From the NCBI GenBank assembly GCA_023053545.1, contig JAKZAN010000002.1, forward strand, positions 4,324,375 to 4,388,374: a stretch of 64,000 bases of DNA, read 5' to 3'. Of this stretch, positions 1 through 64,000 are shown piece after piece. Each line of letters begins with the position of its first letter. Within the stretch, counting starts at the first letter, position 1. The notes under the pieces were generated by a model. The model saw nothing but the letters and a program-made list of their open reading frames with translations. It did no database searches and was not told the origin of the DNA. This DNA is from Lepidurus packardi (Eukaryota > Arthropoda > Branchiopoda > Notostraca > Triopsidae). The translations under genes were made by a program, and so were the position numbers.

Positions 1-1009
1 AATGTTAGCAAGACATGTTGAGAACATAGTAATACGTTTTGGATAATACTTGACTGTACGATTTTAACGGCTTCTTCCGCACTTACGACAGGTGGTTTGC
101 GCGGTAAAACATGAGTCGGTTCCCTCGAGTACGTATAATAAAACCGCTGTCCAGCTGCGGAGCTTTGACATGGGGTCAAACGCTTTAAAGTTTGGAGCAA
201 ATTTCCCGTAAGTTTCCGGGTACCCATAGTCGATATTCCTTGGTCAGCGGAATATTGCAAACTGAAACGGAATAAGTTTGAACGGGTCCTATTCAAGTAT
301 TTAGGGTATCTAGGATGCACTGGCCTTGTTAGAAAACCCCTTATCATTAAGGAAACGGAAAGGTAAATAAGAAAGTTTAAAGTGCAAAATGCAAAATTGG
401 AATTGGATATGCAAGGTCAAAAGTCTAATGTACAAATGAAGCCAGTGAAGAGAAATGGGATATATAAGATCGGAAATTACTGTAGAACGGGAATTACGGG
501 TATGGAGAAATGTTATCAAGCCTGATAACAGTATAGTAAAACACCTTTGATCTCTGAAGTTTCCTGCCTCTCCCAATCTATCTTTACAAAACTTAAATCC
601 ATATCGGAGTCCATTCATACAGTAAAGTCGAAGTAAGGAGCATAATTCTTTGTAATGGAACAGTAATTCAAATATTGATTCCTTGACGGTGACTCATTTC
701 TCGTTAACAGGAACGAATATGTCAATTACGGACTAGGAGGATAAGGGTATAACAGGACGATTCTAGTCAGCTCAACAGCTAAACATGGACCAAGCCTAGA
801 AAACATGCAAAAAGCATTTTTTGCAAGAGCTCCAATTGGCTTTGATTGTCAAATGTTTCGGAAAGCGAACGATGGCAATGGATATATGAACAAAATTTCG
901 TTCTCATCCTCCAGCCAAGTATGTTCTATCTTACATTTATATATTTAATAAGACGTTTCACGGGTTTCATGCAAATCGGCCTTCAAACAAATCTGCTGTA
1001 TGCAAAATA
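1..1009. other. No recognisable feature
   Basis: AT-rich sequence with only short open frames that have no splice signals, family resemblance or repetition inside the window. I see nothing to annotate. It lies upstream of a diverged piece of the large tandem repeat. Confidence 0.5.
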
Positions 1010-1310
1010 AGTGCAAATGAGGTGTTTGGCTCCCCACCGGAGGTCCTTATTTCTTGTGTCCAAAACGTTCCCCGTAAAATCTAGTTTCCAAGCATGCTCG
1101 TTTGTGTACGGTTTTTAATTATTCTGAAATAAAAGCGAAAATTTGGAAAATTTTCCCGTGATTTCTCAAAAAATCCCCTAAAAGGGGTGTGGCCTATGAA
1201 AAAAGGACTAATCCTATTGGTGGATTTGATCAACAAGTGGGCGTGGCTCCTTTTCAAGGTGGATAATCGTTTTCAGGGCTTTTCTCCATAAGGAATAATG
1301 CTGTATCAAG
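1010..1310 (+). repeat. Diverged partial copy of the 4.53-kb repeat unit
   Basis: This block aligns by eye with the interval 5478-5780 of the first full unit. Both share a stretch with TTCCCCGTAAAATCTAGTTT, then a GC-box-like motif, the phrase CCTATTGGTGGAT, GGGCGTGGCTCCTTTT and CCATAAGGA. It carries many substitutions and small indels, whereas the full units differ from each other at only a few sites. It runs straight into a minisatellite array at 1311, skipping the rest of the unit. It is therefore an older or rearranged edge of the tandem locus. Confidence 0.75.
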
Positions 1311-1842
1311 CTAACCATAGACAACAGTGGCGGTCTTTGGCGGGCAATTCCTCTTGAAAACATCGTTGGAGGTTTTTATTAGGGCGGTGGCTAACCATAG
1401 ACAACAGTGGCGGTCTTTGGCGGGCAATTCCTTTTGAAAACATCGTTGGAGGTTTTCAATAGGGTGGTGGCTAACCATAGACAGCAGTGGCGGTCTTTGG
1501 CGGGCAATTCCTCTTGAAAACATCGTTGGAGGTTTTCATTAGGGCGGTGGCTAACCATAGACAACAGTGGCGGTCTTTGGCGGGCAATTCCTTTGGAAAA
1601 CATCGTTGGAGGTTTTCATTAGGGCGGTGGCTAACCATAGACAGCAGTGGCGGTCTTTGGCGGGCAATTCCTTTTGAAAACATCGTTGGAGGTTTTCAAT
1701 AGGGTGGTGGCTAACCTTAGACAGCAGTGGCGGTCTTTGGCGGACAATTCATGATGAAGATATCGTTGGGTGGTTTTCATTGTGATGGTGGCTAACCTAA
1801 GACAGCAGTGGCGGTCTTTGGCGGGCAATTCCTTTTGAAAAC
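1311..1842 (+). repeat. 80-bp minisatellite array (upstream array)
   Basis: About 6.6 copies of an 80-bp unit containing GGCGGTGGCTAACCATAGAC, CAGTGGCGGTCTTTGGCGGG and ATCGTTGGAGGTTTTCA. The last two copies are degenerate (AACCTTAGACAGC, then ATGATGAAGATATCG). The array ends at about 1842, where the first complete 4.53-kb unit begins. Because 80 is not divisible by three, every frame meets the same open stretch in rotation, which produces overlapping pseudo-ORFs of about 70 codons on the minus strand. Confidence 0.95.
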
Positions 1843-2884
1843 TTTTGTTATATTCGGGTGTGGTGATGAAGAGGCGGAGTAAGTTTTGACTTCTAATTTT
1901 TGTAATTCTTTATACTAGTGTTGTTGTTTTTATTCAAATAGGCTATCCATTGGATTCCCTGCGTTATTACTTAACAACATTTCAATGACATTGTGCCTTT
2001 ATGTTGTTAAACGCCGTCCATTAGAAGAAAGCGAAGACATAAGAAGTGTCTCGGTTCTGGCCCTCGACCCACGTCGTAGTAGAATTCGCCAGAAGTTTCG
2101 GTTTGGGAAGCCGTTCTCTGGTTCGCTACCATGGATTGACGAACCCGAACCGAAGCTGCGTATCACTGCATGTGTTTTTCTTATAAACATCAAACCGTGT
2201 CCGGATAGTTTCAAGAGAACGACTCCACAAGTTTGTTGCCTTTGAACGGATGTGCACCCTGAAGAAACCCTATAACGTCAGTTGCTCCCTAGCAAGCAAT
2301 CAGTGCAGACTTGGTTTTCTCCAGCGACCTTGTGAAAGTTAGTAGTGAGTTTATAGTTAAACATTACCAAGCATGTTGAACATTAACAATCGGATTAAGC
2401 GTTATCTTCGAAAACATTAAGAATTGGATCTTCCAAAACCTGGAGTCAATTCAAGTGCGCGTTTAAAGTGTTAAGTGTGGTGTTCGGCAAAACTCTGGTC
2501 AGGCCTACGCCAGTAAACAAAAAATGTGTTGGTGTTAAGTGTGCTCTCTACTTCATCCCTGCCTTACATCATCCTTCGCCGTCGACAGAATTTGCAACTT
2601 TAATCTGCTAAGCTGATATTCTGCTACTTGGAGGTAGCTACTTACCTTCTGTGGGAACCAGGAGAACCAGAAGGAACAGGTATGCCAGGAGTTAAAGTGT
2701 TGTTGGCCGTTAGGTCTTTTGCCGCAACTTTTAATTTCCTGGGCGGCGAAAAGTCTTTGTTGTTGCCATTCATTAGGTCTTTAATGGTAACAACGAAGCT
2801 TTTCTATGGTAAACGGGTGGTGAACGGATTTGGGGAGCCTCTACTGAAGAACGCAGCCCTGGCAGGGATGGAAGTTTCGCCCAT

Positions 2885-4963
2885 TTGCCTGATCCTTGGG
2901 ATCAGGCAATTTCTTCATGCCCCTTTCTTCAAATCCCGGTGTATTCAAGAGCGAAAAGTGCAGATGGAAGTTTCTTCTGTGGAAGTTTCGCCCATTTGCC
3001 TGATCTTCGGGATTCCTTCATGCCCCTTCTTCAAATCCCAGTGTTTCCAAGAGTGAAAAGTGCCGCGATAGACCGTTCTTCGGGTTGGTCCCTTGGTGAG
3101 CTTTCTTCGCATTCAGCGGTGTTTCCAAGATTGCCTGCGATGCTAAAGTCAACTTTTGTAAGTCGGAGTGTTCGCGAAGTCGAGGTAAAACATAATCTTT
3201 TACTTTCCCATGTCGTTAGATTTTGCTTCGTTTGTATACATTTCGAACTTACTTTTTTCTATTTTACGTTTCGTTGCAGGTTCTTTGGTAACGTTAATCG
3301 ACTAAACTGGGTGAAAGGTGGCGAAAGGGGGAGGACAACTGGGTGTTGCGACGCTCATACGATGTACCGAACCGGAAATGCAGAAGTGAGGTCGACTTGA
3401 CGAACGTCTTAAACGTGTGCAGCTTGTGTTGTTGTTTTTTATTTGTCTGTCGGAAGTATACAAACACAAAACTCGGCAAGTTTTTCTCCTTCTCCATAGT
3501 CCTTCTGCTTTCACATGTTTTATGCAATTTGTGTTGTTGTTTTTTATGTGTTACCGGAAGTCTACAAACGTGAATCAGGACAAGTTTGATCCTTTTCATA
3601 CGTTTTGCGTTTTCACCCGTTTTGGGAGCCTTCCTCTGCGGATGTGTTTGTTCACACGTATTTGTAAGTTTTAAACATTTTGTTTATGAATTGATTTCAT
3701 GCGTACTGATATTTTTCCCTTTTCTTCTAGTTTTCGGTGGCGAAATGAAGGGGAAGAGGAAGTAATCCTGTGCCAAGAGGTCAACTTCTAACGAATCCGA
3801 TTTCAGTTTAAAGTTCATGGGGAGCTTCGAAGTGATTGTTGTAGCACTTTAATTTACATTTATAAGTTTTTACTACTCATTGTTTCTTTCAGGCGAGCAT
3901 CGTTGAGGTCTTCACTATGGCGGTGGCTAACCTTAGACAGCAGTGGCGTTCTTTGGCAGGCAATTCCTTTGGAAAACATCGTTGGAGGTTTTCATTAGGG
4001 CGGTGGCTAACCATAGACAGCAGTGGCGGTCTTTGGCGGGCAATTCCTTTTGAAAACATCGTTGGAGGTTTTCAATAGGGTGGTGGCTAACCATAGACAG
4101 CAGTGGCGGTCTTTGGCGGGCAATTCCTCTTGAAAACATCGTTGGAGGTTTTCATTAGGGCGGTGGCTAACCATAGACAACAGTGGCGGTCTTTGGCGGG
4201 CAATTCCTCTTGAAAACATCGTTGGAGGTTTTCATTAGGGCGGTGGCTAACCATAGACAACAGTGGCGGTCTTTGGCGGGCAATTCCTTTTGAAAACATC
4301 GTTGGAGGTTTTCAATAGGGCGGTGGCTAACCATAGACAACAGTGGCGGTCTTTGGCGGGCAATTCCTCTTGAAAACATCGTTGGAGGTTTTCATTAGGG
4401 CGGTGGCTAACCATAGACAACAGTGGCGGTCTTTGGCGGGCAATTCCTTTTGAAAACATCGCTGGAGGTTTTCAATAGGGCGGTGGCTAACCATAGACAA
4501 CAGTGGCGGTCTTTGGCGGGCAATTCCTTTTGAAAACATCGTTGGAGGTTTTCAATAGGGCGGTGGCTAACCATATTACAGCAGTGGCGGTCTTTGGCGG
4601 GCAGTTCGAACGTTAATTATGGCGGTGGCTAACCTAATCAGTGCGATATCCGTGTTCGTCCTGCGATATCGGAGTTCACTTTTGTGGCTACAACGCCTGG
4701 AACCCTGTCTGGAGGGATTGGCTGATTATCAACATCAACGAGGTGAGAGACGCCAGCATTGCGCGCTGGCTGATGGCCAGGGATGCGAATCTACTGCAGG
4801 TTTAGTTCTTTGCCAGGACCGGAAAGGAAAGCGAAAAGTAAGTTTTCTTTTGAATGCGTTTAACAATTTGATTAATTGGTCTTTTTTTTATCTTATTATA
4901 GTTGAAGTGGAAATGAAGCAACAATCTCAAGTGATCCATCGCGGTATTGCCTCGTTCCCATGA
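2885..4963 (+). other. Transcript-like region of the repeat unit with small canonical introns
   Basis: Several short segments look like spliceable introns on the + strand: 3158-3279 (GTAAGTCGG to TCGTTGCAG), 3664-3730 (GTAAGTTTT to TTTCTTCTAG) and 4838-4901 (GTAAGTTTTC to TTATTATAG). A strong acceptor (GTTTCTTTCAG) ends at 3893, just before the minisatellite. Sizes match real introns elsewhere in the window. An open stretch at about 4665-4807 in a frame other than the longest one reads like a protein (contains CSSCDIG, FCGYNAWNPVW and ARWLMARDANLLQV) and then stops. I recognise no domain. The unit may carry a spliced non-coding RNA, a small gene or a decayed transposon gene. The equivalent regions are 7415-9493 and 11934-14012. 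Confidence 0.4.
3917..4613 (+). repeat. 80-bp minisatellite array in copy 1
   Basis: About 8.7 copies of the 80-bp unit. The first copy is the most diverged (GTGGCGTTCTTTGGCAGGC) and begins with ATGGCGGTGGCTAACC directly after a splice-acceptor-like sequence. Internal copies fall into two main types that end in TTTTCAATAGGG or TTTTCATTAGGG. A further isolated ATGGCGGTGGCTAACC follows the array at 4619. Confidence 0.95.
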
Positions 4964-5639
4964 TGCGAATTTGTCCGCAGCATGTCAGAGAACCGCAGAA
5001 CCTCCATCGTCTAGCTTCCAGAAGGTGAATTAGTTTCACATATAAATGAGGATGTAATAATGGTGAATTACAATGGAAGAGCGACAAACAGTAGAGGACA
5101 CAACTTTTGTTAGGCAGAAGATCTGATCAAGCAGGAAATGATTGTGATTCTCCATTTGAAATCAGCGTCCAGGATCGGACCAATTTGCTCGTCATTTTCG
5201 TAACTTTAATTTGGTCCCTTACAAGATTATGGACTCGTCGACCTTGTGTCACAATCCGGCGGCTTGCAAATATGTCTTCCAAATCTGCAAAGCACCCTGT
5301 GGGTTCGACGTTGTGTATTATTGTAAAAAGTTTTGAGAAGAATTGCTTCATATTTTTTTGTTTTTCTTGTAAAAATATTTCCCTCCAGAAACATTGTTCT
5401 AGTGCTGCCTTCTAAATCTGTTCGAATTTTTGTTCTGTGATTTTTTTAGCTCTGAAAATTGGGATTCTAATATTGTGCAAATGAGGTGTTTTGCTTCCCA
5501 CTGGAATTCCTTATTTGTTGTACCAAAATGTTCCCCGTAAAATCTAGTTTCCATAAATATCCTTTTTGTATTATCTGTAATTTTTGCAATAAAAGTGACA
5601 ATTTTGAATGTTTTTGCGTGTTTTCTCAAAAAAATCCGC

Positions 5640-5760
5640 TAAAAAGTGGGCGGGGCCTAAAAAATTGACGAATCCTATTGGTGGATTGGACCAAAAAGGG
5701 GGCGTGGCTCCTTTTCGAGCTGGGAAAGCGTTTTCTGGGCTTTTTTCCATAAGGATCCCT
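5640..5760. promoter_or_regulatory. GC-box / CCAAT-type block in the repeat unit
   Basis: Within 120 bp there are GTGGGCGGGGCC, CCTATTGG (an inverted CCAAT core) and GGGGGCGTGGCTCC. This GC-rich cluster stands out from AT-rich surroundings. It recurs at 10170-10290 and 14689-14810 and, diverged, at 1150-1290. The motifs resemble Sp/KLF and NF-Y sites and could be a promoter, but no transcription start can be seen from the sequence. Confidence 0.35.
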
Positions 5761-5980
5761 GCACGATCAAGGGGGTCCCCTTGAAAAATCGTCAAAAATT
5801 GAGAGCCTCGCCCCTTTTCCCTGTTCCCAACTCCCCTGCTCGGTTTCCTATCCACGATATTCGAGCTCGTAATGCCGAAGCATCACAATTTCGAATATGG
5901 GAATAGGAACCTTGCCGGGAAGGCATATGGTACAGGGAAAGGGAGCCATTAAATATTTCGTTTTTTCGACGAAATAAAGT

Positions 5981-6046
5981 GCCTCGACCGGGAATCGAAC
6001 CGAGGACCTTGGGTCCCCAGTCGTGCGAGTTATCCACGCGGTCATG
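5981..6046 (-). repeat. tRNA-derived element with intact B box (copy 1)
   Basis: On the minus strand this reads like the body of a tRNA: an A-box-like GACCGCGTGG, about 35 bp later a perfect B box GGTTCGATTCC, then CGGTCGAGG. The acceptor stem does not pair, and the T stem has a C-C mismatch, so it is not a functional tRNA. It is best read as a tRNA-derived promoter as found in SINEs. Confidence 0.55.
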
Positions 6047-8446
6047 GACTTATATTATATACATGTTGAAACTTCTATAACTATAATGTATGGACTCAGA
6101 CAGTGTACAGTGTGAGGATAGCATCCTTCTTTTGTTCGATTTATAGAAATTTGACGGTTCGCCCATTGCCCATTGACTTGTATTCCCTAGAAGTTTGCAT
6201 TGTATTTATTTCTTTGTATTATATTTAAAAGTTAATGCAAGCCTGGCGAATATATATATAGTTATATATATTTTTTTTGTTGAAATTGAACTTCTCTGGG
6301 TTTTGGTGGGCGTGGTTCGGGTGCATTGTGGGGCCTGTGGAGGATGGTGCATTGTGAGGCCAGCAGGAAAAGGGCGTTATATTCGGGTGTGGTGATGAAG
6401 AGGCGGAATAAGTTTTGACTTCTAATTTTTGTAATTCTTTATACTAGTGTTGTTGTTTTTATTCAAATAGGCTATCCATTGGATTCCCTGCGTTATTACT
6501 TAACAACATTTCAATGACATTGTGCCTTTATGTTGTTAAACGCCGTCCATTAGAAGAAAGCGAAGACATAAGAAGTGTCTCGGTTCTGGCCCTCGACCCA
6601 CGTCGTAGTAGAATTCGCCAGAAGTTTCGGTTTGGGAAGCCGTTCTCTGGTTCGCTACCATGGATTGACGAACCCGAACCGAAGCTGCGTATCACTGCAT
6701 GTGTTTTTCTTATAAACATCAAACCGTGTCCGGATAGTTTCAAGAGAACGACTCCACAAGTTTGTTGCCTTTGAACGGATGTGCACCCTGAAGAAACCCT
6801 ATAACGTCAGTTGCTCCCTAGCAAGCAATCAGTGCAGACTTGGTTTTCTCCAGCGACCTTGTGAAAGTTAGTAGTGAGTTTATAGTTAAACATTACCAAG
6901 CATGTTGAACATTAACAATCGGATTAAGCGTTATCTTCGAAAACATTAAGAATTGGATCTTCCAAAACCTGGAGTCAATTCAAGTGCGCGTTTAAAGTGT
7001 TAAGTGTGGTGTTCGGCAAAACTCTGGTCAGGCCTACGCCAGTAAACAAAAAATGTGTTGGTGTTAAGTGTGCTCTCTACTTCATCCCTGCCTTACATCA
7101 TCCTTCGCCGTCGACAGAATTTGCAACTTTAATCTGCTAAGCTGATATTCTGCTACTTGGAGGTAGCTACTTACCTTCTGTGGGAACCAGGAGAACCAGA
7201 AGGAACAGGTATGCCAGGAGTTAAAGTGTTGTTGGCCGGTTAGGTCTTTTGCCGCAACTTTTAATTTCCTGGGCGGCGAAAAGTCTTTGTTGTTGCCATT
7301 CATTAGGTCTTTAATGGTAACAACGAAGCTTTTCTATGGTAAACGGGTGGTGAACGGATTTGGGGAGCCTCTACTGAAGAACGCAGCCCTGGCAGGGATG
7401 GAAGTTTCGCCCATTTGCCTGATCCTTGGGATCAGGCAATTTCTTCATGCCCCTTTCTTCAAATCCCGGTGTATTCAAGAGCGAAAAGTGCAGATGGAAG
7501 TTTCTTCTGTGGAAGTTTCGCCCATTTGCCTGATCTTCGGGATTCCTTCATGCCCCTTCTTCAAATCCCAGTGTTTCCAAGAGTGAAAAGTGCCGCGATA
7601 GACCGTTCTTCGGGTTGGTCCCTTGGTGAGCTTTCTTCGCATTCAGCGGTGTTTCCAAGATTGCCTGCGATGCTAAAGTCAACTTTTGTAAGTCGGAGTG
7701 TTCGCGAAGTCGAGGTAAAACATAATCTTTTACTTTCCCATGTCGTTAGATTTTGCTTCGTTTGTATACATTTCGAACTTACTTTTTTCTATTTTACGTT
7801 TCGTTGCAGGTTCTTTGGTAACGTTAATCGACTAAACTGGGTGAAAGGTGGCGAAAGGGGGAGGACAACTGGGTGTTGCGACGCTCATACGATGTACCGA
7901 ACCGGAAATGCAGAAGTGAGGTCGACTTGACGAACGTCTTAAACGTGTGCAGCTTGTGTTGTTGTTTTTTATTTGTCTGTCGGAAGTATACAAACACAAA
8001 ACTCGGCAAGTTTTTCTCCTTCTCCATAGTCCTTCTGCTTTCACATGTTTTATGCAATTTGTGTTGTTGTTTTTTATGTGTTACCGGAAGTCTACAAACG
8101 TGAATCAGGACAAGTTTGATCCTTTTCATACGTTTTGCGTTTTCACCCGTTTTGGGAGCCTTCCTCTGCGGATGTGTTTGTTCACACGTATTTGTAAGTT
8201 TTAAACATTTTGTTTATGAATTGATTTCATGCGTACTGATATTTTTCCCTTTTCTTCTAGTTTTCGGTGGCGAAATGAAGGGGAAGAGGAAGTAATCCTG
8301 TGCCAAGAGGTCAACTTCTAACGAATCCGATTTCAGTTTAAAGTTCATGGGGAGCTTCGAAGTGATTGTTGTAGCACTTTAATTTACATTTATAAGTTTT
8401 TACTACTCATTGTTTCTTTCAGGCGAGCATCGTTGAGGTCTTCACT

Positions 8447-9143
8447 ATGGCGGTGGCTAACCTTAGACAGCAGTGGCGTTCTTTGGCAGGCAATTCCTTT
8501 GGAAAACATCGTTGGAGGTTTTCATTAGGGCGGTGGCTAACCATAGACAGCAGTGGCGGTCTTTGGCGGGCAATTCCTTTTGAAAACATCGTTGGAGGTT
8601 TTCAATAGGGTGGTGGCTAACCATAGACAGCAGTGGCGGTCTTTGGCGGGCAATTCCTCTTGAAAACATCGTTGGAGGTTTTCATTAGGGCGGTGGCTAA
8701 CCATAGACAACAGTGGCGGTCTTTGGCGGGCAATTCCTCTTGAAAACATCGTTGGAGGTTTTCATTAGGGCGGTGGCTAACCATAGACAACAGTGGCGGT
8801 CTTTGGCGGGCAATTCCTTTTGAAAACATCGTTGGAGGTTTTCAATAGGGCGGTGGCTAACCATAGACAACAGTGGCGGTCTTTGGCGGGCAATTCCTCT
8901 TGAAAACATCGTTGGAGGTTTTCATTAGGGCGGTGGCTAACCATAGACAACAGTGGCGGTCTTTGGCGGGCAATTCCTTTTGAAAACATCGCTGGAGGTT
9001 TTCAATAGGGCGGTGGCTAACCATAGACAACAGTGGCGGTCTTTGGCGGGCAATTCCTTTTGAAAACATCGTTGGAGGTTTTCAATAGGGCGGTGGCTAA
9101 CCATATTACAGCAGTGGCGGTCTTTGGCGGGCAGTTCGAACGT
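8447..9143 (+). repeat. 80-bp minisatellite array in copy 2
   Basis: Same length and, as far as can be read, the same order of unit variants as the array at 3917-4613, including the rare ATCGCTGGAGG variant at the same position. The array has therefore been copied together with its host unit and not re-expanded independently. Confidence 0.95.
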
Positions 9144-10510
9144 TAATTATGGCGGTGGCTAACCTAATCAGTGCGATATCCGTGTTCGTCCTGCGATATC
9201 GGAGTTCACTTTTGTGGCTACAACGCCTGGAACCCTGTCTGGAGGGATTGGCTGATTATCAACATCAACGAGGTGAGAGACGCCAGCATTGCGCGCTGGC
9301 TGATGGCCAGGGATGCGAATCTACTGCAGGTTTAGTTCTTTGCCAGGACCGGAAAGGAAAGCGAAAAGTAAGTTTTCTTTTGAATGCGTTTAACAATTTG
9401 ATTAATTGGTCTTTTTTTTATCTTATTATAGTTGAAGTGGAAATGAAGCAACAATCTCAAGTGATCCATCGCGGTATTGCCTCGTTCCCATGATGCGAAT
9501 TTGTCCGCAGCATGTCAGAGAACCGCAGAACCTCCATCGTCTAGCTTCCAGAAGGTGAATTAGTTTCACATATAAATGAGGATGTAATAATGGTGAATTA
9601 CAATGGAAGAGCGACAAACAGTAGAGGACACAACTTTTGTTAGGCAGAAGATCTGATCAAGCAGGAAATGATTGTGATTCTCCATTTGAAATCAGCGTCC
9701 AGGATCGGACCAATTTGCTCGTCATTTTCGTAACTTTAATTTGGTCCCTTACAAGATTATGGACTCGTCGACCTTGTGTCACAATCCGGCGGCTTGCAAA
9801 TATGTCTTCCAAATCTGCAAAGCACCCTGTGGGTTCGACGTTGTGTATTATTGTAAAAAGTTTTGAGAAGAATTGCTTCATATTTTTTTGTTTTTCTTGT
9901 AAAAATATTTCCCTCCAGAAACATTGTTCTAGTGCTGCCTTCTAAATCTGTTCGAATTTTTGTTCTGTGATTTTTTTAGCTCTGAAAATTGGGATTCTAA
10001 TATTGTGCAAATGAGGTGTTTTGCTTCCCACTGGAATTCCTTATTTGTTGTACCAAAATGTTCCCCGTAAAATCTAGTTTCCATAAATATCCTTTTTGTA
10101 TTATCTGTAATTTTTGCAATAAAAGTGACAATTTTGAATGTTTTTGCGTGTTTTCTCAAAAAAATCCGCTAAAAAGTGGGCGGGGCCTAAAAAATTGACG
10201 AATCCTATTGGTGGATTGGACCAAAAAGGGGGCGTGGCTCCTTTTCGAGCTGGGAAAGCGTTTTCTGGGCTTTTTTCCATAAGGATCCCTGCACGATCAA
10301 GGGGGTCCCCTTGAAAAATCGTCAAAAATTGAGAGCCTCGCCCCTTTTCCCTGTTCCCAACTCCCCTGCTCGGTTTCCTATCCACGATATTCGAGCTCGT
10401 AATGCCGAAGCATCACAATTTCGAATATGGGAATAGGAACCTTGCCGGGAAGGCATATGGTACAGGGAAAGGGAGCCATTAAATATTTCGTTTTTTCGAC
10501 GAAATAAAGT

Positions 10511-10576
10511 GCCTCGACCGGGAATCGAACCGAGGACCTTGGGTCCCCAGTCGTGCGAGTTATCCACGCGGTCATG
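10511..10576 (-). repeat. tRNA-derived element with intact B box (copy 2)
   Basis: Same sequence and position within the unit as the element at 5981-6046, with the B box GGTTCGATTCC. The same stem defects argue against a working tRNA. Confidence 0.55.
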
Positions 10577-10905
10577 GACTTATATTATATACATGTTGAA
10601 ACTTCTATAACTATAATGTATGGACTCAGACAGTGTACAGTGTGAGGATAGCATCCTTCTTTTGTTCGATTTATAGAAATTTGACGGTTCGCCCATTGCC
10701 CATTGACTTGTATTCCCTAGAAGTTTGCATTGTATTTATTTCTTTGTATTATATTTAAAAGTTAATGCAAGCCTGGCGAATATATATATAGTTATATATA
10801 TTTTTTTTGTTGAAATTGAACTTCTCTGGGTTTTGGTGGGCGTGGTTCGGGTGCATTGTGGGGCCTGTGGAGGATGGTGCATTGTGAGGCCAGCAGGAAA
10901 AGGGC

Positions 10906-13900
10906 GTTATATTCGGGTGTGGTGATGAAGAGGCGGAATAAGTTTTGACTTCTAATTTTTGTAATTCTTTATACTAGTGTTGTTGTTTTTATTCAAATAG
11001 GCTATCCATTGGATTCCCTGCGTTATTACTTAACAACATTTCAATGACATTGTGCCTTTATGTTGTTAAACGCCGTCCATTAGAAGAAAGCGAAGACATA
11101 AGAAGTGTCTCGGTTCTGGCCCTCGACCCACGTCGTAGTAGAATTCGCCAGAAGTTTCGGTTTGGGAAGCCGTTCTCTGGTTCGCTACCATGGATTGACG
11201 AACCCGAACCGAAGCTGCGTATCACTGCATGTGTTTTTCTTATAAACATCAAACCGTGTCCGGATAGTTTCAAGAGAACGACTCCACAAGTTTGTTGCCT
11301 TTGAACGGATGTGCACCCTATAACGTCAGTTGCTCCCTAGCAAGCAATCAGTGCAGACTTGGTTTTCTCCAGCGACCTTGTGAAAGTTAGTAGTGAGTTT
11401 ATAGTTAAACATTACCAAGCATGTTGAACATTAACAATCGGATTAAGCGTTATCTTCGAAAACATTAAGAATTGGATCTTCCAAAACCTGGAGTCAATTC
11501 AAGTGCGCGTTTAAAGTGTTAAGTGTGGTGTTCGGCAAAACTCTGGTCAGGCCTACGCCAGTAAACAAAAAATGTGTTGGTGTTAAGTGTGCTCTCTACT
11601 TCATCCCTGCCTTACATCATCCTTCGCCGTCGACAGAATTTGCAACTTTAATCTGCTAAGCTGATATTCTGCTACTTGGAGGTAGCTACTTACCTTCTGT
11701 GGGAACCAGGAGAACCAGAAGGAACAGGTATGCCAGGAGTTAAAGTGTTGTTGGCCGGTTAGGTCTTTTGCCGCAACTTTTAATTTCCTGGGCGGCGAAA
11801 AGTCTTTGTTGTTGCCATTCATTAGGTCTTTAATGGTAACAACGAAGCTTTTCTATGGTAAACGGGTGGTGAACGGATTTGGGGAGCCTCTACTGAAGAA
11901 CGCAGCCCTGGCAGGGATGGAAGTTTCGCCCATTTGCCTGATCCTTGGGATCAGGCAATTTCTTCATGCCCCTTTCTTCAAATCCCGGTGTATTCAAGAG
12001 CGAAAAGTGCAGATGGAAGTTTCTTCTGTGGAAGTTTCGCCCATTTGCCTGATCTTCGGGATTCCTTCATGCCCCTTCTTCAAATCCCAGTGTTTCCAAG
12101 AGTGAAAAGTGCCGCGATAGACCGTTCTTCGGGTTGGTCCCTTGGTGAGCTTTCTTCGCATTCAGCGGTGTTTCCAAGATTGCCTGCGATGCTAAAGTCA
12201 ACTTTTGTAAGTCGGAGTGTTCGCGAAGTCGAGGTAAAACATAATCTTTTACTTTCCCATGTCGTTAGATTTTGCTTCGTTTGTATACATTTCGAACTTA
12301 CTTTTTTCTATTTTACGTTTCGTTGCAGGTTCTTTGGTAACGTTAATCGACTAAACTGGGTGAAAGGTGGCGAAAGGGGGAGGACAACTGGGTGTTGCGA
12401 CGCTCATACGATGTACCGAACCGGAAATGCAGAAGTGAGGTCGACTTGACGAACGTCTTAAACGTGTGCAGCTTGTGTTGTTGTTTTTTATTTGTCTGTC
12501 GGAAGTATACAAACACAAAACTCGGCAAGTTTTTCTCCTTCTCCATAGTCCTTCTGCTTTCACATGTTTTATGCAATTTGTGTTGTTGTTTTTTATGTGT
12601 TACCGGAAGTCTACAAACGTGAATCAGGACAAGTTTGATCCTTTTCATACGTTTTGCGTTTTCACCCGTTTTGGGAGCCTTCCTCTGCGGATGTGTTTGT
12701 TCACACGTATTTGTAAGTTTTAAACATTTTGTTTATGAATTGATTTCATGCGTACTGATATTTTTCCCTTTTCTTCTAGTTTTCGGTGGCGAAATGAAGG
12801 GGAAGAGGAAGTAATCCTGTGCCAAGAGGTCAACTTCTAACGAATCCGATTTCAGTTTAAAGTTCATGGGGAGCTTCGAAGTGATTGTTGTAGCACTTTA
12901 ATTTACATTTATAAGTTTTTACTACTCATTGTTTCTTTCAGGCGAGCATCGTTGAGGTCTTCACTATGGCGGTGGCTAACCTTAGACAGCAGTGGCGTTC
13001 TTTGGCAGGCAATTCCTTTGGAAAACACCGTTGGAGGTTTTCATTAGGGCGGTGGCTAACCATAGACAGCAGTGGCGGTCTTTGGCGGGCAATTCCTTTT
13101 GAAAACATCGTTGGAGGTTTTCAATAGGGTGGTGGCTAACCATAGACAGCAGTGGCGGTCTTTGGCGGGCAATTCCTCTTGAAAACATCGTTGGAGGTTT
13201 TCATTAGGGCGGTGGCTAACCATAGACAACAGTGGCGGTCTTTGGCGGGCAATTCCTCTTGAAAACATCGTTGGAGGTTTTCATTAGGGCGGTGGCTAAC
13301 CATAGACAACAGTGGCGGTCTTTGGCGGGCAATTCCTCTTGAAAACATCGTTGGAGGTTTTCATTAGGGCGGTGGCTAACCATAGACAACAGTGGCGGTC
13401 TTTGGCGGGCAATTCCTCTTGAAAACATCGTTGGAGGTTTTCATTAGGGCGGTGGCTAACCATAGACAACAGTGGCGGTCTTTGGCGGGCAATTCCTTTT
13501 GAAAACATCGCTGGAGGTTTTCAATAGGGCGGTGGCTAACCATAGACAACAGTGGCGGTCTTTGGCGGGCAATTCCTTTTGAAAACATCGTTGGAGGTTT
13601 TCAATAGGGCGGTGGCTAACCATATTACAGCAGTGGCGGTCTTTGGCGGGCAGTTCGAACGTTAATTATGGCGGTGGCTAACCTAATCAGTGCGATATCC
13701 GTGTTCGTCCTGCGATATCGGAGTTCACTTTTGTGGCTACAACGCCTGGAACCCTGTCTGGAGGGATTGGCTGATTATCAACATCAACGAGGTGAGAGAC
13801 GCCAGCATTGCGCGCTGGCTGATGGCCAGGGATGCGAATCTACTGCAGGTTTAGTTCTTTGCCAGGACCGGAAAGGAAAGCGAAAAGTAAGTTTTCTTTT

Positions 13901-14830
13901 GAATGCGTTTAACAATTTGATTAATTGGTCTTTTTTTTATCTTATTATAGTTGAAGTGGAAATGAAGCAACAATCTCAAGTGATCCATCGCGGTATTGCC
14001 TCGTTCCCATGATGCGAATTTGTCCGCAGCATGTCAGAGAACCGCAGAACCTCCATCGTCTAGCTTCCAGAAGGTGAATTAGTTTCACATATAAATGAGG
14101 ATGTAATAATGGTGAATTACAATGGAAGAGCGACAAACAGTAGATGACACAACTTTTGTTAGGCAGAAGATCTGATCAAGCAGGAAATGATTGTGATTCT
14201 CCATTTGAAATCAGCGTCCAGGATCGGACCAATTTGCTCGTCATTTTCGTAACTTTAATTTGGTCCCTTACAAGATTATGGACTCGTCGGCCTTGTGTCA
14301 CAATCCGGCGGCTTGCAAATATGTCTTCCAAATCTGCAAAGCACCCTGTGGGTTCGACGTTGTGTATTATTGTAAAAAGTTTTGAGAAGAATTGCTTCAT
14401 ATTTTTTTGTTTTTCTTGTAAAAATATTTCCCTCCAGAAACATTGTTCTAGTGCTGCCTTCTAAATCTGTTCGAATTTTTGTTCTGTGATTTTTTTAGCT
14501 CTGAAAATTGGGATTCTAATATTGTGCAAATGAGGTGTTTTGCTTCCCACTGGAATTCCTTATTTGTTGTACCAAAATGTTCCCCGTAAAATCTAGTTTC
14601 CATAAATATCCTTTTTGTATTATCTGTAATTTTTGCAATAAAAGTGACAATTTTGAATGTTTTTGCGTGTTTTCTCAAAAAAATCCGCTAAAAAGTGGGC
14701 GGGGCCTAAAAAATTGACGAATCCTATTGGTGGATTGGACCAAAAAGGGGGCGTGGCTCCTTTTCGAGCTGGGAAAGCGTTTTCTGGGCTTTTTTCCATA
14801 AGGATCCCTGCACGATCAAGGGGGTCCCCT
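10906..14830 (+). repeat. 4.53-kb tandem repeat unit, copy 3 (3' end diverged)
   Basis: Third copy, near-identical to the others to about 14830, after which similarity falls sharply. It carries an 11-bp deletion at about 11319 (copies 1 and 2 read CACCCTGAAGAAACCCTATAACG), single changes such as AGATGACAC at 14143 and GTCGGCC at 14287, and its own order of minisatellite variants. It is thus the most distinct of the three. Confidence 0.93.
12966..13662 (+). repeat. 80-bp minisatellite array in copy 3
   Basis: Same copy number as the arrays of copies 1 and 2 but a different order of variants. Here four neighbouring units in a row are of the CTCTTGAAAAC / TTTTCATTAGGG type, where the other arrays alternate. 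The first unit also has AACACCGTTGG. This fits local exchange inside the array after unit duplication. Confidence 0.92.
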
Positions 14831-15300
14831 TCAAAAATCGTCAAAAATTGAGAGCCTCGCCCCTTTCCCTGTTCCCAACTCCCCTGCTTTGTTTCCTATC
14901 CCCGATATTCGAACTCGTGATGCCACTGCTTCATAATTTCGAATATGAGTATGGAAACTTTGCCAGGAAGGCAATGAGTACTGAGAAAGGAAGCCATTTA
15001 ATATTTAGCTTTTTTGACGAAATAAAATACCTCGACCGGGTTTCGAACCGGGCTCCTTTGTTCCCCCAGTCGTGCGTCCTATCCATTCGGTCACACGCTT
15101 ATGGTGCATATGTGTTGCACGTCCTATAAATTCAATGAATGAACTAAGCTATGTATAGTGTATACAGGCGGGAAACCGCCGATTAATTTCGCTCGATTTC
15201 GCTCCGTTCGCTCGATTAATGAAAATGAACCGTTTGCCTATTGCCATACCTTGTATTCCCTCGATGTTTGCAATGTCATATTTTATTTGTTGTAGTTATT
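14831..15300 (+). repeat. Diverged 3' end of copy 3
   Basis: This interval is the counterpart of 5772-6220 but with many substitutions. It begins near CCCCTTCAAAAATCG and continues through a related tRNA-like element and the stretch ending ACCTTGTATTCCCTCGATG. A short block with TTTCGCTCGATTTCGCTCCG is not in the other copies. The sharp drop in identity marks the edge of homogenisation. Confidence 0.75.
15030..15100 (-). repeat. tRNA-derived element, diverged copy
   Basis: On the minus strand: GTGACCGAATGG (A-box-like), then GGTTCGAAACC (perfect B box) and CGGTCGAGG. It is clearly related to the elements at 5981 and 10511 and fails the acceptor pairing in the same way. The B box has changed yet still fits the consensus. 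Confidence 0.5.
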
Positions 15301-15714
15301 TCGAAATATATTAAAAACTCTTTACTTATTTTTGTTCATGAGCCAAAATCATTCAAAGCACAAAAGAACTACAAAGCGATGTATTTTGCTTTGCATTACT
15401 TTTATTAAAAGCTCACACAATACACTTTTTCAGATGACAACCTACATTCGCTATGGACCCCAATGCCAGTCACGTCAAGTACAACACTTATTCGTTTGAA
15501 GCCAATTTTTTTTAATAATGACGAAAGATTTGTTTGAGTTTGATTTGCATAAAACGTATCCGTAACTTCTCCATTTGATCAACACGTTCTCCGGATTTAG
15601 TTACCAACGTACGTAATGTATCCCGGAGTTAAAAATTTCCACTAGTGTGTCACTGTCGAACAATTAATTTTTATTTTTTTTCAGCTGGTGGAGTGAAAGT
15701 GCAAGTTTTAACGT

Positions 15715-15740
15715 TTCTCATCAACTTTCGTTGATGAGAA
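15715..15740. other. Perfect 11-bp hairpin next to telomere-like array
   Basis: TTCTCATCAAC, a 4-base loop TTTC, and GTTGATGAGAA form a perfect stem. With one mismatch the pairing extends to AACG/CGTT. It sits immediately before the CCTAA array. Confidence 0.8.
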
Positions 15741-15744
15741 TCGT

Positions 15745-15834
15745 TAACCTAACCTAACCTAACCTAATCTAACCTAAGCAAACCTATAACCTAACCTCTA
15801 ACCTAAGCTAACCTAACCTATCCTGACCTAAACT
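15745..15834 (-). repeat. Interstitial TTAGG-type telomere-like array
   Basis: About 90 bp of CCTAA repeats on the + strand (TTAGG on the minus strand). The first four copies are perfect, followed by degenerate copies such as TAATCTAACCTAAGC and CTATCCTGACC. TTAGG is the telomere repeat of most arthropods. Decay and position inside the window argue for an internal relic or seed and not an active chromosome end. Confidence 0.85.
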
Positions 15835-16083
15835 AATTCATTTCCAATCCAACAACAATTTTCAACTCGAGTTACACCCATTTGTCATTCCTTTTCCGGA
15901 GAACGTTTTGCAACAATAATACACACTAGTGTCAATTTTATCTCCGAGTTCCGAAACTGGAGAACCTGTTGCATTTGATTCAGGGCAAACACACTCCTTG
16001 ATGCGGCATTAAGACGAACTATAGAGCAAAACAAAATGACGTTATACTCATATGCCAAAGTCAGGCTGTTTTTGTAGGCGATC

Positions 16084-16795
16084 ATGGATATGCAAGCAAA
16101 ATTGGAAAAATATCGCAAGAAAAAAGAGAAAGAAAAGTTTCTTGCCAACAAAGTGAAGTTATCTTTCACCGAACGTTACTTTCCAGCTTTAGTGACATCC
16201 TGGTTTGTTCGAAAAGGACTGCCAACTTCTGAAAACTCGGAATCTAAGACTAAAGAACCCGTTTTAACTCCCGTTCCTCCTTTGGAAGCACAACAAAACT
16301 TCTTGAACGAAAAGAAACTCAAGGCAGACTTAAGAAAAAGAGGAAAATCCACCCTGGACCAACCAGTCGAAAATTATGTAAATTAATTTAGAGTAGAAAC
16401 CATATACATATTAACTTAATATGCCTGGAAATAATAAGTCTGGAAATCAAAACACGTGACTTAATAATTAAGTCACGTGTTTTGATTTCCAGACTCCATT
16501 TACCAAAGATGAAGTAGACATGGAAACAAATCCATGGACCAAACTAGATTGCCTAATCCTGGCATTAAAGCTGACACTGTGGATAATCTTGCTGAAGCTC
16601 TTTATTCATCTGGAATTCGCTGCTGTCTTCGTCGTATTTTCCATGTTTTATCTCATGTGGACCAATTTCCGGAAGGACCGACGAAAACCTTGGGAGCCTA
16701 GCGCCTACTCGGTGTTTAACCCTAATTGTGAAGCTATTGAAGGCACTATAACACCAGAACAGTTTGAAAGAGAGCTCCGCTATGGAGCCTTGTGA
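16084..16795 (+). CDS. SAYSD1: SAYSvFN domain-containing protein 1 homologue
   Basis: Two exons: 16084-16377 and 16493-16795, joined in phase 0, encoding 198 aa. The N-terminal half is basic and partly helical (KLEKYRKKKEKEK). Residues about 120-156 form a hydrophobic hairpin-like membrane segment, followed at 168-174 by the diagnostic SAYSVFN motif, then NPNCEAIEGT and a C-terminal EQFERELR. Human SAYSD1 has the same order, SAYSVFNPGCEAI and a similar length. Family knowledge: it is an ER membrane protein tied to UFM1-dependent clearance of stalled translocons. The first ATG of the open frame is taken as start. The single intron ends in an unusual perfect hairpin, annotated separately. Confidence 0.9.
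16437..16495. other. Perfect 29-bp inverted repeat spanning the SAYSD1 3' splice site
   Basis: The arms are 16437-16465 and 16467-16495 with a single-base spacer. The right arm contains the acceptor TTTGATTTCCAG and the first three bases of exon 2. The left arm is its exact reverse complement. Each arm holds a CACGTG palindrome. In pre-mRNA this would fold into a very stable hairpin that hides the acceptor. Confidence 0.9.
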
Positions 16796-17003
16796 TACAT
16801 TTTACATAATACAAAAAAATTTCCTTACAAAACTGAGCATATGCGTATCGGGTCATGGATCAGTTACAAAAGTTAACACGCATAAATTCAAGACAGAAGG
16901 GAAGAAAGGCAAAATTAAGTATCTGTCCATCGTATCGGAAGAATTGTGATCTTTGTTCGAGAATCACCATTAGGCGTTTACAAAAATAAGTCAAAGATAG
17001 TAA

Positions 17004-20000
17004 TCACCTCGCGTTCATCATGCTTTCGAGCTCTTTAACGCGATCCCGAAATTCCCTTTGCTTATATTTCAATAGCTCACGTTGCAAAGTTTGGCGTAAG
17101 GCTTTCAAATCAGGCAGATCATCGCAAGACTTGATATTGAGCAAAGTGCTGTCCACTGTTCGCCAAACCGGGCTGTGCCAACGTTTCAAAGAACCCGCGC
17201 GCCAAAGGTCTGACACCTTAGTACATTTGACGTACTCGGACAAGAGCATGTTCCATATGACTCCCACAGTTGCGAAATAATCCAACTAGTACACAAAATT
17301 AATTTATAATTAAGACAAGAAATGGGCATAAATGAATTTACTTGATAACTCCAAGACTTTCCGGTGCGCATTTCAATACAGCGGAAATCAGCAGTGCTAA
17401 AAACGTTCATAAACGAAGTTCTTGGCGGATATAAACTCATGTCAATACTTCGCCCCCAGTCTATAAGTTTCAACGTATTCACTTCATAAGCAAATACCGA
17501 TTTTTCACTCCAATTCTCCAACGCTTTCTCCAGACAAGGGCTAAACAGTAACAAAGTTTCGAAAATTTCTATACGAAAAATACTTCAAGTAAAACTTACA
17601 AGTTCTGAAGCATGATATTATCTGCCTTAATATCGCCATGGATGATCTCCGCTGCCTTGAGGCCTTCTAATATGTACAATAACTCGCACGAAAAGTACAA
17701 TACGAGTACTTCGGGCATTCCAGTGTTCTACAAGTTAAGTAATTACCAACACTGAAACCGTTTTAAAAGTTTTCATTAACCTACCTTAAGCTTGTATGCA
17801 TTAATAACGTCCAAAAGCGTTCCTTTGGGCCAATACGCGTTGACCAAAATGTTCCCGTTGTTGTAAAATATACCATGATCCACTTGCATACAGCCGTCCG
17901 CCTTTAAAGATCAGAATTTTTCTTAATCAACACCAAAAACAATGCAAAATAAAAAACATAAACAAACCAAAAACATAATCGAACTTTTTTTTACCACAAA
18001 ATCAAAGCAATGCTCAGTAAGGCGAGATCGTAGTTCAACGCAAATATAAAATTCCCATAGTCCAGCTTCAACTTGAACTTTCAAGACAACGCGCTGCATA
18101 TCATTATCGCGCTCAGCCGTGAAAACCTTGGCGTACGCTCCTTCGCCTATGCATTTCTGGACTCGGTAGCCGAATCCGCCAGCCTGGAATGCCGTGTTCG
18201 GCTTCATGGCCGGTAAATCGCTGTTCACGAACTCGAAACCAGCCTTCTGGGACCAAACCTCCTTTCGCTGGGACAACCAATGGTCCCGTATCTTCTCATC
18301 GAAGGGGTCGTGGTCTACCTCCAAGACTTGTCCAACAACTGGTTCTGGGTTGCTTACTTTCGGCAAGTGAGCGACAAGAAAATCCGCTGATGGCGATGTT
18401 TGTGTATATTCGGGTAAAACATCCAGTTTGGTTTTGCCCCAACTGGTCAAAAGCCCTTGTGTACAGTTGCTCTGGCTCCCCGCGGAAGAAGCTGAAGATG
18501 AACTCGCGCAGGAAGACGAGGTTGATCGAAATTCTCGAGACAGCTCCATAATAGGACTCAACTTCTGGGTCAATACCTCGATGACTTGGTTTTCTACGAG
18601 ACCTTTAGATTCAGGCTTATTATCGACTTTGCCCAAATTTCTCGTCGCCAAACCTAACGCGGCAGAAGTGTCATCTTCTACATCGTTTCGACTCTGCTGA
18701 ACATTGAACAGGGGAAGCATTGGAGTCGACGATATCTTCAGTCCTTGGGCGAATAAACCGGGACTCCGGGGTGGCAACAAGGTAAAGTTGGTAAGATCGG
18801 CTGGGAACGGCGGAATAACGCTCATTTCTTCCGCAATCTTACCGTCTTCTTCGTTTTCCTCAACTTCCTCAGATGGGGCGGTAGCGATATCCAACGCGGG
18901 CTGCAGGATTCCCGCGAGAGGAGTGCGTTTTTGAGGAACAACGGAGTCCACTGGACGCTCGTTTTCCTTGTCTTCGTCTTCCTCCAAGGCCTTCAGCTGT
19001 TTCGCGAGCTCAGCGAACAATTCCGGTTGATTTCCTCTAGGCATCTCGCTTTTCTCTGTTGGATCGATGTAGATGTTGAGCGAATTCGATTTCGGCAGTG
19101 CCTTAGCTTGATTTCGTTGTTCCGGATCCTCGTAAATAGCCAACGGCGCCGGTTTCGCCAGCTCTTTCTCTTGTTGTGGATCGACATAGACTTGAAATGC
19201 CGCGCAAACTGGCTCAACTTCTTTAGGCGGCGATGGAGTAATATCTAGCACGCCTAACGCTTTACGTTTAGGCTTAACCGCTTGGTTTCGCATGGATTCG
19301 CACGCAAATTTCCCTTCATTGTTCTCGCTATCATCGCAAAAGACTTCAAATAGTCTTTGCGTAGGTACATTCCCATCTACATTGCTTTTAACGATATCAA
19401 TTGGAGTATTGAAGTTAAGTGCGGTACACGAAACTGGTATTTGTACCGGGTTCGAAACAGTTTCGTCTCGGTAGACTGCAAATTTGGGTTTAAAGGATCC
19501 AGACTCCATCGCTGGTTCTACCGTGGGTTTCAGACTGGGTTCAGGCATAATAGCTGATCCGCTGAACAGATTATCGATGAAATTTCGTGCCATACGAGTG
19601 TGGACAGTTGGCTCGGTAGTTTTGTCCAGCAGCGAAGTTTCTTTCGAAGGCGGGTTCTCTTGTTTCCCCTCAAACACGCTGTTTTGGGCAGAAATTGCAG
19701 GTAACGGGTCTTTTCGGATGCCGGGAATGTTTAAAATTGAAGTTTCTTTGACGGAAGGGACGTTCTCTTGTCTCAAGAGGCCGTTTTGAGGGATTTCGGG
19801 GAGGAGGGGAATGTCAATGCCAGCGATGTCTGTTTGGGTGCTCATCTCGCAGAACGTTTTCGCAATTGGGGCCTTGGGAGAGACTGCCCGTGCTCTTTTC
19901 TCTTTAGCCCGTGAAGCTCGGAGTTCCTCAATGGATTTTTCGCTATCATTTACATAAATGTCTTTGAAGCACGCCATGTACTTCTTGGTTGGATCCGGCA

Positions 20001-21597
20001 GCTCAGGGACCATGCCTGGAATGCTGTTGAATTCTTCTTCGGTGAGAAATTCAGTGCATGGAACTTTAACCATGGGTGATTCTTGAGGCGGCTGAGTTTT
20101 GGGCAAACGCCGCGGGTTTTGTTTATATTCTAGAGCTCGCAGCTGCTCGATGGAGTACTCGGTGGTACCAGCATAAATGCGGTCCAGGCAGCACATGAAT
20201 TTCAATGTGGGATCTTGAGCTTCTTGGAAGAAAAGCGGAGTTTTGATGGCTTCCTCGGTGGGCTCTGGTTTGCGAGGTTTGAGGATGTTGCTTAACGCAG
20301 CTCTGTGCGGGGTTGCTACTGGAGCAGGTTGACCACGATCTTCGTGGATGTGGAAGGCGGGAGCTACGTAAGTTGACGCATGAGCTAAGGGTACGATGCC
20401 AGTCGTTTTTTGGCCTAAACGGACTTTGCTCCAAGCTCCGGGTTGACTGCTGTTCTCTTTGTTGACCTTGGTTTGGATAGGTGGAACGGTACCAGGTGCA
20501 AATGGCTGATCACTGATCTCATTCTCATCCTATTAAGAAGATTTAGATTTATTTGGTATAGGAATGGGGAAAAGCGACAACTATTTACTTGGTAGACAGT
20601 GAGACCGGGTTTGGAGTGACTGTGTTGTGAACTAGCGGGTTTAGGAATGTGCGACGCAACAGGTACAACCCCTGCTCGGCCCTTAACATGGTCCCCGACA
20701 CGAACAATGGGAGCTATAGCTTTTTTCCCCATTGGCTTTAAAGCATTGAAAACACTGCGCCCCTGGTTTTCTTCTTCGGATTCGTCGTTGTCGTGACAGG
20801 TAGAACGCATAGCGTTGACGGTATTTGTAGCAACTCGGGCTTGAAAGCGTCTGAAAGCGGAATAGTTAACATTAGATACTATTTGTGAAGCAGACAAAGG
20901 GAGAGTAGATTACGCTAAGCTTTCTTGCAAAAGCTGTACCGGCTTAGCCTCATTCGTCAACCCCAGCTTGTGAATCCTCTCAGCTTCTTTCATATTTCCG
21001 CTGATCTCCAAAACATCGGCCCAACGGGCGTAGAACTCGGCCAGGGATTTGAAGTAGCCTTGGCTATACAACTGTTCATAGCTCTCTTTACCGTTTTCCG
21101 TGTTATCTAACTAGAAAAATAAAATAAAAATCTTATAGAAGCAAGATTTTATGAATGGAATATGAGATTATGAGGCTGAAGCCTACATATTTCATCCAAA
21201 CATCCAGAAAGCGGGTATCTTCTTGGTATTTGGCTTTCTCGTGAAGCGCTGACAAACATTTTTCCAGTAGGACTATCAGATTTCCATCGCGGCAGCCTTT
21301 GGGGTAGTTTTGTTCAACCCAGTTTATGTATCTGCTCCAGGGATCAAGCGGATCAATGCCTTTGTATGCTCTTAGCTCCGCTTCAAACTCACTAATAACA
21401 CATATAATCATGTTACAATACACCTAAATGCATTGAAGAAATCTATTAATTAACCTTTTCTTCTCAGCCTTCTTACGATTCGCAGATTCAGCCGTTGATC
21501 CATCGTTAGGTCCCAAGGAAGCCAACAGCTCGTTGATCATTCGACCCTTTTTTAGGGGTTGAATATTCTCTTTGCAGAGCTCCCAAGACTGCTCCAT
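17004..21597 (-). CDS. MadBub-type spindle checkpoint kinase (BUB1/BUBR1 family)
   Basis: Nine exons: 21455-21597, 21187-21391, 20914-21110, 20589-20850, 17995-20529, 17785-17901, 17600-17727, 17342-17540 and 17004-17285. They join in frame to 1355 aa. The N terminus has a KEN box (9-11) and a Mad3/BUB1 TPR-like region (DPWSRYINWVEQNYP). A second KEN lies at 293-295 and a third at 790-792. Two GLEBS-like BUB3-binding motifs lie at about 378-401 and 448-474. ABBA-like motifs lie at 328, 619, 663, 714, 732 and 753. A KARD-like LSPIME lies at 926-931. The C-terminal kinase keeps GEGAYAKV (1064-1071), VVLK (K1086), HGDIKADN (D1185, K1187, N1190) and DWG (1223-1225). Such proteins inhibit APC/C-CDC20 until kinetochores attach. 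The mix of BUBR1 and BUB1 traits suggests an undivided MadBub. Confidence 0.93.
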
Positions 21598-21924
21598 GGT
21601 CAACTACTTATTTTTATATAAAACTCACTCACTCTTAACTCTTTAATGCTAAAATTTGAGTTCAAAACTCTAAAAAACTCCAGAGAGCCGTTGACACCGC
21701 TTAGTTAATGCAACGCGCCATATTTAAAACGGTTACTATCGGCATCGATTAACAATACATCGGTTTTTCTTTACTATCGGGAATCGGCTAGAGGAAACGA
21801 TGCAAACATTCCATCCAATCTCTCGACACAGTCCTTAGTCGTCGCAATATATTTACCTTCATCCAAAAAAGAAAACGCGATATTGAATTCGTAATATAAT
21901 TTATAAATGTGAACCTTTTCAATC
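21598..21924. promoter_or_regulatory. Bidirectional promoter interval between MadBub and DCAF5
   Basis: Only 327 bp separate the two divergent start codons. The interval contains TTCAAA at 21661 (a CHR-like core), AACGCGCCATATTT at 21712 and two ATCG-rich blocks (GCATCGATTAAC, ACATCGG). A shared promoter follows from the geometry. The factor sites are guesses from short motifs. Confidence 0.5.
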
Positions 21925-24029
21925 ATGTCTTCGCGCCACACATTAAGTCCGAATCCGGCGACTCATTTAAACAGAGCGTACTATGGGAATTGGAAAACGG
22001 ACCAGCTCCTCTCGCAAAGGTTACACACTGCAAAAAATTTATACTACAAGGATCTGCTCGCCCACTTCGGATGCGTGAATGCGATCGAGTTCTCAGACAA
22101 TGGATCTATTTTGGCGTCAGGTTGTCTTACAAATAGGTACCATTTGACCATGTTGACTTTTTCTTTCTTTCTTCATTCTTGGCGAATTAGGAGGCGATGA
22201 TAGGCGCGTTTTATTGCACCGAGTAGCCTCAACAATGCGGAAAGAACGCAACGAATCGGCTACTATCATGAAAGCGGAGCACAACTCAAATATCTTCTGC
22301 CTGGCCTTTTCGTCAGGCCAAGATCGTCTATTTTCAGGGGGCAATGACGAGCAAGTTATTGTTCACGATATTGCAACGTGAGTAATAGATGATCAGACGG
22401 TTGGTTAGTGTAGTCATCATAACTTTCTTTCAGTGCGAAGCCTTTGGACTTTTTCCCGCATGACCTCGCCGTCTATAGCGTGTCGGCGAGCCCCGTAGAC
22501 AATGATATATTCGCTAGCGCAGGCGACGACGGCAAAGTACTGCTCTTGGACACCCGTGTGTATAACCAGCCTCACATTTGTGTGGCATCCAGCACCGCCG
22601 CTTTCCATGCTGTCGTGTTCAACCCCGTCGAGCCTCGAATCATAGCCACAGCCAATTCACGGGATGGCCCTTGCCTATGGGATGTTCGCAAGCCTAAACA
22701 GTAATAACTGCATTAATTTTCCTCCCAAACTAAATGTTTCATCTAGTTGCTTTTTGCGATTCGCGAGCAATCAACGTTGGCAGAACTGCGCCATGAGCGT
22801 TTCTTTCAATGAATGTGGCCGTCAACTGTTGTGCTTACGGAGGCGAAAAAGTCCCATCCTTTACGACATCGCGAACTCGGATCAAGCAATCGAATTGTTC
22901 CATGAAGGGTACAGTAATGCTTGTACGATGAAAAGCTGCTGTTTTGCTGGCGCCAAACATGAGTTTGCCGTATCAGGAGCAGACGATGGAAGAGTGTACA
23001 TGTGGAAAATACCCTCTTTAGCCTTCGATGATCAAAGTACCCTTATCAATAAGCTTCGATTCAGCTTTATTTCACATTATTTTACGATTTCCTTTAGAAA
23101 AAATCACAAAAATCGAGCAAGCTCATTTAGTATTAAAGGGCCATAGATCAATCATAAACCAAGTCCGTTTCAATCAGCACGACTTCTTACTCGCTTCGTC
23201 CGGAGTTGAAAAGATGGTCAAAGTAGATTATTCAAATATTTAAATTATTTTAAATCAATTTTGGAATTTAAAGTTGTGGAGCGTCTTTCCCTTGGCGGGA
23301 GGTGGTGGCCACTTGGAAGAGCAAACATATCAAGAACCTCCTCGAAGGACGATGACCATGCGAGATTATGCACGAATCTACATTCACGGCCAACATGTAA
23401 TTTCTATTTTCCCCCTTTTTTTGCATTAATTAAAAAAAAATTGGTTTTAGGCGATTAATAATCGATCGGTGGACGAAGACCCAAGTATGATTGCCTTTTT
23501 CGACTCCTTGATTCAACAAGAGAGGTCGCCTTTGATGGACGATTTGCCCAGCGTGTTGGACGAATACAGCAACTCAGATTCCGAGCCAGACACGCCACAT
23601 ACAGCCGAATTTTACCGCCGCTCACCTGTCGTGGCTGCTGCGTACAACCCTTCCTCTTCTTCCACTCATTCACCACCTTCTTCAGCTTCGGCTTCCCCAT
23701 CTTCGCAGTCGACGTCTTCTTCATCTGATTCGGACGATTCCGCTGGTCCCAGCACTGCGCTGGCCATGACCCGAACTGTGATACGCAACGAAAGTCAGCG
23801 TTTGCAAAGAATCCAAGAGAGATTAGAACAAGGGCGGCGCCGTTTGGCTCTTCTACGCGAGCAAAGAGACAGTCTACGGCCTATGCCGACCGACACCGAA
23901 TCTGAGCCATCTCCCTCCACCAACTCACAACAACAGACAAGTACTGAACCTCAACATCCTCCTACCTTTCATTTCAAGCCCCATCCCAACCGCCAGTACC
24001 GAAGATCGTCCACCACCGATTCAGACTAA
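21925..24029 (+). CDS. DCAF5: DDB1- and CUL4-associated factor 5
   Basis: Seven exons: 21925-22120, 22191-22377, 22434-22700, 22747-23036, 23098-23222, 23274-23396 and 23451-24029, all in phase, giving 588 aa. The N-terminal part is a WD40 propeller with blocks shared with vertebrate DCAF5: KDLLxHFGCVNAIEFS, GGDDRRVLL, HNSNIFCLAF, SGGNDEQVI, FNPVEPRIIATANS, SCTMKSCCFAG, VLKGHRSIINQVRFN and SSGVEKMVK. The conserved DPSMIAFFDSLIQQE follows. The rest is a low-complexity Ser/Thr/Pro/Gln tail with an Arg-rich helix. Human DCAF5 has 942 aa, so the acidic C-terminal region is much shorter here. WDVRKPK provides a WDxR DDB1-contact motif. Role by family: substrate receptor of CRL4 E3 ligase. The exon 3/4 junction is the least certain. 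Confidence 0.93.
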
Positions 24030-24199
24030 CCGTTCGATAATTTTGAGTGAAACGCATGTGGTACGGTAAATTTATCTGTGTGCCTGTCTTTCTTTTGTAA
24101 TGCACTGTAAATTACACATTCATACAGTTCCCAAAAACGTTTCTGTGTCTTCCCTGTTAGGATTGAAAAGACCCCACATCCGTTCAAGCTCATCAACTT

Positions 24200-24205
24200 A
24201 ATAAA
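24200..24205 (+). terminator. Polyadenylation signal AATAAA after DCAF5
   Basis: AATAAA lies about 170 bp after the DCAF5 stop in an AT-rich stretch (CTTAATAAATAAAATGG). Confidence 0.6.
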
Positions 24206-24364
24206 TAAAATGGAGCTCGTCAAGTATTTACATTTGCTAAATCACTGCCATTAATAGCAGAAAAAACGATCAAAGACTGTACATAGCGCAACACATACAA
24301 CACAAGTACATAATCACGATTTACCTTCGTTTTTTTGGAGGGGTAAGAACAGGACATTTCAAAC

Positions 24365-25275
24365 TTACCACGCCTCTTTGTTTTCCTTCAAACCCAAGCG
24401 GTTGCTTCGGGGAACTGTAGGCGACAAATGAGGGTACTGTTGTTGGTTAGAGGAATATTCTTGCTCAGCGGGACTGATTCCGACCCGCGGAAAACCTCGA
24501 TGGGCATGGACATTCGTTCCGTTGTTGTGAAGTTGAGCCTGTTTTTGCTTGGCTGGACCCCGAGGACTGTGGGGATAGCCTAATGTTACTTTGGTGCCTT
24601 TGGGATAAGTTCCGGTCGTTTTCCTGCGGTAAAGAACCACGCCAATTATTATGCCGCAGATCGTCATGACAGCCAGGACCGAGAAAAGAATGATAATGGC
24701 GAGATATGGGGCTTCGATGTTCAGGGCTTCGGCTAGGATTTCTCGGTTTCCCATTACGGTAAGTGACTCTGGGTTGAGCGATTCGATGCGTGGCTGTCCG
24801 ACTCTGTGGTGAAACTGCGAAGAAGTCAAATCAGCTGCCATGGAATGCCCAGCTAACTCAAACACCAAATAACCCGATTTAACCTAAAAGAATAAAGTAT
24901 TTTAGTAGCTTGAAGGTTAATAGATTATGTCTTAAGGTGAATTGGGCTCTAATTACCATATCTTCGATTTGTGAAGCAACATCAACCGTATTTTCCCCAA
25001 TTAACGTAAACTGAATACGGGGGTCCTGGGGCTTATCTTGCACAACAACTGTTTCTTTCATCGTGCTGGCTTCCAACATTTGCAACAATTCGTCCATTTG
25101 ACTTTGTAAAGCCTCTTCCATCGAGGATCGGTCCATCTGCATTCCATGGCCATCCGCAAAGCCCAACGAAACTGCTACAGCGGTAACAGGCACATATTCT
25201 ACGAAAATTATGTAAAATAACACAATTATAACACAAACGAAGACATTCTATACCACATAAAATAAGAATCTTCAT
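24365..25275 (-). CDS. Small single-pass membrane protein, family not recognised
   Basis: Three exons: 25254-25275, 24957-25198 and 24365-24883, in phase, giving 260 aa. Exons 1 and 2 together encode a signal-peptide-like start (MKILILC, then VPVTAVAVSLGFADG). A short ectodomain of about 125 residues follows, with a helical acidic part (EEALQSQMDELLQMLEAS) and a strand-rich part (IQFTLIGENTVDVASQIEDM). Residues about 148-172 form one transmembrane helix (APYLAIIILFSVLAV...GVVLYRRK). The cytoplasmic tail of about 85 residues is rich in Pro, Gln, His and Lys. The layout resembles the membrane-proximal part plus tail of cadherin-23-like proteins without cadherin repeats, but I cannot confirm this. 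It has no Cys in the mature ectodomain. Confidence 0.7.
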
Positions 25276-25850
25276 TAACTGACTATCAAAAGCTCTAAGC
25301 TCAAAACACAAACTCAAAACTCCGGAATTCTAAAACACAGACAAGAAAGGTTCGAATAAGTTTGAACACGGCAAGGGCGGTAGCCAATCAGAGAGCGCGT
25401 TAACAATACACAGACACTAGCGCTAAGTGTACCTTTTCGGCTAGGCGCCTACAGGTACCTTTTACCGGGAGCATTGAGGAAAGCTCCACTACGAACTCGA
25501 TACCTAATTGGCTCAACGGACGGGCTTAGTCATATACGCAGAGCTTTTCGCAGTATTAACAATATCCTTAGTATATGAATGCTATACTTTTAAAAACACA
25601 ATAATTAATGTGACACTTAAAAAGCTTTTCACTGAAAGGATTTAAATACTTTTCACGGAAAGGATTTAAATACTTTTCAAATACATTTTGCTTGAAAACG
25701 GTGGCTACAGCGCACCTACGTCTTTTAAATAAAGTATTTAGAACCCGTTTCGTGTGTTTTCAAATAGACCGATATCCACAATCAATATCCAAATCATTAA
25801 ATCGGCTTATCACATGGTCGTCCCAGTTCGAATACAAACGAAGTACTTAC
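25276..25850. other. Interval between two minus-strand genes; probable 3' end of the inhibitor gene
   Basis: Contains the start region of the small membrane protein and the likely last exon of the upstream inhibitor gene. One in-phase candidate on the minus strand uses an acceptor near 25807 (GATAAG) and reads about 22 codons (PDLMIWILIV...) to a stop near 25741. A tandem duplication of GAAAGGATTTAAATACTTTTCA is visible at about 25633-25679. The last exon is a guess. Confidence 0.35.
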
Positions 25851-28800
25851 GGCATGTTTGGGTGTCTTTCAGGAAAAGTGTTGAATTCGGCAATTGGTTT
25901 CCTGCTTCATCTACACACCAACATTGTACTGGTTCTTGCGCGCTTTGCTTGTTCACACATTGCAAGGGTTTAAACCTGAAGAAACATATTTTACTACAAA
26001 TTTCTTATTTTTTGCTAGCGATTCCACGTACTTGCCCAATACGTCACATTCGACAAGAAAACTGTCTTTCTTCGCTTCTTGGTTGTTCCTCATTTTCTGG
26101 CACCTCGTTATTTTGTCCACTTGAAGAGATTTCCCTCGTTTACCCACCCATTTTTTCACTGGTTTGTGCTCGATCGTGCCTACCAAGCCTTGATCTTTGA
26201 TAATAACACCAATTTTGGATGTGGTGGAGCTTGCTTTTGTGGTAGAAACCGATTCGATCGACGGTTTAGCCGAAACATGGCCTTGCCGATAATCAACGAA
26301 GACTTCTGGGACGTGGGAAGTCATAGATTTCATTGTGGTAGTTGTTGTTGTTGTGGTAGTCATAGGTTTCATTGTGATAGTCGTTGGGGCAGGAGTTGTA
26401 GTAGTAGAAGTACTAGTATTTATTGTTGTTGTTGCTGCCGTCGTAGTAACAGGTACCGCCAGCTGGCATTGAATTGGACTGCCTTCGAAATCCGTAAATC
26501 TGGCCTGGCAAGTGCAAGGATCGACCACGCACACGAATTCCTCATGCCCTGGGCAGGTCAAGCTGTCATTGCACACAGCGCTGCGTTGGCAGCCACGGAC
26601 TTCTCCGTTTTCGCTCATCCGTGGGCACAAAACAAAATCTAAAAATAAAAAAGCATATAAAACGACGTTCGTTCTCGTGTTTTTACGGATTTTTCTACCT
26701 GGACAGCGGCTTTCGCATTGTTGCTTGGTGTGGAAATTGTTGGGATTACCTCCACAGCCTCCAAAATCGAATTCCTCACATTGACGAGTGTCGGAGTTGT
26801 AGTACCAACGCGCGAAATTGGCTCTACAGAAGCCTTCTTCCTTGGGTAATTCGCAGACATCCACTATACCCAAAAATTAATTAATTAAAACTCCAATTCG
26901 ATAACACTAACAGTAAGTTGGCTAAATACCTGGCTTTTCGCATTCCATCTGACACTCTTCCAATGAGTAAAAGTTATTTTCGTTTCCGGCGCAGCCGCTG
27001 AAGATAAATTCCTGGCATTGCTGGGCAGTATTATTGTAAAAATATCGCTGGAAGGCAGCACGGCAATACCCAGAGCTCTGGGGCTGGGTACACTTACTTT
27101 GGCAGTCCACTGGTTCTCCATTCACACTATTTTGGTTACATAATTCAATTAATTCAATAAAGTCAAGTGTTAAACAGAAATAACGGCAGGTTAACTTACG
27201 TTACAAAGCGCACGCTGCATTCTTTACAAGGATCTGCGACGCAAATGGCGTCCGGATGGGCATAGCACTCAGCTTCAAAGCACTGGTGACGACAAACCTG
27301 CGGAACGATAGCTGGGTCAGCACAAACGGTGCCCAGAGGTCGCTGTTCCAAGATAGTTCCGCTTGGCGAGCATTTGACGCTGCCTCGCGTCAAACTATCA
27401 TCAATAGGTCGACCATCTGCGTTAACGCACCAGCTCAACACGCCTTGTTGCTGCTCCCGGGCATAATCTCCCAAAGAAGTGCACTGCGGAGGGGTTAAAG
27501 TCATGCTGAGGGGTGTGGCCGCTGCTGGATTAGCGTTCCAAGGTACCAGCATGGGGGCCGTACATAATGTGCCACAGGTACTGGGGCAACAACGTAAGTT
27601 ACCGTGACAATCTGCGTCAGAGATGCATTTATCTTCACACTTGACTTGGTCACCAAACTAAACAAATATTTTCCAAATTTAAAAACGATTTTCAATCAAA
27701 AAATATAAAAAAAATATTTCAAACTTGTTTTACCTGAGTTAAGAATCGGAGGATACTATTTGGACGCACAAAGGGACAAAATCCGGGTTTAATGGCATCT
27801 CGTAACGCTGGGAGGAGTTTAGGAACAGCTGTTGTGGGTTCCCAACTGACAGGTTTCATTTCCGCCGTTTTCTCCCTCCCTTCATTCTCCCCAGAATCAA
27901 TTTCGATGGCAAAGTCTGCCAAAGTGAACTCATCGAACTCACCTAAACACGAAAACTGTTAAGAAATGAAAACATGGAGCGTTCAGCAGGAGCAAACCTA
28001 GTAATCCGTCATCCATAGGCGAGGTAACCACATCATCTTCGTCTCCATTCGTAGTTCGCTTGCTTCGTTGAGCTACGGTCAGAATTGAAGTGACTGGTAG
28101 CTTAGGAATACCTTGATTACCATCATGGAATACTAAGGCGCGTTCTAAACCGTTGCGGGAAGGTCTGAACTCCTCGGCGTCCACTTCTGGCGTCCAGAAG
28201 GGAGAAGCAAAACCAAAACTAAATGAAGCAGGAATCTCCAAAACGCGCATGCTGTTGAGAATTGTCTGAGTTTCGCGTTGGCAAGGCGTCAAGCTTGAAT
28301 TGCAGTCAACTGGGTGGCCGTTGCCATCGTAAAACACTGCGTGACAACCATTGCAAGGATTTACGCGGCAAACGGCTTTTGGGTGGCCCAAGCAAACGCG
28401 TTTGGAACACAGATCCTTGGGACACACATGAACAGTTTGGCCTTCTTCGCAAACTATAGAAAGAACGATTTCTTTTAGAATTTTCTTAAAAAATAACAAG
28501 TTAGTATTTACAATTCTCCAAAATATTAACACAATACAAATAAATAAAATGTAAAAATATATTTAAAAACATAAATAAAAAACATAATTAAAAACAAATT
28601 TTTTTTTAGAGATTATGAAGACTTGTAAGGAAGAAGAATTGTAGAGAATTGTAAGGAAGTTATACACTTACTGTCAGGATCGAAAGAGCGATGACGAGCT
28701 TGACGAACACCGCAAGTGGGCGTGCCTCGGGTCAAAGAGCCTTTAATAGGTTCACCGTCCTTATCAACACACCAACAAATTCCGACTTCTTCCAGGCATT

Positions 28801-31800
28801 GAATCAAATCCCAGTCACCACTTACGGAGCATTTTGGCATGAAAACCACTTTCTTGTATTTTTCAGCTACTTTGGAATTCTTTTCTCTCATCTTTTCGCA
28901 GGTAGACAATACTGTAACAAAACCGAAAAGATGTTTAAACATGTTTAATTTCGCTCAGTTTAGAAGCACTCTGTGGTACCTGGGCAGACGGTTTTGCAAT
29001 CTTGCTCCGAAGCAAAATTGTTCATGTTTCCTCCACAGCCAGTGTAACGGAATGGTTCGCACTTATTTCGCTTGTCATTAAAAGACCAACGTAGGGCAGA
29101 AGACTTGCAGGAACCTATATCACGCTCCTGGAAACAAACTTCGCCTGAAAAAGAAAAGACCATTCAAATCCAAAGACTTTTTTTTTAATTTAATCGACGT
29201 AGGCTTGTCCCTGATGTCGGAAGTCATAATTTTAAAATAATAATAATAAAACAACGCAAGAGACTTATGGGAACTTCACGTATTCTTCGAAAAGTGCTCG
29301 GGTAAAATTTTTTGATCTCTTGTTGAGATCTGGTTTTACCACGTGACCACATTAATGTACAAATTTGTGAGAGGAAATAAAAGTCATAATAATAATAATA
29401 AAAATAAAATGGGAAATATAAAACAGATAATTACGTGGTTTGGGACAGCAAACTGCGAATTGACCGAGCGGACTCAGATGACATTTATGGGAAGAAGGAC
29501 ACGCCTCTTCCATAGCTCCGCAAGCAGCGAGTTGACCGCTAGCTCGTTTTAAAGGCTGACCGTTGGGTCCGCAAGGATTGGTTGGTTTGGGAACGCACAT
29601 GGCTACCGGAGGACACGGTTCTTGGATGCAATGAAGAGAAACAAGCTGGCACTCCTCGAAACTCCTACAATTCATTGCTTGGCAAGGGTTGTGGCAGCGG
29701 CATTCTGGACAGCCCGAAGCATCAATATGGAAACCGTGAACGCAACTCAGACTGCAGTTGAAGGCTGGGCATTCTCTTGGTTCTAAAAACAAAGAAATAA
29801 AAAAAAAAAAAAAAAATTTTTAAATAAATATCCTTTCATCAATAAGAACACTAAGATTCCATTTCGTCAAACTTTAGAAGACAACCGAAAGCTTACGCTG
29901 GCAAGTAGGGTCCAAACCAGGAGGAACACGAGTACCAGCAACTTCCAGTCCGGCGTTGTTTACGCACCAGCAAGCTCGCGTCAAAGGATCGCACTGCACA
30001 AGTGCATATCGTCCGTCTTCCAAGCAGCGAGGTAAGAAGACCCTATTGGCGGGTATACCTTGTTCACGTGCTGCATACTTCAAGATATTCAACTGATGTT
30101 GACAGCCTAAGAAATTTCAAAATGAAAAAGCGAGGTCTAATTAGGTAATATTCAATTTAGAGCTTACTGGTCTTCAATACGGGATCAACGCATTGTGTAC
30201 CGCAGCCATTGGAACAGCATTTGGTGGTTCCCTCGCATTCCGCATCACTGGCGCATTGAAAGTCGCAACTGGCGCCCATAGGAGTCAAATACGGACACTG
30301 ACCAACTTTCGCAATTTCTTCTAAAAAGACAAATCGAAAGAAAGGAAAGTTAAGCACAATTGCGGTACTTGAAAGAAAAAATACAAATATAAAAAAATAT
30401 AAGTATAAAGTATAAATACAAGAAAGTAGAAGTAGAATTTGATATTTTTAAGAAAAGCGTTAAAGAAAAATTGAAATTAAAGCACTTACTTATGTTGGGA
30501 CAGCACACGCCTGTCGTAGAATCTTCCTCGCTAGTGCAGGAATAGCCATCAGGGCAAGATAACGCTCGACTACGTGGATTGCATTCCAAATATGTATCCG
30601 TAGAGAGACTGAGGTAGGGTTCGCCTTCAGGACAAACGGAATCTGTTCTTTTCACTGCCACGCCTACAAAAGCAAATTATTGTTACAGAAAGAAAGAAAT
30701 CTTTCCAAGGAAACCAAAACAAAGGTTTAAAAAAATCCTTCATTTTTTTTTTACTTACAAAAAGGTAAAGGTGGGCAAAAAGGTTCTTCTTGGCATGGGG
30801 TAGAGACCATCTGACAGCCTTGTCCGGCTCCGCATGTAATGCTAGAACAAGGGTTTCTGCACTGACACAGAAGACAATTTGTGCTATTATCACGCACGAA
30901 TCCAAAATCACAGCCCAAACGACAAGTCATTCCAGGACAATCCAATTCCGACCGCGATCTCTGGCAGGTAGTCACGCTATCAGCTGGCCCTCTGTAAAAA
31001 AAAAAAGTTACCCTAAATTGTTTCCCGAGTCAAGTTAAAAGAAAATAGACCTCGAATGCGGTATCTCAATGCCAAATTCATCCACGCACCAGCACTGGTT
31101 ACCGTGACACTGAATGTTTTCATATTCTCCCGTTTCCGTGCATTTAGGCGGGGCTAAAGCAGCAGCTAAACCCACTGGTACTTCTCGTTTGCCTACGCTA
31201 ATATCCCGCAATAGTTCGCAAACTGGGAAAGAAATAAAAAGGTTATTTTATACATCAGAATCAACCAAACATGAAATTCTCTATTGTTCAATATTTAAAA
31301 TCTTTAAAATCAAATAAATCTTTAAAAATTATAATAATAATATACTACTACTACTGTTAATAATAATAATAATAATAATAATAAAAGTAATAAAAATAAT
31401 ATAATATTTACAGTTCAACTTAAGCATATTAAGTTTTCTTGCAGTAATAATTACTTGTGGGCAAACGTTTTTCAGGTTCCATTAAATCGAAGTTTCTGGG
31501 AGGCAGTAATTCCGGATGTTCTGGTTCGGCACACACAGGTCCGCATTCCCCAGCCTGACAACATTTCAAGATTCCAGGACAGTCATGGTCGGTTCCACAA
31601 AGTAGAGTATCGTTACAATGGCTCTCATTAAGAACAGGACACGCACCTTCTTTGGTCAGCGCTATTGAAACGGAAATTAATGGGTTGATTTTCTTGAAAG
31701 TTTCCTTCACTTTTTTGTATCTATTCTTTTCGTAAGGTAATGTTATAAAAAAGAACATACCTGTTTTCGGTTTATCAGGACAGCAGAAATTGGCTTGATT

Positions 31801-34800
31801 GGCCAGACTGTTAACGCAATGGTAGCCCGAAGGACAGGAAAAGCGAGAACCTACCGAGCAGGAAATTGCTTTGCCTGTAACCATGTTTGTTAAGTACATC
31901 CCAAAGGCGCAGGGCTCAACAAACTTCGGTTTGCCTAAAAAATAAAAAAGTTATGATAATAATGGTATGCTTAAAATATCTACTTCGCGGAAGTAGAGTT
32001 CAATGATTAATTTGATTGGACACTTACACGTCGGTTTGGTAGGGCAATGTCGGCCTTTGCATGTTTCCTCATGAACCATTGCGCACTCCTGTCCTTCCGG
32101 GCAAGGATAATGATCGCAAGGCTGATCACATTCACATGTGGCGCATCCGCGAGCGTCAACTCGGTATCCAAACTCGCAAGTCGAGGAGCATAGTGTCGAA
32201 TCGCATAAACTCCTCCCCACAGCATTCCCTAAAACCAGAAAATATTAAAAATATTTGCGTTCTTCATAAGCAAAATTATGCATACATTCTCCTCCATTGC
32301 AGATCACACCGTCAGCGGAGCCCATGCTGCCTTTAATCTTTCTACCTTGGGAATCCACACACCAGCAAACTAGTCCATTGCGACTGCACTGACGGGGCTG
32401 GAACTGCCCTTCTTCAGTGCACTGGGGAACGTATCCCATGCCTTCTTCTTGTCGAACAGTGAGCATTTCCGTTATCATCTTTTGTTGCAGGCAAACTATG
32501 GGAAACCGAAAAATTGTCTTATAAGCCGAAAGTTTAAGAAGACGGTGTAGTGGAACACCTTATGGCGTTCAAGCATAGCAAAAAGGGATGAAAAAATTCT
32601 CCTTCCCTATGCAATACAACCAATTGAATTGCGACAGTAATGCACATGACGTATACATCTATTACACATAGATTGTCTACTTTTATTATCTTTTCCATAA
32701 TTTTTTTCTAATGTTCCAAGTTACGCAAATCTTAAATAAATCATATATCAAAATGAAACGACCTTTATCTACTAGATTTTCTTAAAAAAATAATTTTTAG
32801 TAACCTCTTTTTCTTTTAGATAACTTTAAGTTTTGCGTTTATGAAATTGCGAAAAGAAATTGCATATGGCACAGGGTATAGGTGTCTGTCATCAGTGCCA
32901 TCTTTTGACGAAAATTATCAACTACTATTAAGTTAGGATGTTTTTGATTACCTGTGAAGTTTTGCGGGGGTATGCAATGTTTGCCACAGGCGGTACTGTG
33001 GCAGCATTTATCAGCGCCTTGACATTGCAAATCCATATCACACGGGACACCACACATTGTCGCATTAGCGTGATGTTCCGCAGGGCAGGTGCCTGGTTTT
33101 TGTAAACGGTTGGCCGCAGGGCAACATAATCCGTAATCAGCGCCTACCAGACACCAGAAGTAACGTGTGAATCATCGTATTACAACATGCTGCGTTGCTC
33201 AATATGCTCAATATGACTCGCTACATACAAAGCCATATAAAACCGCAAAAGATTTTGTACAATACTTAAAGAGTCATACAAGAACTTGGCTCCAAGGCGT
33301 TACAATCACGTTATTACAATGGATTTCAGCTTCCCAGCCATTCAAAAGTCCGGAAACTTACCAGGTTGCACGAGGCAATCGTACAGATCAGGGCAAGTGG
33401 GTTTTCCGGGATCGGTTCCACACAGGAATGGTTTTTCTACCACCGCATCGCCTCCTCCTCCTCCAGGCATCATTAACGGTATTCCCATGGGACAATAACT
33501 GTCTAGAGACCGCGCTTTCTTACCTAAGTATCAGATTGCCAGAAATGTCAGAAAAAAATAAAAAGGTTCAATACAACGGTAAGAGACAGACAATCACCGG
33601 AGATGATCTAGATTTACATACATGTGGGGAGGGGTGGGCATGGTTCTTCATCGCATGGTGCTTCTTCCACCTGACACATTTGGGATCCAGGGCATTTGAT
33701 GCCGCGGCAAGGATCTCGACACTGACAGAGTGGGCAGCCTTCCGCATCCAATTCGAACTCATAAGGGCAGAGCATGCGGCATACGAATCCGGCACAGGGT
33801 CGTGGATCTAATAATAATAACATTAATTAATGCATAAATAATCATACTGACCTTAATCTAATTTTTTTCCTATTTTTCTTGTCCAGGAGTAGAATTCCAG
33901 AGACTACATTAACAAAAAAATCACTTACTAGTGCAATTGATAAATTCCAACGATCGTGCGCGGGTTCCCGGGCGCTCCAAACCCGATTTGTCGACGCAAA
34001 AACAATGGCCTTCCAGAGGGTTGCATTGAACAGGTTTAAAATCGCCTACTTTGTTGCATTCAGGTACAGCAATTTCATTGTCGGGCAAATCTAAGGCTCT
34101 GGCTCGTTTAACAATCTCCACACGTTGTTTCTCACACGCTAGAACAAACAATTGAGACTGAATTCTTCTGGAACAATTCTTTGAAAGAAGACGAATTAAA
34201 CCTTGAACGCAACAAGAAATCATTTGAAAGAGGAACAAAAGTCAAGCTTAACTAGAAAGCTCGCAGATGTAAAAGCATTATTTCCTCTTGGCCGCCTATA
34301 AAAAAATATCTTAAAACGTACAAACTGTAGAAAGTAGAGCGTGTGAATAATCGCATTGTCTCCTGCCAAAGAAAGAGAAATGTGCCTCATTTTCCCAAAG
34401 CGAAATCCTACGAACGATTTTTCATAAAAAGTTTCATCACGCCGACTAATTTTTCACGCTATAGTCCCTTTAAACGACGGGCTCATTCAACAAAATCCCA
34501 AAGCCACCAACCAGCAAACCAAGTAACATCAACAGGTAAGCAAAAGGTAGAAAGTACAACGGTATGTGGTACAGGTACACAAGTTAGGTCCATGAGTGGG
34601 TCTGAAGAAAACCGCAAATATGATGAGAAAGACTGCAATCTAGTTTCTCTCCTTTCTGATCTAGCCCCGTTTATGAAGAAAGTTACTCTCTCAACAGGTG
34701 GCCATAATAAGAAAAACTTTGTGACACCTTCAAGGAGAAAGCTTAAGTTCCTCAAAAGAAAGTACTGCAAAACGGAATTATTATTAAAGACGCAGTAGAT

Positions 34801-35804
34801 TTACTTACAGCTTAATATAGGCATAATGCAGACCCTTCGGCATCCATCACTGCAACATCGGGAGGATCCTGAGCAGTCTTCATCCAAATCACATTCATCG
34901 GTTTGATCACCTGGACAATGGCTAAGATCTCGTAATCCGCTTGTGGGGCACTGACCCACCTTTGAATCTAAAAACAATAATGAAATACGTCCATTACTAA
35001 CCGTGAACATGATAACGTCAAAAAAATACCCCATAAATTACACTTTCGCTACAACGAAACTATCTAGCGAAGATAAACGTGTGTGATATAGGTCGAGGAC
35101 TTAGCATTCGAGCCCTCTGGGGAAATGGAATTTGTAAAACAAAAAGGAAGGCTTTGGTGTGAAGAAAACAAGTTGACATGGCACCAGTGTTTTTGAGTCA
35201 TGTAATTATTGCTGAAGTTCAAGGAATAGCGGGATTTTCGCTGGATATGTCCTGTCTTGTCTTCCTTTTGATTCCGTGGTCCCCTAAATTGAGGTCAGTC
35301 TTTAGCTTCCCTGGACTGGCTAGGCCACAAAACCGGGCAGCAATGTTAACTGACCTCAATAGAACGGGATCGGTCAATCCCCTCCAACTATTTTAGGTTT
35401 CAGCAGCGATCAAATTTTCGAACTTGTTACCCACTAATATAACTTTGGTAGACACCAAGCTATACCGAGTATGCGAGAAAGTTGTTTGATCGCAACAAGG
35501 GCTTGCAAAGAAAAGGTTCGTTAGGAATACGAACATTTTGGAGTGTGTTAAACTGTCAAGCCTTTTGTGGCGGGGCTGCCAAGCAAGTAAAGGATGGCGT
35601 TTCCGGCCCTAAGGGTATTTTACGAAATTTCTTATACCTTACCATGTTCAAAACAAATTACGCAACGAAGTCTTTTTTGTTTCCATTATTTTTTCTTCAA
35701 AAACGATAGAAGTTGATGATACGTTGTTGCTTACCTATAAGGATGGCGCTACTGGTAGCCAAACACCAGCAGATAACCAGGAGCCCATAGCTCCGTATCC
35801 ACAT
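25851..35804 (-). CDS. Giant secreted multi-domain protease inhibitor (WAP / thyroglobulin-1 / antistasin / lustrin / Kunitz)
   Basis: Twenty-five exons can be followed with every phase agreeing: 35735-35804, 34809-34967, 33929-34138, 33622-33807, 33362-33523, 32952-33143, 32286-32495, 32028-32228, 31761-31934, 31455-31661, 31051-31222, 30759-30991, 30490-30663, 30168-30320, 29897-30106, 29435-29782, 28980-29144, 28672-28911, 27998-28453, 27734-27942, 27200-27657, 26930-27126, 26699-26863, 26032-26638 and 25851-25975. The product is about 1,895 aa plus a short tail. After a signal peptide, the series WAP, thyroglobulin-1 (CWCVD core), antistasin, lustrin-type Cys-rich repeats four times. Then follow a Kunitz, thyroglobulin-1, a Cys module with DPC, WAP, thyroglobulin-1, a second module, two Kunitz domains, a third module, a Thr-rich mucin-like linker and a final thyroglobulin-1 split by an intron. 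No membrane helix is seen. Likely role: extracellular inhibitor of serine and cysteine proteases in matrix, cuticle or haemolymph. Confidence 0.9.
32640..32905. repeat. Relic related to the intronic MITE at 42743
   Basis: This intron of the inhibitor gene ends with GGTGTCTGTCATCAGTGCCATC. It shares the 15-mer GTCATCAGTGCCATC with the terminal repeat of the inverted-repeat element at 42743-43107. It also shares AAATCATATATC and a similar spacing. The other end is not recognisable, so it is a decayed or truncated relative. Confidence 0.45.
34343..34798 (+). other. Unexplained open frame inside an inhibitor-gene intron
   Basis: A 152-codon open stretch on the + strand fills most of the 670-bp intron between the first WAP exon and the first thyroglobulin exon. 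It starts at GTG, and its first in-frame ATG is near 34591. It is basic and Ser/Lys-rich with no domain I recognise. It contains a strong donor-like site (CAACAGGTAAGC at about 34530). It may be chance, a nested gene or transposon remnant. Confidence 0.2.
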
Positions 35805-38399
35805 CTGGAAAAGATAAAGGGAAATGCCCGTAAATATTTAGGAATGCATATAGATCCCAAATGGCAATATGCCCTCTAACCAACATAAACATGTAAGAGA
35901 ATTGGGAAACGAGTTCAGCAAATCTTAAGCAAACAAGGCTTCCTCTTTCAGTCACAGAGGTCCAGACACACGTACTCTTCCTCGATTCGTGACCTCAATT
36001 TACTTTCAGTTCATCTCCAGGAATTTGTAGGCTCGCTCAACGAATTTCCGATAGAAACTAAGTAAACGAAACTCCCCGCAAACATTCGAATCTGCATGAA
36101 GGCAATAATGTACCGTTAGTGTTGCTTAAGCAATGGAATAAGACGTCAGCGGACATGGGAGGTCTCAAAACAAGATTTAGGTCTGCAAAAATTTACATGG
36201 GAAAGTTCCAGGTCAAGGAAGAGGGACGAAGGGAGCACGGAGATGTATACAAGAAAGATATATGCCACACCTGGAAAGTGGGTAACATCCGTGAAGAGCC
36301 CATCCAGGAAGTCCTCACACAAAACCTCCCCAGCAAGGAAAATACAAGTTCTTACCAAAGTTTAACGTCCTTCTTTTTTAATTACATTGCTTGTTTCGAA
36401 AAGAAAAAATTCCCCAAATTTATTTAACTGCATTACTACGCTTGCAATACACACATTCCTATTTAACGGACCGTTTCGAGCAGGGATTCCAAACAAGCTT
36501 TTCCTTGGCATTTTTCTGCGTTTCAGTTAGTTTGCTTTCCAATTTAGTCTAACGGTTATCATTCCTCTCATATGTTAGCATCACTTTATACTTTTCCCGA
36601 CCTGGAAAATGTAAAAGCCAACAATGCAAGACCGACAAATGATGGAAATTGCTTACTTTTGACAGTCGTTCACTTAAATCCGTTTAACCAGGTCCGCTCT
36701 ATATTTGGCGCGAGAGTGAAGGGGATCAATGACATGCAAATCCAAGGCACTCGGCAATTCTTATGAATTTTGAGGAGAGAAAGCCACCAGTATCCGTATG
36801 TGTGTCACACTTTTCAACGTCTTGTCTCGAGCACTTCTGAATGGAAACTAAAGAAGTAACGAACAACAACGGTTACGGTACTACGAGCCTCAAACGCTTC
36901 AAGTTTTCTTAAAAGGGGATGGCCCTTCTGGATGCACCACCTTCTTGGTCTTGCAGCACCGTCAGCAGCAGGTTTGGAGTCCTTTAAACCAACGTTGGTT
37001 CTCCCAGCCAGCTTCTTTCGATTTAGGAGAAAACGGGATGCCAGGTGTCACACTTCACGGATCCCGACGTCAAAGTTTTCCTATTCAATATTCATATCGC
37101 GTGTCAAAAGAAAGCATTTCCAACTCTTAAAACTTGTATAAGTATAGTCTTCATGGACATTACGGTTGACGTCAGGTTCATTTTTGGCAGCGACGCCGAA
37201 TAAAAAAGCGATGAGGTTCTCCATATCCGGAGAGAAATCGTAGTTCAAGCATATGCTTCCATTTAACCAACCGTTAATGGCCTGTGCGTGGGGTTTTTCC
37301 TTGTAGACTTCCTCTTTACGGACCTTTCCACCGATTTTATTTCGCATCTCCGTGACCTTCGCATATTCGGCCTCTTTGGATAAAACCAAAACCAGATCCG
37401 GGACATGTTTTACTGCCCATAGTTCACCTCCTCCTCCACCGCAACCAATACAAACTAGAAGTAAGTGAAACTAGGTTAGCACTGACCAATTGGTCAATCG
37501 GTTAAAGATTTTCATGTAAAGAAATGCACGGAATCGGGGAATAGGAATTGTAACTGTAAGCTATTGAATACGTCACGGTTCTCAAGATATGAGACATTGA
37601 AACGTTGTATATAGTTGAATTGGGCTGCGTGCTTGAACCACATTTCCAGAACGGTATAAAGGAGCCGGTCAATATCGACAATCACGCCCTTTTTTGAACC
37701 ATTAACGCTTGACCATATCTCTTCTTGACCTTTAACGAAGACTTAAACTGTCGGCGAAGGCTTTCCCTTACTCCCTACGTCAAATTATATGCGTTAAGTT
37801 TATACAATGACCAAGAATCTTCTCTAAAGCGACCCGTGTCAGGCAGTACCAATCGTATCTTGTTACAGCTTGAATAGAAAAACAAAACAAGAGCTTGTAC
37901 TATTTGTCGAGCGAAAGAACACGCGAATAACTCATCAGGCTTTGTTATAACAATGCCTCATATTGTCCACGGTGAAAAGTATTGTAATTGTATAATAAAT
38001 ACATGCAATGTTTGTATTAGGTCCTCTACAATTTTTGTCCTTTTTTAATTGCAATCTTAAGAATGTTTTATTGGTATACAAAGTACCAGATACTAGTCTC
38101 TCATCAAATTAGCAGTTGACCAAACGAAGTGACAAAGAAAATAGTTAGGGTGATTCAAGATGTATGAAATAGTATCCTTCATTTTGACCTAATCTCAATA
38201 CCGACACATGTTATTGCTCCTTAAAGCGAGGTAATGATAGGGTTTCCTGGCAATCCGCTACGGGAGGTATTGCGCAAGCGCAAGGGTCCTTCACGCACCC
38301 GGTACCGCACGGTATTACGTGATAACAGAGGTCCCCAATTTCACGGAATTACAAAAGCCGGACTTCACTCTCCCTTTAGTTCCCTTCTAACCGACAACC
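35805..38399. other. Intergenic region between inhibitor gene and stum
   Basis: The inhibitor gene (minus) and stum (+) diverge across 2.6 kb. Apart from the exon-like block at 37081-37454, and a plausible + frame at about 36920-37130 with no start or splice context, I see no gene. Both upstream regulatory regions should lie here. Confidence 0.5.
37081..37454 (-). CDS. Orphan exon-like open frame, unknown protein
   Basis: A pyrimidine-rich acceptor (TTTCACTTACTTCTAG) on the minus strand opens a 123-codon frame ending at 37081. It starts CIGCGGGGGELWAVK and includes KIGGKVRKEEVYKEK and NGWLNGSICLNYDFSPDMENL. Codon use and composition look coding, and a branch-point-like GCTAAC lies upstream. 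No partner exon or family was recognised. It could be the last exon of a gene whose 5' exons lie in the AT-rich sequence up to 38.2 kb, or a captured fragment. Confidence 0.35.
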
Positions 38400-39826
38400 A
38401 TGGTAGAGGACACGATTCCCGAGGAAACGCCCCAAACTGTCAATCCTTCAAGTGTTGGAAATGACGTTGCTAAAGATCCTGATAGTGTTACAACCAAAGC
38501 TCCGAGCAAACCAAGCGTTTTTGATCGTTTATACGCTGAACGACCGCGTAAAACGCGCTCCGAGGCTGACAACTCAAATTCTGGAACCAAAGAAGATCCA
38601 AAAGTGGGGAAAGGTGCCAAAACACGAGGTCGTTTAAGAAAAGATACACCCAATTCGGCTTCTGTTTCATTGGTGGATACAAAACCCGTGGATGAAGACT
38701 CGGAATCATTAAACTCGTCGATAAGTACCGCGGCAAGTACCGGTAATGTTTACGAGCGGTTATACCGTACCACAACGCAATCGCGCAAAGCGTCCCAACG
38801 CAATGAAACCTCACACGGTCAGTTAGCAGCTCCGCGAAAAACGCGCGAACGCGATTTGCGCAAAGAACGGAACCTTGAGGCCGAAACCAAAGCGCAGGAC
38901 GAGTTCAACAAAACTGTTTTATCTCAAACGGATAACCTTGTGGAACCAATGTAAGTTTTCCGATTTGTTGATACGATGTAAACTAATTTAGACTCCCTAC
39001 CAGAGAACCTGGGAAAGAAGAAGAACCTAAACGACCTGCCTCAAGCTCCTTCTTTGACCGACCACGTACTGCGCTGAAATCAGCGCGACTCCATCGCGCT
39101 ATACAGACTCTAAACAGTCGACAAGCCTTTTCCAATACCAAACCCAAGAAAAGGAAACCCAGTTTGGTAAACAGAAGATAATTCAAGCATCCTCCTCATT
39201 AACGACCAAAGCTTAAACAAACTTGACTTGCATGGTTTGATTTAGAAAGTCCACAAAATTCCTATAGGATTGTTAGAACGGGGATCGATCGTCCGAGGAG
39301 CTATTCCATTACTTCCTTTTCCGGCTGCTGCATTGTGCTTAGTTTTCAACATTGTCTTACCAGGCGTCGGTAAACTCTTTTTAATTAGTTAATAGAAGTC
39401 AAAGCTGGAACATTTGATATGGCTTTTTTCCGGGTTTTTTGCGCGTAAGGAACGTTCCTAAGCGGATTCATAGTTCTCGGTTGTGGTGCTCCAAGATTCT
39501 CTATAAGGCCTACCGCTGAACACCGCGCGTTAGCTTGTTTGATAAACTGCGGAGTTGGCGTGTTCCAGACTGTCACGATACTGTTCTGCCTAGTTGGCTG
39601 GTGTTGGTCTTTGGCGTGGGGTATAACGATGATCAACTTGGCAGGTTTGGGAAAACTTAAGAACCTAAACTATTCAATCATAAGGCAATACATCTAATTA
39701 TAATTTGTAGGCCAATACCAGCAACTTCAAAAACAAGCACAGGGAGAATCAAACATTACGATAAGAGCAGAGGATCGTGGGCCAACGTTAATTAATCTGG
39801 AGAACGAAGTGCATGAAAGGTTTTAA
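38400..39826 (+). CDS. stum: Stum family membrane protein
   Basis: Five exons: 38400-38950, 38992-39166, 39246-39369, 39450-39644 and 39711-39826, in phase, 386 aa. The first 240 residues are hydrophilic and Ser/Arg/Lys-rich. The C-terminal domain begins near 250 (GLLERGSIVRGAIPLLPFP) and holds two hydrophobic segments (AAALCLVFNIVLPGVGTFLSG and GVGVFQTVTILFCLVGWCWSL). These match the human STUM/C1orf95 pattern of RRAIPVMP, LFLNTFVPGLGT and IVMVGWIMSIFWG. Drosophila Stum is needed for mechanical sensing in proprioceptive neurons. The N-terminal part carries two FDRLY/YERLY-like motifs (39-53, 117-132) and a related FFDRPRTALKSAR (204-216), whose role is unknown. Exon 2 read through its donor would stop at 39181. 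Confidence 0.87.
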
Positions 39827-41316
39827 TGCATACATTATACTTGTCAAACATGCGATACCATAGGTTAAGTTAATTTATTGAGCCATAATTGATAAAAATA
39901 GCTATTTTCTCACTGTCCGCGATACATGGTTATACAATGCGTTATAGCTTTTGTAAGCGATAACTGTAGTTATGGAACGTCAGTTGTACCCCCAGCCAAG
40001 TGTAAAAGTAAAAATACACGTGTTGGCGTGCGAGAAAACAAACAGTTTATGGAGACGAATAGTTGCGTCAAATACTAACTGCACCCGAGCAAGCGCAGAC
40101 ATCGTTTCGTTATTTCTGCGTCTTCATAGCGTACCGAGGCCAAATATCTAAAATCGCTTCTAAATATACACTCTTTCCAAGCAAGACAACGTTTGGCTTC
40201 TATATCTAACGCAAGCTGTTCTTTTTTATTTCAACTGCACAAAATTACGCAATAACAGTTAACAATGAATTTCCAAGGCTGTTTTCCTTACGCTATGCGT
40301 GCATGTACAAGGTTACTCGCAGGCACAATTACTCCAGAGAAACGAAGTGACAACGACTCCATCGAAACACGATACCACAACCACAAAATCTTTACTAATG
40401 ATACTTGATAGTTATCTCTCTTTTGGCTATACTAATAGTAGAGTCGACGCTTACCAACAAGCTCCATAAATCACGTCAGCCACACAATTCACTGATGTGT
40501 GATAGGTCCTTCTTTATCTGGCTTTATCGCCAGCTTGCACAAATAGAAATAGTAAGTCGTGTAAACGTAAAGGACAATGGATGAGAATTCAAATAAACAC
40601 CAACCTGACAGACCTTACTTGGATACACTTTGTATCACTCACACTGTTTATTTTTTACCAACGAACTAAAAGCTAACGCATGAGTGAGATTCACATAAGT
40701 CCCAAACAACTCATCAATCACCACACGCGCTTTTACCTTGACCCCGACGCACACAATAAACAATGGACCGGTGAATCGCCTCCTTGCGCCATCTAGTCGG
40801 AATTCTTAACTTTCCTTTAATTTCTTTACCTGAAATAAAAAATAATAACTAATAGCGCGAAGTAATCCTTGAAAAAATCGCAAAAAATATAAGTGTAGTT
40901 TCATCTTCTTAACGAAGAGGTTAAAAACTGAAGAGAATTCACCTTTGAAAGTCTAACTAAATAAAAAGGAATACAGGTTACGATAAATGTGCCGTATTTC
41001 TAAACTTCAATAGTATTTAATACACCGCATTGTCTCTATAACTTCCAAACAAAATAACCAACATGCTCTATGAAAATTTGTCACCTAGCACTCAAGGATT
41101 TCAAGAGGAGATACAAAACTCACTCTGGCCTTGAATACACTTTAACCTAACGCAAAATGAACAAAGAAAGAACCGAATTCTCTAAGAGTATTTCACAGTC
41201 TGAATACAAACACCGTCATCTACCAATGCTCACCGTTTTTATCTTCGAAAAAAAAACTGCTTTTATGTACGGACAAACCGTACGCTATTAATAATGCCAC
41301 GCCACAAATTTATCCG
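39827..41316. other. Intergenic region between convergent stum and hnRNP L genes
   Basis: Holds the 3' untranslated parts of both genes. No coding frame, repeat or RNA gene was recognised. Confidence 0.5.
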
Positions 41317-44300
41317 TTATTCTTGGTAAATTCGACCTTCGGGATCGCTTCGCGCAGTCGAAAAGCACAACTTGGAGATGTAAGGAAACTTTCCATCTAA
41401 GAAGCAATCAAAGCACGATTAGACCCCATAAATCCAACCATATGAACATCGTAAACTTACTTGGATTGGGGACAGGAATGTGATTACAAATGACTAGCAC
41501 TTCCACGGCTTCGGCGATGCTATCAAATTCTGCCAACCCAGAACAACTTCGTTCGCCTAACATAAACAAACGATAAATAAAAGAGCGCTATTCAATTCGT
41601 AAGCAATGGGGAATAAAGAATCGCTTACTTTTGCCAACGAACAGCGTAATCTTGATAGGAAGAGGAGCGTTGGCATTAGTAAAGTGCTGACGAATATCGT
41701 CTTCAGTAGTTGTGGGTGGGAAGTTGAAAAAATGTAGAACTTTGGTGGGCGACTGGATTCGATTTTTGCTAGCCAGCTCGGGGGTAGAGAACCGGTTATT
41801 CTTGCTATGAGAGAAGTTCTTAAAGGACGGACTCCCATTGGGCAAGTCATACGGCTGCTGTACTTCAGCCAAAAACACTTGCTTTGAATGTCTACCGAAA
41901 CAAACGAGCATTAATAACCTCAACGAACACCAAAAATTACGCTACAAATCTTACCCAAGTTGCATTTTGGATCCAAAGAAAGTCGTATTGTTGAGATGGG
42001 CTATCGCTCGTTCCACAGCAGCTGGATCACTCATCTGGACCATGGCGGAGCCACTTTTGGTTTTGAGAAACTTGGCTTTGACTACATTGCCATAGAGACA
42101 CAGCAAATTGAAAACTCGATCCGGGTCCATTTTGTCTGGATTCAACGAGTACAGTATCAAAACACAGCCTTGTTCACCGCTATGATTCCGCGGATCTTCG
42201 GGATGCAACCCACTTGGTGCTACTCGGGACAGCGGAGCGAACGGTGGGCCCCCACCTGCTCCTCCCCGGCCTCCTACGTGACCATTTCCATCCCGTGGGC
42301 CGTGCAGTTCAGCACCTGGTCGGTAAGGATCATCATAATAGCCACGTGGGTATCGCATGGCGTGTCCACGGCCGCTACCACTGGCTCCGCCCCCTCTTGG
42401 CGGGAACCGGGGTTCCAACATGCGTTCGCCTCCATAATCGACACTGGCGTGACCTCGGTACTCTTCCCCACCCCCTAATCGCAGTTCATTAGCTACACAC
42501 AATTGTCTCCTTTCCTTTTGTTTATTCAAAATTTTCACACTTACGGTATGGTACTGCGTTAGCGCCAAAAACAGGTTCTTGAAGGAGAGGTCCTTGGTGA
42601 CGAGGTCGACTTTCTTTGCCTTAAATAATAATAATAAATTAAGTAATGTAGACATTGACGGGAAAAACGTTTTTCTAATAACGCAAACAAACAGTCATTA
42701 AGGCCACGGTGAACTGCAAGTAGTTGAGCATTTTTGTCAACAGATGGCATTGATGTCATACATATGATGGCATATGATGAGAATTATGCAACTTGAAATA
42801 AAAATCTAAACGAAATTTAACGATACAATTGAAAAATTTATTTTTCTAAAAATTAAAATATCGTCATAAAAATATATTGGTAGTCTGCGTCAAAAGATTT
42901 AGATATACGATTTATTTAAACTTGTTGAGGTTATCAAAATTTTATATAAATCATATATCTAAACTTTTAACGCAGCCTACCAAGATATTTTCATTACCAT
43001 ATTTTAAAAAAAATAATTCTTCAATTATATCGTTAAATTACTTGTATTTTCCTTTCGAGTTGCATAATTCTAATGATATAGGGGTATGTCATCAGTGCCA
43101 TCACTGATGACATACCCCTAATCGAGTTTGTCATGTCAACTGATCAACTACTTGGAATTCACCAGGGTCTTAATATAAATAAATCTAGTCGTTTACGTAA
43201 ATAAAATGAAAAACTCGAGAAAAATGATTGAGAAGTCATATACTTGGACTCGGTGTGGTGTAATCCCACGTTTCTGAATCGTTCTTGTACACGTTCAACC
43301 GGGTTGGCTAGAAAAAAGGGACAAAAACCCACAAAAAAGACATTGAGTAAGCAAACGACAAAACAATCGTACAAGAGTGACTTTTCTCGACTACACGCCG
43401 AAAGTCATCTGGCAGCTTCCGTTCATGTAAGTTTGCTTCTGCAGCTCTAACGAGCATGTGGGAACGTGTCCGAATTCTTGACAAATTACCCACCTGGCTT
43501 GTCACTCACTCAGATAAACAATTCCTCAAGCCAATCTCGTCTCGGTTGAACGTAAACCGTCAAGAGCACAACCCCCAAAAACTAAAACAAACCACCGACA
43601 AGTACAAAATCCTTCTCAATGGACAGTCGTTGCCAAACTGGCATTTCCTGCTAATGGAGAACTCGAGAATGAGCCTCTTAGGGATTCCAATGCTTAAGAA
43701 TTTCATAGTTTTTTAAAAAATATTTTCATTAACAGCTTATTCCAACAGATTTATAGGCTTTGAAGGCGCGTCTAAGGCTATTCAATCTTGCCAGATATTT
43801 CCCAAGATGACAGGCATGGGTTCTATTTTTAAATAAACTTTCGCAGCCCACATAAACCTCGCCCCGTTTACAAGATAAAAACCACGGAAGTTTGCCTTGT
43901 CACGTGCATAAATTACATGAGTCAGTCATCTCATGGTGTGGCAGTGGCTCAGGGCTCGGAAACTCCGAAAGGAATGGTGTAAGGGGGGAGGGTTAGCTCC
44001 TTGAGGCATGTAAGCTAAATATATAGAGCGCTTTCGCCCCCCTATCCCTCAAGCCACCACAAGCCGCACGGAAAATGCCTGGTATGCGACGAGTAAAGTA
44101 GATTGACTTCTTGGCGCTTCATTGACGTTTACTTATATCCCAGACGCAATTTCCAGACTGCAAACTCGCAAGGTTATAAGCCACGCAAATCTCGTAAAGG
44201 CTCAAAATGCCTTCACACTTGGGTAACTGCCCCCCCCCCCCCCCCTTTCCATACTCAACAGCTTGGAGCATTGCATCTGCGGCTCATCCGTCTCAAACTC

Positions 44301-46292
44301 ACGAGTAACTGCCAGCTTTTTCGCGTAAGTTGTGCCCTCGCGTCTTCTACCTAAGCCGGAATTGTAATACTGCGAGTCCTAACCCCACGAGGATATTTAC
44401 AAATGGGTTGTTGAGGGAAAGCTGGACGTCTAACATCAAGTTCAACGTGGCTCAACGTCCAACTCGTTTAGAACAAACGCCTTGGCAATGTCTGTCCTAA
44501 CCTTAACAGGTGTGAGTGAGCCTCTCGCGCCATTACTTCAATTAGGAGTTGTCGTAACGAAACTAACAGTAACACATTTTTTTTTACCTTGGCATAGTCA
44601 ATCTTGAGCGTGCAGCACCCAGAATAAATATCGGCGCCATCCAAGCTTTCCTTGGCAGTTTTTGCAGACTGGACTTGATCAAACTCCACCATCGCCTGTA
44701 CGCCATGTTTCTTGAACACTACAATCCGCAACACTTCGCCGAAAGCTTGAGTAATCTTGTGCAGCACATCCTGTGAAAAACCATGACAACGCGTGGTGAA
44801 AGACGTGTTTTCACAAGCCAGGACTTGAAAGGATGATATAAAAAAGGGGGAAGAGGAACATTCCAAAAAATAGCTTTTTTCGAATAAGAAAATAGAAAGT
44901 TAAGAATAAAGCGGTATATATCAGAGAATGGTTGCAAATAACGGAGTGAAACAAAACCTAACCCAAAAAAGAAAACAAGGCAAGCGAGTGTTGGATGGTT
45001 CAAAACGCGGGGTTTTGTGTTGTGGCCCAGCTTGAATGGAAATATTCGTTAGAAACTTGGAAAAAATTTGTTATCTTGATGGGATATCTTCCAAAGTGTA
45101 GTGTTTTTGCTGTCCTAGTCTTTGGTTCGTGTTACTGATTTTTTTTCCTTTTTTTTCGTGTGGGCTGAACTTACCACTGTAATTGGGTAGGCCGGTTGAA
45201 GGATGGTCAACAGCAAGATGTGGTTCTCGGGGACATCCCTGTGGTGGAGGAATACAATGTGTTATGAATTTTTGTGGCATGTGGCATTTTTTAATTTTTT
45301 CAACTCAAATTAACGATATTTTTATTTTTAAAAAAGGACACTGAAAACACAGAAAGGTTTTCCAATCATTGTGTGGAATTTTTGTTGGGGAAGTTTGTGG
45401 AATTGAAATTTGCTTGTTGTGCTGGGCCACAGGTAACTTTTGGTATGTAAGTGCTGATGAGAGGCTGCTTAAGAATTTATCTGCGGATATTCTTGGCCTT
45501 CAAAACTTGGCAAGTCTGCGACTACTAAGCTTCGCATCTTCCCCCGTTAAGCTTCACAGACACGGCCAAATCCGAAACCAGCGAAAAGGAAATTGATACG
45601 ACACCCAAAGTTATTACGGGTTAAATGCGTTTTCACCGTAAGAAAGTAATGGATTCTCGGTTTAGACATAAGCGAAAGGAAGTTTAGGCTGTGGTAGGGG
45701 GGGAGACAGTGTGCAGGAGTTGCTCTTAACCGTGAAATAGATAAGAAAAGAAAAATTAAAAAAATGGTAAGTGCTGTGTTGGTTCAATCGGCTCCAATTG
45801 AAGCGCTGCAGCCGGAAATGGTATGTGCTAATGTGGAGCAACAGCGTATGTTTGAATAAATTAGGGCTTCGGGTTTTGCTTTTCAATTGTCAGGCTCCGA
45901 CAGGGGGAAGACAGGAAGCATGTGGTTCAGTCAACAAAGGTGAAATTGTGTAGTCATTTACCTCCGTCGCTCTCCACGATCGGCGGGTCCAAAGCTACCA
46001 CTCATTGTCTGGAAAAAAAGGACAAAAAAAAGTGCGCTTAATGTTATACGTACGTTGCAATACAAGTAGCAAAATGCCCTAGAAAGAAAGACTCTTTCGA
46101 GTGCCGATGAGATGACGTTAATTAGCAACAGCCTTAAGGCTTTTTCATACGTAAGGAAAAAGAAGAGCATTAAACAAGAACAAAACTTACCCTGGAAGGA
46201 AGGCCGGATCCGTTCGAAGAATTGTCCACGACTGTAAATGCTACCATGGATTCCATTTTCGGGCGTTTAGGCGCACGGCCGTTATAAGCCAT
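41317..46292 (-). CDS. sm: hnRNP L / smooth homologue lacking a recognisable first RRM
   Basis: Ten coding exons in phase: 46191-46292 (start; the exon itself begins at 46306), 45962-46008, 45175-45238, 44588-44770, 43244-43307, 42545-42619, 41955-42492, 41629-41891, 41461-41556 and 41317-41396. The product is 503 aa. Residues about 53-132 match RRM2 of hnRNP L (ENHILLLTI, YPITVDVLHKI, GVQAMVEFD, ADIYSGCCTLKIDYAK). Then come PTRLNVYKND, a Gly/Arg/Pro-rich linker, RRM3 (DPDRVFNLLCLYGNVVKAKF) and RRM4 (NNRFSTPELASKNRIQ, VLHFFNFPP, KLCFSTA). These proteins bind CA-rich RNA and regulate splicing. The N terminus (MAYNGRAPKRPKM) runs directly to RRM2; no exon for RRM1 was found on the minus strand. 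Confidence 0.92.
42743..43107. mobile_element. MITE-like fold-back element in an hnRNP L intron
   Basis: Imperfect inverted repeat of about 365 bp. The left end reads GATGGCATTGATGTCATAC and the right end GTATGTCATCAGTGCCATC. Inner parts also mirror: AATTATGCAACTTGAAA against TTTCGAGTTGCATAATTC, and GGTAGTCTGCGTC against GACGCAG-like ACGCAGCCTACC. There is no coding capacity. The termini, AT-rich body and a relative in another gene's intron fit a non-autonomous DNA transposon. Target-site duplication was not clear. Confidence 0.65.
43079..43120. other. Perfect 19-bp palindromic hairpin at the MITE end
   Basis: TAGGGGTATGTCATCAGTG and its exact reverse complement are separated by CCAT. The right terminal repeat of the fold-back element is thus followed by a second inverted copy of itself. 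This looks like a nested insertion or template-switch duplication of the terminus. Confidence 0.8.
44230..44245. repeat. Run of 16 C (G16 on the transcribed strand)
   Basis: A pure C16 tract on the + strand lies in an hnRNP L intron, so the pre-mRNA has G16. Such tracts can form quadruplexes and are prone to sequencing error. Confidence 0.9.
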
Positions 46293-46306
46293 ACCACCAC
46301 ATAAAT

Positions 46307-48275
46307 CTGGAAAAATATGTGGCGCTTAACACTAGCCTAACTGTAATGTTTGACGTGGTACGCTCAAACCGCAACTGGGCTTTTCATTCTTGAGCGAAAC
46401 TATCAGAGGCAGAGTCCTTCCGTCGTTCGAGCAAAACGAAGTTCTAGCGTTGTTCGTCGTCACGTTGTTGGCTGGCTTTTTGGATCTCAGGCATGCAAGG
46501 CGGGCTGCAGAGGGCGGAGCCAAGAGCCCAAACTAATATAACGTCGTTTGATATCGTTTGCTTTCGATGGTTAGCGATTATCACCCGTAACAGATTTCTG
46601 CAAAAGCATATAGATGCTACAGGGTTCCTCAAAACAAAACTTGACACGTAAAAGCTTTTCTATGCTTTTCAACATTCGAAATACCCATCCGCGTTCACCA
46701 AGTCACGAGAATCTGTAAATAAAAGGAAAGGGTCAGGGTAGAAGGCGTATGACGAAACGGAAATTCAGAAGGACCTAAGTAAAAACTAAACCTCGAGCGG
46801 GGAATTTAAGAAAATATTTTTAGTCCTGTCACCTGCCGGCTGGTCGAGAAAGCGAACAGGATAACCTTTCACACAATAAGGGACACACCGAAAGGTGGCA
46901 GAAATGTGCTTATGGAGCACTCCCTGAAATGTTTAATTTCTGGCACCGAATTTGGCTGCAAGCTCGTAATGGTAATAGTCTGCTGATTCATCGACACAGT
47001 CCAGGCTGTATTTTTGTTTCTTGAGGTTCTGTCTACTCAATTGCGTACACAAAGTTTAGGGTGGTCGTCTCCCTTGGGAAAACAATAGGCAGTAATAGCG
47101 AAGAATTTGTAAAGATATATAGGAAGCGAATTTTGTAGGAGATTTAATAATTAGCCTGACTCGGGAGGAAAGATTGGCAAAGAAAGAGCATGCTTGCTTT
47201 TACATGCCATGTAAATTGGAAGCTAGCTGCTTTTCCTAGTTGCATGCATTGCCGGTGGGCAGCAATGCAGCTGTTTAGCCATAACTTGCGTTTGCTACCT
47301 TTGGCAATTGGCAGACCTAACACCTAAGAATCTATGTATAGACCACCATCACAAAGAAACATTCTTGCTCCGTGAGTTCTGGGACTATGTGTGGGTTGCA
47401 GAAAAACTCCTTAAGTTTGCGAGACTCCAAATTGCTAAATAAGCTTAAACGCCTTGTACCTCAACTAACATGAACAAAATAAAACAAGCCGAAAGTTTAT
47501 CCCATTTACCTCCACTTAATTTTTTAAATGGTTAGGTCGACCACTGAGTGCTTAATGAATTCCTTTCGAAAATTTGTCCCCATCCAACTGTACATCGCAC
47601 TCTGCGCGATTCTTCCCCGACAACAACACCGCGCAATATGTAGAGCGCGCCAGCCGCAATCTCTTGCGGTCCCTTATCCAGTCGCGAGCGTGAGATCGTA
47701 GTCGCAAGTACTCGACTGTGCGGCTGCCGAACTCTTACAAGAGTTCTCATAGTGTTTGATTCTTGCTAACCAAAAAGGTGAGTTGCATGTAATTTTTGTT
47801 GAACTCTAGATTGTACTTTGTGTGATTAAGGGCCGTAAGATAACTAGCCCTTTAGTCTGTTTCTTTAACAAATCTCAATTTTTAACGAAAATTGGACTTT
47901 AAGAACGGGAAGGTCTAATGTTAGACTGGAGCTCTGCTGTGCCTGACGTGGGCTCAACGGGTATTTCTTTTTTGGAAAGGTATTTTCTTTACAAAAGGAC
48001 GTGTTGCCCCAAATGCAAACAAGCACAAAAAGTATTTTGCTTTTAGCATCGCCCACTCCCCTCCAAGTTTCGCTGACATACTAACCTTGGAACTTGAGTT
48101 AGCCCGGGGCTATTTTGATCTGCGCTGCAACTCCGAGGCTCCCGCTGCAGCAATACCTCGAAAAATAACTGGCGCTCTCCTTGCCACGACTCCTTATTTG
48201 TGCATGTTGTGACGTTAAAAACCGGCGGACTCATTTCATCCTTCGAAACTTTTTTTTGCTCCTACTTAGAGAATC
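46307..48275. other. Intergenic region between divergent hnRNP L and the Trp/Arg-rich gene
   Basis: About 2 kb. The 5' non-coding exons and promoters of both genes should lie here; a donor-like CCAAAAAGGTGAGTTG at about 47771 may mark a 5' exon. No coding frame with family resemblance was seen, and no first RRM for hnRNP L. Confidence 0.4.
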
Positions 48276-50389
48276 ATGTCGAACCTCAAGCGGCATTTGG
48301 AGTATTTTACTCAACAGGAACAACCCTTGAAACAACGCTCGCGATTCTGGACTTGGTATATGCGAGGACTCCATGGTAAAAAAAAAGATTGACGTATTCC
48401 ATTTTTTTAAATACCAAAGCCATATCAATGAATTTTACCTACAGGCGACATGGATACTCGTTACGACCCCGTAACGGGTCGTCGTATCCGTTCAGCTGCA
48501 CCCAGCAGGTTAGACCGAAGCGGATCCCTGAGCCGAACTGTTCTGGTGCCAGAGTTATCCCCTTCTGGTAAGGAATTGTCGCGTATTTCACCTAGGTCGA
48601 CCTCTGTGCCACCCAACGCAGGACTGCGTTTTAAGCCCTTGGCTTCGGACACTTATGGCTACAACCCACGCGGAATTGTGGTTGGAGCTCGCGGAACTGG
48701 ATCTTATTTAGACGCGGACAAACCATGGAAAGGTAACAAAGAACAAGTCAACACGACTTAAAGATAGTAATTCTAGAAAGTGGTTACATAATAATATAAT
48801 AAGCATATGATTGCATTTATTTTTTAATTAGATTGGTCTGCTCCAGAACCCGTCTCTACTGACGCTTTTGAAAATCCCGCCAGCTACGTACCGCGTAAGC
48901 GCGCTGTGAGCCCGGTACCGATCAGCAAGAGGGCCGCTAGTCCTGCAGTAACAACTCTCGCGCCATCTTATTCGATCCCACGCGCCCATTTGCGCAGGTT
49001 GCCATTGGAGACTGAGCTGGATGATTTGTTAGGACTGAGTAAGCTACGTCGTGCGATTTTTCCGAACTTCTAGGACGCTGTTTCAAGCTCATTGATTCAT
49101 AATTAATTACAACGCGTTCTCAAACCAACAAAACCTAACGCTGATGATGTGATACCCTAATTAACATACTCATATGCTTCGTTAGGCTTCACTTATAACC
49201 TGTGATTTTCGCTTATATGCCAACTTATACTAACATACAACTATTTAGCTCCCTATGTCCATGATTTTGTAATTCAGTTACCAAAAACAAGCAAAAGTTT
49301 TAATCTACTCGCAAAGCATATTTTTGAACAAACCAAACCAATTTTTGTGCCAAGGAATACTTTGATTTTGTTGTTATATTGTGGGCTTCGCAGTGGATGG
49401 GCCTGCAGGAAAATTCAAATCTGGCCTCAAATCTCGGATTCCACTTGCAGCGTCCAAATTTGGTCCAGCAATCGCCGAAGCCGAGCAGGCCATTCGCACT
49501 CTGAGGAGTTTCGTGGAATCCCATGATCCCTTCAGTCTCGACTTGTTCAATGCCATCGGATCTTTGGACCTTTTAGTGCACGAAACTGCGTGTTCGGCAC
49601 AGAACTAAAAACAGAGAATCGGTTGCGTAAACCAACGCTTCGCTACGAAAAACCCCTTTTTGGGTTTTTAAGTTGCTATCAGAAGTTATGATTTTGGTGG
49701 TACAATTTAGAGAACCTCTTTTACGCAACTTTTTCAACTCCCTATAGCCCCTACTGTAGAATCGCATGAGCAACCGCAGCGTCGTAATTTTCTTATTTAT
49801 CGTTTGGATCCAAGAAATCGGAATCCCCTATTTTTTTAGGGGTCGAGTACCTCCCGCAATACAACGCATGGTTTGACCCATTTTGCTTTAGCTTTTATCG
49901 CACGGTTAGCTTCTAGTCGATCTGATCTGATTCTTCAGAGAACTGATGGAATTCATTGCGCACGTTCTGCATACTACCCCTGTGTCCTTCTAGAGCGTCC
50001 TTTGTTTGGTCCCGGCCGTCGTAGTTTGGCCAATCACTTGTGGCGCCCTAGCCTTTATGATGATCCTTGGTGGGAATCTCCTGCATCGGCTATCCGTGAA
50101 CCATGGTGGTGGCGTTATCCCGAATTGCGTCCGATTGATTATCCCTTCTCTTCGTCAGTGCGCAATTCGCCCGCTCTGCGCACCAGCTACTTGTCCCCCA
50201 TTAAGCGCACGTACTTGTGGGGATACCACCCCATGCGGCACAACGGTAAGAATCTCGTTTCACCCCTTTGATACATCGATTCATTATCCGCGATTCGCGT
50301 AACATCTCATCCTATCAGTATGACTGACCCTTAATTCCAACGTTTTTTATGTTGTTTTATATGCAGTGCGACTGGTTCCTTTAGTTTAG
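48276..50389 (+). CDS. Trp/Arg/Tyr-rich protein with three possible C-terminal exon sets (myofilin-like guess)
   Basis: Shared exons are 48276-48375, 48445-48732 and 48832-49038. Three endings are in frame. Read-through of exon 3 stops at 49073 (209 aa). Splicing at GTAAGC (49039) to 49394-49608 gives 269 aa. Splicing to 49994-50245 and 50367-50389 gives 289 aa. All use the same phase. The common part has RFWTWYMRGLHGDMDTRYDP and a basic Ser/Pro/Arg region (KRAVSPVP, KRAASPA). The last ending is Trp/Tyr/Arg-rich (WWESPASAIREPWWWRYPELRPIDYPFS, KRTYLWGYHP). This composition recalls insect thick-filament proteins such as myofilin, but I cannot confirm the family. The second ending (ASKFGPAIAEAEQAIRTLRSF) is helical and unlike the third. 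Confidence 0.65.
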
Positions 50390-51067
50390 AACGAACCTGA
50401 GTGAACGAGGGGGTTGTGTTGTCTTTTCCTTTGTACTTATTTCTAGCTTTTTACCGGCTACGTTACTAAACACAAGAACGACACCCTAGGTTACTGGACG
50501 GTATGGTAAACACAACTGCGGGGTTCGCCCACTTGGCTTGGCTTTTGAACATGGAATCGATCGACGATGGGAAGTTTGAATTGTCCATTATGTGTCCGGA
50601 CTTTCGCTTCTAGTCCCCTTATCCTTTGATTCAGAGTGAATCACACGACTAACATAGACCGATCTTAAAGGTCTCATGCATGACTTTCAACTAACACCCA
50701 ATCGCTTTGTTTTCCCTATTTTGTTCTATTTTTGTTGGCTTGCTTGAATTCCTTGAGAAAAGAAAACATTAAATAAACACACTGTGACAGCCTAGATATT
50801 GTAACTTATGCCAGTAAGTAAAACAAAATTGATCTTGGTAGAAAATAAAAGGGAAGGAGGCCGATTTGAGCTTGGTACATTTTTATATGGTTAATAATCG
50901 ATGAAGGCTTCTGAAACAGTTAAAACAATAACGGTATTAAAACTTGAACAGCATAAGAAAATACGAGGTAAATTCAAAACAGGTCTAAAAAGCCTGGAAA
51001 CTGACACTGCTTAAAATAGAGAAAATTTTTGGGAATCACAGTAAGCGTTGTAACAGGAAAAAAGATC
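50390..51067. other. Convergent intergenic region; AATAAA at 50772-50777
   Basis: Contains the 3' ends of the Trp/Arg-rich gene (+) and the large secreted protein gene (minus). An AATAAA lies about 380 bp after the + stop (ACATTAAATAAACAC). Nothing else was recognised. Confidence 0.5.
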
Positions 51068-54000
51068 CTAATCTAAATGCCATGTTCCTTTAAAATAGGT
51101 ACCTAATGCTCGGCCTTCAATGACGTAGACTTTCTCTGACGCTGTGGCGAATATCCGTAACTGTTGATCATGGAAAGTCGCAAACAAAGACTGAGGTGAC
51201 GTCACCGGCAGAATAGTTTGCTTGGTAAAGCCAAGGACACCTAAAATACTAAAAGCTTAGAGGAAATCACCGGAGAGACGATGTGTGTGTTACCTTCATG
51301 GAAATAAACATGCGTGCCAACAGAATCTCCCACCAAAACCATAGAATCGGGAAAGTTTCCGAATTCCAGGCTCGTTATAGCGGTCGGTGCACAGCAAGGT
51401 ATCATCTGGTACAAGGTTGTGGAAGCTGGCAAAACCTCGTAGACCTAAAATAGGACCCACAATCTTTGCTAGAGCTTCCTAAAACAGGAGAACCTCACAC
51501 AGACGGGGAATCTTACCTTAATTCCAATGCATCCTCCTTTGACTGGTTCAGGATTTTCAGAGACAAAGAGGTAAAACGCATCAACTACTCGCACCCAGCG
51601 CATCCATTGTACATGGGACATTGCTAAAGTGGTGATCATGGCTCGACTCTCGCCCCAGATGCTGAGTTTGTCTGCAAACCACATGGCAACATAGGGCACA
51701 GTCCCATCCGATCTGGCAATCACCTCTGTTGGTTGAACAATTTGAACGATTTGAGTACACAATTCCAGTTAAGTAGGGATGATGTATTTACCCAGTGAAC
51801 GAGGTATTGTAGAATCAAGTGACAATCCTCCATCAACAACCACGTAATCGTGAAGTTTCTCAGAATTGCCTGTTAGCAGGTGTACCTGGTTTCCAAGCAA
51901 TGTCAAACCTGCCTCCATATACTCCACGCCAAGGTTCTAGTGTCAGAGTAAGCTTTGTTTATCATGTAAATCTCTTTAGTCTCCACATTACTTGCACCGA
52001 GGGGACGCCATTACGGATGAAAAAGCTTCGAAGACCAATCATATTACATTGGGATGTAGGCTTTACTACTGCGAGGACAGCGGCTTGTTTGGCGACAATC
52101 CATTGGCTCACGCTTCCAGTATTACTCACGATGGAGTGGTACCTAAAACTCTGTGAAGGAACGTCCCATACGTAGACCAAGGAAGAGCAAGTACTGGTAC
52201 CCACGAGTAAGAAACGCTTCGACTCGGCCTAAATATTAGGGGAAAGGTACTTCTAAGCGGAAAATTGATTAGTAAGTGAGCGTACTTGGATTTCGGCGAC
52301 AGCTGCTGAACGATACCTGAGGTCAATACTCTGAGTCAAGTCGTACCCGGTCACTTTGTAGTATGCATTAGCGAGGATCTCTTGCCACTCTAAAGTGGTG
52401 TGATTAGCATGTTCCACAGCACCCTAGAAACAAGATGCTGCATGTAAGGTTAGCAGAAAATACACGGATTTCATACGCGATTGCTGGTGATTTGGTTGCT
52501 TAGGTCTCCCAATAAGTTTCCGTGAAACAAGTCCGATACGAGGAATCTATCGAGGTAGCTCTGGGGCTCGAGGGTGAACATGGAACGCTAGGAAATTTAA
52601 ATGTCAAAACAGTGGATAATTTATTAAGAAATGTTACCTTAATATTTGCACCAGGGATAGACCAGGTCCCAGTCGTGTTGATTATCGTGTCAGCGAAAAG
52701 AACGCCTTTGTACAACGCAGCCAAGTTGACATCATTAGTAAATCCTTTCACGTTCACGTCTTTTACCACATGGATCTCGCCATCGAAGTTAGGATTACCT
52801 AAAAAAGCCATTATAAAATTAATTAAAAAGTAAAATAACAGTGATCGAAAAAAATTGTATAATACCATAAATAGTAACTGTTTCCTCGGCATTATTGATA
52901 AAAATCACTTCCTTGTCCCAAACGAATCCGTTAACCTCATTTACAATGGCGTCTAACGTCTGGACTTGACCCTCCATGATCTTACTACCATTTAGTGTAA
53001 AGTCGCCATTCACCTAAAGAGATAGGAAGATAACACTAATCCTGAAAATGATTTGGGTATAAGTATTACCAAAAGCGTGTTTCGAGATTCCTGGAACAAA
53101 TGGCGGCCGTTAATGGTGGCAGAGGACTTGAAGTCGATGGATTCGAGTACGGTAAATCCGGGAATAGTTTTGGAGCCTGGTAATTGTTGTTCATGAGAAA
53201 GCAGGACTAATCCACCGGGTATAGATACTCCGTTGACCACTCCCCGTACGTTGCAGCTTGACATGAACTCTACGTTCGCCATGGTATAGTTTCCTATCGT
53301 AAAATCGAAAGTTAAGCAAGTAGTTGATTAAGATAGTAAGATGAAGCTCACCTCTCATAACCTGGTTTGGCTGACCAAGAAAAACAGCATTTTGGAATGA
53401 ACTTAGGAAGTTGGGCGTGGCAGCTCCTGCGTTAACAACGCCAATTGTAGCAAGATCCAAGACCAGATCATCCCGGAAGGTTACGGTGCCTCGTATGGAA
53501 GCATTTTTGTCTTTTAACACCAAAGCATCTAGGTCTTTCGCAAAGTCTCTACCGTTCAACCATGTAAACGCCAAATCGCCATGGAAGTGAACCTAAAATT
53601 TCTCTGCGTCAGGATATTGCCTTCAGGAAAGCAATCATTGAAAGTTGTACCGGTTCGTGGAAATGAATCGGGTGGAGAAAAGCGTTTGGAGCTTCTTTGA
53701 AGGCCACATTGGCAAAAAACTCATCCAAATCATTATCATTAATATTCCGGACTTTCAGGTTGTTGACATGGACGTCTTTTGTCAGAGTAACGCTACCTAA
53801 GCAACAATTAGATCATAGGAAGACTTTCAAAATGGCGGAATGTGTTTCATCCAACGTACCTGTAATGACTTGTGAAGTCAATGCTGGTATTTTGTAAAGA
53901 TCGGCTTGGGAAATATCATTGACCCAACTCAGATCGAAATCTCCATTGGCAAGAAATGAACCTGCGACCAGTAAATGGCTTGAAATGAATTGATCTCCTT

Positions 54001-57000
54001 TCGTCCGAAGAACATCTTCTTCAAAGTCCTTGCCGTTGATGAGCGAATGCACGTTGCTTTCCACGGTGATGTTGTGGAACATCTTAGTTCCTAAAATAGG
54101 AAATGTGTAAGTAACAGTTATTTACTCAATTAACCATGAAATTTACCTGTAATGAGTGTAGTACCGAGACTTCCATTGTAGGCAACGTCAGCATGCAATT
54201 CTGGGAGGTCCACATCGTTGACGAAACCTTGTACCTCCGTACGTTTAGCAATCAACAACTAAAGACAAGAGTATCTGAATTTCCATTCTTCACATTTGAA
54301 ATTCCTACCTGGAAATGTGCATTATCAAGACTAATAGGTTCCCGAATGTCGATTGCAACTTGCGCCAAATCGTGCACGTTCGCAATGTTGTTAAGGAGTC
54401 CTGGTACATGAACTTCCTTCGCAAATTTACAACTAACTGTAAATAAGTTCATTAAAAGCACTTTCTTTCAAAATGGCGAGTGTTTTTAATACCTGCTTCA
54501 ATTCCAGTGTTAATAACTTGTTTGTGACCAGCATTCTTCAGCACAAAGGACGACTTCCACTCCTCCCAGGGGATGGTGTTAATCTTGTCTGCCGCTAAGA
54601 CTCTCCCAATGGTCGCGTCACCTAAAACGGTTACCTCCGATGAGAGCACTTGGTTTCGAGTCAAAGAGAACCGCCGGGCATCAAAGGCATTCAGATCCAC
54701 ACCGGAAACTAGGCCTCCTTCGGGTAGAATTAGATTTACCGCCTCCAATGAATTGAAGCTCGCGTTGGAGAAAACTTGGAGGGCCACAAAATCCTATTTT
54801 ACAGAGATGTATTAGACACAGCTTTCAGAATCAGGCAATATTGCAAAAGTTACCTGGTCTACCCCTTGTACGAGGACGGTTGAGGCGTTGGCATCATTAA
54901 TATTATCCCTGACGATGAGGTTTTTAACGACGATTTTCTGAAATGTCAAGTCCGAAGTCTGGAATGTGCGATCTTGATTTAATTTGGCCACGTTGGCTAG
55001 AAGCGTATCCATGTCAATCGTATTAGCCATAGGAGTAAGCAGAGTATCCAAGGTAACGGGCTCGGAGAAGGTATACGCTCCTGCAAGAAAAAAGCAAAGG
55101 ACCAAAATAGTTAGCAATTATAAATTTTAGCTTATCGAATATTGAAGTAAATAATCTATCGAGGTTTCTGTACCTGTGATGTTTTGTTCAGAGTCTTTCG
55201 TTAGCAGTACTTCTTCAACGTTAACATTATTGAATCCATCCAAAACTATAGCATTTATAACGTAGATGTTAGAAATATTCTTGTGTGCAGTTACTACGAC
55301 ATCTGGTTCGTCCTACCAAAAGAAATTTCAATGTATGGCTTTAGCGGAATACCTCAACCTGATTTGGGTATATCTAAGTTACCTTGTAGACAATATCTGT
55401 AAGAACTTCCTCCAGATCTTTGGAGTTAACCAAGTTGGTCTGTAGTTGTCCAAGAATGGCATTGCTATTGCCGTCGAAAACGATCTTCGTCGCAGGTTGA
55501 CCGATGGCCACGAGGTACGCATCGATGCCGTAGTCAATCAGCGAGTCGAAATGCATGCCATTGGCGTTGTTGGTAATCTAGAATTAGTTACTTGCAATAG
55601 TACCCAAACTGGATTGTTATAGATTGTAATACTTTGAGAGATTCTGTCTGAAAGCCCAAGTTAAAGATGGTATTCGCATAAACCTCTTGTTCCGTGGTTA
55701 AAGTTATCAGCTGACTCGCATTCCTGCCGTCAACCAAGCCATCAACGTAGACAACGTCAGCAGTAACCAGATTCGTAAAGGAGTTAATTCCTAAGGTTAC
55801 AGGAAATAAGTTTAAAGGGGTCCGAAATTTTCTTGTTAATTTTTGTAAAGAAATAGTTAACTGACCTCGAAAGACGGAGGAGCCATGAATTTGAGCAAAA
55901 TCCTCGGGATACTTGTGACCTTGAAGGGTGACTACACCCAGGTTGTTACCCACGATAACTTTCTAGATTCGGAGAAACAAAGGATAAGTATTTACACTTG
56001 AAATGAGCTAACAGTACATACCCCGTTGATGTTTATGAGGCCAGCGTAATTCTCCGAGCGATCCACTCGCAGCAAATCTTGAGCAAATTTCTCCAAATCA
56101 CGACCAGAAACAGAGCCCAAGGCGCTTACATTTCCTAGGATCTTCAGCGATTCAAAGAGCAAGCGGGAATGGAAAGTTGCATTGTGAGAACCATCCAAAA
56201 GCAATTTTTGAAAATTCAAGGAATCGAAGACTACATCGTCCACCTTATCAACCAAGGCATTCCCAGCCGTAACGGTACCGTCGATGACCAGTTCACCTGG
56301 TAACATCCTAAAGGTTAAAACCAGTAGAATACGACAAAGGATATGTACCGTAAGGCGATTCGAAGGTCAAAATCTGCTCCGAAAGATCCAATCCGCCCAC
56401 CGAATTCCCACTCGGAACCATGACATTTCCTTCAATAAAAAAAGGCTCGGTGAAAGTCAGCTCGCCCATAATGGCCAATGAATCGCTGTCCGTGAGGATG
56501 TTTTTGGGCTGGATTCCGTTGATATTATCGCTATGAAAGACTTGCGAGGTTAAACTGCCCATAATCGTCTTGAGTCCAGTGATTCTACGATCTAAATCAG
56601 TCCTAGTTCGTAATAATCTCAGTTAGAAAGAAAGCTAACGATTTTGAACGTTTTGAAGCAATTGTTTACCTGACAATATCGTTGAGAGTTGCAGCAAGAT
56701 CAACGCCATTGATTGATTCGGCAGTTAGATCTTGCACGTCCAAAATTCGAGCGTGGAAATTGCCTACAACTTCCAAACTCGGAAAATAGACAGTTTCGGT
56801 GGTCTTGTTGGGAATCGCACCTAACATTTGAAGAATAACCAGTAAAGAGTCGTGAAGATTAATTGCTTTAATTCTTACCAATGAGTCGCTGGCCTAAGTC
56901 CGCTATAATGTTCTGCAGCTCAGCTACATTAGCTTCCAAGATGGTTAAAGACGGTAAAGACTCGCCCCAGTCTTGATCTTGCAAGTACAAGTTTTCATAG

Positions 57001-59358
57001 TTCAACTCTTCCACTTCCACAGCCAAAGTCGTTAGAGTTCCTACTTTCCACTTCCCCGTCAGGGTGTTCTTCAGATCGGTGGAAACAGTATTGCTGAACA
57101 ATGCTTCAATCCTTTCCATACGTTTGGCTAAGGCATCCAAGGCCGCCTACATAAAGAAATATTATCAGACAGAAAAGATAAATCTGTATGATTTAACCGT
57201 TATTACCTTGTAATCATTAACTCTTCCCACAATTTTGGCCTTCTGCACGAGTACGGGACTGTTGACAGGGACTAGAGACGCTTCGAAATGGATCAGGACG
57301 GTTTGGCCGTTCGTGTAAGGTAGAATCAACATAGGATGGCCGTCTATCAAGCGAGCTTCCGCGTTGCCCAAAATTGGAACCAGATTGCCTCCACTTAAGC
57401 AAGTCAGCGACTCATCTAAACGAAACACTTAAGTATCCCTCGAACGACATTTTTTTTCCTTATCGTACTTCGAGCTAAATATTTTATAGGTAATTTCTCG
57501 AAATCAAGGACTCCAGATGTACATGACTGATTCCCCGCTTCAACAAACTTGGTATCGTGCAAAACGTACGTGGAAAAGACCGAATGCCCAAGTACATTGA
57601 TTGATTGCAAGACAATGGCCTTTTCATCCCGGAAACTGTTCAACTACAAGAAACCTGGTATTCCAAAGTACTTTCATTAAAATTGGTACCTGAACAACTA
57701 CTTACGTCTAAGATACGGATGCCAACCAAGCCTGCTATATACGTCGTCTGAAACTCGTAGAAAAAGTCTTCGTTCGCATTAAACATGAGCACTCGCCATC
57801 TATCTTCAGTTAAGACTGCTAGGAAATAACGCGACCCAATTTGGAAAAATTCGGCATCGACGACTCTGCTCAAATTGTTGAAGACCTGTTAATAAACCAT
57901 TTAGTGACTTTCCATTTTAAGATAATTACTAGTTAAGAAATATGGATTTTCTATGTAAGATAATTATAAGTTTGATATTGAAGATACACATCTAATTAAT
58001 TATGAAACATAAGCGAAAAGATACTTAAGTTACTTAATAATCTGGAAACTTCAATTACTTGGAAAGGTTCAATGGTCTGTTGCGAAAACAAGTACAGGTG
58101 ACCAGTTTGAGTATCGGGATTGTCCACGAGCAAGCCAGTATTCGCCAGGATAGGGTACGCACGCAGCATCGAAGCTGGAAGAATCGACCTAATTGCCATG
58201 AGCCTAAAGCAAATGCCGAAAAATAAATTCGAGAATGCTATCTTAAAATTTCTATGAATAAAGTACATACGTAAAATCAATGTGTTGACCTTTGTCCATT
58301 TCCATGCCGTACACTACCAGATCAGATTTGTTGATACCACTCCGTAAAAGCGACAGGTACGTGCTTCCATCCTGAACGAAAGGTTCCATTTGGAGGAAGT
58401 TCCCTGTGAGTTGTAGTTCTTGGAATTCAACCAGCCCAATCTGACGAAATAAAAAAAAACATGAGTGAGGGTAGAGTTCTGAAGTCACGCAGGTTTGTTT
58501 GGTTTCAAAATATACGTACTGTTGGTATGATCTCGTACAATCGTAAGGAAGCACCTTGGCCTGGCACGTGCAAAAGGACACAGACCATCATACGAACGGA
58601 GTCGTTAATTTCATCCCGGATTTTGAAGTTCCGCATGGCAAGCACTTGTTCCGTCGAAGTTTTGAAGGCTATGTAAACAAAAGAACTTCCGTAAGTTACG
58701 TACACGGCGATAGCAGATTACTTACGCAAAGAATTGACGAAAACCAAAGCGCTAGATTCATAGCGGTAACTTTGAACCGACTCGGGGCATAAAAGAATGG
58801 CGTAATCTTCATTGTTAAAATACGCTGTATCCCATTGACCATAATGCAAAGCGCAAGGTTTAAAGGTGCTCAAAACTTCCAGGGAGTCGATCTGAATTCC
58901 TAGGGAGAAATACATCTTGATCAGTGCGAAAGAATGGAATATGAAGCTAAACAAGACAGAAAAAATCGAAAAAAGAACGGTGACATCGCAAACTGAAGCT
59001 TACTGTCGCGTTGGTAGAAGAGGTCAGGGATAAAACCGTGCATGAGTTCATCTTTGAGATCGGCAACCTGACGCTTCTTTCGACGAGCAGGTGAATCATC
59101 GGTGTTGCGAGGATTATGCTTGCGTAACACTTCCTCAGTGATGGCTTGGACTTTGGCTTCAAAATCCACCAATATATCTTGTGGTATCTATAGATTAACG
59201 GAAAAAAGACATTTGCTTAGCTCCATCTTGAGATTACGGACATTTTGTGTTGCTGAACTTACGAGAGCTTCCCATGCAGAATTACTCTGTGACATGAATG
59301 CTTGAGACGAGAAAAAGCAGAAAGAATGCAACACCACTGTCACTAAAAACGCACTCAT
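51068..59358 (-). CDS. Large secreted repeat protein with furin site, propeller-like ends and NG-D repeat core
   Basis: Roughly 35 exons. The 5' ones are clear: 59263-59358, 59004-59187, 58726-58899, 58520-58668, 58271-58440, 58059-58203, 57706-57885, 57469-57643, 57207-57415 and 56879-57146. Further exons continue to a stop at 51068-51070; lower boundaries are approximate. Residues 1-20 form a signal peptide. A furin-type site RRKKR lies at 67-71. The next 500 residues and the last 450 are beta-rich with few cysteines and resemble propeller blades of the EPTP/EAR type. Between them, about 15 modules repeat a pattern with an NG(V/K/R)D(L/F) core: SINGVDLAATLND, LINGKDFEEDVL, WLNGRDFAKDLD, LVSGVDLNAFDA and SVSGRDLEKFAQD. 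A coiled-coil-like start (ALAKRMERIEAL) precedes them. I do not recognise the family; an eggshell protein of the Nasrat/Polehole kind is only a guess. Likely extracellular structural or signalling scaffold. Confidence 0.75.
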
Positions 59359-60938
<1,580 letters not shown>

Positions 60939-63900
60939 ATGCAGGTTTTGAAGCATATTCGACTGCGAGAAAGGTTGGGCTCCAAAGGTAATTAGAAACT
61001 TTAATAGTGTATCAAATCATTTATTTTGATTATGTACTATATGGAAACTTTATTCTCAGGTGAAGACATACGTGAATATGGCTTAAACGAAACTATCAAG
61101 AGACTAGGCTGCCATTGGCATGATGAATATCCAGGGATAGAGCCAAATACCATGGGCATGGACTACCTGTACACGTGCAAATTTTCCAAGATGCCTGGAT
61201 CTCCCTACATTTTAGCTTTAGCCAATGAAGCTGGCAGAATTGCATTCCAAGATACGAGACAAGTTGGCTATAATAGGGCCCTTAAAGGTTAATACTTAAA
61301 CAAAAGACAATTAGTTTTTCTATGTCATGTCAATTTTTAATATTTACTCTTCCGGGCTTAGGTTTCCAAGCACATGATAACGCTATATTTGACTTGGCTT
61401 GGGTGCCAGGTGAAGCCAAACTCATTAGTGGTTCTGGCGACCAGTCGGCCGTTCTCTGGGCTTTACAAGACGGCGCTCAATTAACCGCCATCAATGTTTT
61501 TCGTGGACACACAGCCAGCGTTAAAACAGTGGAGTTTTGCCCTAACCAGCAGCATATCTTCGCAACAGGATCGCGTGACGGGAGCATTTTGGTCTGGGAT
61601 TTAAGGACTCACGCCACCAGGCCTGACAATATCCTCAAGAACGCTCATGTCGGACCAGGTAATTAAAGTATCTGATTCCTTACAACAGCCAAAGCTGGTA
61701 ACACCTTATTCACCTTATTCACCTTATTCACCTTATTCCTAATGTAATAGAGCTGGCATTCAATTAAGTCTCCAGACTTGACTTCCAAGAAAAGTCTCGG
61801 TGAATTAACGAAGAAGTCCTTCCTCTGCGTCTCGACAACGCCGACCTTTCCTTGTGCACTTACTTTCAATTATAGCATAGACGCTCTTCTCCGCCTTGAC
61901 ATCCTTCTCCATAAAAAAACCCTCCAATTTTTCCAAATCTCCTTTGAAAGCAGGATAGCTCGAACGTTTGTGTACGCCATGAATCTCCCGTCCGGATAAA
62001 CCACTCCTACCTGTTTTTATTCCCCTTGTCAGCAACTCCCTTTCAACTACGTAAGAAAGGACTTTTAATTCCAATTCTTTGTTCGTGTCTTTTTAGGACC
62101 TTGCGAATCGGGCGGCGCAGTCCGAGGACGAAAACGTCGCACGCCTACTTCCCTCGTTCATCAGCCTAGCAATAGCGTTACCGCCTTAGTTTTCCAAGAC
62201 GAGCACACTCTTCTCTCTTCCGGAGCGGGCGACGGGTACGTACAAATAAAATACTTTTTCTTTTCTCCCTTTTTAGCCTTTTTTTCCCCTCGTGTAAGCC
62301 TCCCGATTTCAAATTAGCATCCTTCGCAACCACTTACTGACTTAAGGACCAATACCACCTTGATTACTAGAGGAGCTATTGTCCCTCAAGTTTAGGAAGA
62401 CATTTCACTATTACCACTCAATAAAGTTGCGCTATTTGGTGCGAGGACCATAACCCCAAGCTTTGTAGTCCCAAGTTAATCCTATTTATGTATAATATGC
62501 TACGTGGAATGTTGCTAAATGAGACATTATTTTAATGGGTAATTAGCTACTGTCACGCAGTTTGAATTAAGATGTATAAAGTTTCAGACCATTTTAAATG
62601 GGCTTATGTTAAACGAGGTGCCAAGTTTCTGATTAGAGCTGACTTAGCATGTCATCACGCTGTGGTTGTATATATGCTTTAGGTGCATCAAAATGTGGGA
62701 CTTACGTAAAGCCTATACAGCTTTTAAAGGTGATCCCGTCCCTAAGCACCGCTTGCCCTACGCGGGCTTGAGTAGTCGCACGGGTTTTTCGAACCTCCTG
62801 CTCGACCCGCACAACTCCTCGCGTTTATTTGCCACCTGCCTGGACGATATTATTTACGAGTATAATACAACACAGCCCGAGCCCATTCCAGGTCAGCTTA
62901 TTACTTCCTTGCCTTTCTTCTTCTCGATTTTAATCAACTCTGAAACGCCATGCACAAGAGAAGTAAGGTCTTTAATCATTTCCATAAAATATTGCGCGGC
63001 TCCTTGAAGATACTCATTATTTTTGTACTATTTTTCTTTTTCTTTTCTTCATGCAATGGCGAGGGTAGTCCATTATTATTGCGGTCACGAATGCCACAGC
63101 TTTTTTGTCAAAGCTGCCCTAAGCCCCGATGGCGAATATTTGCTGAGTGGTTCCAGCGACGATTCTGCTTACATTTGGACCCTTAATCGCCCCAATCGGG
63201 GACCTCACCCATTAGTCAGGCTTGACGGTCACGGAGCGGAAGTAACTGCAGTCGCGTGGAGTTCTCATGATCTTGGAATGGTAATGCAGAATTTTCTTTC
63301 CTTTTGTTTTCTTGCGGTTTTCGAGTAGTACCAATTATGAGTAACAAAACACTCTCTCCGGCATTTTGCATACAGTTAGTCACTTGCAGCGATGACATAA
63401 AGCATCGGATATGGCGATCTACTAGCGCCTTGGGGAGCAGCAGTTCTCCCCTAGCAAACCCTGACAGCAATTTGCGTATGGATTGGAGAGGAAAAGCTGA
63501 AATGATTGTGAAGCCGTACTCGGCATCCGAGCAAGAACTAAGAGCACATATTTGGTCACTGGGACAACCACAAAGGAAAGTTCGCGGAGGAGCGAGCGGA
63601 TCAATGGCTTCATTTCCGTCGCCCTCGTCAGGTCATACCGCTTCAAGTCCCAAATTATTTGGTACGCCTTCACGATCCCGAAAATCGGGAGCGAAAGCCC
63701 ACCAACAGACGACTCCCAAGACTCCTGAATCTTTAAGGAAGTTTTTACGGTCGGCGAAGTCGACTTCAGCGACGAGTACCGGGCCTCGCCATGCGTCCAC
63801 GACACGCAAACGCTTACTTGAAGAGCCTGAGCCGGGTAATGAGGAGAAAGTCCCTATCCTTGACCTGGTGGACGGAGGTACGGAGCGTGGAATAAGCGAA

Positions 63901-64000
63901 CGAGTCTTCCGGCGATTAGATTTAGATCAATCGACCTGTAATAATGAGACACTGCCAGTCGCTGTGGCATCTCTTGGAGAGTCGTCTCCTACTCGTAATT
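60939..64000 (+). CDS. DTL: Denticleless / Cdt2, CRL4 substrate receptor (5' part, cut by window end)
   Basis: Seven exons in phase: 60939-60987, 61060-61287, 61362-61658, 62097-62235, 62683-62891, 63069-63280 and from 63376 on, still open at 64000 (at least 586 aa). It is a WD40 propeller with DTL-specific blocks: HDNAIFDLAWVPGE, SGSGDQSAVLW, GSRDGSILVWDLR, VTALVFQDEHTLLSSGAGDG, KMWDLRKAYTAF, YCGHECHSFFVKAALSPDGEYLLSGSSDDSAYIW and TCSDDIKHRIW. The long Ser/Thr/Pro-rich tail has several SP/TP sites (KTPESLRK, SSPKLFG). Family role: DDB1-CUL4 receptor that destroys PCNA-bound CDT1, p21 and SET8 in S phase. Two WDLR motifs could contact DDB1. The C-terminal PIP-like region is outside the window. 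Confidence 0.93.
61702..61738. repeat. Short 9-bp tandem repeat in DTL intron 3
   Basis: About four copies of ACCTTATTC in tandem. Confidence 0.9.

What the first reader, a model, noticed from the sequence alone, without database searches (positions are those of the whole stretch)
29435..34967. Four-fold WAP-thyroglobulin-antistasin-lustrin cassette
The same four-domain order repeats four times with matched exon sizes: thyroglobulin exons of 210 bp three times, lustrin exons of 174 bp twice, nearly all in phase 1. The cassette therefore grew by duplication of a block of exons. Four inhibitor types against different protease classes are packed in one secreted chain.
Basis: seen in the sequence. 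Interest (0 to 1): 0.75.

Follow-up and report, generated by a model that had tools for sequence, protein, structure and literature searches.

The report
Membrane-anchored array of protease-inhibitor modules
One arthropod gene appears to encode a very long cell-surface protein carrying four copies of the same run of small protease-inhibitor modules, a large member of a known but unstudied arthropod inhibitor type.

Summary
Exon sizes and phases are as stated. But this is only the front half of a predicted 27-exon gene, 35804-24365. It adds three Kunitz domains, three more thyroglobulin domains, a fifth WAP, a Thr-rich stretch and, against "one secreted chain", a transmembrane helix and tail. 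A furin-type motif (RSKR) lies between the halves. Each cassette also has a fifth module, between antistasin and lustrin, without a Pfam match. Domain order (3.8e-7 for random order) and introns at identical codons in the copies support block duplication. Domain trees reject no topology: the copies are old and their order is unknown. Thyroglobulin proteins with WAP and antistasin domains shared by insects, crustaceans and mites are already published (PMC3407033, passages), so this is a large member of a known, uncharacterised kind. "Four protease classes" is overstated: WAP and antistasin are both serine-protease inhibitor types, and lustrin has no established inhibitory role. Function is inferred.

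The parts
35735..35804 (-). exon 1: start codon and hydrophobic signal-peptide-like leader
   Evidence: GT donor, phase 1; no signal-peptide program was run
34809..34967 (-). cassette 1 WAP1 exon
   Evidence: Pfam WAP 32.6 bits; exon limits
33929..34138 (-). cassette 1 thyroglobulin-1 exon (210 bp)
   Evidence: Pfam 63.6 bits
33622..33807 (-). cassette 1 antistasin exon, with unnamed 6-Cys module at 33622-33715
   Evidence: Pfam Antistasin 30.3 bits; unnamed module residues 178-209
33362..33523 (-). cassette 1 lustrin, first part
   Evidence: Pfam Lustrin_cystein 30.9 bits over both parts
32952..33143 (-). end of lustrin1 plus cassette 2 WAP2, one exon
   Evidence: WAP 36.3 bits
32286..32495 (-). 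cassette 2 thyroglobulin-1 exon (210 bp)
   Evidence: 54.5 bits
32028..32228 (-). cassette 2 antistasin exon, unnamed module at 32028-32124
   Evidence: 31.3 bits; residues 432-464
31761..31934 (-). cassette 2 lustrin exon (174 bp)
   Evidence: 36.6 bits
31455..31661 (-). cassette 3 WAP3 exon
   Evidence: 31.0 bits
31051..31222 (-). cassette 3 thyroglobulin-1 exon (172 bp, phase-2 end; last Cys in next exon)
   Evidence: 49.3 bits
30759..30991 (-). cassette 3 antistasin exon, unnamed module at 30759-30855
   Evidence: 24.9 bits; residues 694-726
30490..30663 (-). cassette 3 lustrin exon (174 bp)
   Evidence: 41.0 bits
30168..30320 (-). cassette 4 WAP4 exon
   Evidence: 42.4 bits
29897..30106 (-). 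cassette 4 thyroglobulin-1 exon (210 bp)
   Evidence: 62.7 bits
29435..29782 (-). cassette 4 antistasin + unnamed module (29595-29690) + lustrin in one exon
   Evidence: 30.8 and 36.0 bits; residues 936-967
28980..29144 (-). Kunitz 1 exon, Lys after the second Cys (P1 by position)
   Evidence: 67.4 bits
28672..28911 (-). thyroglobulin-1 domain 5 exon
   Evidence: 58.6 bits
27998..28453 (-). unnamed Cys module a (28293-28424) and Cys-free linker
   Evidence: three-copy module; no Pfam match over cut-off
28056..28067 (-). furin-type motif RSKR (residues 1285-1288) in the linker
   Evidence: motif only
27734..27942 (-). linker end and start of WAP5
27200..27657 (-). rest of WAP5, degenerate thyroglobulin-1 domain 6, start of unnamed module b
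   Evidence: WAP 31.1, thyroglobulin 25.4 bits
26930..27126 (-). end of module b and Kunitz 2 (Arg at P1 by position)
   Evidence: two Kunitz stretches, 123.5 bits together with Kunitz 3
26699..26863 (-). Kunitz 3 exon (Arg at P1 by position)
26032..26638 (-). unnamed module c (26457-26585), Thr-rich stretch, first part of thyroglobulin-1 domain 7
   Evidence: the Thr-rich stretch itself was not sent to Pfam
25851..25975 (-). rest of thyroglobulin-1 domain 7
   Evidence: 45.5 bits
24957..25198 (-). membrane-proximal region, first exon
   Evidence: open only in the model's frame, codon log-odds +0.41 against an intron maximum of -0.03
24365..24883 (-). last exon: membrane-proximal end, transmembrane helix (about 24635-24709), cytoplasmic tail of about 89 residues, stop
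   Evidence: hydropathy only, no topology program was run

Best explanation
A gene, unique of its kind in this genome, for a 2147-residue type I membrane protein that works as a multi-headed protease inhibitor at the cell surface. SHOWN BY SEQUENCE: leader, four WAP-Tg1-antistasin-unnamed-lustrin cassettes, Kunitz, Tg1, an unnamed module, a Cys-free linker with RSKR, WAP, Tg1, unnamed module, two Kunitz, unnamed module, Thr-rich stretch, Tg1, a hydrophobic helix, tail; all as a predicted splice model. SHOWN INDIRECTLY: the cassettes arose from one ancestral block by tandem duplication of exons (order and intron sites). INFERRED: a furin-type protease can cut at RSKR and release the cassette half while the rest stays on the membrane; the Kunitz domains (P1 Lys, Arg, Arg) and antistasin domains 1 and 3 (Arg at P1) block trypsin-like proteases; the Tg1 domains block cathepsin-L-type cysteine proteases; lustrin and the unnamed modules act as spacers or matrix contacts. 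The likely setting is an epithelium or its apical matrix, where proteolysis during growth and moulting must be limited.
For: Gene model of 27 exons, 26 GT-AG introns (chosen as such), no internal stop over 2147 codons. Domains. Cassette order 3.8e-7 under random order. In 4 of 4 cassettes a phase-1 intron splits the codon just before the first Tg1 cysteine, and in 3 of 3 cassettes with an intron there it splits the codon of the last cysteine of the unnamed module. Hydrophobic segment, mean 2.97 over 19 residues; the last two exons have coding codon usage. In the own genome 3 of 3 lustrin, 4 of 6 antistasin and 7 of 14 Tg1 exon matches lie in this gene. Basic P1 in 3 of 3 Kunitz domains. Tg1 domains as inhibitors mainly of C1A peptidases: PMC3407033 (passages); tick Tg1 protein inhibiting cathepsins V, K, L: PMC10889554 (passages). 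Related inhibitor needed for cuticle and moulting: MLT-11, PMC13181417 (passages).
Against: No transcript, protein or expression evidence. No orthologue was seen. RSKR is a motif match only, and in MLT-11 the predicted furin site, the thyroglobulin domain and all three lustrin domains were dispensable (PMC13181417, passages). Tg1 domain 5 has a phase-1 intron only four residues before its first cysteine, so the intron site is not wholly confined to the cassettes. Codon usage separates frames imperfectly: one wrong frame of each of the last two exons (+0.06, -0.01) also exceeds the intron maximum, though with 2 and 5 stops. Antistasin 2 and 4 carry Ser where 1 and 3 carry Arg; the reactive position is aligned by recall (hirustasin).
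Confidence: 0.55

Rival explanations
1. Mainly a structural or adhesive matrix protein: the disulfide modules are scaffold and few or none inhibit proteases.
For: Antistasin 2 and 4 carry Ser where 1 and 3 carry Arg, and Tg1 domain 6 has lost cysteines (alignments); lustrin and the unnamed modules have no known inhibitor role; in MLT-11 lustrin and Tg1 are dispensable (PMC13181417, passages).
Against: All three Kunitz domains keep six cysteines and a basic P1; six of seven Tg1 domains score 45 bits or more against a cut-off of 20.6.
Confidence: 0.2
2. A secreted inhibitor only: the frame ends in a separate transcript before the membrane exons, or a short isoform predominates.
For: AATAAA at 32687 (intron) and 26424 (exon), and six ATTAAA between 32337 and 27793, on the minus strand; a 652-bp intron precedes the membrane exons.
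Against: Phase-matched junction and coding codon usage in both last exons; the open frame that holds the first membrane exon has no methionine before its middle and so no leader of its own. The lack of a polyadenylation signal in the 652-bp intron is no argument, since the 1000 bp after the stop codon also lack the six variants tried.
Confidence: 0.15
3. An EpCAM-like adhesion or signalling protein whose last part (Tg1, membrane-proximal domain, helix, tail) works like EpCAM, the cassettes being an added ectodomain.
For: Same order Tg1, membrane-proximal region, helix, tail; phmmer lists EpCAM and TROP2 at E about 1 for the Tg1-to-helix stretch.
Against: An EpCAM/TROP2 C-domain profile scores the region no better than shuffles (467 of 2000 made, 1687 of them reported, reach it); hhalign probability 0.4%; no PF21283 match by hmmscan or in the own genome, where however the region is split over two exons.
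Confidence: 0.1

Closest known systems
Arthropod thyropins with WAP-ATN (antistasin) domains (PMC3407033, passages)
   Same: Thyroglobulin-1 domains associated with WAP and antistasin; reported as shared by insects, crustaceans and mites
   Different: The passages I saw do not give cassette number, lustrin, a membrane anchor or a furin site; their supplementary architectures could not be opened here
Daphnia pulex WAP protein counted in Table 1 of PMC5673224 (sections 11 and 12 and passages seen)
   Same: One WAP sequence with 5 WAP domains and five thyropin sequences in that species; this gene has 5 WAP domains and this genome 5 thyroglobulin loci
   Different: The table gives counts only; that the two are the same gene is an inference, and this genome has WAP matches at three further places
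C. elegans MLT-11 (PMC13181417, passages)
   Same: Large protein with leader, thyroglobulin, lustrin and Kunitz domains and a predicted furin site
   Different: 1 thyroglobulin, 3 lustrin, 10 Kunitz; no WAP or antistasin in the passages seen
Drosophila CG5639 (PMC3348937, PMC4299277, PMC6896185, one passage each)
   Same: Listed as a predicted inhibitor, as fly orthologue of the WAP protein SLPI, and as misregulated in a grainy head study
   Different: Its domain layout was not seen in any call; likeness to this gene is recalled and untested
EpCAM / TROP2
   Same: Thyroglobulin-1 domain next to a membrane-proximal region, one helix, short tail
   Different: No significant similarity in the membrane-proximal region
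Limpet shell proteins with WAP and antistasin domains (PMC3374290, passages)
   Same: Many WAP domains with antistasin-like domains in one chain
   Different: The word thyroglobulin does not occur in that paper's main text; shell matrix

Membership tests
Thyropins (thyroglobulin type-1 domain proteins) | Thyroglobulin_1 domains over the Pfam cut-off | tested here: met
   7 of 7 domains over 20.6 bits, lowest 25.4
Thyropins (thyroglobulin type-1 domain proteins) | Demonstrated inhibition of cysteine proteases | not testable with these tools
   needs purified domains
Arthropod WAP-ATN thyropins (PMC3407033) | Thyroglobulin-1 plus WAP plus antistasin in one protein | tested here: met
   on a predicted splice model
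Arthropod WAP-ATN thyropins (PMC3407033) | Thyroglobulin domains fall in the published WAP-ATN tree group | not tested
Canonical Kunitz inhibitors | Kunitz_BPTI match with six cysteines and a basic P1 | tested here: met
   3 of 3 (Lys, Arg, Arg)
EpCAM/TROP2 family | EPCAM-Trop-2 C-terminal domain | tested here: not met
Pacifastin, Kazal or serpin inhibitors | Matching Pfam domain | tested here: not met
   no Pacifastin or Kazal match in the ten segments scanned (Thr-rich stretch not included); Serpin only at E 0.35, below cut-off

The most novel reading that the evidence does not exclude
A membrane-tethered, furin-releasable inhibitor array in which an ancestral five-module block was doubled twice and the copies then took different targets (Arg versus Ser at the antistasin reactive position in copies 1,3 versus 2,4), so that cell-surface and shed halves control different proteases. 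It would include two small cysteine modules without a described Pfam family (four and three copies).
Probability: 0.25. Interest if true: 0.5.

Novelty: new member of a known kind. Interest (0 to 1): 0.33.

Why it matters
It is a clean example of exon-block duplication building a long inhibitor, with intron sites preserved better than sequence. If the membrane anchor and furin site are real, at least this arthropod WAP-ATN thyropin is not a simply secreted inhibitor but a surface protein or sheddable precursor, which changes where one would look for its targets. Counting cassettes across arthropods would date the duplications.

Tried and rejected
Block duplication by domain trees: all three four-cassette topologies accepted for every domain type and for the concatenation, so neither for nor against. 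Best-scoring topologies conflict between domain types, none significantly.

EpCAM-like ending: suggested by layout and by my reading of the sequence; pairwise BLASTP, profile, hhalign and Pfam tests gave no support. One search stopped with an error after the profile test, so the planned pairwise shuffles were not done.

Homology of the unnamed module (4 copies) with modules a, b, c (3 copies): similar cysteine spacing, but profile scores are reached by 61 to 772 of 1000 cysteine-preserving shuffles in the 7 comparisons, and by 27 to 345 of 1000 free shuffles. Kept apart. Sub-threshold Pfam matches for a and c (VWF E 0.31, zf_ULT1 E 0.09) were set aside as below cut-off.

Structure prediction: antistasin plus unnamed module failed (mean pLDDT 44); module a reached 72.5, but none of 127 Foldseek matches in the PDB had E <= 0.001.

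Relatives elsewhere: two scans of genome contigs and two of viral contigs found no relative, as expected for an animal gene; no animal genome other than the window's own is held. Rfam gave no match in the window.

Polyadenylation signals as evidence of gene ends: dropped, because the 1000 bp after the predicted stop also lack them.

Literature searches. No paper in the library held all five of thyroglobulin, antistasin, lustrin, Kunitz, WAP.
Full report
CHECK. I read the minus strand of the window and chained exons by open frames, GT-AG sites and phase. The finding's limits are exactly the start of the WAP1 exon and the end of the antistasin4+lustrin4 exon. Pfam, run on ten segments (all of the protein but the Thr-rich stretch), gives WAP, Thyroglobulin_1, Antistasin and Lustrin_cystein in each of the four cassettes, 16 of 16 over the curated cut-offs. 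Exon lengths: thyroglobulin 210, 210, 172, 210; lustrin 162 plus part of the next exon, 174, 174, and shared with antistasin4 in a 348-bp exon. Phases: 15 of 16 cassette-region introns are phase 1.

THE WHOLE GENE. The open frame does not stop at 29435. Eleven further exons follow to a stop at 24365; the product is 2147 residues with no internal stop, with 26 introns of which 21 are phase 1, 3 phase 2 and 2 phase 0. Downstream of the cassettes come Kunitz 1, thyroglobulin 5, an unnamed cysteine module, a cysteine-free linker, WAP5, a degenerate thyroglobulin 6, a second and (after Kunitz 2 and 3) a third copy of that module, a Thr-rich stretch, thyroglobulin 7, a membrane-proximal region, a hydrophobic helix and a tail of about 89 residues. 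So the protein is predicted to be membrane-anchored, not simply secreted. The last two exons are the weakest link: they have coding codon usage (log-odds +0.41 and +0.18 per codon; the highest of 500 intron windows is -0.03) and are open only in the model's frame apart from the final stop; but one wrong frame of each (+0.06 with 2 stops, -0.01 with 5 stops) also exceeds the intron maximum. The 652-bp intron before them has no polyadenylation signal of six variants tried, but neither have the 1000 bp after the stop codon, so this says nothing. AATAAA occurs at 32687 and 26424 and ATTAAA at six places between 32337 and 27793, so shorter isoforms are possible. RSKR at residues 1285-1288, in the cysteine-free linker, is the only R-x-K/R-R motif in the protein.

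A FIFTH MODULE. Between antistasin and lustrin every cassette has a 32-33-residue, six-cysteine module. A profile built from the four copies gives positive scores only at those four places in the protein, 49.8 to 55.1 bits. No other Pfam family was reported in the four cassette segments nor for copy 1 sent alone. The cassette is therefore five modules long.

HOW THE CASSETTES AROSE. The order argument: 24 of 63,063,000 random arrangements would be perfectly periodic. The intron argument: in all four cassettes a phase-1 intron lies one residue before the first thyroglobulin cysteine, and in the three cassettes that have an intron after the unnamed module it splits the codon of that module's last cysteine. 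Thyroglobulin domains 6 and 7 have no intron at the first site; domain 5 has one three residues further upstream, so that domain may share the origin. The exceptions look like later intron gain, loss or movement: lustrin1 has an internal intron, lustrin1 and WAP2 share an exon, antistasin4 and lustrin4 share an exon, and the thyroglobulin3/antistasin3 boundary is displaced and phase 2. The duplications are old, and their order is unknown.

CONTEXT. The window lies in a 108.6-Mb genome. Its globin matches come in close pairs on C3 and C1, which by recall resembles the two-domain haemoglobin genes of Daphnia; with a degenerate TTAGG-type repeat at 15745-15836 I take it for a branchiopod crustacean, an inference. 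In this genome 3 of 3 lustrin, 4 of 6 antistasin, 7 of 14 thyroglobulin, 5 of 10 WAP and 3 of 34 Kunitz matches fall in this gene; these are exon-wise searches and lower bounds, and lustrin1, being split, is missed. None of the lustrin or antistasin matches lies at the four other thyroglobulin loci; one of those loci has a Kazal-like stretch by eye. No second gene of this layout was found.

WORKING. The residue after the second Kunitz cysteine is Lys, Arg, Arg in the three domains, as in trypsin-type inhibitors. The antistasin reactive position, aligned by recall to hirustasin, is Arg, Ser, Arg, Ser in cassettes 1-4 (alignment). Thyroglobulin-1 domains inhibit mainly C1A cysteine peptidases (PMC3407033, passages); a tick protein of two such domains inhibits cathepsins V, K and L (PMC10889554, passages). 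Lustrin domains have no established inhibitor role. In MLT-11 they, the thyroglobulin domain, Kunitz 9-10 and the predicted furin site could be deleted without overt phenotype, while deletions of Kunitz 2-10, 3-10 or 7-10 were lethal (PMC13181417, passages); this weighs against giving every module, or the furin motif, a vital role. My best reading is a surface-anchored, possibly furin-cut inhibitor array acting on serine and cysteine proteases at an epithelium; only the architecture is shown.

KNOWN KIND. PMC3407033 (passages) reports arthropod thyropins with Kazal, Kunitz, antistasin, WAP and SPARC domains, and a WAP-ATN group shared by insects, crustaceans and mites. PMC5673224 (section 11) counts one WAP sequence with five WAP domains and five thyropin sequences with eleven domains in Daphnia pulex. 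This gene has five WAP domains and this genome five thyroglobulin loci, which fits, though this genome also has WAP matches elsewhere. In the same table Drosophila has three WAP domains in two sequences, and Ixodes and Tetranychus none, so cassette number probably varies; the zeros sit awkwardly with the earlier statement that mites share the WAP-ATN group. The arrangement is thus a large member of a known arthropod kind whose physiological role was described as little known (PMC3407033, passages). I saw no description of the four-fold cassette, the membrane anchor or the cleavage motif in the searches listed under Tried and rejected; the published architecture list could not be opened.

VERDICT. 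Real and well seen; not a chance pattern. Interpretation right about block duplication, contradicted by the gene model about a secreted chain, overstated about protease classes. Moderate interest.

Noticed in passing
window 1-14900 (approximate): A unit of about 4.52-4.53 kb is repeated three times in tandem (two 300-nt stretches 100% identical in all three copies, spacing 4529-4530 and 4519), with an 80-bp minisatellite of about 7 to 9 copies at four places.
   Followed up: no
window 15745-15836: Degenerate interstitial array of the arthropod-type telomere repeat, TAACC on the plus strand, 76% matches.
   Followed up: no
window 17000-21423, minus strand: By eye a BUB1/Mad3-like checkpoint kinase gene with an 868-residue open frame; not searched.
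   Followed up: no
window 41951-42694, minus strand: By eye an hnRNP L-like RNA-binding protein; not searched.
   Followed up: no
window 28293-28424, 27200-27294 with 27093-27126, 26457-26585, minus strand: A 43-residue cysteine module in three copies (72.7 to 79.9 bits) with no Pfam match over cut-off and no Foldseek match at E <= 0.001 for copy a.
   Followed up: partly
own genome C3:8583227-8698346 and C1:8303282-8304135: Globin matches in pairs about 550-610 bp apart, four pairs on C3 and one on C1, suggesting two-domain haemoglobins.
   Followed up: partly
window 60558-60750: Perfect TA dinucleotide run of 193 bp.
   Followed up: no
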